Assembly (NCBI RefSeq): GCF_947500995.1
Contig: NZ_CANMUA010000010.1
Span: 1 to 64,000, forward strand
Direction: 5' to 3'
From: an uncultured Serinicoccus sp.
GTDB taxonomy: Bacteria; Actinomycetota; Actinomycetes; Actinomycetales; Dermatophilaceae
DNA length: 64,000 bases
Each line of letters opens with the position of its first letter. Position 1 is the stretch's first letter. Positions 1 through 64,000 of this stretch are shown piece by piece. Both the position numbers and the translations under genes were made by a program. The notes under the pieces were generated by a model. That model was not told the DNA's origin, did not search any database, and saw nothing but the letters and a program-made list of their open reading frames with translations.

Positions 1-62
1 TGGCCAAGATCTACAAGACCAGCAATACTGGAACCGTCGCCCTCGAAGAAGGCGACCGGTAG
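1..62 (+). CDS. C-terminal tail of an unidentified protein (partial)
   Basis: An open frame enters from the left edge and ends at the TAG at 60-62. It gives 19 residues (AKIYKTSNTGTVALEEGDR). Codon choice (AAG, ATC, TAC, ACC) is compatible with coding, but AAT, ACT and GAA are less GC-rich than the neighbours. The piece is too short for a family call, and the only support is the open frame and the lack of any other gene here. Confidence 0.4.
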   Translation, partial: AKIYKTSNTGTVALEEGDR

Positions 63-90
63 GCAACGAGCATCACCTCAAAGCCCACCA

Positions 91-190
91 CTCAGCGGGG
101 CTCTGTCCGGGGATATCGCGCTGACGCGGAGAAATAAACCCGGCCGATGGGCACATCTCCGCGCGCTGATGCTCGTGAGGCCGACGGGAC
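91..190 (+). repeat. Dispersed intergenic element, copy A
   Basis: This segment aligns, by eye at roughly 70% over about 65 bp, with the reverse complement of 19,486-19,545. Shared blocks in order are CTCTG, CGGGGA, GAAATAA, CCG, ATGG, ACAT and then repeated CGTGAGG words. Both copies sit just past the end of a plus-strand gene. On the strand that reads through both copies, a similar peptide frame appears (CPS..(F/V)IS), with several differences at third codon positions. Its nature is unknown: a degenerate small coding element, a short mobile repeat or a structured 3' element are all possible. Confidence 0.4.
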
Positions 191-202
191 GCGTGAGGCC
201 AC

Positions 203-291
203 AGCCGTCGAGACACCTCTCGCGCAGCATCCGTCGCGACCTCTCTCGCGCAGCAGCCGTCGCGACACCTCCGGCGCACCCTGCGTCGCGA
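203..291. repeat. 26-bp tandem repeat, three copies plus a partial
   Basis: Three adjacent 26-bp units lie at 203-228, 229-254 and 255-280, followed by a partial unit at 281-291. The core is CCGTCGCGACACCTCTCGCG followed by CAGC. Each unit contains the palindrome GTCGCGAC or a one-base variant of it, so single strands could form serial small hairpins. There is no spacer between units, so this is a minisatellite and not a CRISPR. Confidence 0.75.
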
Positions 292-306
292 GGGGCGGGT
301 ATGCCC

Positions 307-1011
307 TCAGTCCGGCACGACCCGGCGCCCTTCCCAGGTGCCGTGCTCGGACAGCGGCCGGAAGCGCAGGGTCGTGAACTCGTGGTGGAAGTCGCGACGC
401 TCGCGCTCCCGCATGGCCCGGACGTGCCGCCCGCCGACCTCGCCGCCGTGCCCGCCGTCCGCCGACGCGTCGCGGCCGTGGACCATGCCGGTCATCTCGC
501 GGGCGCTGCGCCATACCGAGAAGGTCGAGACGGTGCGCGGCGGTCGGTATGCCGCCAGCGCCAGGGTCGCAGCCGGGTGGTCGCGGACCTGGCGCTCGAC
601 CGGCCGGCCCCAGTGCACGAAGCGCGGCACCTCCGGGATCCGCATCCGTGCCACCGTCACGGCGACGACCGGCTCGGCGGGGTCGGACCGCCCGGCGATC
701 TCCGGCAGGGGCCCCAGCCGACGCACCTGCCCCCACCGGCGGAGGAACTCCAGCCGCACGTGCCACCCGTCGGCGAGCGTGCGCCCGAGCCGGTCCGTCG
801 CGAGGTAGCGCTCCAGTGACGCCTCGTCCTCCCAGCGGGCGAAGACGGCGAGGCGGTGGACCTGCAGGCGCTGCGGGGAGACGACCGGGGCGCCCAGGGT
901 CATGGTCGCCCTCACCTCGGCGTGCCGCAGGCCGGGGACGTCGTGCGGAGGCCGGGCGATCGCCCGCGCACCCACCCGGGCCGGGACCCGCACGAGGTGG
1001 AAGGAGTGCAT
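307..1011 (-). CDS. Spheroidene monooxygenase-like (CrtA-like) protein
   Basis: This encodes 234 residues from the ATG at 1011. The open frame extends upstream, but MHSFHLVRV is the natural start because upstream residues are low-complexity Arg/Ala. Later segments resemble CrtA-type proteins: a VSTFSVWRSAREM stretch, then an RAMRERERRDFHHEF stretch near the C-terminus. CrtA proteins are haem-dependent carotenoid ketolases/hydroxylases, but many actinobacterial homologues sit away from carotenoid genes, as here, and their substrates are unknown. It is divergent from the PPOX gene at 1127. The family call rests on recalled motifs; a general alpha-beta barrel-type monooxygenase is the main alternative. 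Confidence 0.55.
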   Translation of the reverse strand: MHSFHLVRVPARVGARAIARPPHDVPGLRHAEVRATMTLGAPVVSPQRLQVHRLAVFARWEDEASLERYLATDRLGRTLADGWHVRLEFLRRWGQVRRLGPLPEIAGRSDPAEPVVAVTVARMRIPEVPRFVHWGRPVERQVRDHPAATLALAAYRPPRTVSTFSVWRSAREMTGMVHGRDASADGGHGGEVGGRHVRAMRERERRDFHHEFTTLRFRPLSEHGTWEGRRVVPD

Positions 1012-1126
1012 GCCGGCGAACCTACGCGACCCCCGGGCCCGGGATGTCGCGGCGCGGCGGGCGCCGGACGAGGTCCGCCGGCCGCGGACCCTGGCCGCGA
1101 CGCACCGCAGCGGCCATGATGGGGAC

Positions 1127-1549
1127 ATGGACCCGGCTCTGCGTGACATCCTCGTCGCCGGCTCGAACGGCGCGCTCACCACGATCAAGCGCGACGGTCA
1201 GCCGCAGCTCTCCCTGGTCACCTACGCCATCGACCCGGAGGCCTCGCTGGTCCGGGTCTCCACGACCGACGGCCGGGCCAAGGTCGCCAACCTGCGCCGC
1301 GACCCGCGCTCCAGCCTCTTCGTCACCAGCGCCAGCGGCTGGTCGTACGCCGTGGCCCAGGGCACGGTGGAGCTCTCCCCGACCGCGCAGGACGAGCACG
1401 ACGCCACGGTGGAGGACCTCGTCGCGCTCTACCGCGACGCCCAGGGTGAGCACCCCGACTGGGACGACTATCGCCGGGCGATGGTGGCCGACCGACGCCT
1501 CGTCGTCCGGCTCCGGGTGGAGCACGTCTACGGCGTCGCCCAGGGGTAG
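1127..1549 (+). CDS. PPOX-class F420-dependent oxidoreductase
   Basis: A 140-residue split-barrel protein starting MDPALRDILVAGSNGALTTI. The N-terminal pattern (short helix, then a strand reading T-T-I-K-R-D-G-Q-P-Q-L-S, then a V-R-V-S-T-T strand) is typical of the pyridoxamine-5'-phosphate-oxidase-like family that uses F420 or flavin. The R-A-K-V-A-N-L-R-R-D-P stretch around residues 50-60 matches the family's cofactor-phosphate region. It is monocistronic as far as can be seen; the next gene is convergent. The start is the ATG at 1127. The substrate is not predictable from sequence. Confidence 0.8.
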   Translation: MDPALRDILVAGSNGALTTIKRDGQPQLSLVTYAIDPEASLVRVSTTDGRAKVANLRRDPRSSLFVTSASGWSYAVAQGTVELSPTAQDEHDATVEDLVALYRDAQGEHPDWDDYRRAMVADRRLVVRLRVEHVYGVAQG

Positions 1550-1643
1550 CGGCCGGACCCCCGCCCGCGTCCCCGGGGGCCACGGACCCCCTCACCACGT
1601 AGTGCCCCGGCCCCGTCCCGGGCTCGCCCCGCCGGACTGCTGC

Positions 1644-2750
1644 TCAGAGCCGCTGCACGTCGGCCAGCAGCCGGGAGGCCGCCGGGCCCATCTCCACCTG
1701 GGTGAGGAGCACGGCATACCTGCCGGTGGTGGGGTCGACCCAGACGTCCGTGCCGAGGCCGCCGGACCAGCCGAAGCGGCCGGCGTGCTCCCCGACGAGC
1801 TCGACGCCGACCCCGTAGCCCCACCCCGTGCTCTCCCAGAAGCCGGGGAAGAAGCCCGCCGGGTCCTTGGCGCCGGCCGGCACCTGGTCGGTGCGCAGGG
1901 CGAGGAGGAGCTCGGGGTCGACGACCTGCGCGCCCTCGTGGACGCCCCCGGCCGCCAGCATCCGGGCGAAGGCGGCGTAGTCCGCGAGGGTCGAGACCAG
2001 CTCGTCGTGGCTGCGGTCGGCGGTCTGCCCGGCGACGTAGTGACCGGCGCCGGCCGGTTCGACCTGCACGAACCCGCCGTCCTCCGACCGACGGTATGCC
2101 GCGGGGAGGCGGTGCGCGTGGGCCGGCGGCACGGCATACCCGGTGTCGGTCATGCCCAGGGGGTCCAGGAGGTCCTCGCGCAGGTGCTCGCCGAGCGGCC
2201 GGCCGACGAGGCGGGACAGCAGGACGCCGAGGACGCCGAAGGAGTGGTGGTAGCGCCACGTCCGCCCCGGTGGCGCGACCAGAGGCAGGCTCGCGAGTGC
2301 CGCCAGCCACGCGTCGGCCGCGAGCGTGACCGGCTCCGGGCCGGCCTCGACACCGGCGTCGGCCATCGCGCAGCGCAGCGGTGAGTCGTCCAGGACCATG
2401 CCGTAGCCGCTCGTGCACGTGAACAGGTGCCGCACCGTGATCGGCCCCTCGGCGTCCACCGTGTCGTCGACCGCCGCGTGGGGGTGGCGCAGGACCCGGC
2501 GGTCGGCGAGCTCGGGCAGCCACCGGTCGACGGGGTCGTCCAGGCCGAGCCGGCCACGTGCGACGAGGCGCAGGGCGGCGACGGCCACCACCGGCTTGGT
2601 CATCGACTGGATGCGGACGACGGCGTCGGGGTCGAGGTCGCCGGCCGCCGCGACCTCGAGGTGGCCTCCTGCGTCACCGAGCGCGGCCACGATCCCGGGC
2701 GCCGCGCCCTCGCGCACATGGCGGTCGACGAGGTCGGTCAGGTCGCTCAT
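1644..2750 (-). CDS. Serine hydrolase, beta-lactamase class C family
   Basis: The protein has 368 residues. The catalytic SxxK motif is S49-M-T-K52, and a Tyr motif (Y167-H-H-S) takes the place of the YxN/YSN of penicillin-binding-type enzymes. An H-L-F-T-C-T-S-G stretch near residue 108 is typical of the class C esterase/peptidase group. The C-terminal G-G-L-G-T-D-V-W region supplies the KTG-equivalent strand. There is no signal peptide, so it is probably a cytoplasmic esterase or D-amino-acid peptidase-like enzyme and not a secreted resistance enzyme. It is followed by a 219-bp gap before the next minus-strand gene. Confidence 0.85.
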   Translation of the reverse strand: MSDLTDLVDRHVREGAAPGIVAALGDAGGHLEVAAAGDLDPDAVVRIQSMTKPVVAVAALRLVARGRLGLDDPVDRWLPELADRRVLRHPHAAVDDTVDAEGPITVRHLFTCTSGYGMVLDDSPLRCAMADAGVEAGPEPVTLAADAWLAALASLPLVAPPGRTWRYHHSFGVLGVLLSRLVGRPLGEHLREDLLDPLGMTDTGYAVPPAHAHRLPAAYRRSEDGGFVQVEPAGAGHYVAGQTADRSHDELVSTLADYAAFARMLAAGGVHEGAQVVDPELLLALRTDQVPAGAKDPAGFFPGFWESTGWGYGVGVELVGEHAGRFGWSGGLGTDVWVDPTTGRYAVLLTQVEMGPAASRLLADVQRL

Positions 2751-2760
2751 GGTCCTCCGA

Positions 2761-2810
2761 GGTGGTCTCTGCTGGCGGTCGCTGCTGGTGGTCCCTGCTG
2801 GTGCTCTCTG
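2761..2810. repeat. Imperfect 13-bp tandem repeats upstream of the serine hydrolase
   Basis: About four degenerate units with the shared word CTGCTGG follow one another just upstream of the start codon at 2750. Downstream, an exact TGTGGACAA word (an actinobacterial DnaA-box-like 9-mer) lies at 2906-2914. No promoter can be called with confidence in this 219-bp gap. Confidence 0.35.
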
Positions 2811-2969
2811 AGGATGGACTCGGTGGGGCGCGGTGTCTCATCGCTCGCAGCGTGGGCTGGACCTGGAGTTACACCGGTGTCGTTCTCCACACGTTGTGCA
2901 CCGCCTGTGGACAACCGGCCTCAGCACGACCGCTCGTCCGGGGTGGCAGGACGACGCGTCCGCCGCGGC

Positions 2970-4766
2970 TCAGCGGGCCCGGACGGCGCCGCGGCGCAGG
3001 GCACGGTCGGCGACCCGGTAGGCGTCGCGGGCGACGGCGCGCCAGACCTGGACCCCGATCACCGGGTCCTCGTCGGCGAGCCGGGCGAGGTCCTCCGCCG
3101 ACAGCACGAGCAGCTCCAGCTCCTCGACCGCCCGGATCGTCGTCTGCTGCTCGTCGTCGGTCCCCAGGGCCAGCTCGCCGAAGGACGTGCCAGGGCCCAT
3201 GGTCACCAGCGTCACCGGCTGCCCGTCCGGCCCCGTCCCGAGCGCCTCCGCCCGGCCCCGCACGATGAGGTGCACCCCCGCGAACGGGCCGCCGACCTCG
3301 AGGACCGTCTCGCCGTCCGGCACCACCCGGCGGGTCATCGCCGAGCGCACCGCCTCGGTCGCCGACGTCCCGAGGTCGCGCATCAAGGGGTGGTCCTCCA
3401 CCGGGTCCGGATCCGGGCGGGGCCCGCAGTGGGCGCGGATCAGCTCGCGCTCGCACCACTCGACCGCCGAGGCCAGGTCGGGGAAGGCCGGAGACGCGTG
3501 CTCGGTCCCCGCGTCCGGGTCCGGGAAGACCCCGGCGGGATCCACGGCCACCGCCTCCGCCCCGGCCTCGCGCAGCCGGTCCCGCAGCGCCAGCAGGGTC
3601 ACCCGGCTCACCTGCGCGATCTCGTTGACCTGCGTGAGGTCGAAGACCGCCAGCTCCGGCGCGTCCTCCACCACGGTCCGGGCCACGGACTCGGCGCCCG
3701 AGAAGAGCAGGTCGCCGTGCAGCTCGTAGACCCGGGCCCGACCGGCGACCCGGTCCAGCACCTCCTCGTCGGCGCCCTGCCAGCGGGTCCGCGAGCGCGC
3801 GGTCTCCAGGGAGTAGCTGCTGCGCAGCGCGCTGCGCGACCCCCGGCTCACGTGCATGAGGTGCATCTCCATGTCGCGGGACATCCGCTCGAAGAGCGCC
3901 ACCCCCCGGGCGCTGTTGCCGTGCGCGTCCAGCCGCGGCGAGAACACCGCGACCCCCACCTGGCCCGGCAGGACGCCGATGATGCCGCCGCTCACCCCGC
4001 TCTTGGCCGGCATCCCGACGGCGCTCACCCAGTCACCGGCGGCGTCGTACATCCCGCACGTCGTCATCACCGAGAGCACGTGCTCCACCGGATGGGCGTC
4101 GAGCAGCTGCCGTCCGGTCCGCGGCTGCCGCCCGCCGTTGGCCAGCGTCGCGGCCATGAGCGCGAGGTCGCGGGTGTCGACGGCGATGGAGCACTGCCGG
4201 ACGTAGCGCCTCAGCACCTCCTCCGGGTCGTCCTCGAGGATCTCGAACTCGCGGAGCATGTGCGCGATGGCGCGGTTGCGGTGCGCGGTGGCCAGCTCGG
4301 AGCCGTAGATCTCCTCGTCCACCTCCAGCTCGCGTCCGGCGAAGTCACCGAACCAGCCCAGCGCCCGCGCGAACCGGTCGTCCTCGTCCTCCCCCGCGAC
4401 GAGCGAGGTCGCCGTGATCGCGCCCGCGTTGATCATCGGGTTCTTCGGCCGGCCGGTGCCGGGGGCCAGGCTGATCTCGTTGAAGGCATCGCCGGAGGGC
4501 TCGACGTCGACCTTGCGCGCCACCGTGTCGACGCCCTGGTCGTGTAGCCCGAGGGCATACGTGAAGGGCTTGGAGATCGACTGGATGCTGAAGCGGTGCT
4601 CGGCCTGCCCCACCTCGTAGACCTGCCCGTCCACGGTCGCGAGGCACAGCGCGAACCGGTCCGGGTCGGCGGCCGCGAGCTCGGGGATGTAGGCCGCGAC
4701 CTCGCCTCCGGCGGCGCCGCACTGGTCGACGATCTGCTCCAGGTAGTCCTGCACCGGGTTGCGCAT
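2970..4766 (-). CDS. glsA: Glutaminase A fused to STAS and cyclic-nucleotide-binding domains
   Basis: This 598-residue protein starts at the ATG at 4766. Residues 1 to about 305 are a glutaminase A domain: S63-I-S-K66 is the catalytic SxxK (in F-S-I-Q-S-I-S-K-P-F-T), MINAGAI is the substrate-binding Asn segment, and the A-K-S-G-V-S-G-G-I loop is conserved. A STAS-like domain follows, and then a cyclic-nucleotide-binding fold whose Phe-Gly-Glu-Leu-Ala phosphate cassette reads F-G-E-L-A-L-G-T. Single-domain GlsA is about 310 residues, so the C-terminal 290 residues are probably a sensory module regulating glutamine to glutamate hydrolysis. The open frame runs far upstream, but that part is antisense to the serpin-like gene. 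Confidence 0.9.
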   Translation of the reverse strand: MRNPVQDYLEQIVDQCGAAGGEVAAYIPELAAADPDRFALCLATVDGQVYEVGQAEHRFSIQSISKPFTYALGLHDQGVDTVARKVDVEPSGDAFNEISLAPGTGRPKNPMINAGAITATSLVAGEDEDDRFARALGWFGDFAGRELEVDEEIYGSELATAHRNRAIAHMLREFEILEDDPEEVLRRYVRQCSIAVDTRDLALMAATLANGGRQPRTGRQLLDAHPVEHVLSVMTTCGMYDAAGDWVSAVGMPAKSGVSGGIIGVLPGQVGVAVFSPRLDAHGNSARGVALFERMSRDMEMHLMHVSRGSRSALRSSYSLETARSRTRWQGADEEVLDRVAGRARVYELHGDLLFSGAESVARTVVEDAPELAVFDLTQVNEIAQVSRVTLLALRDRLREAGAEAVAVDPAGVFPDPDAGTEHASPAFPDLASAVEWCERELIRAHCGPRPDPDPVEDHPLMRDLGTSATEAVRSAMTRRVVPDGETVLEVGGPFAGVHLIVRGRAEALGTGPDGQPVTLVTMGPGTSFGELALGTDDEQQTTIRAVEELELLVLSAEDLARLADEDPVIGVQVWRAVARDAYRVADRALRRGAVRAR

Positions 4767-4854
4767 CAGGCTGCTCCTCGGGGTCGTGCCGTCGGCACCG
4801 AGCCTATGCCGCCGACGCAGCCGACCCGCAGGTGCCAGGATCGGACCCGTGGAC

Positions 4855-6018
4855 ATGGACCCTGCCCCCGCCCCCGACCCCGACACCGCGGCGCCCGCCG
4901 CCGTCCGCCGGTATGCCGTGCGCTTCGACTCCGACGTCCTCGCCGCCCCGGGCGTGGGGTCCGGGCTCGGGGCGTGGCTGCTGCTCGCGCTCGTCGCCGA
5001 CCAGGCGGAGCCGGCCGACCGCGCGCTCCTCGAGGACCAGCTCGGGCTCCCGGCGGGCGAGGCGCGGGCGGCGCTCGCCGACCTCCTCGCCGACCCGCAC
5101 CCGGCGGTGTCGGCGGCGGTGGCGCGGTGGGCCGACGCCGCGGCGCTCACGGCGGACTTCGGGGGCTGGGCGGTGCCGGGCGCGGTGGAGGACGGCCCCC
5201 TGCCCGACCAGGCCGGCGCCGACCGGTGGACGGCCGAGCGCACCGGGGGTCTCATCGAGACCTTCCCGCTGGAGATCACCGAGCTGACCCGGCTCGTGCT
5301 GGCCTCCGCGCTGGCGACCCGGATCTCCTGGCGGACCCCCCTCGTGGAGCTCGACGACGGCGGCCTCGGCACCGACGCGGCGACCGCCCGGCACCTGGTG
5401 CTCGAGACCGTGGCGGCCGGGCCGGTCGGGGTCGTCGCCCCGACGACGGCCTCCGGGCTGACGGTGGTGAGCGTCGTCGCCGACCCCGCGGTGCCACGGG
5501 AGCAGGTGATCGCGGCGGCGCACGAGGTGGCGGCCGCCCTGGCCTCGACCCGGCTCCCGGACGCCGTCGCGGTGCTCGAGGACGGCCACGCCTGGACGGT
5601 GAGCGAGCACCGGGAGGTCCGGGCCGCCTTCCAGGACGTCGTCGAGGAGTGGAGCGGGTGGGTGCCGTCCTGGCGGCTGACCTCCGAGCACGACCTCGCC
5701 GACGCCCCCGGCTTCGCCACCGCGCTGGCGTCCCTGGCGCGCTACGTCCGGCCCGAGGAGCGACCCGCCGAGACCGAGGCCCGGCAGGCCGCGGTCGCCG
5801 CCTACTCGGCCACCGGCTTCGAGGCGGCAGCCGTCACCGGCATGGGGATCCGGGCCACCGGGCTGGCGCACGAGCAGGAGGTGCTCGTCCGCCGCATCCA
5901 CCTGCGGCTGGACCGCCCGCACGCCGTCGTGGCGGTGGCCCTCGACACCGGCCGGGGCGGGGCGGCCTGGCACGGCATCCCCGTCTTCACCGCCTGGGTG
6001 GACCCCACCACCGGGTGA
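4855..6018 (+). CDS. Divergent serpin-like protein
   Basis: The protein has 387 residues; the ATG at 4855 follows a possible GTG at 4849. I recognise the fold only from its C-terminal third. The segment S-A-T-G-F-E-A-A-A-V-T-G resembles the serpin hinge (E-G-T-E-A-A-A-A-T), a variable loop follows, then a strand L-R-L-D-R-P-H-A-V resembles the serpin A-D-R-P-F-L-F strand, and the end I-P-V-F-T-A-W-V-D-P resembles I-L-F-x-G-x-V-x-x-P. Length also fits serpins (350-400). No signal peptide is visible, so an intracellular protease target is possible. It is divergent from glsA and ends 7 bp from the convergent SulP gene. An unrelated uncharacterised family remains possible. Confidence 0.5.
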   Translation: MDPAPAPDPDTAAPAAVRRYAVRFDSDVLAAPGVGSGLGAWLLLALVADQAEPADRALLEDQLGLPAGEARAALADLLADPHPAVSAAVARWADAAALTADFGGWAVPGAVEDGPLPDQAGADRWTAERTGGLIETFPLEITELTRLVLASALATRISWRTPLVELDDGGLGTDAATARHLVLETVAAGPVGVVAPTTASGLTVVSVVADPAVPREQVIAAAHEVAAALASTRLPDAVAVLEDGHAWTVSEHREVRAAFQDVVEEWSGWVPSWRLTSEHDLADAPGFATALASLARYVRPEERPAETEARQAAVAAYSATGFEAAAVTGMGIRATGLAHEQEVLVRRIHLRLDRPHAVVAVALDTGRGGAAWHGIPVFTAWVDPTTG

Positions 6019-6025
6019 CCTGCGG

Positions 6026-7528
6026 CTACATGCTCCCCAGGTGCCCGGCGAGCTGTTGGTGGCGGGCGCGGCTGGCGTCGTTGAGCCCGTGGATCTCGAC
6101 CGTGGTGCCGTGCGCGGCATACCGACGTTCGATGGCGTCGAGCGCGGCGACCGTCGAGGCGTCCCAGATGTGCGACTCGCTCATGTCGATGACGACCGTC
6201 TGCGGGTCGCCGGCGTAGTCGAACTGGTGCACCAGGTCGTTGCTGGAGGCGAAGAAGAGCTCGCCGACCACGCGGTAGCGGGCCACCTCGGGGTCGCCGC
6301 CGTCGACCCGCACCACCTGGGTGAAGTGCGCGACCCGGCGGGCGAAGACGACCATGGCGGTCAGCACCCCGACGACGACGCCGATCGCGAGGTTGTGCGT
6401 GGCGACCGTCGTGACGACGGTGGCGAGCATGACGAGGTTCTCGCTCTTGGGCATGCGCCGCAGGGTCCCGGGGGCGATGGAGTGCCAGTCGAAGGTCGCG
6501 ACCGAGACCATGATCATCACGGCGACGAGGGCCGCCATGGGGATCGAGGCGACGAGGTCGCCCAGGACCACGACGAGGACCAGCAGGAAGACCCCGGCGA
6601 GGAAGGTCGAGATGCGGGTGCGCGCCCCCGAGACGCGCACGTTGACCATCGTCTGGCCGATCATCGCGCAGCCGCCCATGCCGCCGAAGGCGCCGGTGAC
6701 GAGGTTGGCGACGCCCTGGCCCCAGCCCTCGCGGGTCTTGTCCGAGCCGGTCTCGGTGATGTCGTCGACGAGCTTGGCGGTCATGAGCGACTCCATGAGC
6801 CCGACGAGGGCCATGGCCAGGGCGAAGGGGCCGATGATCTGCAGCGTCTCCCACGTCAGCGGGACGTCCGGGACGAAGAACGAGGGCAGGCTGTCGGGCA
6901 GCTGCCCCTCGTCACCGACGTCGGGCAGCCGCCAGCCGGCGAGCAGCGCCATCCCGGTGATGAGCACGATCGCCACGAGCGGGGCCGGGACGGCGGTGGT
7001 CGCCCGGGGCAGCAGGACCATGACGGCGATCCCCAGCCCGACCAACGGGTAGACCAGCCACGGCACGCCGACGAGGTAGGGGATCTGCGCCAGGAAGATG
7101 AGGATGGCCAGGGCGTTGACGAAGCCCACCATGACCATCCGCGGGATGAAGCGCATGAGCCGGGCGACGCCGGCGACCGACAGCACGATCTGGAGGAGAC
7201 CGGCGAGGAGCACGGTCGCGATGAGGTAGTCGAGGCCGTGCTGCGCCATCACCGGGGCGATGACCAGGGCGATCGCCCCGGTCGCCGCCGAGATCATCGC
7301 GCGGCGGCCGCCGACCACGGCGATGGTGACGGCCATGGTGAAGGAGGCGAACAGCCCGACCCGGGGGTCGACGCCGGCGATGACCGAGAAGGAGATGGCC
7401 TCGGGGATGAGGGCCAGGGCCACGACGAGACCGGCGAGGATCTCGGTGCGCAGGCGCGCCGGGGAGCGCAGCGCGGCACGGACCGAGTGCGGGTCGGGGG
7501 TGCTGGTGGGCGCGGAGGCAGGCAGCAT
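6026..7528 (-). CDS. SulP-family anion permease with C-terminal STAS domain
   Basis: This protein has 500 residues with about 10-12 hydrophobic helices and a C-terminal STAS domain from about residue 400 (S-E-S-H-I-W-D-A-S-T-V-A). Early signature segments include L-V-V-A-L-A-L-I-P-E-A-I-S and the inward loop G-G-R-R-A-M-I-S-A-A-T-G. SulP carriers move sulfate, bicarbonate, chloride or similar anions; the bicarbonate-type subgroup is possible here. The start is the ATG at 7528, because the upstream extension lacks membrane character. It is convergent with the serpin-like gene, with a 7-bp gap. Confidence 0.9.
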   Translation of the reverse strand: MLPASAPTSTPDPHSVRAALRSPARLRTEILAGLVVALALIPEAISFSVIAGVDPRVGLFASFTMAVTIAVVGGRRAMISAATGAIALVIAPVMAQHGLDYLIATVLLAGLLQIVLSVAGVARLMRFIPRMVMVGFVNALAILIFLAQIPYLVGVPWLVYPLVGLGIAVMVLLPRATTAVPAPLVAIVLITGMALLAGWRLPDVGDEGQLPDSLPSFFVPDVPLTWETLQIIGPFALAMALVGLMESLMTAKLVDDITETGSDKTREGWGQGVANLVTGAFGGMGGCAMIGQTMVNVRVSGARTRISTFLAGVFLLVLVVVLGDLVASIPMAALVAVMIMVSVATFDWHSIAPGTLRRMPKSENLVMLATVVTTVATHNLAIGVVVGVLTAMVVFARRVAHFTQVVRVDGGDPEVARYRVVGELFFASSNDLVHQFDYAGDPQTVVIDMSESHIWDASTVAALDAIERRYAAHGTTVEIHGLNDASRARHQQLAGHLGSM

Positions 7529-7623
7529 GGACAGGGCGAGTCCTCGCAGGATCGTCGGTGGTGTCAGGAGGTATGCCGCCGCACCGGTCCGGAGGCGGAC
7601 GCACGGCACGCGGCCCGCCTAGT

Positions 7624-8094
7624 CTACCGGCGAGCGGCGACGACCTGGGCCAGCCGGTCGAGGGAGGCACGCAGCATGTCGGCGCTCGTGCTGCGAGCGC
7701 GGGCCATCCGGGACTCGTCGGTCAGCCCGGTCCAGTCGTAGGTGTGGGTGACCCGGCAGCGGTCCTCGTCCAGCGGCTCCACTTCCCAGACCCACTCGTG
7801 CCCGGCCGGGTCCTGGCCCTCGCTCGCGGGACGCCAGGCGATGCGGCGCCCCTCCTCGAAGGCGACGACGTGGTTGTCGCGCACCTTGTCGTTCGTCGTG
7901 CGCATCGAGAAGACGTCGCCGACGGCCCGGACCCGGCCGCCGCGGACGATCTCGGCCAGGTTGTCGTTGCCGTCCCACTCGGGCTGGCGGGCGGGGTCGG
8001 CGATCAGCTCGAAGACCACGTCCGCCGGTGCGTCGATCTCGCGGGTGGCGCTGACGACGCGCTGCTCGGCCTGGTCGGTCTGCTCGGTGCTCAT
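7624..8094 (-). CDS. SRPBCC (polyketide cyclase/START-like) protein
   Basis: A 156-residue protein beginning MSTEQTDQAEQRVVSATREI. The strand I-D-A-P-A-D-V-V-F-E-L-I-A-D-P is the hallmark start of the SRPBCC hydrophobic-pocket fold, and the C-terminal helix follows the strand C-R-V-T-H-T-Y-D-W. There is no catalytic signature, so ligand and role are unknown. It is divergent from the broken hydrolase at 8202 across a 107-bp gap that should hold both promoters. Confidence 0.75.
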   Translation of the reverse strand: MSTEQTDQAEQRVVSATREIDAPADVVFELIADPARQPEWDGNDNLAEIVRGGRVRAVGDVFSMRTTNDKVRDNHVVAFEEGRRIAWRPASEGQDPAGHEWVWEVEPLDEDRCRVTHTYDWTGLTDESRMARARSTSADMLRASLDRLAQVVAARR

Positions 8095-8201
8095 GGGGCC
8101 AGTCAACCGTGCCGGGCTCGTCGCGTCGAGGGCGATGAGTCCGGGAGCTCCGCGGTGTCTCACCGTGCAGAGCACGACCACCCACCGGACAGGACGAACC
8201 C

Positions 8202-9076
8202 ATGACCGCAGGAGCACGCAGCACCGTCACCCGCACCGTGGGTGAGGGCGAGGACCTCATCACGTACGACGTGCACGGCGGGCTGTCGGACGCCTCGCCC
8301 GACCGACCGGTGCTGCTGGCCTTCGCCTCCCCCATGGACGCCACCGGGTTCGCGGCGCTGGCCGAGCTGGTCGACGACCGGCCGGTGGTCACCCTCGACC
8401 CGCGGGGCGCGGGCCGCAACCCCTCCGGCACCAGCCCGCTGACCCCGGAGCAGCACGCGCACGACCTGCACCGGGTGGTGACGGCGCTCGGGGGTGGACC
8501 CGTCGACGTCCTCGCCTCCAGCGGGGGTGCCGTCAACGCGCTGGCGCACGCGGCGGCATACCCGGACGAGGTGCGCCGGGTGGTCGCGCACGAGCCGCCG
8601 CTGGTCGCCTTCCTGCCGGACCGGGAGGTGGTGCTCGCCGCGTGCGAGGACGTGGGCCAGACCTACGAGCGCGACACGGCGCGGCGATGGCGCGGTTCAT
8701 CGCGCTGGTCGTGGCCGACGGAGAGCTGGACGAGACCTACCTGAGGCGGCCGGCGCCGGACCCGGCCGCCTTCGGGATGCCGGCCGACGACGACGGCACC
8801 CGCGACGACCCGCTGCTGCGCAACCAGCGCTCGTGCACCGCCTACGAGCCCGACCTGGAGCGGCTCCGCGCCCTGGGCGACCGGCTCGTGCTGGCGGCGG
8901 GCGAGGACTCCGGCGACACCCTCGCCGCGCGGGCCGCGCGGTCGGTGGCCCGGGCGCTGCGCCGCGAGGCGGTGGTGGTGCCGGGCGACCACGGCGGCTT
9001 CATGGGCGAGCTCCACGGCCGGCCCGCAGGCAGGCCCGCCGAGTTCGCCGCCGCGCTGCGCGAGATCCTCGACTGA
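8202..9076 (+). pseudogene. Alpha/beta hydrolase with a frameshift
   Basis: The frame from ATG 8202 encodes the N-terminal half of an alpha/beta hydrolase, including the nucleophile region L-A-S-S-G-G-A-V-N-A-L. Homology-like sequence continues in another frame (A-M-A-R-F-I-A-L-V, about 8,690) to the TGA at 9076, including the catalytic-His region P-G-D-H-G-G-F. The switch falls at about 8,672-8,688, in a GC-rich run. It corresponds to one missing base (or two extra). Together the parts give about 290 residues, normal for the family. A true frameshift mutation, an assembly error or, less likely, programmed slippage would all produce this. The original enzyme was probably a cytoplasmic esterase-type hydrolase. 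Confidence 0.75.
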
Positions 9077-9084
9077 CCACCCTC

Positions 9085-9146
9085 GTGCAAGAACGGTGCG
9101 GCACATCTGTCGTCAGGGCGACGGACGTGCCGCACCGTTTCTGCAC
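9085..9146. terminator. Long imperfect hairpin between convergent genes
   Basis: Arms at 9085-9112 and 9119-9146 form a 28-bp stem with four mismatches, most of them wobble-compatible, and a 6-nt loop. It starts 8 bp after the plus-strand stop and ends 11 bp before the minus-strand stop, so a bidirectional terminator is the simple reading. The stem is longer than usual for an intrinsic terminator and has no U-tract, so it may also be a fossil of a small mobile repeat. Confidence 0.6.
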
Positions 9147-9157
9147 CACCATCGAGG

Positions 9158-9619
9158 TCACCCCTCGAGGACCGCCTTCATCCGCTCCAGCGTGGTCCGC
9201 ATGCCCTGCTCGTTGGTGCGACCGCGCGCCCGGCCCAGCACCGCCCAGTAGAGACGCAGCGGCAGGACGGGCTCGAGCCGGAAGTACTCCGTGACCTCGG
9301 TGCCCTCCCCCGACGGTCGCAGCCGGTAGCCCCAGTTGTTGACGACGACCTTCCTGGTGCCGACCGAGAACTCGAAGAGCCGTTCCGGCTCGCACCGGGT
9401 CACCCGGCAGGCGGACCAGTAGGTCGGCCCCACGCCGTTGCGCACCACCTTCCCGGCGAAGGTCGCGCCCACCTCCGGGCCGGACGAGCCGCCTGTCCAC
9501 CGACCCGCCACGGTCTCGGGGCTGAACTCCCCGATCCGGGTCACGTCGCTCACCAGCGCCCACACCCGCTCCGGGGGTGCGTCGACGTGCACCGTCACCT
9601 CGCCGCCGAGCTCTGCCAC
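9158..9619 (-). CDS. SRPBCC-family protein
   Basis: A 153-residue protein. I chose the GTG at 9619 because a GGAGGAGGAGG ribosome-binding site lies just upstream; no ATG in frame is as well placed. The strand V-H-V-D-A-P-P-E-R-V-W-A-L-V-S-D-V and the following R-I-G-E-F-S-P-E match the SRPBCC fold, and the C-terminal helix carries R-T-T-L-E-R-M-K. It is likely a lipid or polyketide-like ligand binder of unknown function. It lies downstream of the ABC exporter operon but 60 bp away and without overlap. Confidence 0.75.
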   Translation of the reverse strand: MAELGGEVTVHVDAPPERVWALVSDVTRIGEFSPETVAGRWTGGSSGPEVGATFAGKVVRNGVGPTYWSACRVTRCEPERLFEFSVGTRKVVVNNWGYRLRPSGEGTEVTEYFRLEPVLPLRLYWAVLGRARGRTNEQGMRTTLERMKAVLEG

Positions 9620-9733
9620 GGTGCCTCCTCCTCCGTCGGGCGGACCACGACCGTCGGTCGCCTCCGGCCCCACCCTAGGCGCGGGCGCGCACCAGGTGCC
9701 GGGTCGGCCCGGTGCGCCTCCCCCACGTCGGGC

Positions 9734-10462
9734 TCAGACCAGGTCCCTGCGCCCGTCCCAGCGGGCGGCCGCGAGGAGGACCAGCAGCAGCCCGGTCAGC
9801 AGCACGGCGGCGGTCCACGGCCCGACGAGCGCGACGTCGACCTGTCCCAGGCCGCCCAGGGCGTCGACCAGACCGGACGGCGTGTAGCCGTACCCGGCAG
9901 GGCTCAGGAGCGCCACGGGGACGGGGGCGACGAACAGTACGACGACCAGGACGGTCACGGTGACCGCCTGGTCCCGGAGCAGGTGGCCGCACACCACGGC
10001 GGACATCCCCAGCAGCGCGCCGGCCACGGGGCTGGACCCCAGCAGCACGGCGAGCGCCCACGGCGTCGGCACCGGACCACCGGTCGCCGCCGAGACCAAG
10101 AGGGCCGCGCCCACCCCGACGGCCGAGCCCAGCACGGCGGTCCCCGCACCGACCGCCCCACCCACGACGAGCTTGGCCGCCAGGACGGCCCCCCGCGAGG
10201 GACGGACCACGTAGGTGCTGACCACGGTGCCGTACCGCCACTCGACGGTCGCCAGGAGCGCCGGCAGCAGCGCCACGGCCGTCGGGAAGGTGATCGAGGG
10301 ACGCACGGCAAGGAGGGCCTCGTCGGCGGTCGACCCGTCCGGCGCCACCACGACCCCCACGCTGCGCAGGACCGCCTCCACCAGCAGGACCAGCCCCAGC
10401 ACCACCCAGGTGGACCGCACGGTGCGCAGCTTCTGCCACTCGGCGAGCACCTGACCCCTCAT
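9734..10462 (-). CDS. ABC transporter permease (ABC-2 type)
   Basis: This 242-residue protein has an N-terminal amphipathic start (M-R-G-Q-V-L-A-E-W-Q-K-L-R-T-V-R-S-T-W) typical of ABC-2 exporter permeases, followed by six hydrophobic helices. Its start overlaps the stop of the ATPase gene by 4 bp (ATGA), so the two are translationally coupled and probably form one exporter. The substrate is unknown; the linked MarR regulator suggests a drug or toxic metabolite. Confidence 0.85.
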   Translation of the reverse strand: MRGQVLAEWQKLRTVRSTWVVLGLVLLVEAVLRSVGVVVAPDGSTADEALLAVRPSITFPTAVALLPALLATVEWRYGTVVSTYVVRPSRGAVLAAKLVVGGAVGAGTAVLGSAVGVGAALLVSAATGGPVPTPWALAVLLGSSPVAGALLGMSAVVCGHLLRDQAVTVTVLVVVLFVAPVPVALLSPAGYGYTPSGLVDALGGLGQVDVALVGPWTAAVLLTGLLLVLLAAARWDGRRDLV

Positions 10463-11379
10463 GCGGACCCACCCCCGCCGTCACCACCGGGCTCGGTCAG
10501 GGCGAGGAAGCGCGCCTCCAGGTCCGCCTGCACCGGGTGCAGCAGCGTGAGGAGGACGCCGTGGTGGGAGGCGGCCCGCGCGATCGTCTCCGGGGCGACC
10601 CCGTGCACCAGGAGCCGGTGCAGGCCTCCCGCACCACCCTCGACGGGTCTCGTCGTCGCACCCAGCTCGACCAGCAGCCGGTGCAGCCGGGTCGGCTCGT
10701 CGGTCTCGACCAGGACCCCGTCGTCATCGCCCATGACCTCGTGCAGGCCGCCCTGCGCCACGATCCGGCCCCCGGCCACGACGCACACGTCGTCGACGGT
10801 CCTCGAGACCTCACCCAGGACGTGGCTGGACAGCAGGACGCACCGGCCCTGCGCGGCATACCCCTGCAGCCGGTCACGCAGCCACCGCGCCCCGGGAGGG
10901 TCCAGCCCGTTGGTCGGCTCGTCCAGCACGAGGGTCGCCGGGTCGCCCAGCAGGGCGGCGGCGAGGTGCAGACGCTGGCGCATTCCGAGGGAGTAGCCGC
11001 GCACCGGCCGGTCTGCGGCGTCCGACAGCTCGACCTCCTCGACCACCTGCGCCACCCGCTGGCGAGGGAGGCCCGACGCGGAAGCCAGGATGCGCAGGTG
11101 GTCACGGCCGGACCGTGCGGGGTGGTGGGCCTCCTGGCTCAGGAGGGCGCCCACCGCCCCGGAGGGGTGGTCCAGCTCGGCGAAGGGCCGTCCGTCGACG
11201 AGGCACCGGCCCGCGTCGGCGCGGACCAGACCCAGCAGGCACCGCAGCGTGGTGGTCTTGCCGGCCCCGTTGCGGCCGAGGAACCCGGTGACCCGGCCGT
11301 CCTGAGCGCTCATGGTCAGCCCGTCCAGCACCCTGCGGCCGCGGTAGGTCTTCGCCAGACCCTCGATGGTCACCGACAT
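10459..11379 (-). CDS. ABC transporter ATP-binding protein
   Basis: The protein has 306 residues. Walker A is G-R-N-G-A-G-K-T-T near residue 35, the signature motif is Y-S-L-G-M-R-Q-R-L (a variant of LSGGQ), and Walker B is T-L-V-L-D-E-P-T-N-G-L-D. The C-terminal 80 residues form the extra domain common in DrrA/CcmA-type exporter ATPases. It is coupled to the permease at 10462. A 24-bp perfect palindrome lies 13 bp before its start codon and should control it. Confidence 0.92.
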   Translation of the reverse strand: MSVTIEGLAKTYRGRRVLDGLTMSAQDGRVTGFLGRNGAGKTTTLRCLLGLVRADAGRCLVDGRPFAELDHPSGAVGALLSQEAHHPARSGRDHLRILASASGLPRQRVAQVVEEVELSDAADRPVRGYSLGMRQRLHLAAALLGDPATLVLDEPTNGLDPPGARWLRDRLQGYAAQGRCVLLSSHVLGEVSRTVDDVCVVAGGRIVAQGGLHEVMGDDDGVLVETDEPTRLHRLLVELGATTRPVEGGAGGLHRLLVHGVAPETIARAASHHGVLLTLLHPVQADLEARFLALTEPGGDGGGGSA

Positions 11380-11391
11380 GGACGCCTCCCG

Positions 11392-11415
11392 GGTAGTTAG
11401 ATATATCTAACTACC
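11392..11415. promoter_or_regulatory. Perfect 24-bp palindromic operator for the ABC exporter
   Basis: A perfect dyad (half-site GGTAGTTAGATA) lies between the marR stop and the ATPase start. It is strikingly AT-rich in this GC-rich genome. MarR proteins bind palindromes of this size, and the neighbouring gene is a MarR regulator, so the site is its likely operator. Its centre (GATATATC) could also overlap the -10 element. No comparable palindrome precedes marR, so marR itself may not be controlled through this type of site. Confidence 0.8.
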
Positions 11416-11437
11416 TGATCCCGGTCGGCGCAACCGC

Positions 11438-11917
11438 TCAGGCATCGGACTCGGGGTCGGGATCCAGCACCGCGGCCAGGTAGCGGCGCACGACCGCCGC
11501 CTCGGACGGCGTGAGAGCGCTGCCGGCCCGGGTGATCCGCTCGTTCCACGGCCGCAGGTGTTCCGTGCCGAGGGCGCGCGCCCGTGCTGTGAGGGTCAGC
11601 TCGACCCGACGGCCGTCGGAGGCGGAGCGCCGGCGGGCGACCAGCCCGGCGGCCACCAGACGGTCGACCACCGCCGTGGCGGCAGCCCTGGTCAGGTCCA
11701 GCCCGTCCGCCAGGGCACTCGGCGAGGCCGCCCCTGCGGCGCCGAGCCGGTCCAGCAGGCCCAGGGCACGACGGTCCGTCGCGTGCATGCCCTCGAGCTC
11801 GAGCCGGGCCGCCAGGGCGACACCCTCACGGAGCAGGGACCGGGTCAGCCGGCCCACCTCCTCGATGGCCTCCTCGGCCCCCTCGGCGCGGCCTGCGTCG
11901 TGCTCGTCGACGCTCAT
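11438..11917 (-). CDS. MarR-family transcriptional regulator
   Basis: This encodes 159 residues from the ATG at 11917, which is preceded by GGGAGGTC. The winged helix is clear: A-L-A-D-G-L-D-L-T-R-A-A-A-T-A-V-V-D-R-L as recognition region, then the wing with the conserved S-D-G-R-R-V-E-L-T-L-T motif. It sits directly upstream of the ABC exporter genes on the same strand, with the palindrome in between. The likely role is ligand-relieved repression of the exporter. Confidence 0.88.
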   Translation of the reverse strand: MSVDEHDAGRAEGAEEAIEEVGRLTRSLLREGVALAARLELEGMHATDRRALGLLDRLGAAGAASPSALADGLDLTRAAATAVVDRLVAAGLVARRRSASDGRRVELTLTARARALGTEHLRPWNERITRAGSALTPSEAAVVRRYLAAVLDPDPESDA

Positions 11918-11991
11918 GCTGACCTCCCTGGAGAGTGGCACGGCGGGACGACGCCGCCCGACGGGACGACCCTACCCGCGGGCGACCCGGC

Positions 11992-12900
11992 TCAGCGGGG
12001 TCGGCGGCCCGACACCCACATCGTCACGGCGTTGGCCGCGACGACCAGCGTTATGCCCACCCACTCGTGCAGCGCGAGCAGCTGACCGAGCAGCACCATG
12101 CCCACCAGCGCCGCCAGCACCGGGTGGGCGCTCATCGCGACCCCGAAGACCGGCGCGGGGACCCGGCGCAGCACCAGCAGGTCGAGGGAGTACGGCACCA
12201 CCGTGGAGAGCACGCCCGCCACGACGGCGAAGCCGAGCGCGGCCGGGGTGAACCGGTCGGTGAGGGCCAGCCAGACCAGCACCGGCAGGTATGCCGTCGC
12301 CGACACCGCCGTCGCGAGCGCCGTCCCCTGCACCCCGGGCAGCGCCGCCCCCACCGAGCGGTTGGCGAGGATGTAGCCGCCCCAGCACGCCGCCGCCGCC
12401 AGCCCGAAGGCCACGCCGAGGTAGTCGCTGCTGGGCCCCGGCAGGACGAGGACGTAGACCCCGACGCCGGCGACGGCCGCCAGCGCCAGGTCGCGCACCG
12501 ACCTCGACCCGAGGAGACCCACCGCCAGCGGCCCGAGGAACTCCAGGGTGACCGCCAGCCCCAGCCCGATGCGCTCGACCGCGGCGTAGAGCCCGAGGTT
12601 CATCCCGGCGAACATCGCCGCCAGCCACACCACCCGCGCCCACTGCCCCCTGGTCAGCCGGCGGACGTCGGGCCGGGTGAGCGGCAGCAGCACCACCGAG
12701 GCCACGAGCTGACGGACCGCGACCACGCCGGCCGGGCCGATCGCGCCGAAGGCGTGGCTGCCCCAGGCCGCCCCGACCTGCGTGCTCGTCGCCGCGGTCA
12801 CCATGAGCAGCACGTCGCGCGGGCTGGTGCGCCGCGGGGTGGTCGCGGCGGACACCTGGGCGGCGCCTCGTGGGCCGGCGGGGGTCTGGGTGATCGACAT
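11992..12900 (-). CDS. EamA-family (RhtA-like) metabolite exporter
   Basis: A 302-residue membrane protein with two EamA repeats, about ten transmembrane helices in total. The start is the ATG at 12900; the frame continues upstream but is not membrane-like. The first repeat carries G-S-H-A-F-G-A-I-G-P-A-G-V and the second A-A-C-W-G-G-Y-I-L-A-N-R. RhtA-type members export amino acids such as threonine or homoserine. It is divergent from the LysR gene at 12969, a common pairing in which the regulator controls the exporter. Confidence 0.85.
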   Translation of the reverse strand: MSITQTPAGPRGAAQVSAATTPRRTSPRDVLLMVTAATSTQVGAAWGSHAFGAIGPAGVVAVRQLVASVVLLPLTRPDVRRLTRGQWARVVWLAAMFAGMNLGLYAAVERIGLGLAVTLEFLGPLAVGLLGSRSVRDLALAAVAGVGVYVLVLPGPSSDYLGVAFGLAAAACWGGYILANRSVGAALPGVQGTALATAVSATAYLPVLVWLALTDRFTPAALGFAVVAGVLSTVVPYSLDLLVLRRVPAPVFGVAMSAHPVLAALVGMVLLGQLLALHEWVGITLVVAANAVTMWVSGRRPR

Positions 12901-12925
12901 CCCCCGAGTCTGCGGACACCCGAGG

Positions 12926-12971
12926 CATACGAAAAATGCACGGCTCGCTCGCTGCATACACTTGTCGTATG
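12926..12971. promoter_or_regulatory. Candidate LysR operator between eamA-type and lysR genes
   Basis: The inverted repeat CATACGA (12926-12932) and TCGTATG (12965-12971) spans the intergenic region; the right half overlaps the ATG of the LysR gene. A second TGCA/TGCATA pair lies between. LysR regulators bind interrupted dyads in divergent promoters, so this is a plausible autoregulatory and activator region. Confidence 0.45.
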
Positions 12972-13832
12972 ACAAACCCCGAGGTGTCCTTGCGCGACCT
13001 GCGCTCCTTCCTCGCCGTCGTCGAGGAGGGCACCTTCACCGACGCCGCCATCGCGCTGGGCACCACCCAGGCGTCCGTCTCCCGGCACGTCGGCGCTCTG
13101 GAGCGCACGCTGGGGGTGCGGCTGCTCCAGCGCGGCGGCCGCGTGGTCACCGTGACCACCGCCGGTCGACGCGTGCTCCGGCACGCGCGGGCCAGCGTCG
13201 AGGAGGCGCGGGCCGTCGTCCGGGCCGCGCACGACGAGGGGCGCGAGGTGCGGGTGGGGTATGCCTGGGCGGCCCTCGGCGCGCACACCGCCACGGTGCA
13301 GCGCGAGTGGGCGCGACGGCATCCCGGCTCGGAGCTGACCTTCGTCAACACGACGACCCGCTTCGCAGGGCTCAACGAGGGCACGGTCGACCTGGCCGTG
13401 GTCCGCCGCGACCCGGGGGTCTCCCAGATCGCCACCGCCGTGCTGGGACGCGAGTCGCGGATGGCCGCGCTACCCGCCGAGCACGACCTGGCGGGACGCC
13501 GCAGCCTGCGCATGGCCGACTTCGCCGGGCGCACCGTGGCGCTGGACACCGCCACCGGGACCACGACGACCGACCTGTGGTCCCCGGACCGGGCTCCCGG
13601 GTCCTGGCGCGAGGTGCGCGGCACCGACGAGTGGCTGACCGTCATCGCCGCCGGCCGGGCGATCGGGCTGACCTCGCAGGCGACGGCGGCGCAGTACTCC
13701 CGGCGCGGTGTCGTCTTCCGCCCGGTCCGCGACGCCCCGCCCGTCGAGGTGCTGCTCATCTGGTGGCGGGAGGACCCGCCGAGCGTGCTGGAGGAGCTGC
13801 TCTCCCTGGCTCGGGAGGCCTACGCGGGCTGA
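12969..13832 (+). CDS. LysR-family transcriptional regulator
   Basis: The protein has 287 residues. The N-terminal helix-turn-helix (L-R-D-L-R-S-F-L-A-V-V-E-E-G-T-F-T-D-A-A, then T-T-Q-A-S-V-S-R-H-V) is canonical, followed by a periplasmic-binding-like effector domain. I chose the ATG at 12969 over an upstream in-frame ATG because the family starts a few residues before the helix. It is divergent from the EamA exporter. Its end overlaps the convergent second LysR gene by 13 bp. Confidence 0.9.
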   Translation: MTNPEVSLRDLRSFLAVVEEGTFTDAAIALGTTQASVSRHVGALERTLGVRLLQRGGRVVTVTTAGRRVLRHARASVEEARAVVRAAHDEGREVRVGYAWAALGAHTATVQREWARRHPGSELTFVNTTTRFAGLNEGTVDLAVVRRDPGVSQIATAVLGRESRMAALPAEHDLAGRRSLRMADFAGRTVALDTATGTTTTDLWSPDRAPGSWREVRGTDEWLTVIAAGRAIGLTSQATAAQYSRRGVVFRPVRDAPPVEVLLIWWREDPPSVLEELLSLAREAYAG

Positions 13833-14758
13833 GCGGCGGCCGGTCCCGTGCCGGGTCGGCGCCGGGGAGCGGCCACGTCCTCCAGCGCCCGGAGCGCGGC
13901 GGCGACCGAGGGGTGGCCCGCGCTGCCCCGTCGGATGCCGGTGCGCAGGTGCCTGGCCGGAGCCGGGTCGCCGTGCAGCGGGACCCGGACGACCGGGTAT
14001 GCCGCGGGGACGTGCGCGAGTCGCGGCACCAGGGCGATGCCCAGGCCGGCGCCGACCAGGGCCGCGCCGGTGTCCCACTCGGCGGCGTAGTGCGCGACGG
14101 ACGGCGTGAAGCCGGCGCCGGTGCACGCCGTCTGCAGCAGCTCGTGGTACGGCCGCCCGGGACGGTCCATGATCCAGCGCTCGGCCGCCAGGTCCCGCAG
14201 GGAGACCGACTCCTGCCCCGCCAGCGGGTGGTCCTCCCGGACGAGCAGGTCGATCGGGTCGTCGAGCAGGTGGCGCTGCTCGAAGCGCGGGTCGGTGCTG
14301 GCCGGCAGCGTGGAGACCGCGACGACGACCGCCACGTCCGCGCGCCCGGTGAGCAGCAGCTCGAAGCACTCCTCCGGGTCGGCCTCGACGATCTGCACCT
14401 CTCCCCCGAGCTCGGCGCGCACCCGCGCGGCCACCGGCGGCAGCAGCGCGGAGGCCGCGGTGGAGAAGCCGGCCAGGCGCAGCACCCCGCCGCCGGTCTC
14501 GGCCACCCGGGCGACCTCGGCGCGGATCTCCTCCCACCGGGACACCAGCTCGTCGGTGCGGTCCAGGAGCACCTGCGCCGCCGGGCTGAGCCGGACCCCG
14601 CGACCGTCGTGGACGAGCAGCTCGACCCCGAGCTCCCGGCCCAGGGTCCGCAGCTGCTGGGAGACGGCGGAGGGGGTGTAGCTCAAGGCCTCGGCCGCGC
14701 CCGTGACGGTGCCGCGCTGCGCCACCATCCGCAGCACCTGCAGACGCCGGTCGATCAT
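13820..14758 (-). CDS. LysR-family regulator, likely of the demethylase operon
   Basis: A 312-residue protein starting MIDRRLQVLRMVAQRGTVTG, with the helix-turn-helix at residues 15-35 (A-A-E-A-L-S-Y-T-P-S-A-V-S-Q-Q-L). It is divergent from the three-gene flavin/Rieske/reductase operon, with 73 bp between, and a paired GTGCAC site lies in that gap. The likely role is activation of that operon in response to its methylated-amine substrate. It overlaps the preceding LysR gene tail to tail. Confidence 0.88.
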   Translation of the reverse strand: MIDRRLQVLRMVAQRGTVTGAAEALSYTPSAVSQQLRTLGRELGVELLVHDGRGVRLSPAAQVLLDRTDELVSRWEEIRAEVARVAETGGGVLRLAGFSTAASALLPPVAARVRAELGGEVQIVEADPEECFELLLTGRADVAVVVAVSTLPASTDPRFEQRHLLDDPIDLLVREDHPLAGQESVSLRDLAAERWIMDRPGRPYHELLQTACTGAGFTPSVAHYAAEWDTGAALVGAGLGIALVPRLAHVPAAYPVVRVPLHGDPAPARHLRTGIRRGSAGHPSVAAALRALEDVAAPRRRPGTGPAAAQPA

Positions 14759-14767
14759 GCAGCCAGT

Positions 14768-14785
14768 GTGCACGACACCGTGCAC
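14768..14785. promoter_or_regulatory. Candidate LysR-binding site, paired GTGCAC words
   Basis: Two GTGCAC palindromes separated by 6 bp (14768-14773 and 14780-14785) lie in the 73-bp gap between a LysR gene and the operon starting at 14832. Their spacing and position fit a LysR recognition site. The assignment is inferred from layout only. Confidence 0.5.
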
Positions 14786-14831
14786 TTTCCGGCGCTGGTG
14801 CGCACGGCCGCCCGCGCCGCAGACTCACGGT

Positions 14832-16979
14832 ATGCGCACGCTGGACCCGCTCCTGGACCCCTTCACGATCAAGGGGCTCCGCCTGCGCAACCGGGTCGTC
14901 AGCACGAGCCACGAGCCGGCCTACGCCGAGGGCGGGCTGCCGCGCGAGCGCTACCTCGCCTACCACCTCGAGAAGGCGCGCGGCGGGGTCGGGCTCACCA
15001 TGATCGGTGGCTCGGCCGTCGTGGCCCGCGACAGCCCGCCGGCCTTCGGCAACCTCGAGCTGCACCGCGACGAGATCGTGCCGTGGATGCGCCGCCTCAC
15101 CGACGCGGTGCACGCCGAGGGCGCCGCCGTCATGTGCCAGGTCACCCACCTGGGCCGGCGGACCAGCAACTACACCGCCGACTGGCTGCCGACGGTCTTC
15201 CCCTCGCCGCTGCGCGAGCCGGCGCACCGGGCCTTCCCCAAGGTCGCCGAGGCGTGGGACCTCGACCGCATCGTCGACGACTACGTCAGCGCAGCCCAGC
15301 GCTGCGTCCAGGGCGGCCTGGACGGCATCGAGCTGCAGAGCTACGGGCACCTGCTGGACGCCTTCCTCTCCCCCGCCACCAACCACCGCGACGACGAGTG
15401 GGGAGGCTCCCTGGAGCACCGGATGGCCTTCCCCCGCCGGGTCGTCCGCGCGGTGCGGGCCGCCCTGGGGCCGGAACCGGTCCTGGCGATCCGCATGTCC
15501 ATGGACGAGGACCGCCCCGACGGGCTGCAGCGCGAGGAGGCGCTCACCGCGCTGCGCGCGTTCACGCAGGACGGCGTCGACCTGCTCAGCGTCATCAAGG
15601 GCACCATCGAGAGCGACGCGACCCTCGCCCGGGTCATCCCCTCGATGGGCACCCCCTCGGCGCCGTTCCTCGACTTCGCCGGGGAGATCCGGCGCGAGGT
15701 CGACATCCCCGTCATGCACGCCTCGCGGATCTCCGACTCGGCCACCGCCCGGCACGCCATCCGCGACGGGCTGCTGGACCTCGTCGGGATGACCCGTCCG
15801 CAGATGGCCGACCCCTACCTCGTGGCCAAGATCGCCGCGGGCGAGGAGGACCGGGTACGCCCCTGCGTCGGGGCCAACTACTGCCTGGACGCGATCTACG
15901 AGTCCGGTGACGCCAAGTGCCTGCACAACCCGGCGACCGGGCGCGAGCTCACCCTGAGCCACGTCGTCCCGCCCGCACCGGCACGCCGCAAGGTCGTCGT
16001 CGTGGGGGCCGGCCCGGCCGGGCTCGAGGCGGGCCGGGTGCTCGGCGAGCGCGGCCACGAGGTCGTCGTCCTCGAGGCCGACGACCTGCCCGGGGGCCAG
16101 GTGAAGCTGGCGTCCCGCCCGGCCCGCCGCCGTGACCTCATCGGCGTCGTGGACTGGCGGGTCAGCGAGCTCGGGCACCTCGGGGTCGACCTGAGGCTCG
16201 GCGTCTACGCGGAGGTGGAGACGGTGCTGGCGGAGGAGCCGGACGTCGTCGTCGTCGCCACCGGAGGGATGCCGAACCACGACTTCCTCCTCGAGGGCGC
16301 CACGCTGGTGCGGGACACGTGGGACGTCATGTCCGGGGACGTGCGGACCGGAGGCAGCGTGCTCGTCTACGACGACAACGGTGCCGAGCCGGGGGTGGAC
16401 GCGGCCGAGCTGCTCGCCGTCCGGGGGGCGCGGGTGGAGTTCGTCACCCCCGAGCGGATGATCGCCCCGCTCGTCGGGGGGATGAACTCCCCGGCCTACC
16501 TGCGGGCCTTCGACGAGCACGCGGTCGCGGTCACCCTGGCGACCAGGCTCGTCGGCGTCACCCGCCACCCCGAGGGGGGCCTGGTGGCGCGGCTGCGCCA
16601 CGACTACTCCGATGCCGAGGTGGAGCGCCGCGTCGACCAGGTCGTCGTGGAGCACGGCACCCTGCCGCTGGACGACCTCTACCACCAGCTCGTGCCGCTG
16701 TCGGTCAACGCCGGGGCGGTCGACCACGAGGCGCTGCTGGCCGTCCGGCCCCAGCTCATCGGCGTCGGCGCGGCGCGGGCCGCGACGCCCGCGCCCGTGC
16801 CCGTGCTCGTCGGGGTGGGGGCGTCCCCCGCGCCCGCTGCACCGCCGGTGCCCGGACGCGCCACCCTTCCCGCCGGCCCCGGCCCGGGCTTCCAGCTCTT
16901 CCGGATCGGCGACGCGGTCGCCAGCCGCAACATCCACGCCGCCGTCTACGACGCCCTGCGCCTCTGCCTGGCCGTCTGA
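14832..16979 (+). CDS. DgcA/StcD-like FMN/FAD N-demethylase (2,4-dienoyl-CoA reductase family)
   Basis: The protein has 715 residues. Residues 1 to about 370 form a TIM barrel of the NADH:flavin oxidoreductase family (F-T-I-K-G-L-R-L-R-N-R near the start). A cysteine cluster follows at C345, C351 and C363, then a Rossmann-type domain begins at about 387 with G-A-G-P-A-G (392-397). The classic four-Cys 4Fe-4S site of this family appears here with only three cysteines: the second Cys is Ala (C-V-G-A-N-Y-C). Homologues convert dimethylglycine (DgcA) or N-methylproline (StcD). The Rieske and reductase genes downstream support a betaine-type demethylation pathway. The substrate is not certain. Confidence 0.75.
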   Translation: MRTLDPLLDPFTIKGLRLRNRVVSTSHEPAYAEGGLPRERYLAYHLEKARGGVGLTMIGGSAVVARDSPPAFGNLELHRDEIVPWMRRLTDAVHAEGAAVMCQVTHLGRRTSNYTADWLPTVFPSPLREPAHRAFPKVAEAWDLDRIVDDYVSAAQRCVQGGLDGIELQSYGHLLDAFLSPATNHRDDEWGGSLEHRMAFPRRVVRAVRAALGPEPVLAIRMSMDEDRPDGLQREEALTALRAFTQDGVDLLSVIKGTIESDATLARVIPSMGTPSAPFLDFAGEIRREVDIPVMHASRISDSATARHAIRDGLLDLVGMTRPQMADPYLVAKIAAGEEDRVRPCVGANYCLDAIYESGDAKCLHNPATGRELTLSHVVPPAPARRKVVVVGAGPAGLEAGRVLGERGHEVVVLEADDLPGGQVKLASRPARRRDLIGVVDWRVSELGHLGVDLRLGVYAEVETVLAEEPDVVVVATGGMPNHDFLLEGATLVRDTWDVMSGDVRTGGSVLVYDDNGAEPGVDAAELLAVRGARVEFVTPERMIAPLVGGMNSPAYLRAFDEHAVAVTLATRLVGVTRHPEGGLVARLRHDYSDAEVERRVDQVVVEHGTLPLDDLYHQLVPLSVNAGAVDHEALLAVRPQLIGVGAARAATPAPVPVLVGVGASPAPAAPPVPGRATLPAGPGPGFQLFRIGDAVASRNIHAAVYDALRLCLAV

Positions 16980-17003
16980 GCGGCATACCCGAAGGAGGAC
17001 CCG

Positions 17004-18272
17004 ATGACCACCCTGACCTCCACCCCCGAGGCGACCGACCTCGCCGGGCTGGTCGCCCGACGCGTGCCGGGCTTCAGCCTGGACGCGCCCTTCTACACCA
17101 GCCCGGAGGTCTTCGAGGCCGACCTGGCGGCGGTGTGGGCCCGCTGCTGGATCTTCGTCGCGACCGAGGCCGAGATCCGTGAGCCCGGCGACTTCGTCAC
17201 CGTCGACATCGGCCCGCACTCGGTCATCGTCGTGCGCGACGACGACGAGGAGGTCAGCGCCCTGCGCAACGTCTGCCGGCACCGCGGCTCCCGCGTCCTC
17301 ACCGAGCGCTCCGGGTCGGTCGGCAACATCGTCTGCGGCTACCACCGGTGGACCTACGCCACCGACGGCACCCTGCTGCACGCCGGCGACCAGGCCCCCA
17401 CCTTCGACAGGTCGTGCTTCGGGCTGCGGCGGGTGCACGTGCGGACCGTGTCGGGGCTCGTCTTCGTCTGCCTCGCCGACGAGCCGCCGGCCGACGTCGA
17501 GGAGATGACGGCCACCGTCGCGCCCTACCTCGACCCGCACCAGCCGCTGCGCACCAAGGTCGCCGCCCAGCACGACCTCGTCGAGCACGCCAACTGGAAG
17601 CTGGTGATGGAGAACAACCGGGAGTGCTACCACTGCGAAGGCGGCCACCCCGAGCTGACCTGCACCTTCTTCCCGACCTACGGCTACGACCCGGCCGCCA
17701 TCCCGGCGCGGCTGATGCCCGCCCACCAGCGCTACCTCGCGGCCGAGGCCGAGCTCGAGGCCGCCTGCCTGGAGCGCGGGATGGCATTCGCCGAGGTGGA
17801 GGCGCTGGAGGAGGAGCGGGTCACGGGCTTCCGGGTGCAGCGGGAGGCGCTGGACGGTGCCGGGGAGTCCTACACGCTCGACGGGACGGTGGCCAGCCGT
17901 CGGCTCCTCGCCGACTTCGACACCCCGCGGCTGGGCCGGGCCTCGGTGCACACCCAGCCCAACGCGTGGTTCCACTTCCTCTCCGACCACGTCGTGACCT
18001 TCGCGGTGCTGCCGCTGGCGCCGGACCGGACGCTGGTCCGCACCACCTGGCTCGTCCACGAGGACGCGGTCGAGGGGGAGGACTACGACCTGGAACGGCT
18101 CACGCAGGTGTGGGACCACACCAACGAGGAGGACGGCGAGTTCTGCGCCCGCGCCCAGCAGGGGGTGGGCGACCCGGCCTACGTGCCCGGCCCCTACTCC
18201 CCCAGCGAGCGCCAGGTGGAGTCCTTCGCCGCGTGGTACGTCGCGCGGCTGCGCGAGGAGCTGGCCCGATGA
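17004..18272 (+). CDS. Rieske oxygenase, GbcA/Stc2-like N-demethylase
   Basis: A 422-residue protein preceded by a strong GAAGGAGG site. The Rieske 2Fe-2S motif is C91-R-H93 ... C111-G-Y-H114. The mononuclear iron region reads E-N-N-R-E-C-Y-H-C-E-G-G-H-P-E-L, characteristic of glycine betaine monooxygenase GbcA and stachydrine demethylase. It would oxidise one N-methyl group, releasing formaldehyde, using electrons from the next gene's product. It is 24 bp downstream of the flavin demethylase gene and overlaps the reductase gene by 4 bp. Confidence 0.85.
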   Translation: MTTLTSTPEATDLAGLVARRVPGFSLDAPFYTSPEVFEADLAAVWARCWIFVATEAEIREPGDFVTVDIGPHSVIVVRDDDEEVSALRNVCRHRGSRVLTERSGSVGNIVCGYHRWTYATDGTLLHAGDQAPTFDRSCFGLRRVHVRTVSGLVFVCLADEPPADVEEMTATVAPYLDPHQPLRTKVAAQHDLVEHANWKLVMENNRECYHCEGGHPELTCTFFPTYGYDPAAIPARLMPAHQRYLAAEAELEAACLERGMAFAEVEALEEERVTGFRVQREALDGAGESYTLDGTVASRRLLADFDTPRLGRASVHTQPNAWFHFLSDHVVTFAVLPLAPDRTLVRTTWLVHEDAVEGEDYDLERLTQVWDHTNEEDGEFCARAQQGVGDPAYVPGPYSPSERQVESFAAWYVARLREELAR

Positions 18273-19384
18273 CCGAGGTGCTGGTGCGCGAGACGGTCGC
18301 CGCGACCTCCCTCGACAGCGTGGACGAGGACCTGGTGTGCGTCCACGTCGAGCAGGTCACCCACGACGTGCGCAGCCTCACCCTGGCGCTGCCGGAGGGT
18401 GCGGCGCTGGAGTTCCGGCCGGGGCAGTACGTCACGGTGACGGCGCCGGTGGACGGCCGGGAGCTCAGCCGCTGCTACACCATCGCCTCCTCCCCGCTGC
18501 AGACCGGCACCCTCACGCTCACCGTGAAACGGCAGGGGCCGGTGTCGACGTGGCTGCACGACCGGCTCGAGGTGGGCGGCAGGCTGCGGGTCAGCGGGCC
18601 GCTGGGCGTCTTCAGCACCCACGAGCACCCGGCGGCGGCGCACCTCATGCTCTCCGCCGGCAGCGGCATCACCCCGCTCATGTCCATGCTGCGGACCCTG
18701 GCCGGCACCGAGGGGCCGCACGACGTGGTCTTCGTGCACAGCGCCCGGACCCCGGCCGACATCGTCTTCCGCCGCGAGCTCGAGGACCTCGCGGCGGCCC
18801 TGCCGTGGCTGCGGGTGGCGGTGGTCTGCGAGGGCGACGGCGAGGACGAGGTATGGCGTGGCGCCCGCGGGCGGCTCACCTCCGGGCTGCTCGCGGAGCT
18901 GGCGCCCGACGCCGCCGCCCGAGAGGTGTTCACCTGCGGGCCGGCCCCCTACATGGACGCCGTCCACGGCCTGCTGGCCGAGCTCGGCTGCGACCCGGCG
19001 CGGTGCCACCAGGAGTCCTTCGCCCTCGACCCGGCCGGCGCGGTCGTGGCCGGGGAGACGCCGTGGCGGGGCACCACGGCCACCGGCGACGGCGTCGGCG
19101 ACGAGCCCGCCGACGGTGCGCGGACGCATACCGTGACCCTGACCCGCAGCGGCCGGGAGGTGGCCTGCGCCCCCGGACAGACGATCCTCGCCGCCGCGGC
19201 GCAGGCGGGTCTCAGCCTGCCGTCGTCCTGCGCGGAGGGGGTGTGCGGCACCTGCAAGAGCCAGCTGCTCACCGGCAGCGTCGACATGCGGCACGGTGGC
19301 GGGATCCGCCCCCGGGAGATCGCCACCGACAAGGTCCTGCTGTGCTGCTCCACCCCGCTGGAGGACTGCGTCATCGAGGCCTGA
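18269..19384 (+). CDS. GbcB-like ferredoxin reductase with C-terminal 2Fe-2S domain
   Basis: A 371-residue electron-transfer partner of the Rieske oxygenase. The FAD domain carries R-C-Y-T-I-A-S-S; the NAD(P) domain carries A-G-S-G-I-T-P-L-M-S-M and ends C-G-P-A-P-Y-M. A plant-type ferredoxin follows at the C-terminus (C-A-E-G-V-C-G-T-C-K, then a final Cys in L-L-C-C-S). The ATG overlaps the oxygenase stop (ATGA), so the two subunits are translationally coupled. The order FAD, NAD, ferredoxin matches GbcB and carnitine-type reductases. Confidence 0.88.
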   Translation: MTEVLVRETVAATSLDSVDEDLVCVHVEQVTHDVRSLTLALPEGAALEFRPGQYVTVTAPVDGRELSRCYTIASSPLQTGTLTLTVKRQGPVSTWLHDRLEVGGRLRVSGPLGVFSTHEHPAAAHLMLSAGSGITPLMSMLRTLAGTEGPHDVVFVHSARTPADIVFRRELEDLAAALPWLRVAVVCEGDGEDEVWRGARGRLTSGLLAELAPDAAAREVFTCGPAPYMDAVHGLLAELGCDPARCHQESFALDPAGAVVAGETPWRGTTATGDGVGDEPADGARTHTVTLTRSGREVACAPGQTILAAAAQAGLSLPSSCAEGVCGTCKSQLLTGSVDMRHGGGIRPREIATDKVLLCCSTPLEDCVIEA

Positions 19385-19447
19385 GGGCCTGGCCGCTCAC
19401 GATGGGGGCATGTCGCCTCCAGACCAGCGGCCCGCTCGGCTGCAGCC

Positions 19448-19545
19448 TCACGAACCTCACGAACCTCACGGGCCACAGGCTGCTGAGAAATGTCCATCCG
19501 GTCGCGTTATTTCCCGGGCGGACGCACATGTCCCCGCAGAGTGCT
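19448..19545 (-). repeat. Dispersed intergenic element copy B with 9-bp direct repeats
   Basis: The reverse complement of 19,486-19,545 resembles 101-158 (shared words CTCTG, CGGGGA, GAAATAA, ATGG, ACAT). Adjacent to it, 19,448-19,474 holds three 9-bp units (TCACGAACC twice, then TCACGGGCC). The 265-bp gap between the reductase and the convergent LLM gene contains no other gene that I can support. Confidence 0.4.
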
Positions 19546-19649
19546 GCGCGTGGTGCCCGAGCCACGCACGTGGCGGGGACGACCCGAGCGGGTGACGGGC
19601 TGCAGGTCGGTGAGGTCGCACCCCCACCGCCCCGCCCCGAGGCGTCGTC

Positions 19650-20612
19650 CTAGGTCGACAGCTCCTGGAGCCGCGGACGCAGCTCGTCGGCGAAGAAGCG
19701 CAGGAAGCCGTCGACGTCCGGCCCGGCGCTGATGAGGGCGAGCCGGTCGAAGCCCGCGTCGGCGAACTGCCGCGCGACCTCCAGGTGTCGCTCCACGTCG
19801 GGGCCGCAGGCGAAGACCTCGCGCATCGAGTCCGGGGTGATGAACTGGGTGGCGGCGTCGAAGTGGGCCGGGTTGGGCAGCTCGCTGTTGACCCGCCAGC
19901 TGCCGAGGCCGAAGCGGAACATCCGGTGGGCGGACTCGGCCGCCGCCTGCTCGTCGGGGGCCCAGGCGAGGGGCACCTCGGTGTAGCGCGGCCCCGAGCC
20001 ACCGGCCTGCTCGAAGGCCTCGATGAGCGAGGCGTCGGGGTCGGTCGTGAAGATGCCGTCGCCCTGCTCGGCGGCCAGGCGCGCCGCCTGCGGTCCCCCG
20101 ATGGCCACGATGATCTCCGGCAGGGTCTCCGGCAGGTCGAAGACCCGGGCGTCCTCGATGGTGAGGAACTCGCCGCGGTAGGAGTGGTAGCCGCCCTGCC
20201 ACAGCAGCCGGATGATCTCCAGCGCCTCGCGGAGGAGCTGGTGTCGGTCCCGGACCTCGGGCCAGCCCTGGCCGACGACGTGCTCGTTGAGCCGCTCGCC
20301 GGATCCCACCCCGAGCGTGAACCGCCCGTCGGCGAGGATCTGGGTGGTCGCCGCGGCCTGGGCGATGATCGCGGGGTGGTAGCGGATCGTCGGGCAGGTG
20401 ACCCCCGTCGCCAGTCCGATGCGCTCGGTCGAGGCCGCGATGGCGGCGAGCACCGACCAGGCGAAGGGCGAGTGCTCGTGCTCGGGCAGCCAGGGGTGGA
20501 AGTGGTCGCTGATCTCGACGAAGTCGAAACCCACCCGCTCGGCCTCGACGGCCTGCCGGACGAGCTCGGTGGGGGAGAAGTTCTCGGCGAAGAGCTTGAA
20601 TCCGATCTGCAT
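19650..20612 (-). CDS. LLM-class F420-dependent oxidoreductase (FGD-like)
   Basis: A 320-residue luciferase-like TIM barrel starting MQIGFKLFAENFSPTELVRQ. The motifs E-I-S-D-H-F-H-P-W near residue 39 and V-G-S-G-E-R-L-N-E-H near 110 match the F420-dependent glucose-6-phosphate dehydrogenase-like subgroup common in actinobacteria. The start is the ATG at 20612, since the upstream frame is non-homologous. The physiological substrate is unknown; F420H2-generating or -using redox work is inferred from the family. Confidence 0.82.
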   Translation of the reverse strand: MQIGFKLFAENFSPTELVRQAVEAERVGFDFVEISDHFHPWLPEHEHSPFAWSVLAAIAASTERIGLATGVTCPTIRYHPAIIAQAAATTQILADGRFTLGVGSGERLNEHVVGQGWPEVRDRHQLLREALEIIRLLWQGGYHSYRGEFLTIEDARVFDLPETLPEIIVAIGGPQAARLAAEQGDGIFTTDPDASLIEAFEQAGGSGPRYTEVPLAWAPDEQAAAESAHRMFRFGLGSWRVNSELPNPAHFDAATQFITPDSMREVFACGPDVERHLEVARQFADAGFDRLALISAGPDVDGFLRFFADELRPRLQELST

Positions 20613-20746
20613 GTCCTCACCGTAGGAGGTGCTCGCACGCGGCGCGCGGCGTGCTGCCCCGGTCGCCGGGCGGCGGCGCGGAAACATCCACACCGCTGGG
20701 ACGTTCAGCAGGTGAGACCATGCCATCCCGACGACGAAGGACTCTC

Positions 20747-20956
20747 ATGCCGTTCCGCAAGATCGCCGCCGTGGGCGCTGCCGCCGCAGCCGCCCGCAGG
20801 TTCGCCCGCAAGAACCCGGAGAAGACCCAGTCCTACCTCGACAAGGCCGCCGACTTCGCCGACCGGCAGACCAAGGGGAAGTACTCGAGCCAGATCCGCT
20901 CCGCCTCCGACAAGGCCGGGAAGGCGGCTCTCGGCGACGACGAGCAGCGCGCGTGA
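20747..20956 (+). CDS. MT0933/Rv0909-like small protein (antitoxin family)
   Basis: A 69-residue basic, helical protein. The segment L-D-K-A-A-D-F-A-D-R-Q-T-K-G-K-Y-S is the signature of the MT0933/Rv0909 putative antitoxin family. No SRPBCC-type toxin partner is adjacent; instead, its stop overlaps the GTG of the glutathione peroxidase gene (GTGA). That coupling suggests a stress-related role and not a classical toxin-antitoxin pair. I chose the ATG at 20747, although an ATG further upstream is in frame. Confidence 0.65.
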   Translation: MPFRKIAAVGAAAAAARRFARKNPEKTQSYLDKAADFADRQTKGKYSSQIRSASDKAGKAALGDDEQRA

Positions 20957-21441
20957 GGACTCTGCACGACTTCACCGCCGAGACCCTCGCGGGCGAGCAG
21001 CAGGACCTCGGCGTGTATGCCGGGCGGGCCGTGCTCGTGGTCAACACCGCCAGCCGGTGCGGCCTGACCCCCCAGCTCGCGGGCCTCGAGGAGCTCTACG
21101 CCGAGCTGGCCGACAACGGTCTGGTGGTGCTTGGTTTCCCGTGCAACCAGTTCGGCGGGCAGGAGCCCGGTGACGCCGAGGAGATCGGCGACTTCTGCCA
21201 CCGCAACTACGGGGTGAGCTTCCCGATGTTCGCCAAGGTCGAGGTCAACGGGTCCGGTGCGCACCCGCTCTACCGGTGGCTCAAGCAGCAGAAGAAGGGC
21301 CTGCTGGGAGGGCGGATCACCTGGAACTTCACCAAGTTCCTCGTGGGTCCGGACGGCCGGGTGCTCCAGCGCTACGCCCCCACCACCCGTCCGGCGCTGA
21401 TCCGCACGGACCTGGCGAGGATGCTGCCCCTCGGTCCGTGA
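20953..21441 (+). CDS. Glutathione peroxidase-family thiol peroxidase
   Basis: This encodes 162 residues from a GTG overlapping the previous stop. The peroxidatic residue is C36 in N-T-A-S-R-C-G-L-T (a Cys, not selenocysteine), with the family Gln/Trp motifs in F-P-C-N-Q-F-G-G-Q-E and W-N-F-T-K-F. The second Cys in F-P-C-N-Q is typical of thioredoxin-dependent members, which suits actinobacteria that lack glutathione. It sits next to a catalase gene, so peroxide defence is the likely role. Confidence 0.88.
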   Translation: MRTLHDFTAETLAGEQQDLGVYAGRAVLVVNTASRCGLTPQLAGLEELYAELADNGLVVLGFPCNQFGGQEPGDAEEIGDFCHRNYGVSFPMFAKVEVNGSGAHPLYRWLKQQKKGLLGGRITWNFTKFLVGPDGRVLQRYAPTTRPALIRTDLARMLPLGP

Positions 21442-21563
21442 TCCCTGCTCGTCCCCTGGCGGATGAGCGCGCGCGAGGGCGCCGCGGTGGCTAGCGTCGA
21501 TGGTGTTCGTGCCGCCGGCTGTCGACCTCGCCGGGGCATGCCCCCACGACCGAGGAGTTCGAC

Positions 21564-23765
21564 ATGGGCCACCGCGACGGCGACGCCACCACCCCGACAT
21601 CCGCGGCGCACCGGCACCAGCCGGTCGCACCCTCCTACCCTCCGGCGCCGGAGGTCCCTCGCCCGCCGACCCCCAGCAGCGCGGGTCAGGCCGCCGACAA
21701 CCCGGTCTACACGGAGCGGACGGAGCCGGGCCAGGGCGGCGAGCTGCACCAGCGGCCCGGTCCGAACCAGCGGGTCCTCACCACCGCTCAGGGCCTCCCG
21801 CTCTCGGACGACCAGAACTCCCTGACGGCGGGCGAGCGCGGCCCCACGCTCCTGGAGGACTTCGCCCTCCGCGAGAAGATCTTCCACTTCGACCACGAGC
21901 GCATTCCGGAGCGGGTGGTCCACGCCCGCGGGTACGGCGCCCACGGCACCTTCACGGCGGCCGAGGACCTCTCCGACCTGACCTGCGCCTCGCTGTTCGC
22001 CGAGGCGGACAAGCAGACCCCGGTCTTCGTCCGGTTCTCCACGGTCGCCGGCAACCTGGGCTCCTTCGACCTGGCCCGCGACGTGCGCGGGTTCGCGGTG
22101 AAGTTCTACACCGACGAGGGCAACTGGGACCTCGTGGGCAACAACATCCCCGTCTTCTTCGTCCAGGACGCGGTGAAGTTCCCCGACCTCGTCCACGCGG
22201 TGAAGGAGGAGCAGGACCGGGGCTGGCCGCAGGCGCAGTCCGCCCACGACACGTTCTGGGACTTCGCCGGGCTGATGCCCGAGTCCACGCACATGCTGCT
22301 GTGGCAGATGTCGGACCGCGCCATCCCCCGCTCGTTCCGCTTCATGCAGGGGTTCGGTGTGCACACCTTCCGGTTCGTCGACGCGGACGGAGCCAGCACC
22401 TACGTGAAGTTCCACTGGGTCCCGCGGCAGGGGCTGCAGTCGGTCGTGTGGAACGAGGCGGTCAAGATCAATGGCGCGGACCCCGACTTCCACCGCCGCG
22501 ACCTGTGGCAGGCCATCCACAACGGCGACCTGCCGGAGTGGGACCTCGCCGTGCAGACCTTCGACGACGAGTTCGCCGACCAGTTCGAGTTCGACGTCCT
22601 GGACGCGACCAAGGTCATCCCCGAGGAGCAGGTGCCGCTGCGGGTCATCGGCACCCTGCGCCTGGAGCGGACGGTGGACAACGTCTTCAGCGAGACCGAG
22701 CAGGTGGCCTTCTGCACCCAGAACATCGTGCGCGGGATCGACTTCACCAACGACCCGCTGCTCCAGGGCCGCAACTTCTCCTACCTCGACACGCAGCTCA
22801 AGCGGCTCGGCAGCCCCAACTTCACCCAGCTGCCCATCAACGCCCCCCGGTGCCCGGTGGCCCACTTCCAACGGGACGGGCACATGCAGACCGGCGCGCA
22901 GTCCGGCCGCGCCACCTATGAGCCGAACTCCTTCACCGGGGCGGCGGCCGGTCCCCGGGCCGACGCCGACCGGGGCTACCGCAGCGTGGCCCGGCACGAG
23001 AGCGGCGACACCCGGCGCACCCGACCGGAGTCCTTCGCCGACCACTACTCCCAGGCAGGGCAGTTCTGGCGCAGCCAGAGCCCGACCGAGCAGCAGCACA
23101 TCCGGATGGCCTTCGTCTTCGAGCTCGCCAAGTGCGAGATCCCGCAGATCCGCACCCGTGTCGTGGCCAACCTGCGCAACGTGGACGAGGATCTCGCGGC
23201 CGGCGTGGCCGACGGGCTCGGAATGGAGCTGCCGGACGCGACCGAGGCGCACCGCGCCCCGAGGCACGACCTGCCGGAGTCCCCGGCCCTGAGCATGATG
23301 ACGCGGGCACCGAAGAGCTTCGCCGGGCGCAAGCTCGGGATCCTCGTGACCGACGGGGTCGAGGCCTCGGTGCTGGACGCGCTCCGGGACACCTTCGAGC
23401 AGGGCGGGGCCCTGGTCGAGACCATCGGCCTCAAGGTGGGCGGGGTCACCCTCGCCGACGGCACCCGGCGTCCCGTGGACCACAAGATCGACGGCGCCCC
23501 CTCGGTGCTCTTCGACGCGGTGGCCCTGCTGGGGGACGGCGCCGGCGCCGAGGAGCTCGCCGGACACCCGGCCACGCGGGACTTCGTCTCGGACGCCTTC
23601 AGCCACTACAAGGTCATCGGCCACCTCCCCGGCGCCCAGGCGCTGCTCGAGGCCGGCGGCATCGACGGCAGCCTGGACGAGGCCTGCCTCGACCTGGGGA
23701 CCGTCGACCCCCAGGACTTCCTCGAGGCCTGCGGCGCGCTGCGTCACTGGTCCCGCGACGTCTGA
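21564..23765 (+). CDS. katE: Large-subunit catalase (HPII/KatE type)
   Basis: A 733-residue clade 2 catalase. The catalytic His is H120 in V-V-H-A-R-G, the catalytic Asn lies in V-G-N-N-I-P-V-F-F, and the haem-ligand Tyr is in R-N-F-S-Y-L-D-T-Q. The last about 150 residues form the flavodoxin/DJ-1-like domain that marks large-subunit catalases. A Pro/Ala-rich N-terminal extension of about 90 residues is also typical. It is followed 34 bp later by an SDR gene, possibly co-transcribed. Confidence 0.95.
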
Positions 23766-23799
23766 ACCCACCACGTCTCCCCACGGTCCTAGGAGAACC

Positions 23800-24660
23800 A
23801 TGACCAGAGCAGACCTGTCCTCCGTCCCCGGCCAGCACCAGGACTGGCCCGGCCGCGTCGCCGACCTCGACCCGCAGCCCGACCACGGAGAGCAGTCCTG
23901 GACCGGCCGGGACCGCCTCACCGGCCGGCGGGCGCTCATCACCGGCGGTGACTCGGGCATCGGTCGCGCGGTCGCCCTGACCTTCGCGCACGAGGGTGCG
24001 GCGGTCGCGGTGGCCCACCTGCCGCAGGAGCAGGACGACGCCGAACAGACCCGCGAGCTGGTCGAGGCGGCGGGCGGCACCTGCCACCTCTTCACCGTCG
24101 ACCTCACCCGACGGGACGCCAACGAGCAACTGGCCCGGGACGCCGTGCAGGCCCTCGGCGGCCTCGACGTGCTGGTGGCGAACGCGGCATACCAGATGAC
24201 GCACGACCTGCTCGAGGACTTCCCGCCCGAGCAGGTCGAGCGGACCTTCGCGACCAACGTCTTCTCCCCGTTCTGGCTGGTGCGCGAGCTGGCCGAGGAG
24301 CTGAGCCCGGGCGGGTCGATCATCGTCACGACCTCGGTCCAGGCCTACTCCCCGTCCGACCACCTGCTCGACTACGCCGCCACCAAGGCCGCGCTCAACA
24401 ACCTCGTCGTCAACATGGCGGCCGAGCTGGGGCCGCGGGGGATCCGGGTCAACGCCGTCGCTCCGGGCCCGATCTGGACCCCGCTGATCCCGGCGACCAT
24501 GGCTGCAGACAAGGTCGAGGGCTTCGGCTCGGACACCCCGCTCGGTCGGGCCGGGCACCCGGTCGAGGTGGCCGCGGCCTACGTCTTCCTGGCCTCCGAC
24601 GAGGCGAGCTACGTCTCCGGCACGGTGCTCGGGGTGACCGGAGGCAAGCCGGTCTTCTGA
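23800..24660 (+). CDS. SDR-family oxidoreductase (YhdF/YghA type)
   Basis: A 286-residue classical short-chain dehydrogenase with an N-terminal extension. The nucleotide motif is T-G-G-D-S-G-I-G, followed by N-A-A-Y, and the catalytic Tyr/Lys pair is in Y-A-A-T-K. The C-terminal V-T-G-G-K-P-V-F end is typical of the general-stress SDRs (YghA, YhdF, YhxC). Proximity to katE fits a stress regulon. The cofactor preference (NAD or NADP) is not certain. Confidence 0.88.
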   Translation: MTRADLSSVPGQHQDWPGRVADLDPQPDHGEQSWTGRDRLTGRRALITGGDSGIGRAVALTFAHEGAAVAVAHLPQEQDDAEQTRELVEAAGGTCHLFTVDLTRRDANEQLARDAVQALGGLDVLVANAAYQMTHDLLEDFPPEQVERTFATNVFSPFWLVRELAEELSPGGSIIVTTSVQAYSPSDHLLDYAATKAALNNLVVNMAAELGPRGIRVNAVAPGPIWTPLIPATMAADKVEGFGSDTPLGRAGHPVEVAAAYVFLASDEASYVSGTVLGVTGGKPVF

Positions 24661-24752
24661 GGCCGCCGCCGGGTCGGGGCCGCACCACGCCCCTCCTGAG
24701 GAGCTCGCCCGGATGAGAGGGTAGGGCCACCGGACACGGAGGAGGCGCAGCC

Positions 24753-25271
24753 ATGGCGGACGGGCTCGACCCAGGCGAGCGTGAGCAGCTGACCTATGCG
24801 CTGGACTCGCGCCTCGGGCCGCACCTCGAGGCGGCGACCGCCGCGGTGCGCGAGGCCGAGCGGGCGCTGGCCGACGCCCAGGAGAGGCGGGTGGCCGCCG
24901 AGCAGGCGGCGGCCCAGGCGGCCTACACCTCCGACCCCTTGCCCTTCATGCGCCAGGGCGTGGAGGAGGAGGTCGACGGTCTGGCGCGCAAGACCACCGA
25001 GAAGAAGCTGCGGACGTCCTACCGCTTCCTGGTCGACCGGGCGGTCGACCTGGCCGCGGCCGAGGTGCAGCGCTACGAGGACGACCGCGTCGCGGACGAG
25101 AGGGAGCGCGAGGAGGGCGTGGAGGCCTGCCGGGAGGCGGAGCGGCGTGCGACCCGGGACCTCGGCGCGGCTCAGCAGATGCTCGAGCGCGTACGCCTGG
25201 CCGAGCAGGCCGCGCGCCGGGGCCTGGAGGTCCTGGTCGCCCGGCTCAGCGACCCGCCGCAGGACGGCTAG
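24753..25271 (+). CDS. Coiled-coil protein of unknown function
   Basis: A 172-residue, highly charged, almost entirely helical protein with long Ala/Glu/Arg heptad-like stretches (for example A-A-V-R-E-A-E-R-A-L-A-D-A-Q). I recognise no family. It is preceded by a GGAGG site. The stop overlaps the stop of the convergent hydrolase gene in a shared CTAG. It may be a structural or scaffold protein; nothing in the neighbourhood gives a role. Confidence 0.65.
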   Translation: MADGLDPGEREQLTYALDSRLGPHLEAATAAVREAERALADAQERRVAAEQAAAQAAYTSDPLPFMRQGVEEEVDGLARKTTEKKLRTSYRFLVDRAVDLAAAEVQRYEDDRVADEREREEGVEACREAERRATRDLGAAQQMLERVRLAEQAARRGLEVLVARLSDPPQDG

Positions 25272-26287
25272 CCCGCGACGAGCAGGTCGGCGAGCTCACC
25301 GATGACGGGCCAGGCCCCGGTGGAGGTGTTACCGAGCACGCTCAGGGTCGCGCCCGTCGCGGGGTCGTGGGTGGACCGGAAGGACACCCCGGCGTCACAG
25401 CCCTCCATAACCAGCAGGGGTTCCGTGGCGTGCAGCCAGAGACCTGCGGCGTGCCGCAGGCCCTCGTCGGGGACGTCGTGCCGCGGCGTGGTGAGCAGCT
25501 CGAGCAGCTGGGGACCCACGATGCGCCCCTGGAGCAGCGCGCCCCAGAAGTCGTGCAGGTCCGACGCGGTGCTGAAGATGCCCCCGTCGCCGTTCCCGAG
25601 GACGGGCAGGTGCAGGACGTTGGTGCGCAGACCGGTGGCGTCGAGGTAACCCCGGGCCGCGTCCGCGGGCAGCTCGTCACCGCGCAGGAAGCCGGTGCTG
25701 CGCAGCCCGGCCCGCCCGCAGACCTCCTCCTCGACGAACCGCTGGAAGCCCTGGCCGCTCAGGCGCTGCACGACGAGCGCCAGCACCACGTAACCGCCGT
25801 TGCAGTAGGCGAAGCGCTCCCCGGGCGCGAACACCTGCGGGTAGCCCTCGAGCACGGGCAGGAAGGCCTCGGTGTCGACGAGGGTGTGGACGGGCACGGG
25901 CAGGACGTAGTCGTCGACCTCCCACCCGGCCGACTCGTCCAGGTAGTCACCGATCCCGGAGGTGTGGGTCAGTAGATGCAGGGGCGTCACCGCGTCGTCC
26001 ACGAGCGGCAGGTCCCCACCCAGGACCCCGCGCACCGGCTCGTCGAGGCGGAGTCGGCCCTGCTCGACCAGCCGCAGCACCGCGAGAGCGGTGAAGGTCT
26101 TGCCGCCGCTGGCGAGGGCGTACCGCGTGGACCGGGTGTGCGGCACCTCGAACGCGCGCTCGGCATACCCGTAGGCGCGGGTCGTCGGGTCCTGCCCGGG
26201 GACGTCGAGGCTGATGAGGCCGCTGAAGCCGTCCTCCTCGGCGGCCTCCGCGAGCGCCGCATCGTCGAGGCTGGGCGTGGTGGTCAT
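25268..26287 (-). CDS. Serine hydrolase, beta-lactamase family
   Basis: This 339-residue protein has S59-G-G-K62 as the SxxK motif (in A-L-A-S-G-G-K-T-F-T-A-L) and Y-C-N as the YxN motif, followed by the L-L-T-H-T-S-G segment of class C-like esterases. There is no signal peptide. It is the second such enzyme in the window but is not closely similar to the one at 1644. Substrate unknown. Confidence 0.85.
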   Translation of the reverse strand: MTTTPSLDDAALAEAAEEDGFSGLISLDVPGQDPTTRAYGYAERAFEVPHTRSTRYALASGGKTFTALAVLRLVEQGRLRLDEPVRGVLGGDLPLVDDAVTPLHLLTHTSGIGDYLDESAGWEVDDYVLPVPVHTLVDTEAFLPVLEGYPQVFAPGERFAYCNGGYVVLALVVQRLSGQGFQRFVEEEVCGRAGLRSTGFLRGDELPADAARGYLDATGLRTNVLHLPVLGNGDGGIFSTASDLHDFWGALLQGRIVGPQLLELLTTPRHDVPDEGLRHAAGLWLHATEPLLVMEGCDAGVSFRSTHDPATGATLSVLGNTSTGAWPVIGELADLLVAG

Positions 26288-26368
26288 CGCAGCTGTCCTC
26301 CTGGCATGCCGCGCCGGTGCGCGACGGTCCCAGGATGACCGGGTCCCCGCCGGCTGTCGACGGGTTTG

Positions 26369-27406
26369 TCAGCGGCTCGGGTCGATGAGGGTCATCCCGG
26401 CGACCACGGCACGGTCGAAGACCGGCAGCAGCTCGGCCGCCTCCTCCAGCCCGACGACGCGTTCGACGAGCCGCTCGGGCGCCAGCGAGCCCCGCTCGAT
26501 GAGGGCGAGCATCGCCGGGTAGTCGACGGCCGGCATGCCGTGGCTGCCCAGCAGGTCCAGCTCCCACCCGATGACCCGCTCCAGGGGTACCCGGGGGTGG
26601 CCGACCACCCCGGGCAGCAGTCCCACCTGGACGTGGCGACCCCGGCGGCGCAGACCCAGGAGCGCGTCGCTGCACGTCTGCTCGCTGCCGACGGCGTCCA
26701 CAGCCACGTGGCTGCCCCCGCCGGTCAGGTCGTGGATCGCCGCGGGCACGTCGCCGCCGTCGGCGAGGACGGTGTGCTCGACCCCCAGCCCGGCGGCGAC
26801 CGCCAGGGCCTGCGGGTTGCGGTCGACCGCGACCACGCGTGCCCCCACCGCCCGGGCGATCATCGCGACGCTGAGCCCGACGCCACCGGCGCCGACGACG
26901 CTCACCCACTCCTGCGGCGCCACCCGGGCCCGGTCGACGACGGCTCGGTATGCCGTGGCGAACCGGCACCCCAGGCTCGCCGCCGTGGTGAGCTCGATGC
27001 TGGGCGGCACGGCGACGAGGTTGGTGTCGGCCGCGTGGAGGGCCACCAGCTCGGCGAACGACCCGTGGTGGGTGAAGCCGGGCTGCTGCTGGTCCGGGCA
27101 GACCTGCGCCTGGCCCGAGCGGCACCACTGGCACCGGCCGCACCCGCAGACGAAGGGCACCGTCACCCGGTCGCCCGCACGCCACCGGCGCACCTGCGCG
27201 CCGACCGCGGTGACGACGCCGGCGAGCTCGTGGCCGGGGACGTGCGGGAAGGCGATGTCGTCGTGGCCGGCCCAGGCGTGCCAGTCGCTGCGGCACAGCC
27301 CGGTCGCGTGCACCTGCACGACCACGCCGTCCGGCGGGGCGACCGGCTCGGGGATGTGCTGCACCCGGGGCGTGGACCGGGCGGCGGGCAGGACCATGGC
27401 GCGCAT
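26369..27406 (-). CDS. Zinc-dependent alcohol dehydrogenase
   Basis: The protein has 345 residues. Catalytic zinc ligands are in G-L-C-R-S-D-W and P-G-H-E; structural zinc ligands are in C-G-C-G-R-C-Q-W-C and the following Cys. The NAD(P) motif is V-G-A-G-G-V-G-L-S. The sequence resembles the zinc-dependent medium-chain group annotated as alcohol or L-threonine dehydrogenase-like. The start could be the ATG at 27406 or at 27397. It is followed by a hydrolase gene on the same strand. Confidence 0.88.
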   Translation of the reverse strand: MRAMVLPAARSTPRVQHIPEPVAPPDGVVVQVHATGLCRSDWHAWAGHDDIAFPHVPGHELAGVVTAVGAQVRRWRAGDRVTVPFVCGCGRCQWCRSGQAQVCPDQQQPGFTHHGSFAELVALHAADTNLVAVPPSIELTTAASLGCRFATAYRAVVDRARVAPQEWVSVVGAGGVGLSVAMIARAVGARVVAVDRNPQALAVAAGLGVEHTVLADGGDVPAAIHDLTGGGSHVAVDAVGSEQTCSDALLGLRRRGRHVQVGLLPGVVGHPRVPLERVIGWELDLLGSHGMPAVDYPAMLALIERGSLAPERLVERVVGLEEAAELLPVFDRAVVAGMTLIDPSR

Positions 27407-27432
27407 CCGGCGAGTCTGCCAGCCCGTCGCGA

Positions 27433-28428
27433 CTAGGGGTGCAGCCGCGCCAGCCGGGCCGTGAGGAGCTCCTGGCGGTGGGCGTTGCCGTGCAGCGCGA
27501 CGTAGCGCTCGCCGTAGACCGACAGCAGCGAGTCGTCCAGCCGGCGCACCGCGCCAGGGGGGTAGCGGTACCCCATCCGGGCGTCGATCACCGCGTCGTC
27601 CACCCCGCGCAGGACCTCCCTCAGCTCGGCCAGCGAGGTGACGCCGAGCTCCAGCAGCAGGCCGCTGATCCAGGCGTAGTGGTCGGTGCGCGACCACCCG
27701 GCGTCGGCGAACTGGCCGGCGAGGAACGCGGCGAGGTCGGTCGCCCCGATCCGGGGGTCGTCGTCCGGGGCGTCGGCCGGGGAGGCCAGCTCCTGCCGGT
27801 GGCGGTCCCGGATCGCGGTGAACTGCTGGTCCGCGAGCTCGAGCAGCCCGGCCGCCAGGGTGAAACGGCGGTCGAAGTCGTGCGCGTGCTCCTCCGGCAC
27901 CGACCCCTTGTAGCGGACGTCGTGCTCGAACTCGGCCCACGCGTGCTGCAGCACCGTGCGGATCTGCACGGAGGCCGGCCGGCCCACGGGGATGCCGGCC
28001 GCACGGGCACGCTCGTCGTCGACGGCCACCAGGAGGTGTCGGCTGGCGTAGCCGAACCGGCCCTCGGCCGCGGTCTCCTGGCCCATGTCCCGGTCGTCGC
28101 GGACCTCCAGCTGGGCGTCCAGCAGCTGGGCGACGGCCTCGACGTCGGCCTGCACGTAGGTGACGACCCGCACCCCGATCTGGTCGGTGATGTCGGTGAG
28201 CGGCTTCGGGAAGGCCAGCCGGCCGGTGCTCGTCCGTCGCGCCGCCTTGCCGGCGAAGGACTCGACGGTCTTCGTCCTGCCGGTCACCGCCAGGTAGTTG
28301 ATGCCCGCGTCGTCGAGCAGCTGGGTGACCAGCCCGACATAGGAGTCGGTGGCGGCCCGCAGGGCCCCGTGCCCCGCGGCATACCGCGTCACCGCCCTGC
28401 GGATCCGGATCGACTGGTTGCTCGCCAC
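27433..28428 (-). CDS. RelA/SpoT-domain (p)ppGpp synthetase-like protein
   Basis: This encodes 331 residues from a GTG at 28428. The RelA/SpoT synthetase domain is seen in Y-L-A-V-T-G-R-T-K-T-V-E-S-F, D-I-T-D-Q-I-G-V-R and V-Q-I-R-T-V-L-Q-H-A-W-A-E-F-E-H-D. There is no HD hydrolase domain, so it resembles a small alarmone synthetase with an extra C-terminal helical domain of about 120 residues. The upstream frame to 28581 is open, but the GTG gives the family-like start. Synthesis of (p)ppGpp or pGpp is inferred, not shown. Confidence 0.82.
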   Translation of the reverse strand: MASNQSIRIRRAVTRYAAGHGALRAATDSYVGLVTQLLDDAGINYLAVTGRTKTVESFAGKAARRTSTGRLAFPKPLTDITDQIGVRVVTYVQADVEAVAQLLDAQLEVRDDRDMGQETAAEGRFGYASRHLLVAVDDERARAAGIPVGRPASVQIRTVLQHAWAEFEHDVRYKGSVPEEHAHDFDRRFTLAAGLLELADQQFTAIRDRHRQELASPADAPDDDPRIGATDLAAFLAGQFADAGWSRTDHYAWISGLLLELGVTSLAELREVLRGVDDAVIDARMGYRYPPGAVRRLDDSLLSVYGERYVALHGNAHRQELLTARLARLHP

Positions 28429-28486
28429 GGACCCCAGCCTGCCGTATGCGCGTCCGCCGGGGCACGCGCGGGCGGAGACGGCCGCC

Positions 28487-29659
28487 TCACCCGGCGCGGT
28501 GACGCTCCCGCGCCATCGCCAGCAGCCCCAGGACGGGGCCGGGCAGCAGCAGCCACGCGACAGTGGCGCCGAGACCGGCATACGTGGCGGAGACGAGCAG
28601 GATCGACCCGGCGCTGAGCGCGAAACCGAGGCTGTTCTGGATGGCCAGGGCGCTGCCGACCAGGTCCTGCGGGCAGGCGCGTGCGCTGAGCGCGGAGAAC
28701 TGCGGCGAGTCGGTGATGACCGCGACGCCCCAGAGGAGGAGCACGACGAGCACCAGCCGGGCCGGTCCTGCGACGAGCAACGGGTAGGCCGCGCACACCA
28801 GCCCGGAGGCCGCGAGCGCCACCACGGCCACCCGCGCGCTCCCCCAGGTCGCGGACAGCCGACCGCCGACGACGCACCCGAGGGCGCCGGCGCCGATGAC
28901 GGCGAAGGACCACGCCGGGACTACCCCGTCGGTCGGTGCGAGGACGTCGGCGACGAGGAGCGGCACGAGGGTCCAGAAGGCGTACAGCTCCCACATGTGC
29001 CCGAAGTAGCCGAGCGCCGCGGAACGGTAGTCGCGGACGGTGAAGGCGCGCAGCACCGCCCCCCAGCGCAGACCACCCGGCGCTGCCCGGGGAAGGTGCG
29101 GCCCGTCCCCGAGGGCGAGGACCAGCGCCGCGGCGCCCAGGGCGAGGACCGAGGAGGTGAGCATCACCTGAGTCCAGTCCAGTCCGACGCCGACGGCCCG
29201 GATCCCGTGCGGGAGCGCCGTCCCCAGCGTCAGCATGCCCACCAGCCAGCCCAGGCTCGCGCCGGCCCGGCCGGGGTCCCAGGAGACGACCATCTTCATC
29301 CCCAGGGGGTAGACACCGGCCAGGGCCATCCCGGTGACGAAGCGCCAGACCATGCCCTCGAACGGGCCGGTGGCGAGCAGCGCGAAGCCCGCGTTGGTGA
29401 GCGCCGCCACGACGGCAGAGACCGCGAAGACCCGGCTGGCGCGGAAGCGGTCCGCCAGGCCGGACATCGCCATGCCGACCGTGCCGAGCGCGAAGCCCAG
29501 CTGCACCGCCAGGGTGAGCCGACCGACCCCGGACGCGTCCAGGCCCCACTCGACGCGCAGCCCGTCGGCCGCGCTGTTGGCGCTGAACCACACCGAGGTC
29601 CCGAGCAGCATCGCCACGACCATCGTGGCGACGGCACGTCGGGGGGAGGCGGCCGTCAT
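28487..29659 (-). CDS. MFS transporter
   Basis: A 390-residue membrane protein with about 12 hydrophobic helices. The loop between helices 2 and 3 reads [10 protein letters not shown], a degenerate MFS signature. The first helix carries [13 protein letters not shown], as in the cyanate/CynX-like and sugar-like subgroups. The substrate is unknown. It stands alone between the RelA-type gene and the FAD-methyltransferase gene. Confidence 0.85.
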
Positions 29660-29793
29660 GGGGTGACCCTAGGCGGTCGTCGCCGGGGTCCGCGCGGGGC
29701 CGCCTCCTGCGGCAGGCGGCCCGGCTCTGGAGGTCCGACCGGGCGCGGCCTCGAGGTGCTGACAGGCGTCGAGGCACCCGCCGGACCGTCGCG

Positions 29794-31419
29794 TCAGCCC
29801 TCCCGGACGGCCCGCAGCACCACGTCGTCGACGTGGTGGGTGGAGGCGGCGCCCGCCGGCCGGGGCCGGATCTCGAAGACCTCCACCCGCCATCCCGCCT
29901 CCGCCTCGAGGGCCGCGGCGACCTCCTCGGTCCCGACGTAGGCGCCCGGGTCGAACATGCGGGTCTGCTCCGCCGGGTCGACCGGCTCCCGCAGCGGGGA
30001 CAGGTCGTGGCCCACGACCAGCAGGGTCCCCCCGGGGGCGACGGCACCCAGCAGGGACCGCAGCCCACGCTGCTCGGGTGTGCGCAGGAAGGAGCCGTAC
30101 TGCAGCGAGACGAGGTCGTAGGCACCGGACTCGAAGGCGCCCGGTGCGTTGGCGTCGCGGTGCAGCAGGGTGACCTCCAGGCCGCGGCGGCCCGCCTCGG
30201 CCCCCACGTGCTCCAGCGCGGCACCGGAGATGTCGCTGGCGGTGAGGTCCCAGCCCTGCTCGGCCAGCCACAGCGCGTCGCCACCCTCTCCGGCGCCGAC
30301 GTCGAGCGCCCGGCCGGGCGGCATACCCCCGACCTCGGCGACGAGGGTGCCGTTGGGGTTGCCGCTCCACATGCGCTCCCCCGTGCCGTAGCGGGCGTCC
30401 CAGTCGCCCTCCTCACCGGAGGTGCGCTGCGCCGAGCGCAGGTCCTCGTCGGCCAGGCTGAAGGCGATCATCGCGCCGACCCGGCTCCCGTGGGCGGCCG
30501 AGGGCAGCACCTGGAGGGAGGGGTCGGTGAGGTTGCCCGCGGCATACACCCCGGCGACGGCGGTCTGCCCGGTCATCGGGTCCACCTGCAGCACCTCACC
30601 CAGACCGGTGGGGTGCGGGGTCGCCTCGATCCCGAGCGGCGCGAGCGCCTCCAGACGGGCGTGGAACCGCGTGCCGACGAGCACCGCGTCGGCGCCCACC
30701 ACCGTCCCGTCGACGAGCTCCACACCGGTCACCCCACCGTCCGGCCCGGTCACGACACGCCGCACGTCGGTCCGTACGACGGGCACGCCGGCGGCCTCGA
30801 GCCGGGTGACGGTCGCCTCGGCGCCGGAGTCCCACCCCGTCACGTCGTGCAGCACGACCGTGAGCCGGTCGGTGAGGTGGCGGAGCACCGCGGTGGGGTG
30901 CAGGCCCATCGCGTGGGAGATGACCTGGACCAGCCGCTGGTCGCGCACCTCGTAGCCGTGGCAGAAGGGGCAGTGGATGACGTCCTGGCCCCACCGCTGG
31001 GCGACGCCCTCGATGTCGGGGAGCTCGTCGACGATGCCGCTCGCCGCGAGCACGCGTCGGGCCAGGAGGGTATGCCCGCCGCTCAGCTCCACGCGGAAGC
31101 GCCCGTCGACCGCGGGGTGGACGGCGAGCACGCGGCCGGTCAGCACCTCGCCCCCGTAGCTGCGCACCTCCTCGCGTCCGACGGCCACCAGCTCGGAGGG
31201 CGCTGCGCCCTCCCGGCCGAGGTAGCCGTGCATGTGGTCCGCCGGGGCGTTGCGCGGGGTGCCGTCGTCGACGGCGATCACGGTCCGTCGCTGGCGGGCC
31301 AGCTGGAGCGCCGCGGCCAGGCCGGCGGCCGACGCGCCGATGATGGCGACATCGCAGTGGCGCTCCATGACGGGTCCGGAGCGGTGGTCGTGCTGATGGG
31401 AGTCGTGGTGCGTCGTCAT
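29794..31419 (-). CDS. Bifunctional FAD-dependent oxidoreductase / SAM-dependent methyltransferase
   Basis: A 541-residue fusion. Residues about 20-330 are a thioredoxin-reductase-like flavoprotein: the FAD motif is I-I-G-A-S-A-A-G-L, and the redox pair is in H-C-P-F-C-H-G. Residues about 350-541 form a class I methyltransferase with L-D-V-G-A-G-E-G-G as motif I. Such fusions exist in actinobacteria but their reaction is unclear; volatilising or detoxifying a reactive metabolite or metalloid is possible. A His-rich N-terminus precedes the fold. An XRE-cupin regulator is divergent, 78 bp away. Confidence 0.85.
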   Translation of the reverse strand: MTTHHDSHQHDHRSGPVMERHCDVAIIGASAAGLAAALQLARQRRTVIAVDDGTPRNAPADHMHGYLGREGAAPSELVAVGREEVRSYGGEVLTGRVLAVHPAVDGRFRVELSGGHTLLARRVLAASGIVDELPDIEGVAQRWGQDVIHCPFCHGYEVRDQRLVQVISHAMGLHPTAVLRHLTDRLTVVLHDVTGWDSGAEATVTRLEAAGVPVVRTDVRRVVTGPDGGVTGVELVDGTVVGADAVLVGTRFHARLEALAPLGIEATPHPTGLGEVLQVDPMTGQTAVAGVYAAGNLTDPSLQVLPSAAHGSRVGAMIAFSLADEDLRSAQRTSGEEGDWDARYGTGERMWSGNPNGTLVAEVGGMPPGRALDVGAGEGGDALWLAEQGWDLTASDISGAALEHVGAEAGRRGLEVTLLHRDANAPGAFESGAYDLVSLQYGSFLRTPEQRGLRSLLGAVAPGGTLLVVGHDLSPLREPVDPAEQTRMFDPGAYVGTEEVAAALEAEAGWRVEVFEIRPRPAGAASTHHVDDVVLRAVREG

Positions 31420-31461
31420 GGTGACCACGGTAGACCTGTCGTGCACTATCAGAGAATCCGT

Positions 31462-31476
31462 TTGCAGAATTCGCAA
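31462..31476. promoter_or_regulatory. Candidate operator between the FAD-methyltransferase and XRE-cupin genes
   Basis: The near-palindrome TTGC-A-GAATTC-GCAA lies midway in the 78-bp divergent promoter region. It is AT-rich compared with its surroundings and well placed to be bound by the XRE-cupin protein encoded next to it. Inferred from position only. Confidence 0.45.
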
Positions 31477-31497
31477 CGCCTGCGGGACACTGGCCCC

Positions 31498-32055
31498 ATG
31501 AGCCCGACCACCGACGTCGAGACCCTGGCCCGCACCCGGCTGCGCAGCCTGCGCACCACGCTGGGCTACTCGCTGGAGGAGCTGGCCGAGCGCACCCACC
31601 TCAGCCCGTCGACGATCAGCCGCATCGAGACGGGCCGACGGACCCTCGGGCTGGACGTGCTCGTGCCGTTGGCGCAGGCCCTCGGGGTGAGCCTGGACGC
31701 CCTCTTCGAACGGCCAGGCGACGACGACGTCGTCATCCGGCCCGCCCCGCACAGCTCCGGGGGCCAGACGACGTGGCCGCTCAGCCGCCCGGACGGAGGG
31801 ACCGTGGCGATCAAGATGCGTCTCGAGCCGACGGCCAAGAGTCCTGACCAGCGGGTCCACCCCGGCCACGACTGGTTCGTCGTCATCGACGGCCGGGTGC
31901 GGCTGCTCCTGGGCGACCGGGAGATCGAGGTCGGTACCGGCGAGGCGGCGGAGTTCTCCACGATGACCCCGCACGCGCTCCGCGCCGTGGACGGCCCTGC
32001 CGAGCTCATCATGATCTTCGACCGGGAAGGGCAGCGGGCGCACGTCCACCAGTGA
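31498..32055 (+). CDS. XRE-family regulator with C-terminal cupin
   Basis: A 185-residue protein. The helix-turn-helix spans residues about 18-60 (S-L-E-E-L-A-E-R-T-H-L-S-P-S-T-I-S-R-I-E). A cupin fold follows, with H-P-G-H-D-W-F-V-V-I-D-G-R-V as its first motif. This architecture senses small ligands in many actinobacteria. It is divergent from the oxidoreductase-methyltransferase gene and is likely its regulator. Confidence 0.88.
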   Translation: MSPTTDVETLARTRLRSLRTTLGYSLEELAERTHLSPSTISRIETGRRTLGLDVLVPLAQALGVSLDALFERPGDDDVVIRPAPHSSGGQTTWPLSRPDGGTVAIKMRLEPTAKSPDQRVHPGHDWFVVIDGRVRLLLGDREIEVGTGEAAEFSTMTPHALRAVDGPAELIMIFDREGQRAHVHQ

Positions 32056-32090
32056 CCGGACACCTACCGACTCCTCCGGTCGCCAGCCCC

Positions 32091-32963
32091 TCAGACCAGC
32101 TCGGGCGACCCGCGCCAGGCCTCGACCAGCGGAGCCATCCCCGGCCCGAGCTCGGGCACCGACGGGACGAAGGTGTGGGCAGCCACGAGCTGGACGTTGC
32201 GGGCGACCTCCATCATGCGCAGACGCTCGGGGTCCGGGACCGCCCCGCCTGCTGCGGTGTAGGCCTCAACCATCTCCTCGGAGCAGCCGACGAGGTCCCA
32301 CTCCACCGGGGCCAGACCCACGTGCTCGAGGTCTCCCACGAGCGTGCCCTGCGGCGTGACGAGTGCGTTGTAGAAGGGGGCGTCGCCGTGCGTCGGGACG
32401 AGGCCCTCGAGACCGGAGCAGCGCTCCCGCACCACGGCCAGCTCCCGCCGGGCCCGTGAGACGTCCTGGGCAGGGAGCACCTCGGACGACTCGACACCGT
32501 CCAGCATCGACTCGCACCCGTGCAGCGGCACCCATTCCGCGAGGGCTCCGGGATACCCGGGCAGGGCGCGGTGCAGGTCGGCCACCAGGGGCATGCGCCC
32601 GCGGAAGACGGCCGGGTCGAAGCCCTCGTTGCGGTGCTCCACCCAGTGCCATCCCGTGATCGCGACGTCCTCGACCACGAGCACCTCCGGTGGGAGCAGG
32701 TCGCTCGGCGTCACCACCGGGAAGCCCTGCCCGGCGAGCCAGGCCGACACGTCGATCTCCCGTCGTCGCTGGGCGACGTCCTCCGCCAGGGGGAGCACGG
32801 TCAGCGTCGGCACCCTCAGGACGACCGGTGCCGGCGCGAGGTGGACGATGACGCTGAACGAGTCGTGGAGCACGTGCAGGTCGTCAGCCGGCAGGCCGTG
32901 GTCCTTCGCGACCGTGGCCGCCAGCGCCAGGGCACGTGCGGCGCGCGGGGAAGGGGTGCTCAT
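32091..32963 (-). CDS. Aminoglycoside phosphotransferase-fold kinase
   Basis: A 290-residue APH/choline-kinase-like protein. The catalytic loop is H-G-D-A-P-F-Y-N, and the Mg-binding segment is G-D-L-E-H-V-G. The N-terminal lobe is short. The ATG at 32963 overlaps the stop of the acetyltransferase gene upstream (32960-32963), so the two genes are coupled. The substrate may be an antibiotic, a sugar or a small metabolite; nothing here shows resistance. Confidence 0.8.
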   Translation of the reverse strand: MSTPSPRAARALALAATVAKDHGLPADDLHVLHDSFSVIVHLAPAPVVLRVPTLTVLPLAEDVAQRRREIDVSAWLAGQGFPVVTPSDLLPPEVLVVEDVAITGWHWVEHRNEGFDPAVFRGRMPLVADLHRALPGYPGALAEWVPLHGCESMLDGVESSEVLPAQDVSRARRELAVVRERCSGLEGLVPTHGDAPFYNALVTPQGTLVGDLEHVGLAPVEWDLVGCSEEMVEAYTAAGGAVPDPERLRMMEVARNVQLVAAHTFVPSVPELGPGMAPLVEAWRGSPELV

Positions 32964-33562
32964 CCGGCGGGCACCTCGATCGACATCACGCAGTTCTTCA
33001 GGCCCTTGGGGCGCACGTAGGTGAACCCCAGACGCTCGTAGAGCCGCCGGGTGCCGTTGTAGAGGAACGAGGACGACATCTTCTTCGTCTGGTGCGTCAG
33101 GTCGTGCGGGTAGGCCTCGACGACTCCCCCGCCGTCCTGCGCGATCAGGTCGAGGGCACCCCGGATCGCGACCTCGGTCAGGCCGCGGCGGCGGTAGCGC
33201 CGGTCGACGAACACGCAGGTGATGCGGTGGTCGGGGTCGGCGTCCTTCTCGGTGTCGTACTGCTTGCGGTGGTGGATGTTGGGCAGCTCCTCCGGGGTGC
33301 CGAACTCGGCCCACGCCACCGCCTCGTCACCGTCCATGACGAGAGCGGCGTGCGCGATCCCGGACTCGACATACTCCCGCTTCATCTTCCTGCTGCCCTC
33401 GGCTCCCGGCAGCCGGTCGGCGCACGAGGGCTGGAAGTAGGTGCACCAGCACCCCCCGAAGATGCCGTTGTGCCGCAGCACGAGATCGTCGAAGGCCTGC
33501 CACGTCTCGGGCGTGAGGGCTCGGACCTCCAGCCGGGCGACGTCGCCCGTATCGGTGCTCAT
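32960..33562 (-). CDS. GNAT-family N-acetyltransferase
   Basis: The protein has 200 residues. The acetyl-CoA loop region is V-D-R-R-Y-R-R-R-G-L-T-E-V-A. The segment G-G-C-W-C-T-Y-F-Q-P near residue 38 is typical of a GNAT subgroup found in actinobacteria. It is the first gene of a two-gene unit with the kinase at 32091. Substrate unknown. Confidence 0.85.
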   Translation of the reverse strand: MSTDTGDVARLEVRALTPETWQAFDDLVLRHNGIFGGCWCTYFQPSCADRLPGAEGSRKMKREYVESGIAHAALVMDGDEAVAWAEFGTPEELPNIHHRKQYDTEKDADPDHRITCVFVDRRYRRRGLTEVAIRGALDLIAQDGGGVVEAYPHDLTHQTKKMSSSFLYNGTRRLYERLGFTYVRPKGLKNCVMSIEVPAG

Positions 33563-33654
33563 GACCTCAACCTAGGGGGTATGCCGGACACCGCGCGTCC
33601 GTCAGCCCAAGGGGATCTGCGTCGCGGTGGCCCGTCACGTGTCAGGCTCTGCGC

Positions 33655-33900
33655 ATGAGGAGCCGTCACATCAGCCGGGTGATCAGAGCGGACCGCGACC
33701 GGGTCTACGACGTGGTCCTCCCGTCCGGCACCGTCGTCACGAACCCGTTGCGGGTCCTGGCTCACCCGCACGGCAGCGAGGTCGTCTTCACCGTGCGCCA
33801 GATCGAGCTCACCGACGAGGAGTTCGACCGAGACTGCCAGACGGTGGCCGCGGACCTCGACCGGTTGGCCGGGCTCGTCGAAGAGCGCTCCGGCGGCTGA
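33655..33900 (+). pseudogene. SRPBCC protein with an internal in-frame deletion
   Basis: The 81-residue frame starts M-R-S-R-H-I-S-R-V-I-R-A-D-R-D-R-V-Y-D, the usual first strand and helix of a roughly 140-residue polyketide-cyclase-type protein. It jumps straight to V-V-L-P-S-G-T-V-V-T-N-P-L-R-V, which normally comes about 50 residues later, and then runs to the normal C-terminal helix. The middle of the fold is missing but the frame is intact. It is either a decayed gene or an unusual small derivative. It is followed 8 bp later by the permease gene. Confidence 0.6.
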
Positions 33901-33908
33901 CGGACGAC

Positions 33909-34865
33909 ATGCCGCGCCGAGTCGTCGACTGGTGGGACGCCCACCAGGTCCCGCTGCTCCTCGCGGCGATCGCCCTCGGCGCCGCCGTCGGGATGGCCCG
34001 CCCCCAGCTCGGACCGGTGCTGGAGCCGGGCATCGAACCGGCCCTCATGGCCCTGCTCTTCGCGACCTTCCTGGGCGTGCCCCTCGTCGACGTCGGCCAC
34101 GCGCTGCGCGACACCCGCTTCCTGGGCAGCGTGGTGGTCGCGAACTTCGTCGTGGTCCCGCTGGTCGCCGGGGGACTGTCGCGGTTCGTGGCGGACGACC
34201 CCGGCCTGCTGCTGGGCGTGCTGCTGGTGCTGCTGACCCCGTGCGTCGACTACGTCATCGTCTTCACGGGGCTGGCCGGCGGGGCACGCGATCGCCTGCT
34301 CGCCGCCGTCCCGCTGCTCATGGTGCTGCAGGTCCTGCTGCTGCCGCTCTATCTCGTGGTGCTCGCCGGACCCGGGGTGCTGTCGGTCGTCGAGGTCGCG
34401 CCCTTCGTGGAGGCCTTCCTCCTGCTCATCGTCGTCCCGCTGACGGCGGCCGCCCTCGTCCATGCGCTCTCCCCACGGCACCGCGCCGGCCGTCTGGTCG
34501 AGGACACGATGGCAGCAGCGATGGTTCCCCTGCTGATGGCGACCCTGGCGCTGGTGGTCGGCTCCCAGGTCGCGAGGCTGGGGGCGCAGGCGGCGGAGGT
34601 CGCCCGGGTGGTGCCCATCTACGTGGCCTTCGTCGTCATCGCCGCCGCCCTCGGGATGGCCGTGAGTCGCGCCGCGCGTCTCGACGTGCCGTCGACGCGG
34701 GCGGTGGTCTTCTCCACCGCCACCCGCAACTCCCTGGTCGTGCTGCCGCTCGCGCTGGCGCTGCCGGCGTCGTTGGCGGTCGTCCCGCTGGTCGTCGTGA
34801 CCCAGACGCTGGTCGAGCTCGTCGCCATGGTGGTCCTCGTCCGCCTGGTTGTCGAGATGCAGTGA
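33909..34865 (+). CDS. Arsenite/bile-acid-type permease, 3' end replaced by the transposon
   Basis: This is a membrane protein with about ten helices and the segment L-T-P-C-V-D-Y-V-I-V-F-T-G-L, characteristic of the arsenic-resistance subgroup of the bile acid:sodium symporter family (ACR3-related). The Tn7-like element inserted after residue 313. The present frame ends 5 residues later with V-V-E-M-Q and a TGA, of which the last four residues come from the transposon end. The original tail is found beyond the transposon at 58,701-58,769 and restores a 334-residue protein. All helices are kept, so the 318-residue product may still work. Confidence 0.8.
   Translation: MPRRVVDWWDAHQVPLLLAAIALGAAVGMARPQLGPVLEPGIEPALMALLFATFLGVPLVDVGHALRDTRFLGSVVVANFVVVPLVAGGLSRFVADDPGLLLGVLLVLLTPCVDYVIVFTGLAGGARDRLLAAVPLLMVLQVLLLPLYLVVLAGPGVLSVVEVAPFVEAFLLLIVVPLTAAALVHALSPRHRAGRLVEDTMAAAMVPLLMATLALVVGSQVARLGAQAAEVARVVPIYVAFVVIAAALGMAVSRAARLDVPSTRAVVFSTATRNSLVVLPLALALPASLAVVPLVVVTQTLVELVAMVVLVRLVVEMQ
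34845..34849 (+). repeat. Target-site duplication CTGGT, left copy
   Basis: CTGGT directly precedes the left terminal TGT of the transposon. The same five bases directly follow the right terminal ACA at 58,701-58,705. Five-base duplications are the rule for Tn7-family insertion. Joining the flanks and dropping one copy restores the permease reading frame. Confidence 0.95.
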
Positions 34866-34930
34866 AGATTGCACGATCGTGAGGGGTCGATCTTGCGCGA
34901 CTGTCGCTCAAACCGACGATCCGCGCAAAG
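34850..34930 (+). repeat. Transposon left end with TnsB-type binding motifs
   Basis: After the 13-bp terminal repeat, related words recur: GAAGATTGCACGATC (34864-34878), GATCTTGCGCGAC (34889-34901) and CGATCCGCGCAAAG (34917-34930). The shared core GCGCAAGAT(T/C), in either orientation, also occurs at the right end (58676-58685). Multiple short repeats next to the terminal repeat are the usual layout of TnsB-binding sites. From here to the ArsR gene at 35,086 no gene is seen. Confidence 0.75.
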
Positions 34931-35058
34931 TAGGGCCACACGCCAGGGGGGCGCGTGGTTCACCTCCCACGTGGTCCGCATTGGCGGAGGCGCCAGGCTG
35001 GGGCCCCTGACAACGGAGCGGAGCGACGCATCGGAGGCGCTGCAGTCACCGTTATTGG

Positions 35059-35074
35059 TACAGTCAGTGCTGTA
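35059..35074. promoter_or_regulatory. Operator/promoter of the CmtR-like ArsR gene
   Basis: The perfect inverted repeat TACAG-N6-CTGTA sits 11 bp before the GTG start codon, and a TATAGT -10-like word (35073-35078) overlaps its right arm. ArsR/CmtR repressors bind this kind of dyad at the promoter. The -10 is so close to the GTG that the mRNA may be leaderless. Confidence 0.65.
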
Positions 35075-35085
35075 TAGTTCAGCGC

Positions 35086-35445
35086 GTGCTGACCATTGCT
35101 TCTCGTCTGGATGTGATGAACCGGCTGGGCCGGGCGCTGGCGGATCCCACCCGGTCACGGCTTCTCCTGGTGCTGCTTGAGCGGCCTGCCTACCCGGCGG
35201 AGTTGGCGCGCGACCTTGGCCTGACGCGCTCGAACGTGTCCAACCATCTGACCTGCCTGCGAGACTGCGGCATCGTGGTCGCCGAGCTCGAAGGCCGCCG
35301 CACACGCTATGAGATCGCGGATCCGCACCTGGCGCGGGCGCTGACCGCGCTGGTCGAGGTTGCCCTCGCAGTGGACGAGAACGCCCCGTGTCTCGATCCG
35401 GCTTGCTCGATCGCCAGATGTTGCGCCGCCGAGGCTGGCGCATGA
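35086..35445 (+). CDS. ArsR-family metal-sensing repressor, CmtR-like (Cd/Pb)
   Basis: A 119-residue winged-helix protein starting at GTG. The DNA-binding helix reads T-R-S-N-V-S-N-H-L-T-C-L-R-D-C-G, with two Cys spaced as in CmtR of mycobacteria, which senses Cd(II)/Pb(II) through such cysteines plus one in the C-terminal tail. The tail here is Cys-rich (C-L-D-P-A-C-S-I-A-R-C-C). The stop overlaps the start of the CadD-type gene (ATGA), so both form a metal-inducible operon. Confidence 0.88.
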   Translation: MLTIASRLDVMNRLGRALADPTRSRLLLVLLERPAYPAELARDLGLTRSNVSNHLTCLRDCGIVVAELEGRRTRYEIADPHLARALTALVEVALAVDENAPCLDPACSIARCCAAEAGA

Positions 35446-36041
35446 TCCTGTCCTCGGTCCTGCAGGCGATCGGCCTGTTCATCGCGACCAACATCGACGA
35501 CATCATCGTGCTCTCGCTGTTCTTCGCGCGCGGCGCAGGACAGTCCGGAACCACGGCCCGGATCGTGCTGGGCCAGTACCTGGGGTTCGCGGGCATCCTT
35601 GGCGCGGCAGTGCTCGTCACCCTGGGCGCGGACGCGTTCCTGCCCTCGGCAGTCATCCCGTACTTCGGACTCATCCCGTTGGTCTTGGGTCTGTGGGCCG
35701 CATGGGAGGCCTGGCGCGGGAACGACGACGATGGTGACGATGCCAAGGTCACCGGCAAGAACGTCGCCGTCTGGACGGTCGCGGGGGTCACCTTCGCCAA
35801 CGGTGGGGACAACATCGGCGTCTACGTCCCGGTCTTCCTCAGCGTGGGACCGGCGGCCGTGGTGGCTTACTGCATCGTCTTCCTCGGGCTGGTCGCGGTC
35901 CTTGTCATGCTGGCCAAGTTCGTGGCCACCCGCCCCCCGATCGCCGAAGTCCTTGAGCGGTGGGAGCACATCCTGTTCCCCATCGTCCTCATCGGACTGG
36001 GCATCGCCATCTTGGTCAGTGGCGGAGCCTTCGGCCTCTGA
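35442..36041 (+). CDS. CadD-family cadmium resistance transporter
   Basis: A 199-residue membrane protein with about five to six helices. The first helix carries I-G-L-F-I-A-T-N-I-D-D-I-I-V-L, and a second similar motif, F-A-N-G-G-D-N-I-G-V-Y, appears mid-protein; this internal pair is typical of CadD/LysE-like carriers. The ATG at 35442 overlaps the repressor's stop codon. The likely function is Cd(II) efflux. Confidence 0.85.
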   Translation: MILSSVLQAIGLFIATNIDDIIVLSLFFARGAGQSGTTARIVLGQYLGFAGILGAAVLVTLGADAFLPSAVIPYFGLIPLVLGLWAAWEAWRGNDDDGDDAKVTGKNVAVWTVAGVTFANGGDNIGVYVPVFLSVGPAAVVAYCIVFLGLVAVLVMLAKFVATRPPIAEVLERWEHILFPIVLIGLGIAILVSGGAFGL

Positions 36042-36303
36042 CCAGAGCCGTCGGGACTTACGACCGTGCACCAGTTACCCGGCCTCCGCTTGCCCAACAC
36101 TCCTGAGGTTCCCTGGAAGAGCCGACGGAGCGCAGTAGCGGCAGACTGCCAAACCTCCAGCTGGCCACCGAAGAATCGGAGGGTGTGTCAGAGCGGGTCG
36201 CGGGGCTGCCGGCGTACCCGAGGGATGCCGAAGGTGTGCAGTGTCACGCGCAGCAGGAGGGTGCGGTGGAGTAGTCGCGGGATCGGCATACCGGATGTGG
36301 TGT
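36042..36303. other. Gap without a supportable gene
   Basis: Between the cadD stop and the merR stop I see only a short minus-strand frame (R-L-L-H-R-T-L-L-L-R-V-T-L-H near 36,250) without a start or a recognisable family. It could be the remnant of a deleted mer or transposase gene. It contains one of only two copies of the GGCATACC-type word that I found in 34.9-43 kb. Confidence 0.4.
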
Positions 36304-36729
36304 TCAGCGGCTGGAGGAGCGGTCCGTCAGTTGGCTGGTCGGGATGGCGTGGCAGACATGCTGGGGGAGGCACTGGCCGGGATCCAGCGTGGTCGCCCGA
36401 TGGCTGAGCCAGCGCACATGCTCGAGCAGTTCGCTGAGTTGAGAGAGCCGTGCTTGGAGTGCGGCGGCGTGGTCGGCCAGCAGGGTGGCGACGTGGTGGC
36501 AGGGTGCTTCGCTGATGTCGCGGGCTGAGATGACATCTCGGATTTGGGCGAGGGTCAGTCCCGCTGCCTGTGCGGCTCTGATGAATGCGAGCCGGTCCGC
36601 CGCGCTGGCGTCGTACTGCCGGTAGCCCGATGTGGTCCGTGCGGGCGCCGGTAGCACGCCGGCCGTTTCGTAGAACCGGATGGTCTTTGTGCTCACGCCG
36701 GTTGCCGCGGCCAACTCTCCGATGCGCAT
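36304..36729 (-). CDS. merR: MerR-family metal-responsive regulator
   Basis: A 141-residue protein starting MRIGELAAATGVSTKTIRFY. The metal-site cysteines are C77, C120 and C126, close to the three-Cys Hg(II) site of classical MerR (82, 117, 126). The C-terminus extends slightly beyond the site. It is divergent from merA and shares with it a promoter containing an 18-bp perfect palindrome, so it should activate merA on Hg(II) binding. Confidence 0.85.
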   Translation of the reverse strand: MRIGELAAATGVSTKTIRFYETAGVLPAPARTTSGYRQYDASAADRLAFIRAAQAAGLTLAQIRDVISARDISEAPCHHVATLLADHAAALQARLSQLSELLEHVRWLSHRATTLDPGQCLPQHVCHAIPTSQLTDRSSSR

Positions 36730-36745
36730 ACCTGCACCGTAGCTC

Positions 36746-36777
36746 TTGACCTTCCAGTGCACTGGAAGCCTTACGGT
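36746..36777 (+). promoter_or_regulatory. MerR-type promoter of merA
   Basis: TTGACC (36746-36751) and TACGGT (36772-36777) are separated by 20 bp, and the spacer holds the perfect dyad CTTCCAGTGCACTGGAAG (36751-36768). An over-long spacer (19-20 bp) with a palindrome inside is the hallmark of promoters activated by MerR-family proteins through DNA distortion. Confidence 0.85.
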
Positions 36778-36814
36778 CTAAGCGACCCTGCGTCCCGACC
36801 GGAAGAGAGCAGTC

Positions 36815-38182
36815 ATGGTCCAGTACGACTTGATCGTCATCGGCACCGGGGGTGCGGCCATGGCCGCCGGGATCGAGGCGCGCTCCCGCGGAAAGAGCGT
36901 GCTGCTGGTCGAGCATGGTCCGCTCGGCGGTACCTGTCTGAACGTGGGATGCATCCCGAGCAAGAGCTTGCTCGCTGCAGCTGGCCGGCGCCACCGGGCG
37001 CTGACCAGCCCGTTTCAGGGTGTGCCCACCAGTGCTGATGCCCCCGAGGTGGGGGAGCTGATGAACCAGAAGCAGGGGTTGGTCGAGCACCTGCGCCAGG
37101 CGAAGTACGTCGATGTCGCCGAGGCGCACGAGTTTGCCATCACCTACGGGCATGCGCGGTTTCTGGACGAGCACACGCTGCAGGTCGAGGACCAGATGTT
37201 GCGCGCGGCGTCGTACGTGATCGCCACCGGAGCAGCCCCGCTCATTCCGGACCTGACCGGCATGAGCGAGATCGAGTACCTGACGTCGAGCACCGCGATG
37301 GAACAGCAGGACCTGCCCGTCTCGATGGTCGTGCTGGGTGGGGGCTATGTCGGTCTGGAGCAGGCTCAGCTATGGGCCCAGCTGGGCGTTGACGTCACCC
37401 TCGTGGGCCGGATCGCCCCCTACGCCGAACCCGAGGTCGCTGACGTGCTGCGAAGCGTCTTCGCGCAGGACGGGATCACGGTGGTCGAGGAGCACGGGCG
37501 GGAAGTGGAACCCACCGCCGAAGGGGTCAAGGTCACCACGGTCAGCGGTGCTCAGGTCCAGGGCCAGCGCCTGCTGGTCGCCACCGGCCGCTACGCCAAC
37601 ACCACCGGTCTGGGACTGGAGGCCGCCGGGATCGGCACGGACGCCCGCGGCTTCATCGTCGTGGATGAGAACCAGCGCACGACCAACCAGCGGGTGTTCG
37701 CCGCCGGGGACGTCTGCGGTGCCCCGCAGTACATCTACGTTGCCGCGCAAACGGGCCGGGTCGCCGCGTCCGGTGCGCTCGGCGAGCTGTCTACCGTGGA
37801 CTACCGCGGCCTGCCCGGAGTCACGTTCACCACTCCTCAACTCGCCAGCGCCGGACTGACCGAAGCCCGAGCCCTGGAACTCGGCCACCACGCTGAGAGC
37901 CGGGTCCTGAGCGCGCAGGACATTCCGCGCGCCCTGGTCAACCAGGACACCCGCGGGGTCCTCAAGCTCGTCATCGACACCCAGACCCGCAAGATCCTGG
38001 GGGTGCATGCTGCGCTCGACGGTGCCGGGGAGCTCATGCTTGCCGCGACGTACGCCATCAAGTTCGGCCTCACCGTCGACGACCTGACCGACACGTGGGC
38101 GCCCTACCTCACGATGAGCGAAGCCCTGCGCATAGCAGCCGGTCTATTCCGCTCGACCATGCCCACCAGCTGCTGCGCCTGA
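36815..38182 (+). CDS. merA: Mercuric reductase
   Basis: A 455-residue flavoprotein disulfide reductase. The redox-active pair is in G-T-C-L-N-V-G-C-I-P-S-K, and the protein ends S-C-C-A, the vicinal C-terminal Cys pair that distinguishes MerA from lipoamide dehydrogenase. There is no N-terminal NmerA heavy-metal domain, and no merT/merP/merC uptake gene is nearby. It would reduce Hg(II) to Hg(0) with NADPH. It is preceded by GGAAGAG and by the MerR-type promoter. Confidence 0.9.
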   Translation: MVQYDLIVIGTGGAAMAAGIEARSRGKSVLLVEHGPLGGTCLNVGCIPSKSLLAAAGRRHRALTSPFQGVPTSADAPEVGELMNQKQGLVEHLRQAKYVDVAEAHEFAITYGHARFLDEHTLQVEDQMLRAASYVIATGAAPLIPDLTGMSEIEYLTSSTAMEQQDLPVSMVVLGGGYVGLEQAQLWAQLGVDVTLVGRIAPYAEPEVADVLRSVFAQDGITVVEEHGREVEPTAEGVKVTTVSGAQVQGQRLLVATGRYANTTGLGLEAAGIGTDARGFIVVDENQRTTNQRVFAAGDVCGAPQYIYVAAQTGRVAASGALGELSTVDYRGLPGVTFTTPQLASAGLTEARALELGHHAESRVLSAQDIPRALVNQDTRGVLKLVIDTQTRKILGVHAALDGAGELMLAATYAIKFGLTVDDLTDTWAPYLTMSEALRIAAGLFRSTMPTSCCA

Positions 38183-38315
38183 GGAGAGCCGGTGAGACGG
38201 TCGGTGCAGTAGTTCCGCCACATTCCGACGGCTGGCTGAACTACGCGGATCGACGTGCTTCGGCCGGAGCCGGAGCGCGGACGATGTAACCCTGAGCCCG
38301 TACAGCCAACTCCTC

Positions 38316-38385
38316 CATAACGTAAAGTGATGGTGTCCATCACGCCCGCCTATTGCCGCATACGGCGGTCGTTTGTGCGAACTTG
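38316..38385 (+). repeat. Eroded right-end-like sequence inside the transposon
   Basis: CATAACGTAAAGTGATG (38316-38332) matches 16 of 17 bases of 58609-58625 in the real right end. The last bases before 38386 (GTCGTTTGTGCGAACTTG) resemble GTCGCTGCGCAAGATTGG at the true right end. The terminal CTGCATCTCGACA is absent. I read this as the right end of an older related element that lost its terminal repeat. Confidence 0.6.
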
Positions 38386-38470
38386 TGTCGAGATGCAGCG
38401 GAGGTTGCACAATCCCGAGCACCCAACCTTGCCCGATCGGTTCCCTTGCGTCTCGTCGCGCAAGGTACGC
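38386..38470 (+). repeat. Internal second left end
   Basis: TGTCGAGATGCAG recurs exactly at 38386-38398. The next about 40 bp also follow the outer left end: GAGGTTGCACAATC corresponds to GAAGATTGCACGATC, then CCTTGCCCGA to TCTTGCGCGA, and a GCGCAAGG word follows at about 38,457. It therefore looks like a second complete left end. Between 38,183 and 38,664 I see these end sequences and no gene. Confidence 0.8.
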
Positions 38471-38664
38471 AGCCCGCTGGCGGTGACCGCCGTCCTGGAT
38501 TCAGGCCTTCGGTAGGTGACGGTCAGGACGCTTTGTGAGTGAGCGCGAAGGGGTCCACGCAGGTACACGCCCGCAGACCGACGAAGCAGGCGACTGGCGC
38601 CGCGCGAATCCCGCGCGGTCTGCAGAGTGGGGCGCCCGAGACTTGCGTCGGCCGAACCGGGTCC

Positions 38665-39303
38665 CTACGCATGATCTTCCGTAACACCGCGCCCCATGGA
38701 GGTCAACCACTGGTCCAAGTGCTCGACATTCGCCGCGGCCCCTCCTCTGCGAGCCTTAAACCAGGGCTGCTGCGCAGCCTGCTGGTTTAGTGCGTCGTTC
38801 TCGTCTTCATCCCATGGCCCTCCAAGGAGCAGGCAGCGGCCACCAAAAGTGGGCGTTGTGTGTTCGCTTTCTTCGTCAAGGTCCACTCCAAAAATACCAG
38901 CGGAGTTCTCGGGAGAAGTCTCGACCGCGTGCGCTACGAGGTACCCTTCCCCCACGATTCGACCTGTCGGGCTGATCTTGTTGGCTGCGAACGTGACCAA
39001 CCAACCGTTGTCGTCAGAGCCGGCAAGTCCATATCCTGAGCCACGGTAGATTCCCCAGTCGCGCTCCACCGGAAAGTTCTCTCCTCTACTGTCCAGCCGA
39101 TCGACGACAAGGCCAGTATCTGAGGCAAGCTGCCGAATTGTAGAATATTCCTTCACAAGAAACTCCTGTCGCTGTGCAAAGTCGTAACGGCTCGGGCTAG
39201 GCGGGGTTGCGATGGATGCATCGCTACTGCGATGTTCTTTGTCCGGCCAGTTGAGTCGAGACGAGCACTCCGCTAGACCGGGACTGCCTGGCCGGCGAGC
39301 CAC
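38665..39303 (-). CDS. Hypothetical protein at the end of the DarTG operon
   Basis: This encodes up to 212 residues. If it starts at the ATG at 39303, it overlaps darG by 31 bp; the true start may be further in. The sequence is acidic, with mixed alpha/beta character (E-R-D-W-G-I-Y-R-G-S-G-Y-G-L-A-G-S-D-D-N-G-W-L-V). I recognise no family. It uses more A+T-rich codons than the host genes. Its position suggests an accessory protein of the same defence operon. Confidence 0.55.
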   Translation of the reverse strand: MARRPGSPGLAECSSRLNWPDKEHRSSDASIATPPSPSRYDFAQRQEFLVKEYSTIRQLASDTGLVVDRLDSRGENFPVERDWGIYRGSGYGLAGSDDNGWLVTFAANKISPTGRIVGEGYLVAHAVETSPENSAGIFGVDLDEESEHTTPTFGGRCLLLGGPWDEDENDALNQQAAQQPWFKARRGGAAANVEHLDQWLTSMGRGVTEDHA

Positions 39304-40355
39304 CCGCGGTCGCGGAGCGCAGCGAGTGCCGACTGAACGTGGTTCGCCGTGAACATCCGCGACTTGCGGGGAGACCAGCCTTCGACCTGCCCCACCAAGT
39401 AATCCTCAGATACTTGTTGGTGATCAGCCTGGGTGGCGAGCCAATGCACGGTCGCAAGCAGTTCGAGCCCGTAGGCAGACTCGAATCCCGCAGCCAAGTC
39501 AAGCACGCGGTCGATCCGCGACCTAGTATCAGCGCGTTCCGCCAACGCTGCGACTGCTTCCTCGGTTGCACCCGGCAAGACCGTCAAGGGCTCAGCTTCC
39601 TGAACCGGCGCACTGGCGTCCCCGTAGCCATGGATGAAGTGGCCCTCGACCATGTGCAGGACATGCCGAAGGTTATCCGCGTACGGGCCGTAACGGTTGG
39701 CGGCGAAGTTCAGGCGCAGCGGTTCCCCTGCCGCCTGAAGGAAGTACATAAGTTTCTGTGACTCGATGAGGGAAGGTGGTGTCATTGCTTGCTGCGTGTA
39801 GCGCCGAAGGATTTCAACGAGGGCAGCTCGCCCTGCAGTCATCTTGGGCCTCGTCGTCGCCGTGGGCATCTGGCTGGCCGTAGGCGCTCCCTTAGGCGGG
39901 AATACGAGCACATCCACGTCTTCCTCTTGGGCGAACGTCTGAACGATCAGCGGTCGGACATCGCGCCAGTCGAGACCGCCGTTACCGCAGCCCAGCGGCG
40001 GTAACGCGATCGATCGAATCTGCAGATCCCTCGCAACTCGAACCAAGTCTTCTAGACCTGCCTCGATGTCGTGTAATCGCGACCTCGCTCTCCAATGGCC
40101 CTTGGTAGGGAAGTTGATAATGTAGCGCGGCCCCGTCATATGCTCAGTTGGCCATACGTGCACCTTGCCCAACTCGATGTCGCCAGCTTTGACGGCGCTT
40201 GTGTAGTCTACAAACATTGCCGGGTAGGCCTTCTTGAACTGCAGAGCGATGCCCTTGCCCATGACTCCTACCGTGTTGACGGTGTTCACCAGGGCGTCCG
40301 CGTCGGCCTGCAGGAGGTTGCCTGCGATCTCCTTGATCATCGCACTCTCTTCCAT
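39273..40355 (-). CDS. darG: DarG-type macrodomain antitoxin
   Basis: A 360-residue protein. The macrodomain is clear: G-N-L-L-Q-A-D-A-D-A-L-V-N-T-V-N-T-V-G-V-M-G at residues 12-33 and P-P-L-G-C-G-N-G-G-L at about 120. This domain removes ADP-ribose from DNA in DarG. The C-terminal domain (from about 180) matches the DarG extension that binds the toxin and carries the K-L-M-Y-F-L-Q segment. It starts 3 bp after the darT stop, so the two are co-translated. Confidence 0.92.
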   Translation of the reverse strand: MEESAMIKEIAGNLLQADADALVNTVNTVGVMGKGIALQFKKAYPAMFVDYTSAVKAGDIELGKVHVWPTEHMTGPRYIINFPTKGHWRARSRLHDIEAGLEDLVRVARDLQIRSIALPPLGCGNGGLDWRDVRPLIVQTFAQEEDVDVLVFPPKGAPTASQMPTATTRPKMTAGRAALVEILRRYTQQAMTPPSLIESQKLMYFLQAAGEPLRLNFAANRYGPYADNLRHVLHMVEGHFIHGYGDASAPVQEAEPLTVLPGATEEAVAALAERADTRSRIDRVLDLAAGFESAYGLELLATVHWLATQADHQQVSEDYLVGQVEGWSPRKSRMFTANHVQSALAALRDRGWLAGQAVPV

Positions 40356-40358
40356 GTC

Positions 40359-41021
40359 CTAGAAGTACCAGTTAGGACGGACAGTCGTTGGGGTGGCGAT
40401 TCCATGCCTGGCCAGTAACGCTCTGGCCTCGTGGGCCACCTGGCTGGAACTGGCGGCGACCTCCGTGAACGCCTCCCATGGCACGCCTCCGTGGACGAGG
40501 CATTCGGCCATACGTCGTTCCCTACGCGCCGGCTCATCAGGCGTGTTGTTCCAGTAGCGTGCACGCATTACCTCCCAGTCTATGAAGTCTTCCGGAGGCG
40601 CGTTACCTGGAACCAGCTCGTGGAAGGCCGCGTAGTCCAGGACGGCGTTCCTGTCGCTGAGTACGATCTGGAGAGCCAACCCCGCGAGCCGTTCGATGGT
40701 GGTCTGTAGGTAGAGCAGCCGGCCGCAGCCCTCCTGGTAGGTCGACACGTTGCCCCGATGGATCGCGTACAACATCGGGCTTCGAGGAGCGAAATAGAAC
40801 GGCGCATAGTCGGCGACTACGCCGCCAGGCTCGACGGGCACCTGACGGCATGTTCGCCGGGCCTTGATGTCCGTGTTGCCCACCTCGACTGTCATCAAGC
40901 CTAGGTCTTTGGCGCGTGCGTCTGAGAGCAGGCCCTGATCGATGATGGTCGACAAGTGCTCGATCCTCGTGAAGTGCCACACCGGCGCCGCCTGGGACCA
41001 ACACACGGGAGGTTCAGTCAT
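40359..41021 (-). CDS. darT: DarT-type DNA ADP-ribosyltransferase toxin
   Basis: A 220-residue protein starting MTEPPVCWSQ. Family motifs: W-H-F-T-R near residue 15, D-Y-A-P-F-Y-F-A-P-R-S-P-M-L-Y at 71-85, and the catalytic Glu E173 in R-M-A-E-C-L-V. DarT uses NAD to ADP-ribosylate thymidine in single-stranded DNA and can act against phage replication. The adjacent macrodomain antitoxin makes the call firm. A GTG 12 bp upstream is an alternative start. Confidence 0.92.
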   Translation of the reverse strand: MTEPPVCWSQAAPVWHFTRIEHLSTIIDQGLLSDARAKDLGLMTVEVGNTDIKARRTCRQVPVEPGGVVADYAPFYFAPRSPMLYAIHRGNVSTYQEGCGRLLYLQTTIERLAGLALQIVLSDRNAVLDYAAFHELVPGNAPPEDFIDWEVMRARYWNNTPDEPARRERRMAECLVHGGVPWEAFTEVAASSSQVAHEARALLARHGIATPTTVRPNWYF

Positions 41022-41120
41022 CTCCCAATGCACCTCCCTCACGAGTCTCGCATCTGACCCTGGGAGCATAGGCCCGGCACTCCGTGTTCGCCGACACGCT
41101 GTCCAGGGCTCCCTGTGTTG

Positions 41121-41765
41121 TCATGGGCCTGGAGCCGATGCACGTTCCGATGTCGAATCCGGAGCTGGCGGGACGGCGGGCGCAGCCGCCGTAGCCAACG
41201 CGCCGACCTGGAAAGCGATGGCGGCCAGTGCCAGGGCGAAGGCTCCGACCTGGTAAAACCAGACGAGCTTGTCGTCGGAGTGCATCGCCTTGCGCCGACT
41301 GAGCCAGCGAACAGCTCCGCGCGTCTGGTATGTGCTGCCTGCTGTGATGGACGCTGTCATGCCTGCCTCGGGCAGCGTTCGCTTGATCTCGTCCTCGATC
41401 TGGGTGCCGTGCTTCACCGAAGCCTTGAGGAGTGGGTGGTACCAGACGCGGTCGACGAAGTAGAAGGCGTACCACAGCAGAAGTCCGATCAAGATGACCA
41501 GGGACCCCAGGGAGAACCACCCGACCCGGGTACCGTCCTTGGCGGCTACGCCGGCTGCGCCCAGGGCGAACGTTGCCACGGTCAGCGCCAGTCCGCGGAT
41601 GCGCCACTCGATGTCGTTGAAGTGCATCTGTACGGCTACGGCCTGCTTCCACATGTCGATGTAGTGGCCGATCTCCTGGTCCCGGGTTAGACGTTCGGGA
41701 GAACCCTCCCCAGCGGGTCCACTCCCCTCGTCATCGATCGAGGTGCCGGGGTCCTCGCCGGTCAA
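41121..41765 (-). CDS. Membrane protein of unknown function
   Basis: This encodes up to 214 residues if the TTG at 41765, overlapping the HAD stop as TTGA, is the start; no ATG or GTG fits well. A conserved-looking stretch (H-Y-I-D-M-W-K-Q-A-V-A-V-Q-M-H-F-N-D-I-E-W) precedes two helices, then a soluble segment and one more helix near the C-terminus. I recognise no family. The arrangement, in a defence-type operon, is compatible with a membrane effector, but this is inference. Confidence 0.6.
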   Translation of the reverse strand: MTGEDPGTSIDDEGSGPAGEGSPERLTRDQEIGHYIDMWKQAVAVQMHFNDIEWRIRGLALTVATFALGAAGVAAKDGTRVGWFSLGSLVILIGLLLWYAFYFVDRVWYHPLLKASVKHGTQIEDEIKRTLPEAGMTASITAGSTYQTRGAVRWLSRRKAMHSDDKLVWFYQVGAFALALAAIAFQVGALATAAAPAVPPAPDSTSERASAPGP

Positions 41766-42655
41766 GGCGCACCCACCAGTGAGGCCCCGAAGACGGGCAG
41801 GATCTCGTTGATCTCGTGGTGGCAGATGAGTCCGGGAACGATCTCGCCACCTCCTTGGCTGAGGGCCGCTTCGCGTGCCACGTCCGCGTCGGTCCAGTGC
41901 GTGACTCGCCGCAAGAGGTCGTACTCGGGTCGCTTCTGGGCCTGGCCGTACGCTGCGTGGACATCCAGGACTCCTGCACCTTGTGCCATCGCGATGTCCT
42001 TCATGAGACTGTCGCCGAGGTAAGCGACCTCGTCCGGGGCGCATTGCTGTTCGGTCAGGATCTCCAGGAGCACTTGCTTGTTCGGCTTGAGGACACCCAG
42101 GGGTAGCTGGTTGTGCTGGGTGGCTTGCAACCCGTATGTGCCTGTGAACCGCCCTGTTCTGAGATCCTCAGGGGTGACGCCCGCGGCTACGTCATGATCG
42201 GGCGAGGAGTACAGCACGTCGATGACGCCGTCGAGACCCGTGTTTCGGAGACGCCACTCCGTCCAGTAGGCACCCGATTCGGTGTAGGCGACGACCCGTA
42301 CTCCCTGACGCTTAAGCACTTCGAACGTCTCGCCCACACCTGGGTACAGCCTGGTGGTGCGCTTGCGCGCGGAGTTCTGGGCGTGCAACGCCTCGTCGAA
42401 GACGTCGAACGGATCGTCCGGGCCAGCGAACTCGACCAGAGCGGGCACCTCGCGGACGAGGTTGGAGTACTCCGTGGTTCCTCGTCGCTGGTGGACCGCC
42501 TTGATCTGCTCCTCCAGTACCTGCCGGTCCAGGCCAGTGATGGAGACGAGCCCATCGAGCAAGGCGCTGAAGGATTGGTACCACGCCTCGAACCAGTCCC
42601 AGAGCGTGTTGTCCAGGTCTGTGATCAGCATGCGCGGTCCCGCCGTCATGATCAT
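41762..42655 (-). CDS. HAD-superfamily hydrolase
   Basis: A 297-residue protein. HAD motif I is D-L-D-N-T-L-W-D-W near residue 12, motif III includes L-K-P-N-K-Q-V, and motif IV is L-G-D-S-L-M-K-D-I. A helical cap lies between motifs I and II. Starts at 42655 or 42649 are both possible. It is the first gene of a five-gene minus-strand unit leading to darTG. Its substrate is unknown; a nucleotide phosphatase would suit the company. Confidence 0.8.
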   Translation of the reverse strand: MIMTAGPRMLITDLDNTLWDWFEAWYQSFSALLDGLVSITGLDRQVLEEQIKAVHQRRGTTEYSNLVREVPALVEFAGPDDPFDVFDEALHAQNSARKRTTRLYPGVGETFEVLKRQGVRVVAYTESGAYWTEWRLRNTGLDGVIDVLYSSPDHDVAAGVTPEDLRTGRFTGTYGLQATQHNQLPLGVLKPNKQVLLEILTEQQCAPDEVAYLGDSLMKDIAMAQGAGVLDVHAAYGQAQKRPEYDLLRRVTHWTDADVAREAALSQGGGEIVPGLICHHEINEILPVFGASLVGAP

Positions 42656-42697
42656 CACCCTAGAGGGAGGCACCGACAAGGGGCTGTACCGCGTGTC

Positions 42698-44362
42698 TCA
42701 TGCACGCTTGTGGAGGGCGTAAGCGAGTTCGAACTGTTGCTTGTCGTTGAGTGAGTTCTCGAACTGGCGGTAGAGGGCGCGTTCCTTGGCGGTGGGCCTG
42801 GTGCCTTGCCAGGTAGGTGAGAGGTCGAGGTGGGCGTGGGCGACGTGGACCCATTGCCAGGTCAGGGCGTAGCTGACGCTGGTGTAGTGGGTGCCGGGTC
42901 GGTGAAGGCGGGTCCATTCGTGGAACCAGCGGTTGGTCAGGTGGAGGCGGTGCTCGATCTTGGCTTCGGTGGCGCGGTAGTTGCGGGGCCGGACGTCGGT
43001 GATGGCTGCCCGGATGCGGTCCTGCCATTCCTGGGTGGTGGTGAGCCGGGTGGCGGAGCAGGCGCGGGCGCAGCGGGTGCCCATTGAGCCTGGCATGCCC
43101 AGGGCCTGAGCGGCGGCGGCCCAGGACGTGATGTCGGGGTGGAGCCGGGCCAGGCAGAGGGAAGCGAACTGGCGCACCACTTCCTCGCGACTGTCGAACG
43201 CTCCGACCAGGTGCTCGGCGTATTGCTGGTGCGGGATGACCTGGGGGATGGCGACGAGGTTGATCGGCATGCGGGCTCCGCGGTGGGGGTGGCTGTCGAG
43301 GTGGTGGGACAGGCGGCGGTGCGGGGCGCGGGCGGACAGCACGAGCCGCGACAGGGTTGGGGTCATCACGGTGCGATCGGCCAGCCATCCGAGCGGTCCG
43401 TCGTTTGCGGCCGGGGTGAGCTCGGTCCATGGCGTTAGCGCGGTCGCGGCGGTGTCGAGGTTCGCTGCGGCCAAGATTCTGTCGGCCATGGTGAGTGCGG
43501 CGGCGCGCAGCGCCGGTGGAGCGGGTGGGCGCATGCCCCAGCGCGGTCCTCGATCCCCGGTGCGTCGCTGGCTCTCGGGTAGCAGGTCGCTCGCCCAGCC
43601 GGCGAGCTGCTCGGCGCCGGGTCGGCAGGCCAGGTGGAGCAAGAGGGTGGTCAGGTGTCTCAGGTCACCCAGGTATGCCGCACCACCGGCCGGTTCTCCG
43701 AGGACCGTGACGGGCCGGTCGCTGAGGGCATTGTCGATGCGAGCCTGTGTGACCAGGAGGGGGTCGTCGACCGTGGTGGTAGGGATGGCGGCGAGGTCGT
43801 GCTGGCACTGGCTGGTGGGTCCAGCGCCGAGGGGGTTCCCGCAAATCGTGCCTGCGCCGACCGGGCGCAGGTGGGAGTGGCGTTGGTCGCGGAAAGGCCG
43901 CCGGCAGCTGGGGCAGGCGGCGGCGAGCAGGGTTCCGTGGCGGGTGCAGGCGGTGACGATCATTAGACGCCAGGCGCTCTGCCAGGTGCCGGTCTGGGCG
44001 AGGCAGGGCGGGCAGATCTGAGTACCATGCGCAGGGGTCCATCCTCGTGAGGCCACCTGCCGGTAAGAGTGTCGATCAAGGGCGTCGAGACCGGTCAGGT
44101 CGAGGGCGGTTCCGTCGAACCTGGCGAGGGTGGCGTCCCGGACGGTGTCCGGGGTGGTGCGACCCAGCTCGGCAAGGGCACGGATCGTGCCTGGTGCCGG
44201 CGCGAGAGTCAGGTACCGGGTGCTGGCACCGCGGCTGCGCAGGTGGGTCAGGAGCTGGGCGGTGGTCAGGCCGTTGGCGTCGGCGAGGTGCTCAAGCCAG
44301 GACTCGATGGATTCTCCATCGCGGGGGCTTATGGAGATCGGCAGTGCGGGTGCAGCGGTCAT
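42698..44362 (-). CDS. tniQ: TniQ/TnsD-family target-selection protein, first copy
   Basis: A 554-residue protein starting MTAAPALPISISPRDGESIE, with the TniQ-type segment S-W-L-E-H-L-A-D-A-N-G-L at residues 19-30. The zinc cluster is complete: C-P-P-C, then C-T-R-H, then C-P-S-C. The long C-terminal region with a helix-turn-helix-like part (A-A-A-Q-A-L-G-M-P) is what TnsD-like proteins use to read DNA. The ATG overlaps the WhiB stop (ATGA), so it is the last gene of the tns operon. Its size is closer to TnsD than to short TniQ. Confidence 0.85.
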   Translation of the reverse strand: MTAAPALPISISPRDGESIESWLEHLADANGLTTAQLLTHLRSRGASTRYLTLAPAPGTIRALAELGRTTPDTVRDATLARFDGTALDLTGLDALDRHSYRQVASRGWTPAHGTQICPPCLAQTGTWQSAWRLMIVTACTRHGTLLAAACPSCRRPFRDQRHSHLRPVGAGTICGNPLGAGPTSQCQHDLAAIPTTTVDDPLLVTQARIDNALSDRPVTVLGEPAGGAAYLGDLRHLTTLLLHLACRPGAEQLAGWASDLLPESQRRTGDRGPRWGMRPPAPPALRAAALTMADRILAAANLDTAATALTPWTELTPAANDGPLGWLADRTVMTPTLSRLVLSARAPHRRLSHHLDSHPHRGARMPINLVAIPQVIPHQQYAEHLVGAFDSREEVVRQFASLCLARLHPDITSWAAAAQALGMPGSMGTRCARACSATRLTTTQEWQDRIRAAITDVRPRNYRATEAKIEHRLHLTNRWFHEWTRLHRPGTHYTSVSYALTWQWVHVAHAHLDLSPTWQGTRPTAKERALYRQFENSLNDKQQFELAYALHKRA

Positions 44363-44673
44363 GCGGTTCTGCGTCGTGGCTTGTGAGGGTCGCGGAGGCG
44401 GTAGGTGTCTTCGCGGCCGTTGCGGTAGGCGCGGCCGCCGGCGATCCCTGTGTACCCGGACAGCTCGGCCAGGTCGGCGCACTCGGCGACGATTGGGCAT
44501 CCGGCGCAGACCTCGGCCGGTGCGATCAGGGCCCGGGTGCGGTCGTCGACGGCCTCGGCCGTCAGGTAGTGGCGTTCCCACCGGCCCCAGCGGGTGGCCA
44601 TGCCCTTGCAGTTCCCGTCCGCCAGGCTCCAGGCGGCGTCGCGGGCCAGGACCTCGCGGCTGATGCCCCTCAT
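44359..44673 (-). CDS. WhiB-family iron-sulfur regulator inside the transposition operon
   Basis: A 104-residue protein. The four cysteines are in G-N-C-K, C-A-G-C and A-E-C, the WhiB 4Fe-4S arrangement. The usual G-V-W-G-G turn is altered to T-G-I-A-G-G, and a basic tail follows (R-L-R-D-P-H-K-P-R-R-R-T). It overlaps the preceding and following genes by 4 bp each, so it is translated as part of the tns operon. WhiB proteins act with sigma factors or bind DNA, so this one could tune transposition to redox state. Known WhiB proteins are actinobacterial or phage-borne. Confidence 0.85.
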   Translation of the reverse strand: MRGISREVLARDAAWSLADGNCKGMATRWGRWERHYLTAEAVDDRTRALIAPAEVCAGCPIVAECADLAELSGYTGIAGGRAYRNGREDTYRLRDPHKPRRRTA

Positions 44674-44954
44674 CGACTGACTCCTGTCGCGGTGCACTCG
44701 GCGGGTTCGAGGGTCGCGGCGCTGACCGTGATGCTGTCCAGCAGCTCCGTGCCCGCGCCGTAGTCGGACAGGAGCTGGTGCTGCAGGTCGGCGCGTGCCT
44801 CGGTAGCCTCCTGCTCGCTCAGGTAGCAGGCGACGGGATCCTGGCAGTCCCACACCAGCCACACCCGTTGCTCGGGTCGGGCGGAAGTGCAGCTGGCGGC
44901 GGTCAGGAGGTTTTCGACGATGAGGCGCAGCTCTTCGAAGTAGCTGGCGTCCAT
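44670..44954 (-). CDS. Small protein of unknown function in the tns operon
   Basis: A 94-residue acidic protein starting MDASYFEELRLIVENLLTAA. I recognise no family. Its start lies inside the preceding small frame and its stop overlaps the whiB start. The residues just upstream in this frame (V-S-A-M-D-A-S-Y-F) read like a natural continuation of the 46-residue frame at 44903-45043, so it may be the C-terminal part of one protein split by a frameshift. Confidence 0.6.
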   Translation of the reverse strand: MDASYFEELRLIVENLLTAASCTSARPEQRVWLVWDCQDPVACYLSEQEATEARADLQHQLLSDYGAGTELLDSITVSAATLEPAECTATGVSR

Positions 44955-45043
44955 CGCCGAGACGGGGTGTCGCCAATGGCCCTGAGGAAGCGCCTGGCCA
45001 CCTGCGTCAAGGACTCGACGGAGAGCGTGTCGTCGGGTGTCAT
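44903..45043 (-). CDS. Very small ORF coupled to tniQ (possibly the N-terminus of the next gene)
   Basis: This is a 46-residue frame, MTPDDTLSVESLTQVARRFL and onward. It has a strong AGGAGG site 5 bp before the ATG, and the ATG overlaps the tniQ stop. The first about 27 residues look like a normal helix; the rest is Ser/Lys-rich and looks out of frame. A one-base shift at about 44,963 would join it to the 94-residue frame and give a protein of about 124 residues. It is real as a translation start; its length is uncertain. Confidence 0.5.
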   Translation of the reverse strand: MTPDDTLSVESLTQVARRFLRAIGDTPSRRWTPATSKSCASSSKTS

Positions 45044-46452
45044 CCGTACCTCCTGGCGATGCCGGCCCACGTGGTCTGGGTGGCGGGGATCTGGAGCAGG
45101 TCGGTGTCGGCGAGGAGTTGCTGCCCGGTCTCGTGCAGCAGCAGCCGCGTCTCGGGGTCGATCCGCTTGTCGAATGCGGCGACGTCTCGGTCGGGGGTGG
45201 TGGGCCAGGGGCTGGAGCGCATGGGGCCGTGGGTGAACCTGGTCCAGATCCATGCCAGCGCCAGTCTCCTGAAGGCCGGTTTCGTCGCGATCGCCGTGGG
45301 CAGCCGCCGGTGGGTGGTCTTGGGCAGCCGGCTGACGGGTCGAAGAGTGTCGCGGCGGCGCTGGTAGTCGATCAGCCCGGCCGCGAGCAGCTCCTGCAGC
45401 GCGGTGGTGAGCAGGTCGCCGTCCTGCTCACGCATGCCCTGCCCTGCGTCGATGCCGTCGATGAGGACGCAGGAGGGGATACCCGCGATCCCGAGCGCGG
45501 CCATCGCCTCTCCCGGCGTCGCGGTATCGCCGGTGGCCTGGCTGATGAGCATGTGCAGTGCGGTGGCGGCACGGGTCAGCGACAGCCACGCCCCGGGCTT
45601 CCGAGCGTCGTCGCCCTGGGGTGGGGGGAGCATGCTGGGGACGTGGCCCGTGCGCAGGTCGTCGTGATCTACGTGGTGGCGCAGCCGGGTGAGGAACCAG
45701 TCGAGCCGGTCGCGGTCGGCGTCGGTGAAGAGGGCCGTTTGGTGGCAGCGCAGGTGAGCCGGCTTGCTGCGTCGACCACGTCGTCGTCCGGTGAGGACGA
45801 GCAGCGCCGCGACGGTGGCCGGGTCCGGACAAGGGTAGGCACCCCACCGTCGAGCCGCGGCCAGGTCCACCGGTGGCAGGTCCCCACCCAGGTCCAAGGA
45901 GTCGCCGTTGAGGGTGGCAGCCAAGTCTTGGCAGCGGCGTCGCCGCCGGTACAGCACCTGTCTGGCGCCTCGGTCCTCGACCGAGGCCTCGGCCAGCCTT
46001 GCCAGGGTCTGGACGATCTCAAGGACGCGCGGGGGCGCGGGCACGGCGACGTGCGGGGAGCGGGCTCGGATCAGGTAGCAGGAGCAGTGCAGGCAGACCG
46101 GGACCAACGCGGTCTGCCACAGCAGCTCCCGGTGGCCGGTCGACACTGTGCAGGACGGGCAGACCCAGGCCACGGCGTGGTGCAGTCGCCATCCGTGGCG
46201 TCGCTGGGGCCCGTGGCCACGGATGGCCAACGGGTAGCGGTCCATCGTCAGCTGCGTCGCCGCCCCTGGGTCGAGCGCGGCGAGGGAGCCGATCGCGGAC
46301 AGCTCCCTCATCGGGACGTCGATGTCGTGCCGCCACGCCGGGAGGACCCGGCCCCGGGCCAGGCCGTTGGCGTCGGCCAGCCGGGCCGCATACGAGGACA
46401 GCGGCTCCCCGGGGCGGGGCGCGGGCCTGACCGGCAGCGGGGAGGCGCTCAC
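45040..46452 (-). CDS. tniQ: TniQ-family protein, second copy (next to TnsC)
   Basis: A 470-residue protein starting at GTG 46452, overlapping the tnsC stop as GTGA. The N-terminus (P-L-P-V-R-P-A-P-R-P-G-E-P-L-S-S-Y-A-A-R-L-A-D-A-N-G-L) is typical of TniQ. The first zinc knuckle, C-P-S-C, is intact, but the second half reads C-L-H-C-S-C and lacks the last C-x2-C, so zinc binding may be altered. It differs from the copy at 42698, which suggests an old duplication or separate roles in target choice. Confidence 0.85.
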   Translation of the reverse strand: MSASPLPVRPAPRPGEPLSSYAARLADANGLARGRVLPAWRHDIDVPMRELSAIGSLAALDPGAATQLTMDRYPLAIRGHGPQRRHGWRLHHAVAWVCPSCTVSTGHRELLWQTALVPVCLHCSCYLIRARSPHVAVPAPPRVLEIVQTLARLAEASVEDRGARQVLYRRRRRCQDLAATLNGDSLDLGGDLPPVDLAAARRWGAYPCPDPATVAALLVLTGRRRGRRSKPAHLRCHQTALFTDADRDRLDWFLTRLRHHVDHDDLRTGHVPSMLPPPQGDDARKPGAWLSLTRAATALHMLISQATGDTATPGEAMAALGIAGIPSCVLIDGIDAGQGMREQDGDLLTTALQELLAAGLIDYQRRRDTLRPVSRLPKTTHRRLPTAIATKPAFRRLALAWIWTRFTHGPMRSSPWPTTPDRDVAAFDKRIDPETRLLLHETGQQLLADTDLLQIPATQTTWAGIARRYG

Positions 46453-47516
46453 GAGGCACCCACCTTGGCCCGACGCTTCGAGGGCCGGGCCGTCGCGGTG
46501 CGCAGGTCGACCTCGCCCGCGGTCGCCCTGGCCGACAGGGGGACGGCGTCGAGGTGGTCGGTGGTGATCGTCTCCGAGCCGTCGTCGAACGCGGCCAGCA
46601 GAGCCTCGGTGAGCAGCAGGGCCGTGTCGCCGACGTAGCCCTGGGAGCGGCGCCAGATATGGCCGGCGAGGTCGCGGGCGAACACCCCCGGCGGGGCACA
46701 GTCGAAGTAGGGCAGCAGGACGGCCTCGGCGTCCTTGAGGAACCGCTGCCATTCCCGCTTCTCCTCCTCAGTGGCGAACCCGTAGGGGCGCAGCGTGACC
46801 CGTTCGAGGCGAGCGTTGATCTGAGGGTCCAGATAGATCGGCGAGTCGTGCAGGTCGGCGCCGATGAGGATCATCGTGCCGCCCAGCTCACCGAGCTCGG
46901 TGTTCAGGTACTTGAGGAAGTCGAGCATGTCCCGGGAGTCCTTGTTGGACACGTCCAGGAAGTGGGCGTCGTCGATCAGCAGCAGCCGCACCCCGTGCTG
47001 CCGGAAGGCGTGCACCACCCGTGTCGTGGTGACCCGGACCAGGCCCTCGCTGGGGTAGCCCATCGTGAGCAGCAGCGCGGCGAGCACGTCACGGATCCTG
47101 GAGGCGGCCCGCAGAGTGATGTAGGCGTGCGGGATCCAGTCCGCGGTCACCCCCGGTTCGGGGTTCCACGTCGGCCGCGGGTCCGCGCAGGCGGGGCCGA
47201 GCAGGTCTCGGTATGCCGCCTGCGCCCAGTCCTTGACGAACGTGGACTTGCCAACCGCGAACGGGGCGCTGACCGACCCGATCGCCTTCGCACCAGGCGG
47301 TCGAAGCGCGTTGCGCTCCACCAGCCGGGTCAGTCGCGTGGTGGCACGCCGCGCCAGCACCGACGGCAGGACCACGGTCGCCAACCCAGAGCTGAGCACC
47401 TCCCAGTGGGCGTCCTGATCCGCGTCCGGCATCTCGTCGAACACCTCCACCCGTACCGGCGCGGGAAGCTCGACCGGTGGCGCGGTCGCTTGCTGGTGCC
47501 ACAGGCGCGCGTCCAT
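46449..47516 (-). CDS. tnsC: TnsC/TniB-family AAA+ ATPase
   Basis: A 355-residue protein. The P-loop reads A84-P-F-A-V-G89-K90-S91-T92: the first Gly of GxxxxGK(S/T) is Ala, which is unusual. Walker B is R-L-L-L-I-D-D-A-H at 177-185. The lid domain and C-terminal basic tail follow. It is the regulator that links TniQ-marked targets to the transposase. The ATG overlaps the tnsB stop by one base (TGATG), and the stop overlaps the tniQ start. Confidence 0.9.
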   Translation of the reverse strand: MDARLWHQQATAPPVELPAPVRVEVFDEMPDADQDAHWEVLSSGLATVVLPSVLARRATTRLTRLVERNALRPPGAKAIGSVSAPFAVGKSTFVKDWAQAAYRDLLGPACADPRPTWNPEPGVTADWIPHAYITLRAASRIRDVLAALLLTMGYPSEGLVRVTTTRVVHAFRQHGVRLLLIDDAHFLDVSNKDSRDMLDFLKYLNTELGELGGTMILIGADLHDSPIYLDPQINARLERVTLRPYGFATEEEKREWQRFLKDAEAVLLPYFDCAPPGVFARDLAGHIWRRSQGYVGDTALLLTEALLAAFDDGSETITTDHLDAVPLSARATAGEVDLRTATARPSKRRAKVGAS

Positions 47517-49708
47517 CAGATCGCCTCCTCGTCGTAGTCCGGAAGCGCGGCGTCGAAGTCGAACGGGTCCTCGGCCCCGTCGGGCGTCGTGCTTGGCTCT
47601 GGCCGGCGGATCCTCGGCAGCCCCGCCGCGGCCTGCTCCTCGAGCACGCGGTGAGCGTCGGCGACCTCGGCATGGTCGCGTTGCGATTGCTCCCAGCGCA
47701 GTTGCGCTGCCGCGAGTCTGGCGCGCCACTCGTCCGTAGTCGGGGCGGTGGTGAGCTCCCCGATCTCCTCGATGATCTGGCGCATGATGCGGGTCCTGTT
47801 GATGGATCGGTTGCCGCCGCGCTCCTTTATCCGCTCAAGCGCGCGGTCGCGGACGACATCGCCGAGGGGTGCGTGGATCAGGTGCCGGGCCTTCCACGGG
47901 ATCTCGTGGATCCGGTCGGTGTCCGGGTGGCGGAACCAGAGGCGTGTCACGTCGCGCGGGTCGATGTGGAAGGGCATGGCCGAGTCCTGGGCGCGGAAGG
48001 TGCCGGGCCTAACCGAACGGAAGTCCTCGAGGACTACAGCGTCATAGGTCAGGTTCTTGTGCTCGACACCGGCGTGCCCGGGGGACAGCCAGATGATCGG
48101 GAGGAACTGGTAGAGCAGGTCGGGGTGCTGCGGCACGAGGATCCGGCCCGTTGCGTCCGCGAGGGCGTCGTGCATCTCCAAGGGGGTCAGGCGGATGCCC
48201 GGTGCTCCGGGCAGGGTGAGTCCGTCGTGCGGCATCCGGTGGTAGTCGAGGGCGACCCATCGTCGGAAGTGGCGCTCGAGCTCGTCGGCGGTCAAGAGCG
48301 GCTCGTCCGCCTCGATGCCGATGAAGCGTCCCCGCTGGTGGATGGAGCGGCCCTTGTATCCGGGCACCTGCTGGTAGGCCCGTTCGAGGTCCTCCATCTT
48401 CCGCTCGGAGTGCGGGTTGTCCGTGGGCTTCTTGCCGCGCGAGAGCCGCAACTCGATGCCGAAGTGGTTCAGCAGGGCGCGGAAGTGCTCGCCGACGAAG
48501 ATGCTGCCGTGGTCGCTGCGCAAGGAGGTGGGGGCCACCCCGGGCAGGTAGTGCACTCCTTGGATCGTCAGGTCACGCTTGACAGTGGGTCGTCTGCCGA
48601 TGTGGACGGGGTTGCCGCCCAGATCGAGGGACTCGGGGATGCCGCACCAGCGGAAGTCATCGATGGTGGTGCCGTCGACGACCATGGCGAACTGCCGCAT
48701 GGCGTCATAAATGAGGAGCCCGACGTCGATGCCGCGGGCTCCCCGCGGAAACACTCGTATGCCGTGGATGACCCGTGTGGCGATCGAGTGGATGACGCCG
48801 ACCTCGACGTTGATGGCGCGCTCCCGCAGGGGGTCGAGGACGAAGTTGTTGGCGATGGTCAGGTCGGTGGCGAGCTCGGACGGGTGCTGGGCCGGGTAGC
48901 TCTGGTGTCCGGCGACTCGGCGCAGGGACTTGGAGCGTTGGGCCCGCACTGAGGATCCGGTCGCTCGCCAGTGGTAGCTGAGGAATTCCTGGGTGATCCG
49001 GTCCGGCAGGTGCGGGTCGGTGATGCCCTCGTTCTTGAGGGCCACGCGGATCTGTCGTTCGATCTCCTGCAGGTTGGGCCGGCTCTTCGAGCCGTCGTAC
49101 TGCGCGAACTTTTCCAGGGCAAGCCGTCTGAAGTCGGCATCGATGACGTCGAAGGCCTGTCGGCCCTTGATTGCGCGCCCGTCGACGAGGCGCCGAAGCC
49201 CGCCGCTGGCCCAGAGGTTGTCCCACCGTTGCAGCGTGCGGGGGGCGATCCTGTGGTCTTGCAGTTCCCCGTCGTAGACCCGGCGCATCACCGCCCGGTC
49301 GGTGAAGCGTTCGAAGGAGACGACTTTGCTCATCTCGCGGTACCGCGCCGCCAGGCTGAGGCCGAAGTCGTCACCGAACGGGTAGAAGGGCTCACCGGGC
49401 TGGGCGAGCTCGCGCAGCCCGAAGCGGAACCCGGTCCGTGCCTCGAGGACGCATTCCTGCTTGAAGAGTGCCTCGCGGCGCACCGAATCCTCGAGCTGAA
49501 GCCACCACGGGAACAGGGAGACGTGGACGGCCTGTGGACCGTCGTCACCGACCGATCGCGCCTGAAGCTGGGTGAAGGTCACGGACCGGTCTTCTCCGGT
49601 GGAGAAGCGCAGACGCACCCCGTGGCGCTCCAGGTCCGTGACGACCGCGTAACCGTCCTCGCTCAGGATCCGCGACCCGAGCGTGAGGGGAACGGCCGGG
49701 TCGCTCAC
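47516..49708 (-). CDS. tnsB: TnsB/TniA-family DDE transposase
   Basis: A 730-residue protein starting at GTG 49708, overlapping the tnsA stop. The DDE residues are D282 (A-T-D-L-T), D399 (R-S-D-H-G-S) and E435 (N-P-H-S-E-R), with the last two 36 apart as in retroviral-type integrase folds. N-terminal DNA-binding domains and a C-terminal Mu-type barrel surround the core. The C-terminal tail is acidic (D-P-F-D-F-D-A-A-L-P-D-Y-D-E-E), like the TnsB tail that contacts TnsC. It breaks and joins the 3' ends. Confidence 0.93.
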   Translation of the reverse strand: MSDPAVPLTLGSRILSEDGYAVVTDLERHGVRLRFSTGEDRSVTFTQLQARSVGDDGPQAVHVSLFPWWLQLEDSVRREALFKQECVLEARTGFRFGLRELAQPGEPFYPFGDDFGLSLAARYREMSKVVSFERFTDRAVMRRVYDGELQDHRIAPRTLQRWDNLWASGGLRRLVDGRAIKGRQAFDVIDADFRRLALEKFAQYDGSKSRPNLQEIERQIRVALKNEGITDPHLPDRITQEFLSYHWRATGSSVRAQRSKSLRRVAGHQSYPAQHPSELATDLTIANNFVLDPLRERAINVEVGVIHSIATRVIHGIRVFPRGARGIDVGLLIYDAMRQFAMVVDGTTIDDFRWCGIPESLDLGGNPVHIGRRPTVKRDLTIQGVHYLPGVAPTSLRSDHGSIFVGEHFRALLNHFGIELRLSRGKKPTDNPHSERKMEDLERAYQQVPGYKGRSIHQRGRFIGIEADEPLLTADELERHFRRWVALDYHRMPHDGLTLPGAPGIRLTPLEMHDALADATGRILVPQHPDLLYQFLPIIWLSPGHAGVEHKNLTYDAVVLEDFRSVRPGTFRAQDSAMPFHIDPRDVTRLWFRHPDTDRIHEIPWKARHLIHAPLGDVVRDRALERIKERGGNRSINRTRIMRQIIEEIGELTTAPTTDEWRARLAAAQLRWEQSQRDHAEVADAHRVLEEQAAAGLPRIRRPEPSTTPDGAEDPFDFDAALPDYDEEAI

Positions 49709-50454
49709 GGCATGTCCCGGAGCGCACGAATAGGAGTCGTTCGGCCTATCGGCTGGTCGAGGTCGACGACGAGGGCACCAATCCAGGCGTAGTGCCACAT
49801 CGCGCTGACCAGATGCCCTGCGCCTCGGTCCGCGTCCAGAACCACCCCGACGTTCGCGCCGGGATCCCGGCAGATCCGGACGAGCTCGTCCCGGGCGGCC
49901 GGGTACCACGGCATCGCCCGCCGGTATGCCGTTAGCCACCGCACGTTGTCCCGCCGCACGGGCGAGGCGCCGCCGTAGACCCGATAGCCCCACCCCACCT
50001 CGACGCACGCTGCCTCGGTCAGGTCGCGATTCTCGACGAACTTCTCGTCCTGCCGCTGGACGGGCCGGACGTCCCAGATGGTCACGGCACTCTCCCGCCC
50101 GAGCACCAGGAGGTCGGGAGTGTGCACTCGGGACCGACCGTCAGCCGTCCTGAGCCCGAGCCTGACGGGTTGCGACATCATCCACTTCACGTCCGGGTCA
50201 CGGTCGAGCTCACGCACCAGGTCGTGCTCAAGCCCGGACTCCAGACGGATCGGACCGTCGAGCGTGACGGAGTGAGCCTGGACAGGGATGTGGCGGCTCT
50301 TCTCCGTCGATCGCGGGGCACGGATCGAACGCAAGGCACGCACATCAGGCGGCCCGGTCGTCCAGTCCCAGACCTGAGGGCCGGTGTCGAACCGGAACGT
50401 CCAAGAGACCACACGGGCTGGCCGCGGGCACACGGCATCCCTAGACTGACCCAT
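49705..50454 (-). CDS. tnsA: TnsA-like endonuclease subunit
   Basis: The protein has 249 residues. Candidate catalytic residues are E72/E76 (L-E-S-G-L-E-H-D), D114 (H-T-P-D-L-L-V) and the strand W-D-V-R-P at 127-131, where the usual Lys of the restriction-enzyme fold is R130. This D-V-R-P form is, as I recall it, common in actinobacterial TnsA-like proteins. TnsA cuts the 5' ends, allowing cut-and-paste transposition, in line with the clean 5-bp duplication here. A GAGGA site lies before the ATG. It is the first gene of the operon. Confidence 0.85.
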   Translation of the reverse strand: MGQSRDAVCPRPARVVSWTFRFDTGPQVWDWTTGPPDVRALRSIRAPRSTEKSRHIPVQAHSVTLDGPIRLESGLEHDLVRELDRDPDVKWMMSQPVRLGLRTADGRSRVHTPDLLVLGRESAVTIWDVRPVQRQDEKFVENRDLTEAACVEVGWGYRVYGGASPVRRDNVRWLTAYRRAMPWYPAARDELVRICRDPGANVGVVLDADRGAGHLVSAMWHYAWIGALVVDLDQPIGRTTPIRALRDMP

Positions 50455-50788
50455 GACGGATCCTCGCTTTCGCAGCGTTCAGTCGGGTCTGTCGCTGAGG
50501 GCGTACCGGTAGCAGCCGGTGCGCCCTCACTCCGTCCGGAGCGGGGGCGAAGAGACCTAAGGGGAACCTAGCGGAGTGCTGCCCCTAGCGCAACCATTTC
50601 CGTCCAGTTATGCGCAGTTCCCACCTCCCGTGGTGTCAGTTGGAGAGATGTCGCTGCACGCGCATGGCTCCGCTGCTCACTTGCTGTGACCCGTCTACTT
50701 TTGGACGTTGTGGCCGGTCAGATCGGCTAGTCATAAATCCCGCGGCTCGCCGCCGCTAAGATCGCCATTAACGACTAGAGGAGATACC
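50455..50788. other. Divergent promoter region between tnsA and the zinc-finger gene
   Basis: This 334-bp gap holds the hairpin at 50496-50529 and a more A+T-rich stretch at about 50,590-50,790, including TTATGCGCAG and CATTAACGACTAG near the right-hand gene. It should contain the promoters of the tns operon and of the gene at 50789. No ORF here is convincing. Confidence 0.6.
50496..50529. promoter_or_regulatory. Hairpin in the leader of the tns operon
   Basis: Arms at 50496-50509 and 50516-50529 form a 14-bp stem with one mismatch (GAGGGCGTACCGG against CCGGTGCGCCCTC) and a 6-nt loop. It ends 42 bp upstream of the tnsA ATG. It could be an operator dyad for the element's regulator or an RNA hairpin limiting read-through or translation of the transposition genes. 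Confidence 0.6.
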
Positions 50789-51223
50789 ATGGGGCGCCTA
50801 CCAACCACGATGCCTGACCAGCATCCCGAGCGCCGAGGTGGCGCCTTGAAGCGAACCTTGCAGACCTACCTGCAGTCCATCGCCGAGCCTGTCGCGACCG
50901 ACGTCGTGAGCGGCCTGGAGGAGACCGTGCAGCCGGGAACCGAGTACCGGTGCCTCAACCCCGTGTGCGATCAGATGTGCGCGTGGCCGTCCGGGTACGC
51001 AGCCGGCAGACCCACGAGGTTCTGTTCGCGCAGCTGCCGTCAAATGTTCGACCGGGTGCGCTCACGTCTGTCGTGGGAGCTCGCGACCCTGGAGGAATGG
51101 CTGCTGCACGACGACCTGCCGGCCAAGGATCGCGTGGCACTGGAGCGCGCCGCCGGCCAGCGCCGGTGGGCCCTGGAGCGCTACCCCGACACCGGGGTGG
51201 GGGCCGGCCGGCCCACGTCCTGA
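50789..51223 (+). CDS. Small Cys-rich (zinc-ribbon-like) protein
   Basis: A 144-residue protein preceded by AGAGGAGAT. Residues about 55-85 hold a Cys cluster (Y-R-C-L-N-P-V-C-D-Q-M-C, then R-F-C-S-R-S-C-R-Q) resembling a zinc finger that binds nucleic acid. A helical C-terminal part follows. I recognise no named family. It is divergent from tnsA and convergent with hsdR (12 bp between stops), and may be a transposon-encoded DNA-binding protein. Confidence 0.65.
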   Translation: MGRLPTTMPDQHPERRGGALKRTLQTYLQSIAEPVATDVVSGLEETVQPGTEYRCLNPVCDQMCAWPSGYAAGRPTRFCSRSCRQMFDRVRSRLSWELATLEEWLLHDDLPAKDRVALERAAGQRRWALERYPDTGVGAGRPTS

Positions 51224-51235
51224 CCTTGGAGTGGG

Positions 51236-54200
51236 TCAGGCTGACTCGCGCAGCGTCTCCCAGAGCTTCATCATCCCCATAATGGTCAGGATCTCCTCGC
51301 GGGACCGGTCGGCGGCCAGGCGTTCAAGCCCGCGCTGCTGACTGTCGGTGGCCTCGACGATCACCTCCTGGATGGTGTTCCACAAGTCCGGCCCCGAGAA
51401 GAAGTCAGTCTTGTTGTTGGCCACCGCTTGCGCACGCAGGTCCTCGTTCTCGAGCATCTTGCGCAGCACGGTCTCGACCGCGGAAACCTGGTCGCCGTCG
51501 GAGAGGCCGTCGCCTTCGAAGAGGCTGTTGATGTGGGCCAGCACCTCCGACCACGGCACCAGGTCGGCCTCATGACGACCGCGTGACCCGGCTGCGAGGA
51601 CGGACGCGAGCCCCTCAGCCTGTCCGGTCGCCAGGTCGAGCTCCTGCTCGAGCTGCTTGTGCAGCGCGTGGTGGGTCAGGGTGACGTCGGAGAGGTCGAT
51701 GGTGTCCTCGTGCCGGTTGGAGTCCTTGAGCGCCTCGGCGAGCAGACGCGCGAAGGTCGCGCGCTTCTCCAGCTCGACGTCGTCGTAGTCGACGATCGCG
51801 GCGAGGAAGTCATACGTGCTGACGAACGTGCGCAGGTCACGGCGGAAGGTGTCGAGCCGGTCGGTCTCGCTGTCGTCCCGGTTCTGCAGCGCCCGCCGGT
51901 ATGCCGTGTTGAACCGTTCCTTGACCGGCGCCAGCGCAGCAGACAGCTTCCCCTGGCTGGGCCTGGTGGTCCCGTCGCCCCAGTAGGCCTTCGCGCAGGC
52001 GTCGACGTCGACGTCGTCGAAGAGTCCGACCCCAGCGAGCTTGTCCCACTGGTCGAAGACGATGTTGGGATCGCTAGCCTGCGTCAGGTAGGCACCCTCG
52101 TAATAGACCTTGAACGCCGCCAGCACGTCCTCTGCCTGGTTGACGAAGTCCAGCACGTAGGTGGTCTTGCCCGGATACACCCGGTTGAGCCGGGACAGGG
52201 TCTGGACGCACTGCACCCCGTCGAGCCGCTTGTCTACATACATCGCGCAGAGCAGCGGCTGGTCGAAGCCGGTCTGGTACTTGTTCGCCACGATCAGCAC
52301 CTGGTACTCGTCCGTCCCCAGCGCCTCCGGGATCGTCCGGCCGCGCAGGTCCGTGTTCATCGAGTGCTCGGTGAACTCCTCCGGCCCGGACTCGGGGTCT
52401 TCGACCGACCCGGAGAACGCGACCAGGGTGGCGACGTCGGTCAGGTGGTGCTCGGCGATGTACTTGTCCATCGCCAGCTTGTAGCGCACCGCGGACTTGC
52501 GGGAGTCGGTCACGACCATGGCTTTGGCGTTGCCGTCGAGCAGGGGTGCGACGTTGGCGCGGAAGTGCTCGACGATGATCGCGACCTTCTGGCTGATGTT
52601 GTGGGGGTGCAGCTTGACCCACTGCATCACCGACTTCATCGCCTTGGACCGGTCGACCGTCTCGGAGTCGTAGTCCTGCCCGCCGTGGACCAGGCGGAAC
52701 GCGGTCCGGTATGTGGTGTAGTTCTTGAGCACGTCGAGGATGAAGCCTTCCTCGATGGCCTGCTGCATCGAGTACAGGTGGAACGGTCTCTTGTCGACCT
52801 CCTCCCCCGTGTCGGAGGTGCCGAACATCTGCAGCGTCTTGCCCTTCGGGGTCGCGGTGAAGGCGAAGAAGGAGACGTTCGGCAGCGCGCCCCGGCCCTC
52901 GAGCTCCAGCCGGACCAGGTCGTCAACACCGACTGTGCCGTCCCCGTCGGTGACGTCGTCGAGCACCTTGCCCGACAGGGTCTGTCGCAGCTTGTTGGCG
53001 GACTCCCCTGTCTGGGAGGAGTGGGCCTCGTCGATGATCACCGCGAACCGCTTGCCCGCCAGCGCCTTGGACTCCCGGATCGCCTCCAGCGCGAACGGAA
53101 CCGTCTGGATGGTGACGACGATGATCGCCCCGCCAGTGGTCAGCGCCTCGGTCAGGGCCTGCGACTTGGACGAGAACCGATTGGCGAAGTCGCTGTCGGT
53201 GCCTTGCCCGATCGGGAGCACCACGCCCCGCTTGTGGTCGATCTGGTAGATCGCGTCCTGCAGCTGGTCGTCCAGCACCGTGCGGTCGGTGATCACCAGC
53301 ACCGAGTCGAACACCTTGTCCGAGCCGGCGTCGTGCAGCGTGGAGAGTTGGTGCGAGAGCCACGCGATCGAGTTGGTCTTGCCCGACCCGGCCGAGTGCT
53401 GCACCAGGTACCGCTGCCCCGGCCCGTCCTTCTTCGCATCGGCCAGGAGCTTGGTGACCGCGTCGTGCTGGTGATAGCGAGGGAAGATCACCGTCGAGGA
53501 CCGGGTGATCCTGCCCATCGCGGGGTCCCTGCGCTTGCTCACCTGCACGTGCATGAACTTGCCCAGGATGTTCAGCCAGGTGTCGCGGTCGAGCACCTCT
53601 TCCCACAGGTATGCCGTAGCCGCCCCGTGCGGGTTCGGCGGGTTCCCGGCGTGGCCGGCGTCGCCGCGGTTGAACGGCAGGAAGCGGGTCTCCGGTCCAG
53701 CAAGCTGAGTCGTCATGTAGACCTCGGCGTTGTCCACCGCGAAGTGGACCAGGGCCCGGTGACCAGGCGCCAGCAGCGGCTCCCGCCGACGAGTCCTGTG
53801 GTCCACCGGCGGGCGGTCGTGGCGATACTGGCGGATAGCCTCGTGCACGTCCTGCTGGAACTCGCTCTTTAGCTCCGCTGTGGCGACCGGCAGGCCGTTG
53901 ACGAAGAAGACCAAGTCGATCGAGTCGGTCTTGTTCTCCGAGTAGTACACCTGCCGCGCCACCCGCAACCGGTTCTGGGCATACCGCCTCGTGGTCGTCG
54001 GGTTCATCGACTCCGTCGGCCGGAACTGACACAGGTCCAGCTGCTTGGTGAACTTGACCCCGTACCGCAACGCCGCCAGGGTGCCGCCACCGGCGTCGAG
54101 AGGACGGTCCAGCGACTCGGCAAGCCGGTCCAGCAGTCGCTCCCGATCCTTGTCGATCTTCACGATTGCGGCGAGTGTTTCCGGCTGGGTGGCCTCCAGC

Positions 54201-54334
54201 CAGGCGAACAGGTCATCGGGCCACAGCGCCCGCTTCTTGTCGTAGCCGGTGGAGCCTGGCTCGTAGACCCACCCATGCGCCCCGAGGTGGTCGCACAACT
54301 CGTCCTCGAGCTGCCGCTCGTGCTCCACCGCCAC
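51236..54334 (-). CDS. hsdR: Type I restriction enzyme, R subunit
   Basis: A 1032-residue protein. The nuclease domain shows D140 and E154-L-K156 (A-T-A-E-L-K). The translocase motor has Walker A H-S-A-G-S-G-K-T-N, helicase motif II D-E-A-H-S-S-Q-T-G and F-T-A-T-P-K-G-K as motif III. It is full length with no stop or frameshift. Together with HsdM and HsdS it cuts unmethylated DNA after ATP-driven translocation. It begins 3 bp after the hsdS stop. Confidence 0.95.
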   Translation of the reverse strand: MAVEHERQLEDELCDHLGAHGWVYEPGSTGYDKKRALWPDDLFAWLEATQPETLAAIVKIDKDRERLLDRLAESLDRPLDAGGGTLAALRYGVKFTKQLDLCQFRPTESMNPTTTRRYAQNRLRVARQVYYSENKTDSIDLVFFVNGLPVATAELKSEFQQDVHEAIRQYRHDRPPVDHRTRRREPLLAPGHRALVHFAVDNAEVYMTTQLAGPETRFLPFNRGDAGHAGNPPNPHGAATAYLWEEVLDRDTWLNILGKFMHVQVSKRRDPAMGRITRSSTVIFPRYHQHDAVTKLLADAKKDGPGQRYLVQHSAGSGKTNSIAWLSHQLSTLHDAGSDKVFDSVLVITDRTVLDDQLQDAIYQIDHKRGVVLPIGQGTDSDFANRFSSKSQALTEALTTGGAIIVVTIQTVPFALEAIRESKALAGKRFAVIIDEAHSSQTGESANKLRQTLSGKVLDDVTDGDGTVGVDDLVRLELEGRGALPNVSFFAFTATPKGKTLQMFGTSDTGEEVDKRPFHLYSMQQAIEEGFILDVLKNYTTYRTAFRLVHGGQDYDSETVDRSKAMKSVMQWVKLHPHNISQKVAIIVEHFRANVAPLLDGNAKAMVVTDSRKSAVRYKLAMDKYIAEHHLTDVATLVAFSGSVEDPESGPEEFTEHSMNTDLRGRTIPEALGTDEYQVLIVANKYQTGFDQPLLCAMYVDKRLDGVQCVQTLSRLNRVYPGKTTYVLDFVNQAEDVLAAFKVYYEGAYLTQASDPNIVFDQWDKLAGVGLFDDVDVDACAKAYWGDGTTRPSQGKLSAALAPVKERFNTAYRRALQNRDDSETDRLDTFRRDLRTFVSTYDFLAAIVDYDDVELEKRATFARLLAEALKDSNRHEDTIDLSDVTLTHHALHKQLEQELDLATGQAEGLASVLAAGSRGRHEADLVPWSEVLAHINSLFEGDGLSDGDQVSAVETVLRKMLENEDLRAQAVANNKTDFFSGPDLWNTIQEVIVEATDSQQRGLERLAADRSREEILTIMGMMKLWETLRESA

Positions 54335-54337
54335 GCC

Positions 54338-55629
54338 TCAGCCCGCCTTTCCGTAGGTGGTGACGTCCAACCTGCCCGTGACCGCCGCAGTGATCAAGGC
54401 CGCACGCCGCTCGACCAGCAGTTGACCAAGTGAGCGCTGCCGCTGCAGTTGGGCACCGGTGCTGGACATGAGCTGGTCGATCTCCGCCACGATCTCGTCC
54501 TGCTCCGATGATGGTGGGCAGGGGAAGTGCTCGGAAGAGAAGCCGCCGAAGTCGAGGTTCTGGATGCCTGTCGTTTGCTTGGTCCACTTCTCGGTGATGC
54601 GCGTCAGGCGCGCGGCATAGAAGGCGTAGAGCCAGTACCTATGGTTCATGCCGTCCTGGAGCCGCAACCGTGAAATGAAGTTGGAGCAGACTGCCTCAGT
54701 GTCGCTCTCGAAAGAGACCACGAACCCGACGGGGTTGGCCTGGGTTCCGCCTGACCTCTCGATCAGGAGGTCACCCCGGCGCAATCCGCGCCGACGAACG
54801 TCCTCGACCGACACCTCACGAAGCGTTGGGATCGGGTCGGTTACCTGCAGCCGCTCCCGGTCGAAGTCTGCCACTCGAGCGCACGGGGTACCCTCCCCCT
54901 CCACTGCGGGATCGGAACCCCACACACCCGTTTCGACGGAAGCGAGAACGTGGCGCAGCGGCCTGGTCTCCCAGTGCTCCGGCATGTCACCGATCCAGTC
55001 GACCCCCGACGCTTCACGCTTCGCCGCGCCCTTGCCCCCCGTGATCAGGCCTAGAATCACCGCGTCTCGATGCTCCAAGACGGAGCGTGTCAACGCTTCC
55101 TGCTTAGCGATCAGCGCATCGATCTTCGCCGTCTCCCGGTCCAAGAAGTCAGCGACAGCACTCTGCACCCGTAGGGCGGGTGCAGGCACCCTGAAGGCGG
55201 AGACCTTCTCCGCAGTGAAGTGAGGGATCGTGGCGACACTCGTCTCCAGCGCGATGCGCCCCGTGTCAAGGGCCGACTGCAGCGCGTAGGCGAGAAATCG
55301 ACCGTCTGCCCTGCCTGCCTTAGGTCGGATGCGCACGATGGAATTTTGGTAGCCCCACCCTGGCATGTCTGCCGCAACTCGAAACGCACGCCCGAAGCCG
55401 GCACCGCCTTCGACGACGAGGACGTCGTCACGTCGAATGTCAAGGTCCCTTGCCTCAACCGGCGAGAACGGCATGGTCTTGGGCGTTGCCTCGTGCCACC
55501 GACCCATAGGTTGGATGTGAGCCGCCCGCACGTAGGGCAAGTCGACGGACCCGTCGGCACCGGTCGACTGGATCATCTTGCCGAGCGTCACGCTGCCCAG
55601 ATGGCTCAGACGAGCCTCGCGAACCTGAG

Positions 55630-55633
<4 letters not shown>
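54338..55633 (-). CDS. hsdS: Type I restriction enzyme, specificity subunit
   Basis: A 431-residue protein with two target-recognition domains separated by conserved helices. The first spacer ends F-L-D-R-E-T-A-K-I-D-A-L-I-A-K-Q, a standard HsdS conserved region, and the second ends E-Q-D-E-I-V-A-E-I-D-Q-L. The recognition sequence cannot be predicted. The ATG overlaps the hsdM stop (ATGA). Codon usage is somewhat less GC-rich than in the host, as often seen for HsdS. Confidence 0.93.
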
Positions 55634-57642
<2,009 letters not shown>

Positions 57643-57755
57643 CCTCGACCATCACCGAAGAGCCTCTGCGCAGCGGCCTTCCCGCGCCGCGACAGTTGCC
57701 GATTCACTGCTCGACAGATCGGCGTTGGACACCGGTCGCGCACCTGGTGGTTCCG

Positions 57756-58565
57756 TCAGTTGCGGTTGAGCCCGTGTCGGCGGGAGTCGAGTGCACGCTT
57801 GTAGTGGCTCTCGGCGGCGTTGATCTCCCGCGTCGGCGTGGCAGGGTCAAACACGCGCAGCACCGAGAAACGGAAAGTCATCGGGTCACGTCCCTTGAGC
57901 TCCACGTTCCCTCCGTGGCCGTTGGCCGCGTAGGCAGTCCAGCGCTGCAGCACACTCTCGGTGCCGTCTGCCTTGCCGACGTACTGTCGACCGTCCCGGG
58001 TGTCGGTGATGAGGTAGATGCCCATGACCGATGAGAGCGCGGTTCGCCAGGTGGCGTACCGGTGCTCACGGACCACCGCCTGCAGCTGTGAGTAGTCCAA
58101 CGTGAGCGCGTCGAAGCCGGGGAACCATACAGGCTCGGCGTCGGCGATCTCCATGACCGGATAGCGCGCCGCCGTCGTGGCCTTGAGCGCCCAGGTGCGC
58201 GGTGACCTCCAACCGATCACCAGACGTGACTGCAGGTCGCTCAGCTGGTCCGACCGCTCCAGGTCGAACGTGCGCCTGACGCCGTCGTTGGAAGTCTCAC
58301 CATGATTCCGGACCACCGACCACAGGCGAGCACGGTCACCGCCCTCGGGCAGGAACACCACCCAGACGCCGGGCGGTGCGGCCGGGAAGGCGCGGGTGTT
58401 GGCCGACTGATTGCTGGTGTAACCCATGATCTCGGCATCAGAGGAGTCCCCGTGGATCCCCGCTGATCCGTCCCCGTGCTCACGCACGTAGGCGTGCCGA
58501 ATCACCAACGCCTCCAACGGGTCGATACCGGCGCTGTCCATGACCTGCGCGAACGTGAGCGTCAT
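57756..58565 (-). CDS. GIY-YIG nuclease-domain protein
   Basis: The protein has 269 residues. The C-terminal domain contains G-I-Y-L-I-T-D and R-Q-Y-V-G-K-A-D, the paired strands of the GIY-YIG fold, followed by a conserved R-W. The N-terminal about 170 residues form a separate domain with no family I recognise. It lies just inside the right end of the transposon, next to the hsd genes, and could be a nuclease working with or instead of the RM system. The start at ATG 58565 follows the family-like beginning MTLTFAQVM. Confidence 0.8.
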   Translation of the reverse strand: MTLTFAQVMDSAGIDPLEALVIRHAYVREHGDGSAGIHGDSSDAEIMGYTSNQSANTRAFPAAPPGVWVVFLPEGGDRARLWSVVRNHGETSNDGVRRTFDLERSDQLSDLQSRLVIGWRSPRTWALKATTAARYPVMEIADAEPVWFPGFDALTLDYSQLQAVVREHRYATWRTALSSVMGIYLITDTRDGRQYVGKADGTESVLQRWTAYAANGHGGNVELKGRDPMTFRFSVLRVFDPATPTREINAAESHYKRALDSRRHGLNRN

Positions 58566-58608
58566 AGGCCTGCCTCCGTGTCGATCAGCACACCGCTGAA
58601 GCAACACT

Positions 58609-58700
58609 CATAACGAAAAGTGATGAAGATCGCTCTTACGATAACCGTGGGGAATGTTACATAGGGACGGTCGCTGCGCAAGATTGGCTGCATCTCGACA
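58609..58700 (-). repeat. Transposon right end
   Basis: The region holds CATAACGAAAAGTGATG (58609-58625), a GCGCAAGATT word (58676-58685) and the terminal CTGCATCTCGACA (58688-58700). The terminal 13 bp are the exact inverse of the left end. The repeat layout differs from the left end, as is normal for the asymmetric ends of Tn7-like elements. Confidence 0.85.
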
Positions 58701-58769
58701 CTGGTGCCCGCCCTCACGCGGGAGACGACGAGCCCCACGGCCACCGCACCCGCCGACGACGGCGCCTAG
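58701..58769 (+). pseudogene. Displaced 3' end of the arsenite/bile-acid-type permease gene
   Basis: Starting with the second CTGGT, the sequence encodes L-V-P-A-L-T-R-E-T-T-S-P-T-A-T-A and ends ...A-D-D-G-A with TAG at 58767-58769. It continues the permease frame exactly from codon 313, where the transposon inserted. The restored tail is Thr/Ala-rich and non-membrane. The TAG overlaps the dnaB stop on the other strand, so before the insertion the two genes were tail to tail. Confidence 0.85.
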
Positions 58770-61700
58770 AAGTTGCTCGCCATGTTGGTGAACCGACTGT
58801 AGTGCCCCTGGAAGGCGACCACCACGGTGTCCGTCGGGCCGTTCCTGTGCTTGGCGACGATGACGTCCGCCTCGCCCTCACGGGGTGACTCGCGCTCGTA
58901 GAGCGACTCGCGGTGCAGCAGGATGACGACGTCCGCGTCCTGCTCGATCGAGTTGTGGACGGCGATGCCGTTGGCCACGAAGTTGTGGTTGCCCAGCACG
59001 GTCGCGTCGTAGACCTCCTCGATCCCCACGAGCTCGACGGAGCGCACCTCGTCCCAGAAGACGTCGTTCACGGCATACAGCTCCAGCTCGGCGCTGTTCA
59101 GCACGGTGGCGATCCGGCCCAGCCGCTCCCGGGAGGGAGCGTGCCGGTAGAAGGTGCTCCCGCAGTACTGCGAGCCTGCCGCTGCCTGCAGCTGCCGGGT
59201 GGTCATGCCGCGGTCGCCCATGACGCGCCGCACGTCACCCCAGATCTCTCGGGGCACGGTGTCGACGTTGGTGTTGGCCTGGCGGTCACGGATGACCTCG
59301 AGCAGCTGCGCCGCCGAGGCAGATCGACCACCGAACACGCCGATCTCCTGGAGGAAGCGGCGCTGACTGTCCGATCCGGAGATGTCCAGGGTGTAGCCGT
59401 CCCGGTAGCCCGTCTTCCGCACGGTGCGGATGCGGCACGAGATCCCGAATCTCAGCAGCAAGCGGCTGATGTCGTCGACGAGACGTCGGGAGGTCGAGGC
59501 GTAGTAGACGCGGCCGCCGTCCTGCGTCCGGTTGACCGTCACCGACCCGTCGGTGGCCCAGAGGTGGTGTAGGAAGAGGCCGATCTGCCGCTTCGACAGG
59601 TGGAACACCTGCTCTGGGACGAACTTCTCGTGGCTCCGCCTGTCGAACACGCCCAGGTCGTCCAGCCACTCGGCGATCGGGTTGCGCCGTCCCCGGGCGA
59701 GCCGGAAGGGCGCCCGCAGCCGCAAGGTCGTGCATCGCGCCGCGGCATACTCGTCGCGGACGGCCATCACACCGAACGACAGGGCCGCCGCGGTGACCGC
59801 GCGCAGGTTCTCCTCATCGATGGAGGCATAGCGCAGCGGCTGCCGCCGCAGCATCGACCCGTCCCCCAGCATGTGGGCGAGCAGCACCACACGGTGGTCG
59901 TCGTCCCACGGCTCGTGCTGCTCGGGTGCCGGCACGTGACGCGGCACCGCGAGCCGGTCTCCGTCGTGCAGGTCCCCCAGCTGCTTCCAGCCGTCGTAGG
60001 TCAGGAAGGGATGGTTCTCGGTGGCAGTGACCGTCTTGCCCGAGGCCAGGGTGAGCCGGAACACCGGCTTGCGGCCCGTGCGGAAGACGTGGGTCAGGTG
60101 CCGTCGGACGTAGCGGAGGGACTCGTCCAGCGACCAGACGGGCACATCCTTCGCGCCTCGTTCGTGCAGCTCCCCCAGGGTGACCTCGGCACCGGTGTCG
60201 GCACGCAGGACACGGGTGTCCGCGGTGAGACACCCGGACTCGCGCAGGTCGCTCATCTGCGGCTTCTTGTCCGTTCGCTGCTCCGGCCCACGGTTGAGCT
60301 GGGAGAGCGCGATGACCGGCACCTCGAGCTCCTTGGCCAGCAGCTTGAGCGCCCGGGAGAACTCGGCGACCTCCTGCTGGCGCGACTCCACGCGCTTGCC
60401 CGAGCTCATGAGCTGCAGGTAGTCGATGATGACCATCCGCAGGTTGTTGCGCTGCTTGAGCCGGCGGCACTTGGCCCGGATCTCCATGAGCGACATGTTG
60501 GGGCTGTCGTCGATGAACAGCGGCGCATCGGTGATGCGGCCCTGCGTCTCGGCCAGCCGCGTCCAATCGCGGTCGCGCATGTTGCCCTTGCGCATGTTCT
60601 GCAGCGGGATCTCCGACTCCGCCGACAGCAGGCGCATGGTGATCTCGGTCCGGCTCATCTCCAGGGAGAAGACGACCGTCGCCATCTGGTGCTTGATCGC
60701 CGCGGCCCGGGCGAAGTCCAGGGCGATGGTCGAGTTGTGGGTCGGGATCATGGACCGACCCGCAAGATAGAGGTGGTCACGAGCGGCCACCTGCACGCAG
60801 CGCACCGGGACCGACGCCACGGAGCGGATCTCACGGACGGCCCAGGTCTCCGGTTGGTCTCCGCCTCGTCCGATCTGCAGACTGTCTCCGGCTTCCAGAG
60901 CGGTGACAGCTTCTCCGGTCGTCAGGACGCGGTGCCCGTCACCCTCAGCACATGCCCACAGATGCTCCTCGTCGGCCACGATGACCGACCCGTCGGAGAA
61001 CTCCACCTCGTAGCAGGGACGGTCGTGCATGACCTCGGTCGCCGCGACGACGGAGGTCGGCCGACCGTCAGCCCCCAGCAGCTCGTCACCGACGGTGACC
61101 TCGCCCATGGTGGTCCAGCCGCCGGGCGTCGGCAGCGGGGTCTCCAGCGCGAGCGCCTTCCCGACAGCCGGGCGGGCGGCGATGATGACCATCTGACCGG
61201 GGTGCAGGCCGTTGGTCAGCTCGTCGAGCTCGGCGAAGCCCGTCGGCACGCCGGTCATCTCTCCCGAGGACCCGGCCGCGTGCTCGATCTCGTCCATCGT
61301 GGGCTCGATGAGCATGCCGAGCGCCTGGTAGTCCTCGCCGCCACGCTTGTCCGCGACGGCATACACCTCCGCCTGGGCGGCGTTGACGATGTCCTCGACG
61401 TCGCCGCCCTGGTAGCCGATCTGGACGATCCGCGTGCCGGCGTCGACCAGCCGGCGCAACACCGCTCGCTCGGCGACGATCTCGGCGTAGAACGCGGCGT
61501 TGGCGGCTGTCGGCACCTCGGCGATGAGCTGGTGGAGGTATGCCGTGCCGCCGATCCGCTGCAGGTCGCCCCGCTTGGTCAGCTCGTCGCCGACGGTGAT
61601 CGCATCCACCGGCTCGCCGCGCGAGTAGAGGTCGACGCAGGCCTCGAAGATCGTCTCGTGCGCGGGGCGGTAGAAGTCCTGCGCCTTGACCATCTCCGAG

Positions 61701-61846
61701 CACTCGGCGATGGCATCCTTGGACAGCATCATCGAGCCCAGCGCGCTACGCTCGGCGGCGACGTCCTGCGGCGGCAGGCGGTCCTCCGGGCCCCCACGCG
61801 GGCCCTGGTCCGGCGGTCCGTAGACCTCCATCTCGCTCAGCGCCAT
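58766..61846 (-). CDS. dnaB: Replicative DNA helicase with two inteins
   Basis: The precursor has 1026 residues. Removing residues 231-371 and 539-965 leaves a 458-residue DnaB, the normal length. The N-terminal domain starts M-A-L-S-E-M-E-V-Y, with P-P-Q-D-V-A-A-E-R-S-A-L-G-S-M-M. The P-loop, A-A-R-P-A-V-G-K-S-T, is split by intein 1 after Lys230. The second site follows S-D-L-R-E-S-G and rejoins at S-I-E-Q-D-A-D. Both are classic DnaB insertion sites in catalytic motifs. The start is the ATG at 61846. Function: the hexameric fork helicase, loaded at oriC. Confidence 0.95.
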   Translation of the reverse strand: MALSEMEVYGPPDQGPRGGPEDRLPPQDVAAERSALGSMMLSKDAIAECSEMVKAQDFYRPAHETIFEACVDLYSRGEPVDAITVGDELTKRGDLQRIGGTAYLHQLIAEVPTAANAAFYAEIVAERAVLRRLVDAGTRIVQIGYQGGDVEDIVNAAQAEVYAVADKRGGEDYQALGMLIEPTMDEIEHAAGSSGEMTGVPTGFAELDELTNGLHPGQMVIIAARPAVGKALALETPLPTPGGWTTMGEVTVGDELLGADGRPTSVVAATEVMHDRPCYEVEFSDGSVIVADEEHLWACAEGDGHRVLTTGEAVTALEAGDSLQIGRGGDQPETWAVREIRSVASVPVRCVQVAARDHLYLAGRSMIPTHNSTIALDFARAAAIKHQMATVVFSLEMSRTEITMRLLSAESEIPLQNMRKGNMRDRDWTRLAETQGRITDAPLFIDDSPNMSLMEIRAKCRRLKQRNNLRMVIIDYLQLMSSGKRVESRQQEVAEFSRALKLLAKELEVPVIALSQLNRGPEQRTDKKPQMSDLRESGCLTADTRVLRADTGAEVTLGELHERGAKDVPVWSLDESLRYVRRHLTHVFRTGRKPVFRLTLASGKTVTATENHPFLTYDGWKQLGDLHDGDRLAVPRHVPAPEQHEPWDDDHRVVLLAHMLGDGSMLRRQPLRYASIDEENLRAVTAAALSFGVMAVRDEYAAARCTTLRLRAPFRLARGRRNPIAEWLDDLGVFDRRSHEKFVPEQVFHLSKRQIGLFLHHLWATDGSVTVNRTQDGGRVYYASTSRRLVDDISRLLLRFGISCRIRTVRKTGYRDGYTLDISGSDSQRRFLQEIGVFGGRSASAAQLLEVIRDRQANTNVDTVPREIWGDVRRVMGDRGMTTRQLQAAAGSQYCGSTFYRHAPSRERLGRIATVLNSAELELYAVNDVFWDEVRSVELVGIEEVYDATVLGNHNFVANGIAVHNSIEQDADVVILLHRESLYERESPREGEADVIVAKHRNGPTDTVVVAFQGHYSRFTNMASNF
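58952..60232 (-). other. DnaB intein 2: large intein with LAGLIDADG endonuclease
   Basis: Residues 539-965 of the precursor (427 aa). It starts with C539 (C-L-T-A-D-T-R-V-L), has block B T-A-T-E-N-H-P-F and ends G-I-A-V-H-N, followed by Ser966, so it is a standard class 1 intein. Between these lie two LAGLIDADG-like helices, L-L-A-H-M-L-G-D-G-S (655-664) and L-F-L-H-H-L-W-A-T-D-G-S (757-768). The homing endonuclease therefore looks intact. Confidence 0.9.
60734..61156 (-). other. DnaB intein 1: class 3 mini-intein with Ala1
   Basis: Residues 231-371 of the precursor (141 aa). It begins with Ala (A-L-A-L-E-T-P-L-P-T), not Cys or Ser, so it cannot use the standard first step. The class 3 Trp-Cys-Thr triplet is present: W297 (E-E-H-L-W), C350 (V-R-C-V-Q-V) and T369 (I-P-T-H-N), followed by Ser372. 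There is no endonuclease domain. Class 3 inteins splice through the internal Cys. Confidence 0.88.
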
Positions 61847-61979
61847 ACCGGCCTCCCGACTATCGAACTCCTGTGCGGACCAGTGCAGCACCGCCCACCG
61901 ACAGACCCTCGCGCGAAGTCGCCGACGGCCCACCGTACGGCCCCGGGACCCGGCCCGCAGCACTGCCCTGTGGAGGACG

Positions 61980-62054
61980 TGTGGACACCCTGGGGACACG
62001 GTGGGGACGACAGACCGGCACGCCGCAGGCAGGTGTGGACAGTGCTGTGGACAG
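61980..62054. promoter_or_regulatory. Cluster of DnaA-box-like words in the dnaB/hsp20 gap
   Basis: TGTGGACAC (61980-61988), TGTGGACAG (62034-62042) and TGTGGACAG (62046-62054) each match 8 of 9 bases of the actinobacterial DnaA box TGTGGACAA, and all point the same way. Two weaker TGTGGAGG words flank them. They lie in the 377-bp divergent region upstream of dnaB, so DnaA control of dnaB is conceivable. The rest of this gap, apart from the CIRCE element, shows nothing I can name. Confidence 0.4.
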
Positions 62055-62165
62055 CCCAGAAACTTGAGTCACACCACCGCGCTGACCTGCAAGGACTCCC
62101 CGCACACCCTGTGGAGGAAAAGTCTTCCTCGACCCCCTCGGGAAGGTTGACACCCCCACCCGCGT

Positions 62166-62192
62166 TTAGCACTCTATAAGCACGAGTGCCAA
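62166..62192. promoter_or_regulatory. CIRCE element (HrcA operator) upstream of hsp20
   Basis: TTAGCACTC, a 9-bp spacer and GAGTGCCAA form the CIRCE inverted repeat with a single departure from the consensus right arm (GAGTGCTAA). A TTGACA lies 13 bp upstream at 62147-62152. CIRCE is bound by HrcA, which usually represses groEL/groES; here it sits 31 bp before a small heat-shock gene. Confidence 0.88.
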
Positions 62193-62223
62193 TGCACCCG
62201 CGTCGAGACAAGGAGGAACCCTG

Positions 62224-62667
62224 ATGAACCGCTTCGACCCGCTGCGCGAGATGGACCGCCTGATGTCCGAGCTGCGCACGGCCCCCACCACCGCGTCCGC
62301 CATGCCGATGGACCTCTACCGCGCCGGCGACCACTTCGTCGCGCGTGTCGACCTCCCCGGGGTCGACCCGGGGTCGATCGACATCGACGTCGAGGACCGC
62401 ACCCTCACCCTGCGAGCCGAGCGCCGGGAGCAGACCGACGTCGAGCAGTGGCTCTCTCACGAGCGGCCCGCCGGCACCTTCGCCCGGCAGCTGACCCTCG
62501 GCTACGGGGTGGCGCTGGACCGCATCGAGGCCGACTACACCGACGGTGTGCTCACGCTGACCTTCCCGGTGGCCGAGGAGGCCAAGCCGCGCAAGATCAC
62601 CGTCACCCACCGCGGTCAGCAGAGCATCGAGGGAGAGCGCGTGCCGGAGGAGGCCGCAGCCCGATGA
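62224..62667 (+). CDS. Hsp20/alpha-crystallin family small heat-shock protein
   Basis: A 147-residue protein preceded by AAGGAGGA. The alpha-crystallin domain runs from M-P-M-D-L-Y-R-A-G-D-H-F to the C-terminal strand G-V-L-T-L-T-F-P-V-A, which includes the G-x-L family motif. The C-terminal extension lacks a clear I-x-I/V motif, although K-I-T-V-T is close. It is an ATP-independent holdase, and the CIRCE element upstream puts it under HrcA heat-shock control. Confidence 0.92.
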   Translation: MNRFDPLREMDRLMSELRTAPTTASAMPMDLYRAGDHFVARVDLPGVDPGSIDIDVEDRTLTLRAERREQTDVEQWLSHERPAGTFARQLTLGYGVALDRIEADYTDGVLTLTFPVAEEAKPRKITVTHRGQQSIEGERVPEEAAAR

Positions 62668-62703
62668 CCGGGGGTGTCGCCCGCCGGTGACAGACTCGGT
62701 CGG

Positions 62704-64000
62704 GTGAGCCATACCGCACCACGGGACGGCCAGGCCAGGGAGATCCTGCGCCTGGCCGTCCCGGCGTTCCTCGCCCTCGTGGCCGAGCCGCTGTTCCTGC
62801 TCGCCGACTCGGCCATCGTCGGCTACCTCGGCACCTCCGCCCTGGCCGGCCTCGGCGTCGCGAGCGCGGTCCTGCTCACCGCCGTCAACATCTTCGTCTT
62901 CCTGGCCTACGGCACCACGGCGGTCGTGGCCCGTCGCCTCGGGGCCGGTGACCAGCGCGGCGCCGTCAGCGCCGGCATCGACGGCATCTGGCTGGCGCTG
63001 CTCCTCGGGACGGTGGGCGCGGTCGTCACCGCCGTCCTGGCGGGGCCGCTCGTGCAGCTCTTCGGCGCCGGACCCGACGTCTCGGCCGAGGCGGTGACCT
63101 ACCTGCGCTGGTCGGCGCTCGGCATCCCCTCGATGCTCGTCGTGCTGGCTGCGACCGGCGTCCTGCGGGGCCTCCAGGACACCCGCACCCCGCTGGTCGC
63201 CTCGGTGGTCGGCTTCTCCGCCAACGCCCTGCTGTCGCTGCTGCTCGTGCACGGCGTCGGGTGGGGCATCGCCGGCGCCGCGATCGGGACGGTCCTGGCA
63301 CAGACGGGTATGGCGCTCGGCCTCGTGGTCGTCGTCGTCCGGGGCGCCCGCCGCCTGGGGTCCTCGCTCACCTTCCACGGAGCCGGGGTGCTGCGCGCGG
63401 CACGCGGCGGCATACCCCTGCTCGTGCGGACCGTCGCCCTGCGCGCGGCGCTGCTGCTCACCACCTGGTCGGCGGCCGGGCTGGGCGACGAGCAGCTCGC
63501 CGCCCACCAGGTCGCGATGACGGTGTGGTCCACGCTGGCCTTCGCGCTCGACGCCCTGGCCATCGCCGCCCAGGCGCTCACCGGCAAGACCCTGGGGGCC
63601 GGCGACCGCGAGGGGACGCGCGCGGCGACCACGCTCATGCTCCGGTGGTCCATCTGGTTCGGGGTCATCCTCACCGCTGTGATCCTGGCCCTGCACCGGG
63701 TCATCCCCCTCGGCTTCAGCCAGGACCTCGACGTGCGCTCCGCCCTGGGCGCGGCGCTCGTCGTCGTCGCGGTCGGGCAGCCGATCGCCGGCATCGCCTT
63801 CATCCTCGACGGGGTGCTCATCGGGGCCGGGGACACCCGCTGGCTGGCGTGGGCGCAGACCGCGGCGACCGTGGCCTACCTCCCGATGGTGCTCGGGGTC
63901 CGGCTCAGCGGGGTGGACGGCACGACCGGCCTGGTCTGGCTGTGGGTCGCCTTCACCGGCTTCATGACCGTGCGCGCCCTGCTCATGTGGCGTCGCGCCC
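62704..64000 (+). CDS. MATE-family efflux transporter (partial, runs off the window)
   Basis: An open frame from GTG 62704 to the window end (432 codons so far) encodes a membrane protein with repeated hydrophobic helices. The first helices read I-L-R-L-A-V-P-A-F-L-A-L-V-A-E-P-L and L-A-D-S-A-I-V-G-Y-L-G-T, the DinF-type MATE signature, and the second half repeats the pattern. MATE genes next to dnaB are familiar in actinobacteria. The C-terminal end is missing, but most of the fold is present. Substrates of such DinF-type pumps are cationic drugs or dyes. Confidence 0.88.
   Translation, partial: MSHTAPRDGQAREILRLAVPAFLALVAEPLFLLADSAIVGYLGTSALAGLGVASAVLLTAVNIFVFLAYGTTAVVARRLGAGDQRGAVSAGIDGIWLALLLGTVGAVVTAVLAGPLVQLFGAGPDVSAEAVTYLRWSALGIPSMLVVLAATGVLRGLQDTRTPLVASVVGFSANALLSLLLVHGVGWGIAGAAIGTVLAQTGMALGLVVVVVRGARRLGSSLTFHGAGVLRAARGGIPLLVRTVALRAALLLTTWSAAGLGDEQLAAHQVAMTVWSTLAFALDALAIAAQALTGKTLGAGDREGTRAATTLMLRWSIWFGVILTAVILALHRVIPLGFSQDLDVRSALGAALVVVAVGQPIAGIAFILDGVLIGAGDTRWLAWAQTAATVAYLPMVLGVRLSGVDGTTGLVWLWVAFTGFMTVRALLMWRRA

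Follow-up and report, generated by a model that had tools for sequence, protein, structure and literature searches.

The window, the 64,000-nucleotide stretch of uncultured Serinicoccus sp. DNA analysed here, contains a mobile element inserted beside the helicase gene dnaB, with a WhiB-like gene between two tniQ genes. Its features are as follows.

34845-34849 and 58701-58705: 5-bp duplication CTGGT, flanking both ends of the insertion
34850..58700: whole insertion with inverted TGTCGAGATGCAG ends, 23,851 bp
38386..38398, plus strand: second left-end copy inside the insertion
42698..44362, minus strand: tniQ2, 554 aa; Pfam TniQ, E 5e-20
44359..44673, minus strand: WhiB-like gene, 104 aa; cysteines 22, 56, 59 and 65; GIAGG replaces G[V/I]WGG
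44670..45043, minus strand: orfY; window copy split by a frameshift (45043-44903 and 44954-44670)
45040..46452, minus strand: tniQ1, 470 aa; Pfam TniQ, E 2e-10
46449..47516, minus strand: tnsC/tniB ATPase; TniB match over the cut-off
47516..49708, minus strand: tnsB transposase; weak rve match, under the cut-off
49705..50454, minus strand: tnsA, endonuclease-like; PF08722, E 1e-4, just under the cut-off
50497..50528, minus strand: dyad/stem-loop in the tnsA leader, 32 bp, 43-74 nt before tnsA
58766..61999, minus strand: dnaB, containing an intein; 66 bp separate its stop from the element

The element is a Tn7-like transposon, as established by its gene content, ends, 5-bp duplication and fixed site. 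TGT/ACA inverted ends are bordered by a 5-bp target duplication, tnsA, tnsB, tnsC and tniQ occur together (TniQ and TniB matches exceeding the cut-off, the TnsA-like and rve matches falling under it), and the insertion is fixed beside a conserved gene, dnaB. A genus-mate (G838, L121) has the empty site: its sequence follows the window through 34849, resumes at 58701 and contains CTGGT once.

The left-end copy at 38386 lacks a matching duplication when paired to 58700, and the segment between the two left-end copies (34850-38385) encodes a cadmium transporter and merA, that is, cadmium and mercury genes. A 1,478-bp piece of this segment, 99.8% identical, adjoins dnaB in another genome (G843, L119), and for this reason the dnaB site seems, from sequence comparison, to take repeated insertions. 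A type I restriction system and a DarT-DarG toxin-antitoxin pair (39273-41069) are further cargo of the window element. We noticed no CRISPR array in the repeats between 33000 and 59000. The intein of the window dnaB includes a LAGLIDADG domain, and alignments with several genus-mates are gapped over it.

A tightly coupled tns-tniQ operon

Translation, Pfam matching and a reading of the junctions place tnsA-tnsB-tnsC-tniQ1-orfY-whiB-tniQ2 in a single minus-strand operon. As the original prediction had proposed, a WhiB-type gene lies between the two tniQ genes with 4-bp overlaps (GTGA or ATGA), which we found at five junctions of the operon; at the remaining one, tnsB/tnsC, the overlap is 1 bp, a single base being common to the stop codon and the tnsC ATG (TGATG). 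The same prediction counted "one or two small proteins" here. Small-protein coding is indeed present, but as one gene, orfY, of 125-131 aa in nine relatives. Pairwise alignment with orfY of L025 revealed 1 nt and then 12 nt missing from the window copy, and the break may be a real frameshift or an assembly error. Searches of Pfam, NCBIfam and PHROGs with orfY and the neighbouring extra ORFs returned no function-naming match, and Foldseek of an orfY model (pLDDT 75) against the PDB returned nothing at E<=0.001.

We found two ARRANGEMENTS among the loci carrying whiB, the majority order being tniQ1-orfY-whiB-tniQ2. All eight relatives with this first arrangement that were read keep 4-bp overlaps at tniQ1/orfY, at orfY/whiB and between whiB and the next ATG; in L026, L027, L032 and L084 a gap or extra ORFs separate whiB from tniQ2. 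In L090 and L093, orfY is cut down to 69 aa and whiB follows tniQ2, and the tniQ2/whiB junction in this reversed order is an ATGA overlap in L093 and the fragment L156 and a short gap in L090. Positions 14822-14909 of L090 hold the final 28 codons of a tniQ2 of the window type. This tail stands by itself after a whiB that belongs to another tniQ2 lineage, and is possibly a sequence trace of replacement at the site.

A WhiB-related protein without the motif tryptophan

WhiB proteins hold an oxygen- or NO-labile [4Fe-4S] cluster. The Pfam WhiB model (PF02467) matched the window protein alone at E 0.011 and 16.7 bits, short of the curated cut-off of 23.6; 11 of 13 members matched at E<=1, with a best E of 0.0066 and single-sequence scores below the cut-off. 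Kinship with WhiB draws support from a match to the PHROGs 'WhiB-like' family (E 5.3e-5), a comparison at profile level to canonical WhiB proteins (E 4.1e-5, probability 70%, 34 columns) and a PDB profile search in which the sole two matches at E<=10 were WhiB1 (E 0.17) and WhiB4 (E 0.93), neither significant alone.

According to two published accounts (PMC6282962, PMC10245118), the motif G[V/I]WGG and four cysteines are common to all WhiB proteins, and canonical members are transcription factors that bind region 4 of sigma-A. The tryptophan of this motif is placed within a loop linked to the sigma contact. The mobile-element proteins resemble Wbl proteins in their four cysteines (conserved without exception in the 13 copies aligned), C-x2-C-x5-C spacing, GxxGG turn and basic C-terminal tail, and differ from them in scoring below the Pfam cut-off and in the motif tryptophan, which is replaced by Ala or Ser in 13/13 copies and present in 20/20 aligned canonical sequences. 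We therefore rejected canonical WhiB membership, as the tryptophan is absent and no Pfam-level score is reached: of the predicted "WhiB iron-sulfur protein", the kinship stands, but not the canonical regulator. Absence of the tryptophan throughout weakens a classical sigma-dependent role, and this mobile-element subfamily probably works other than through sigma-A in the usual way.

The predicted structure of the WhiB-like protein was poor (pLDDT 61) and Foldseek against the PDB gave no match at E<=0.001. Of five WhiB-like proteins compared with NCBIfam, none was named WhiB; phage records gave no match to the protein, and viral contigs yielded neither a tniQ2 relative nor a relative of the WhiB alignment.

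Distribution among related elements

A scan of 186 genomes of the family at E<=1e-20 identified tniQ2 relatives in 25, whose neighbourhoods were read with the window's proteins and a WhiB profile. Ten of these genomes have a whiB-bearing locus (G000, G386, G847, G825, G776, G277, G837, G840, G833, G835), 12 have only operons without whiB (G761, G774, G789, G798, G286, G803, G807, G808, G811, G832, G883, G094) and three have only fragments or contig ends (G753, G792, G812). Both kinds of locus occur in G833 and G835. With seven tniQ2 matches, G833 has whiB-bearing remnants adjoining a whiB-less operon near dnaB (L087, L089, L097) and a further stretch of similar kind about 330 kb away. Several operons are damaged: tnsA and tnsC are interrupted in L031, tniQ2 is split in L101 and tnsB in L094, and in L098 (G832) no tnsA was seen and tnsB is partial.

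The WhiB alignment comprises 13 loci of 11 genomes, L089, L097 and L111 being remnants, and tniQ or tns genes, or their remnants, always lie alongside. Scanning the same 186 genomes with this alignment matched 15, among which G832 is the sole whiB-less genome, its match lying about 140 kb from the tns operon in a different context. Two matching genomes had no tniQ2 match at E<=1e-20: in G861 (L156) whiB follows a tniQ2 end, and in G848 (L160) a degenerate-looking copy, outside the 13 aligned, sits at a contig end. An orfY-whiB fragment at a contig end was found in G817 (L159). Three loci from named genome contigs all have the gene: L025 (Mobilicoccus caccae), whose contig is also that of G825; L026, whose contig is also that of G835:C43; and L027, from a Propionicimonas bin (4.1 kb).

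Outside the family, the tns loci lacking whiB were Gordonia pGKT2 (L028), L034, L105 and L106, the last with tniQ2 oriented against tnsC and tnsB and hence a different operon. A class-wide sample of 394 genomes gave seven tniQ2 matches and five WhiB-profile matches, the window's own genome counted in both; the class-wide WhiB-profile matches that were read (L161, L162 and L163, leaving out G502) had no tns match.

Where TnsB identity to the window exceeds 60%, all loci read carry whiB (window, L025, L031, L082, L093, L090); operons without it are common at about 32-52% identity, and both states occur at 50-52% (L084 with, L105 without). Checked against the refuting conditions of the original prediction, no locus read above 60% TnsB identity lacks the gene, but loci without it are common further out; in one lineage whiB lies behind tniQ2 and not between the tniQ genes.

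Selection and inheritance

The WhiB-like gene is under purifying selection, with dN/dS of 0.11-0.38 across 10 pairs. For tniQ1 and tniQ2, 16 of 17 pairs gave values of 0.21-0.40 and the other gave 0.51, and orfY was looser (0.28-0.78, eight pairs). Across the eight whiB-bearing elements compared, WhiB identity correlated with that of TniQ2 (r 0.91) and TniQ1 (r 0.84, Spearman only 0.57), and had correlations of 0.40 with TnsC (Mantel 0.018), 0.39 with TnsA and 0.25 with TnsB. The correlation with the TniQ proteins could possibly come from physical linkage alone.

Exchange has separated whiB from tniQ2: when the window is compared with L025/L031, the silent divergence of whiB (0.20-0.22) is like that of tnsB and tniQ1 (0.22-0.29) and unlike that of tniQ2 (0.71-0.76). 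Trees built by a quick method also point to module exchange, as L084 has whiB and a tnsB that groups with whiB-less elements. The presence or absence of whiB requires two changes on the tnsB tree and three on the tniQ2 tree, the latter count taking in a lone fragment (L087) labelled whiB-less, with gain and loss not told apart.

These data bear on whether the gene is a passenger that landed in the operon by chance and persists there through linkage. It is missing from many operons of this type, its position varies between lineages, linkage could explain its co-inheritance, and the L160 copy at a contig end looks degenerate. Yet purifying selection, four cysteines intact in 13/13 copies and overlaps kept in eight of eight relatives are hard to square with a chance passenger, and we regard this explanation as quite improbable. 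The proposal that the gene belongs to the machinery and is not loose cargo is borne out by its place in the operon, the preserved overlaps and purifying selection in related elements. The WhiB-like gene is machinery of one lineage, neither random cargo nor essential to the element type.

Insertion at dnaB with and without whiB

To compare insertion sites we measured dnaB positions against operon positions on the same contig, leaving out G286 and G116. Operons with whiB (tnsA to tniQ2) lie within about 18 kb of dnaB in eight of eight cases (window, G386, G847, G825, G776, G837, G840, G277), and of 14 fetched whiB-less operons for which dnaB is on the contig, 13 are no more than about 11 kb from it (G761, G807, G811, G789, G803, G883, G774, G094, G808, G798, G835, G833, G671). 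The G832 operon lies beyond this distance, as does a second G833 copy at 3552197, outside the 14; a rearranged tns locus in G441 is about 6 kb from dnaB.

Since whiB-less relatives also sit at dnaB, use of this site is independent of the WhiB-like protein. A co-factor needed for insertion at dnaB, one form of the new targeting co-factor originally suggested, was accordingly rejected. We infer that tniQ2 reads the dnaB site.

A leader dyad and possible transcriptional control

Dyads scoring 11-13 of 13 occur upstream of tnsA in 10 of 10 whiB-bearing loci and 12 of the 15 whiB-less loci examined, with near-copies among them, so that the counts are not independent; no such dyad was found upstream of tnsA in L103, L035 or L028. 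In 60 mononucleotide shuffles per stretch, the score was reached in 0-2 of 60 (22 loci). The arms change yet still pair, and a C/A mismatch recurs. An Rfam search of the leader gave one sub-threshold match only, on the opposite strand. We consider the dyad a candidate operator or RNA hairpin of the transposon group; judged by its distribution, it does not look specific to WhiB. WhiB as its binder is disfavoured, the dyad being found in whiB-less loci too.

The protein could instead be an element-borne transcription regulator of the tns operon or of host genes, perhaps responding to redox state. Canonical WhiB proteins bind sigma-A region 4 and element-borne regulators are already known (PMC6282962, PMC10245118; PMC9938897). 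The basic tail would suit such a role, and in a class-wide relative, L162, a possible helix-turn-helix (E 0.0046, short of the cut-off) comes after the WhiB-related domain. This reading is weakened by the Ala or Ser at the motif tryptophan in all 13 copies, by the dyad in whiB-less loci and by the location of the gene inside the operon, coupled to the tniQ genes. Transcriptional control is the main rival to our preferred reading, possible though less likely than not.

Tryptophan-less relatives beside FtsK-type genes

A YTG[IL]A[AG]G-like stretch is present in proteins of L157, L158, L161 and the Cellulosimicrobium plasmid pCPRO01 (L030). The upstream gene matches FtsK/SpoIIIE in L158 and L030 and resembles it by eye in L157 and L161. 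A small gene lies between the tryptophan-less WhiB-like genes and these FtsK-type genes, with short overlaps in L158, L161 and pCPRO01. One could imagine the tryptophan-less mobile-element branch as a redox-labile subunit of DNA-mobilisation machines, namely the TniQ complex and FtsK-type modules, with O2 or NO gating transfer; we consider this generalisation doubtful.

That relatives near FtsK-type genes free the family from a strict tie to TniQ would also suit a structural zinc or Fe-S protein that acts on a host protein or competing element and has no part in transposition control, as would the want of a function-naming match (Pfam, NCBIfam, PHROGs) for orfY and the adjoining ORFs. Such a protein would not be expected to maintain coupling to tniQ genes in both gene orders, and we hold this reading to be improbable.

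A proposed accessory of the TniQ module

Our preferred reading, to which we give a probability of about 0.4, is that the WhiB-like protein is an acquired accessory of the TniQ module in one dnaB-targeting Tn7-like lineage, likely acting through contact with TniQ or TnsC. A relative of WhiB bearing a four-cysteine metal site would have been recruited to the target-selection (TniQ) module as an accessory, and translational coupling would lead to its being made in step with TniQ1, OrfY and TniQ2. It would most likely contact a TniQ protein or TnsC and adjust where or when the transposase switches on. If it holds a [4Fe-4S] cluster labile to oxygen or NO, as in WhiB proteins, this step would track the redox state of the cell. 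The binding partner, the cluster and the effect on transposition are what we infer here; it is the cysteines alone that make redox sensing plausible.

The constant company of tniQ or tns genes, or their remnants, across the 13 loci supports the accessory reading, as do the invariant cysteines, the preserved overlaps, purifying selection, the closer correlation of WhiB with TniQ2 and TniQ1 than with TnsA, TnsB or TnsC, and the absent tryptophan; the 12 of 25 family genomes with whiB-less operons only, and the unlike silent divergence of whiB and tniQ2, count against it. We favour contact with the target complex over transcriptional control by analogy with the small proteins L29, ACP and S15, which help TniQ/TnsD.

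Relation to known systems

CRISPR-guided insertion tools derive from Tn7-like elements, and to our knowledge little is known of how their TniQ step is naturally tuned. A lineage with a WhiB-related four-cysteine protein fixed in its TniQ operon allows a direct test of redox-gated transposition and indicates that WhiB-like proteins include a subfamily of mobile elements. The presence of this gene within the TniQ operon hints that transposition may follow the chemical state of the cell. A search of full texts, with most subscription journals outside it, found no earlier account of WhiB in a Tn7-like or TniQ element, the word occurring only in a reference title.

Tn7-like transposons with two TniQ proteins, such as the type I-B CRISPR-associated ones (PMC11406308), have tnsA, tnsB, tnsC and two tniQ genes in common with the window element, together with a fixed site by a conserved gene and a 5-bp duplication; unlike them, the window element is inserted at dnaB and has orfY and a WhiB-like gene within the operon. 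The regulators CvkR and Arc of type V-K CRISPR transposons are likewise regulator-like genes fixed in a Tn7-like lineage, although they are MerR- or Arc-type DNA-binding repressors (PMC9938897), whereas the window gene is WhiB-like and lies inside the tns operon. The working analogy for the proposed role is offered by L29, ACP and S15, described in PMC11406308 as small proteins aiding the TniQ/TnsD target complex; these helpers are host-encoded, whereas the candidate WhiB-like helper is encoded by the element itself.
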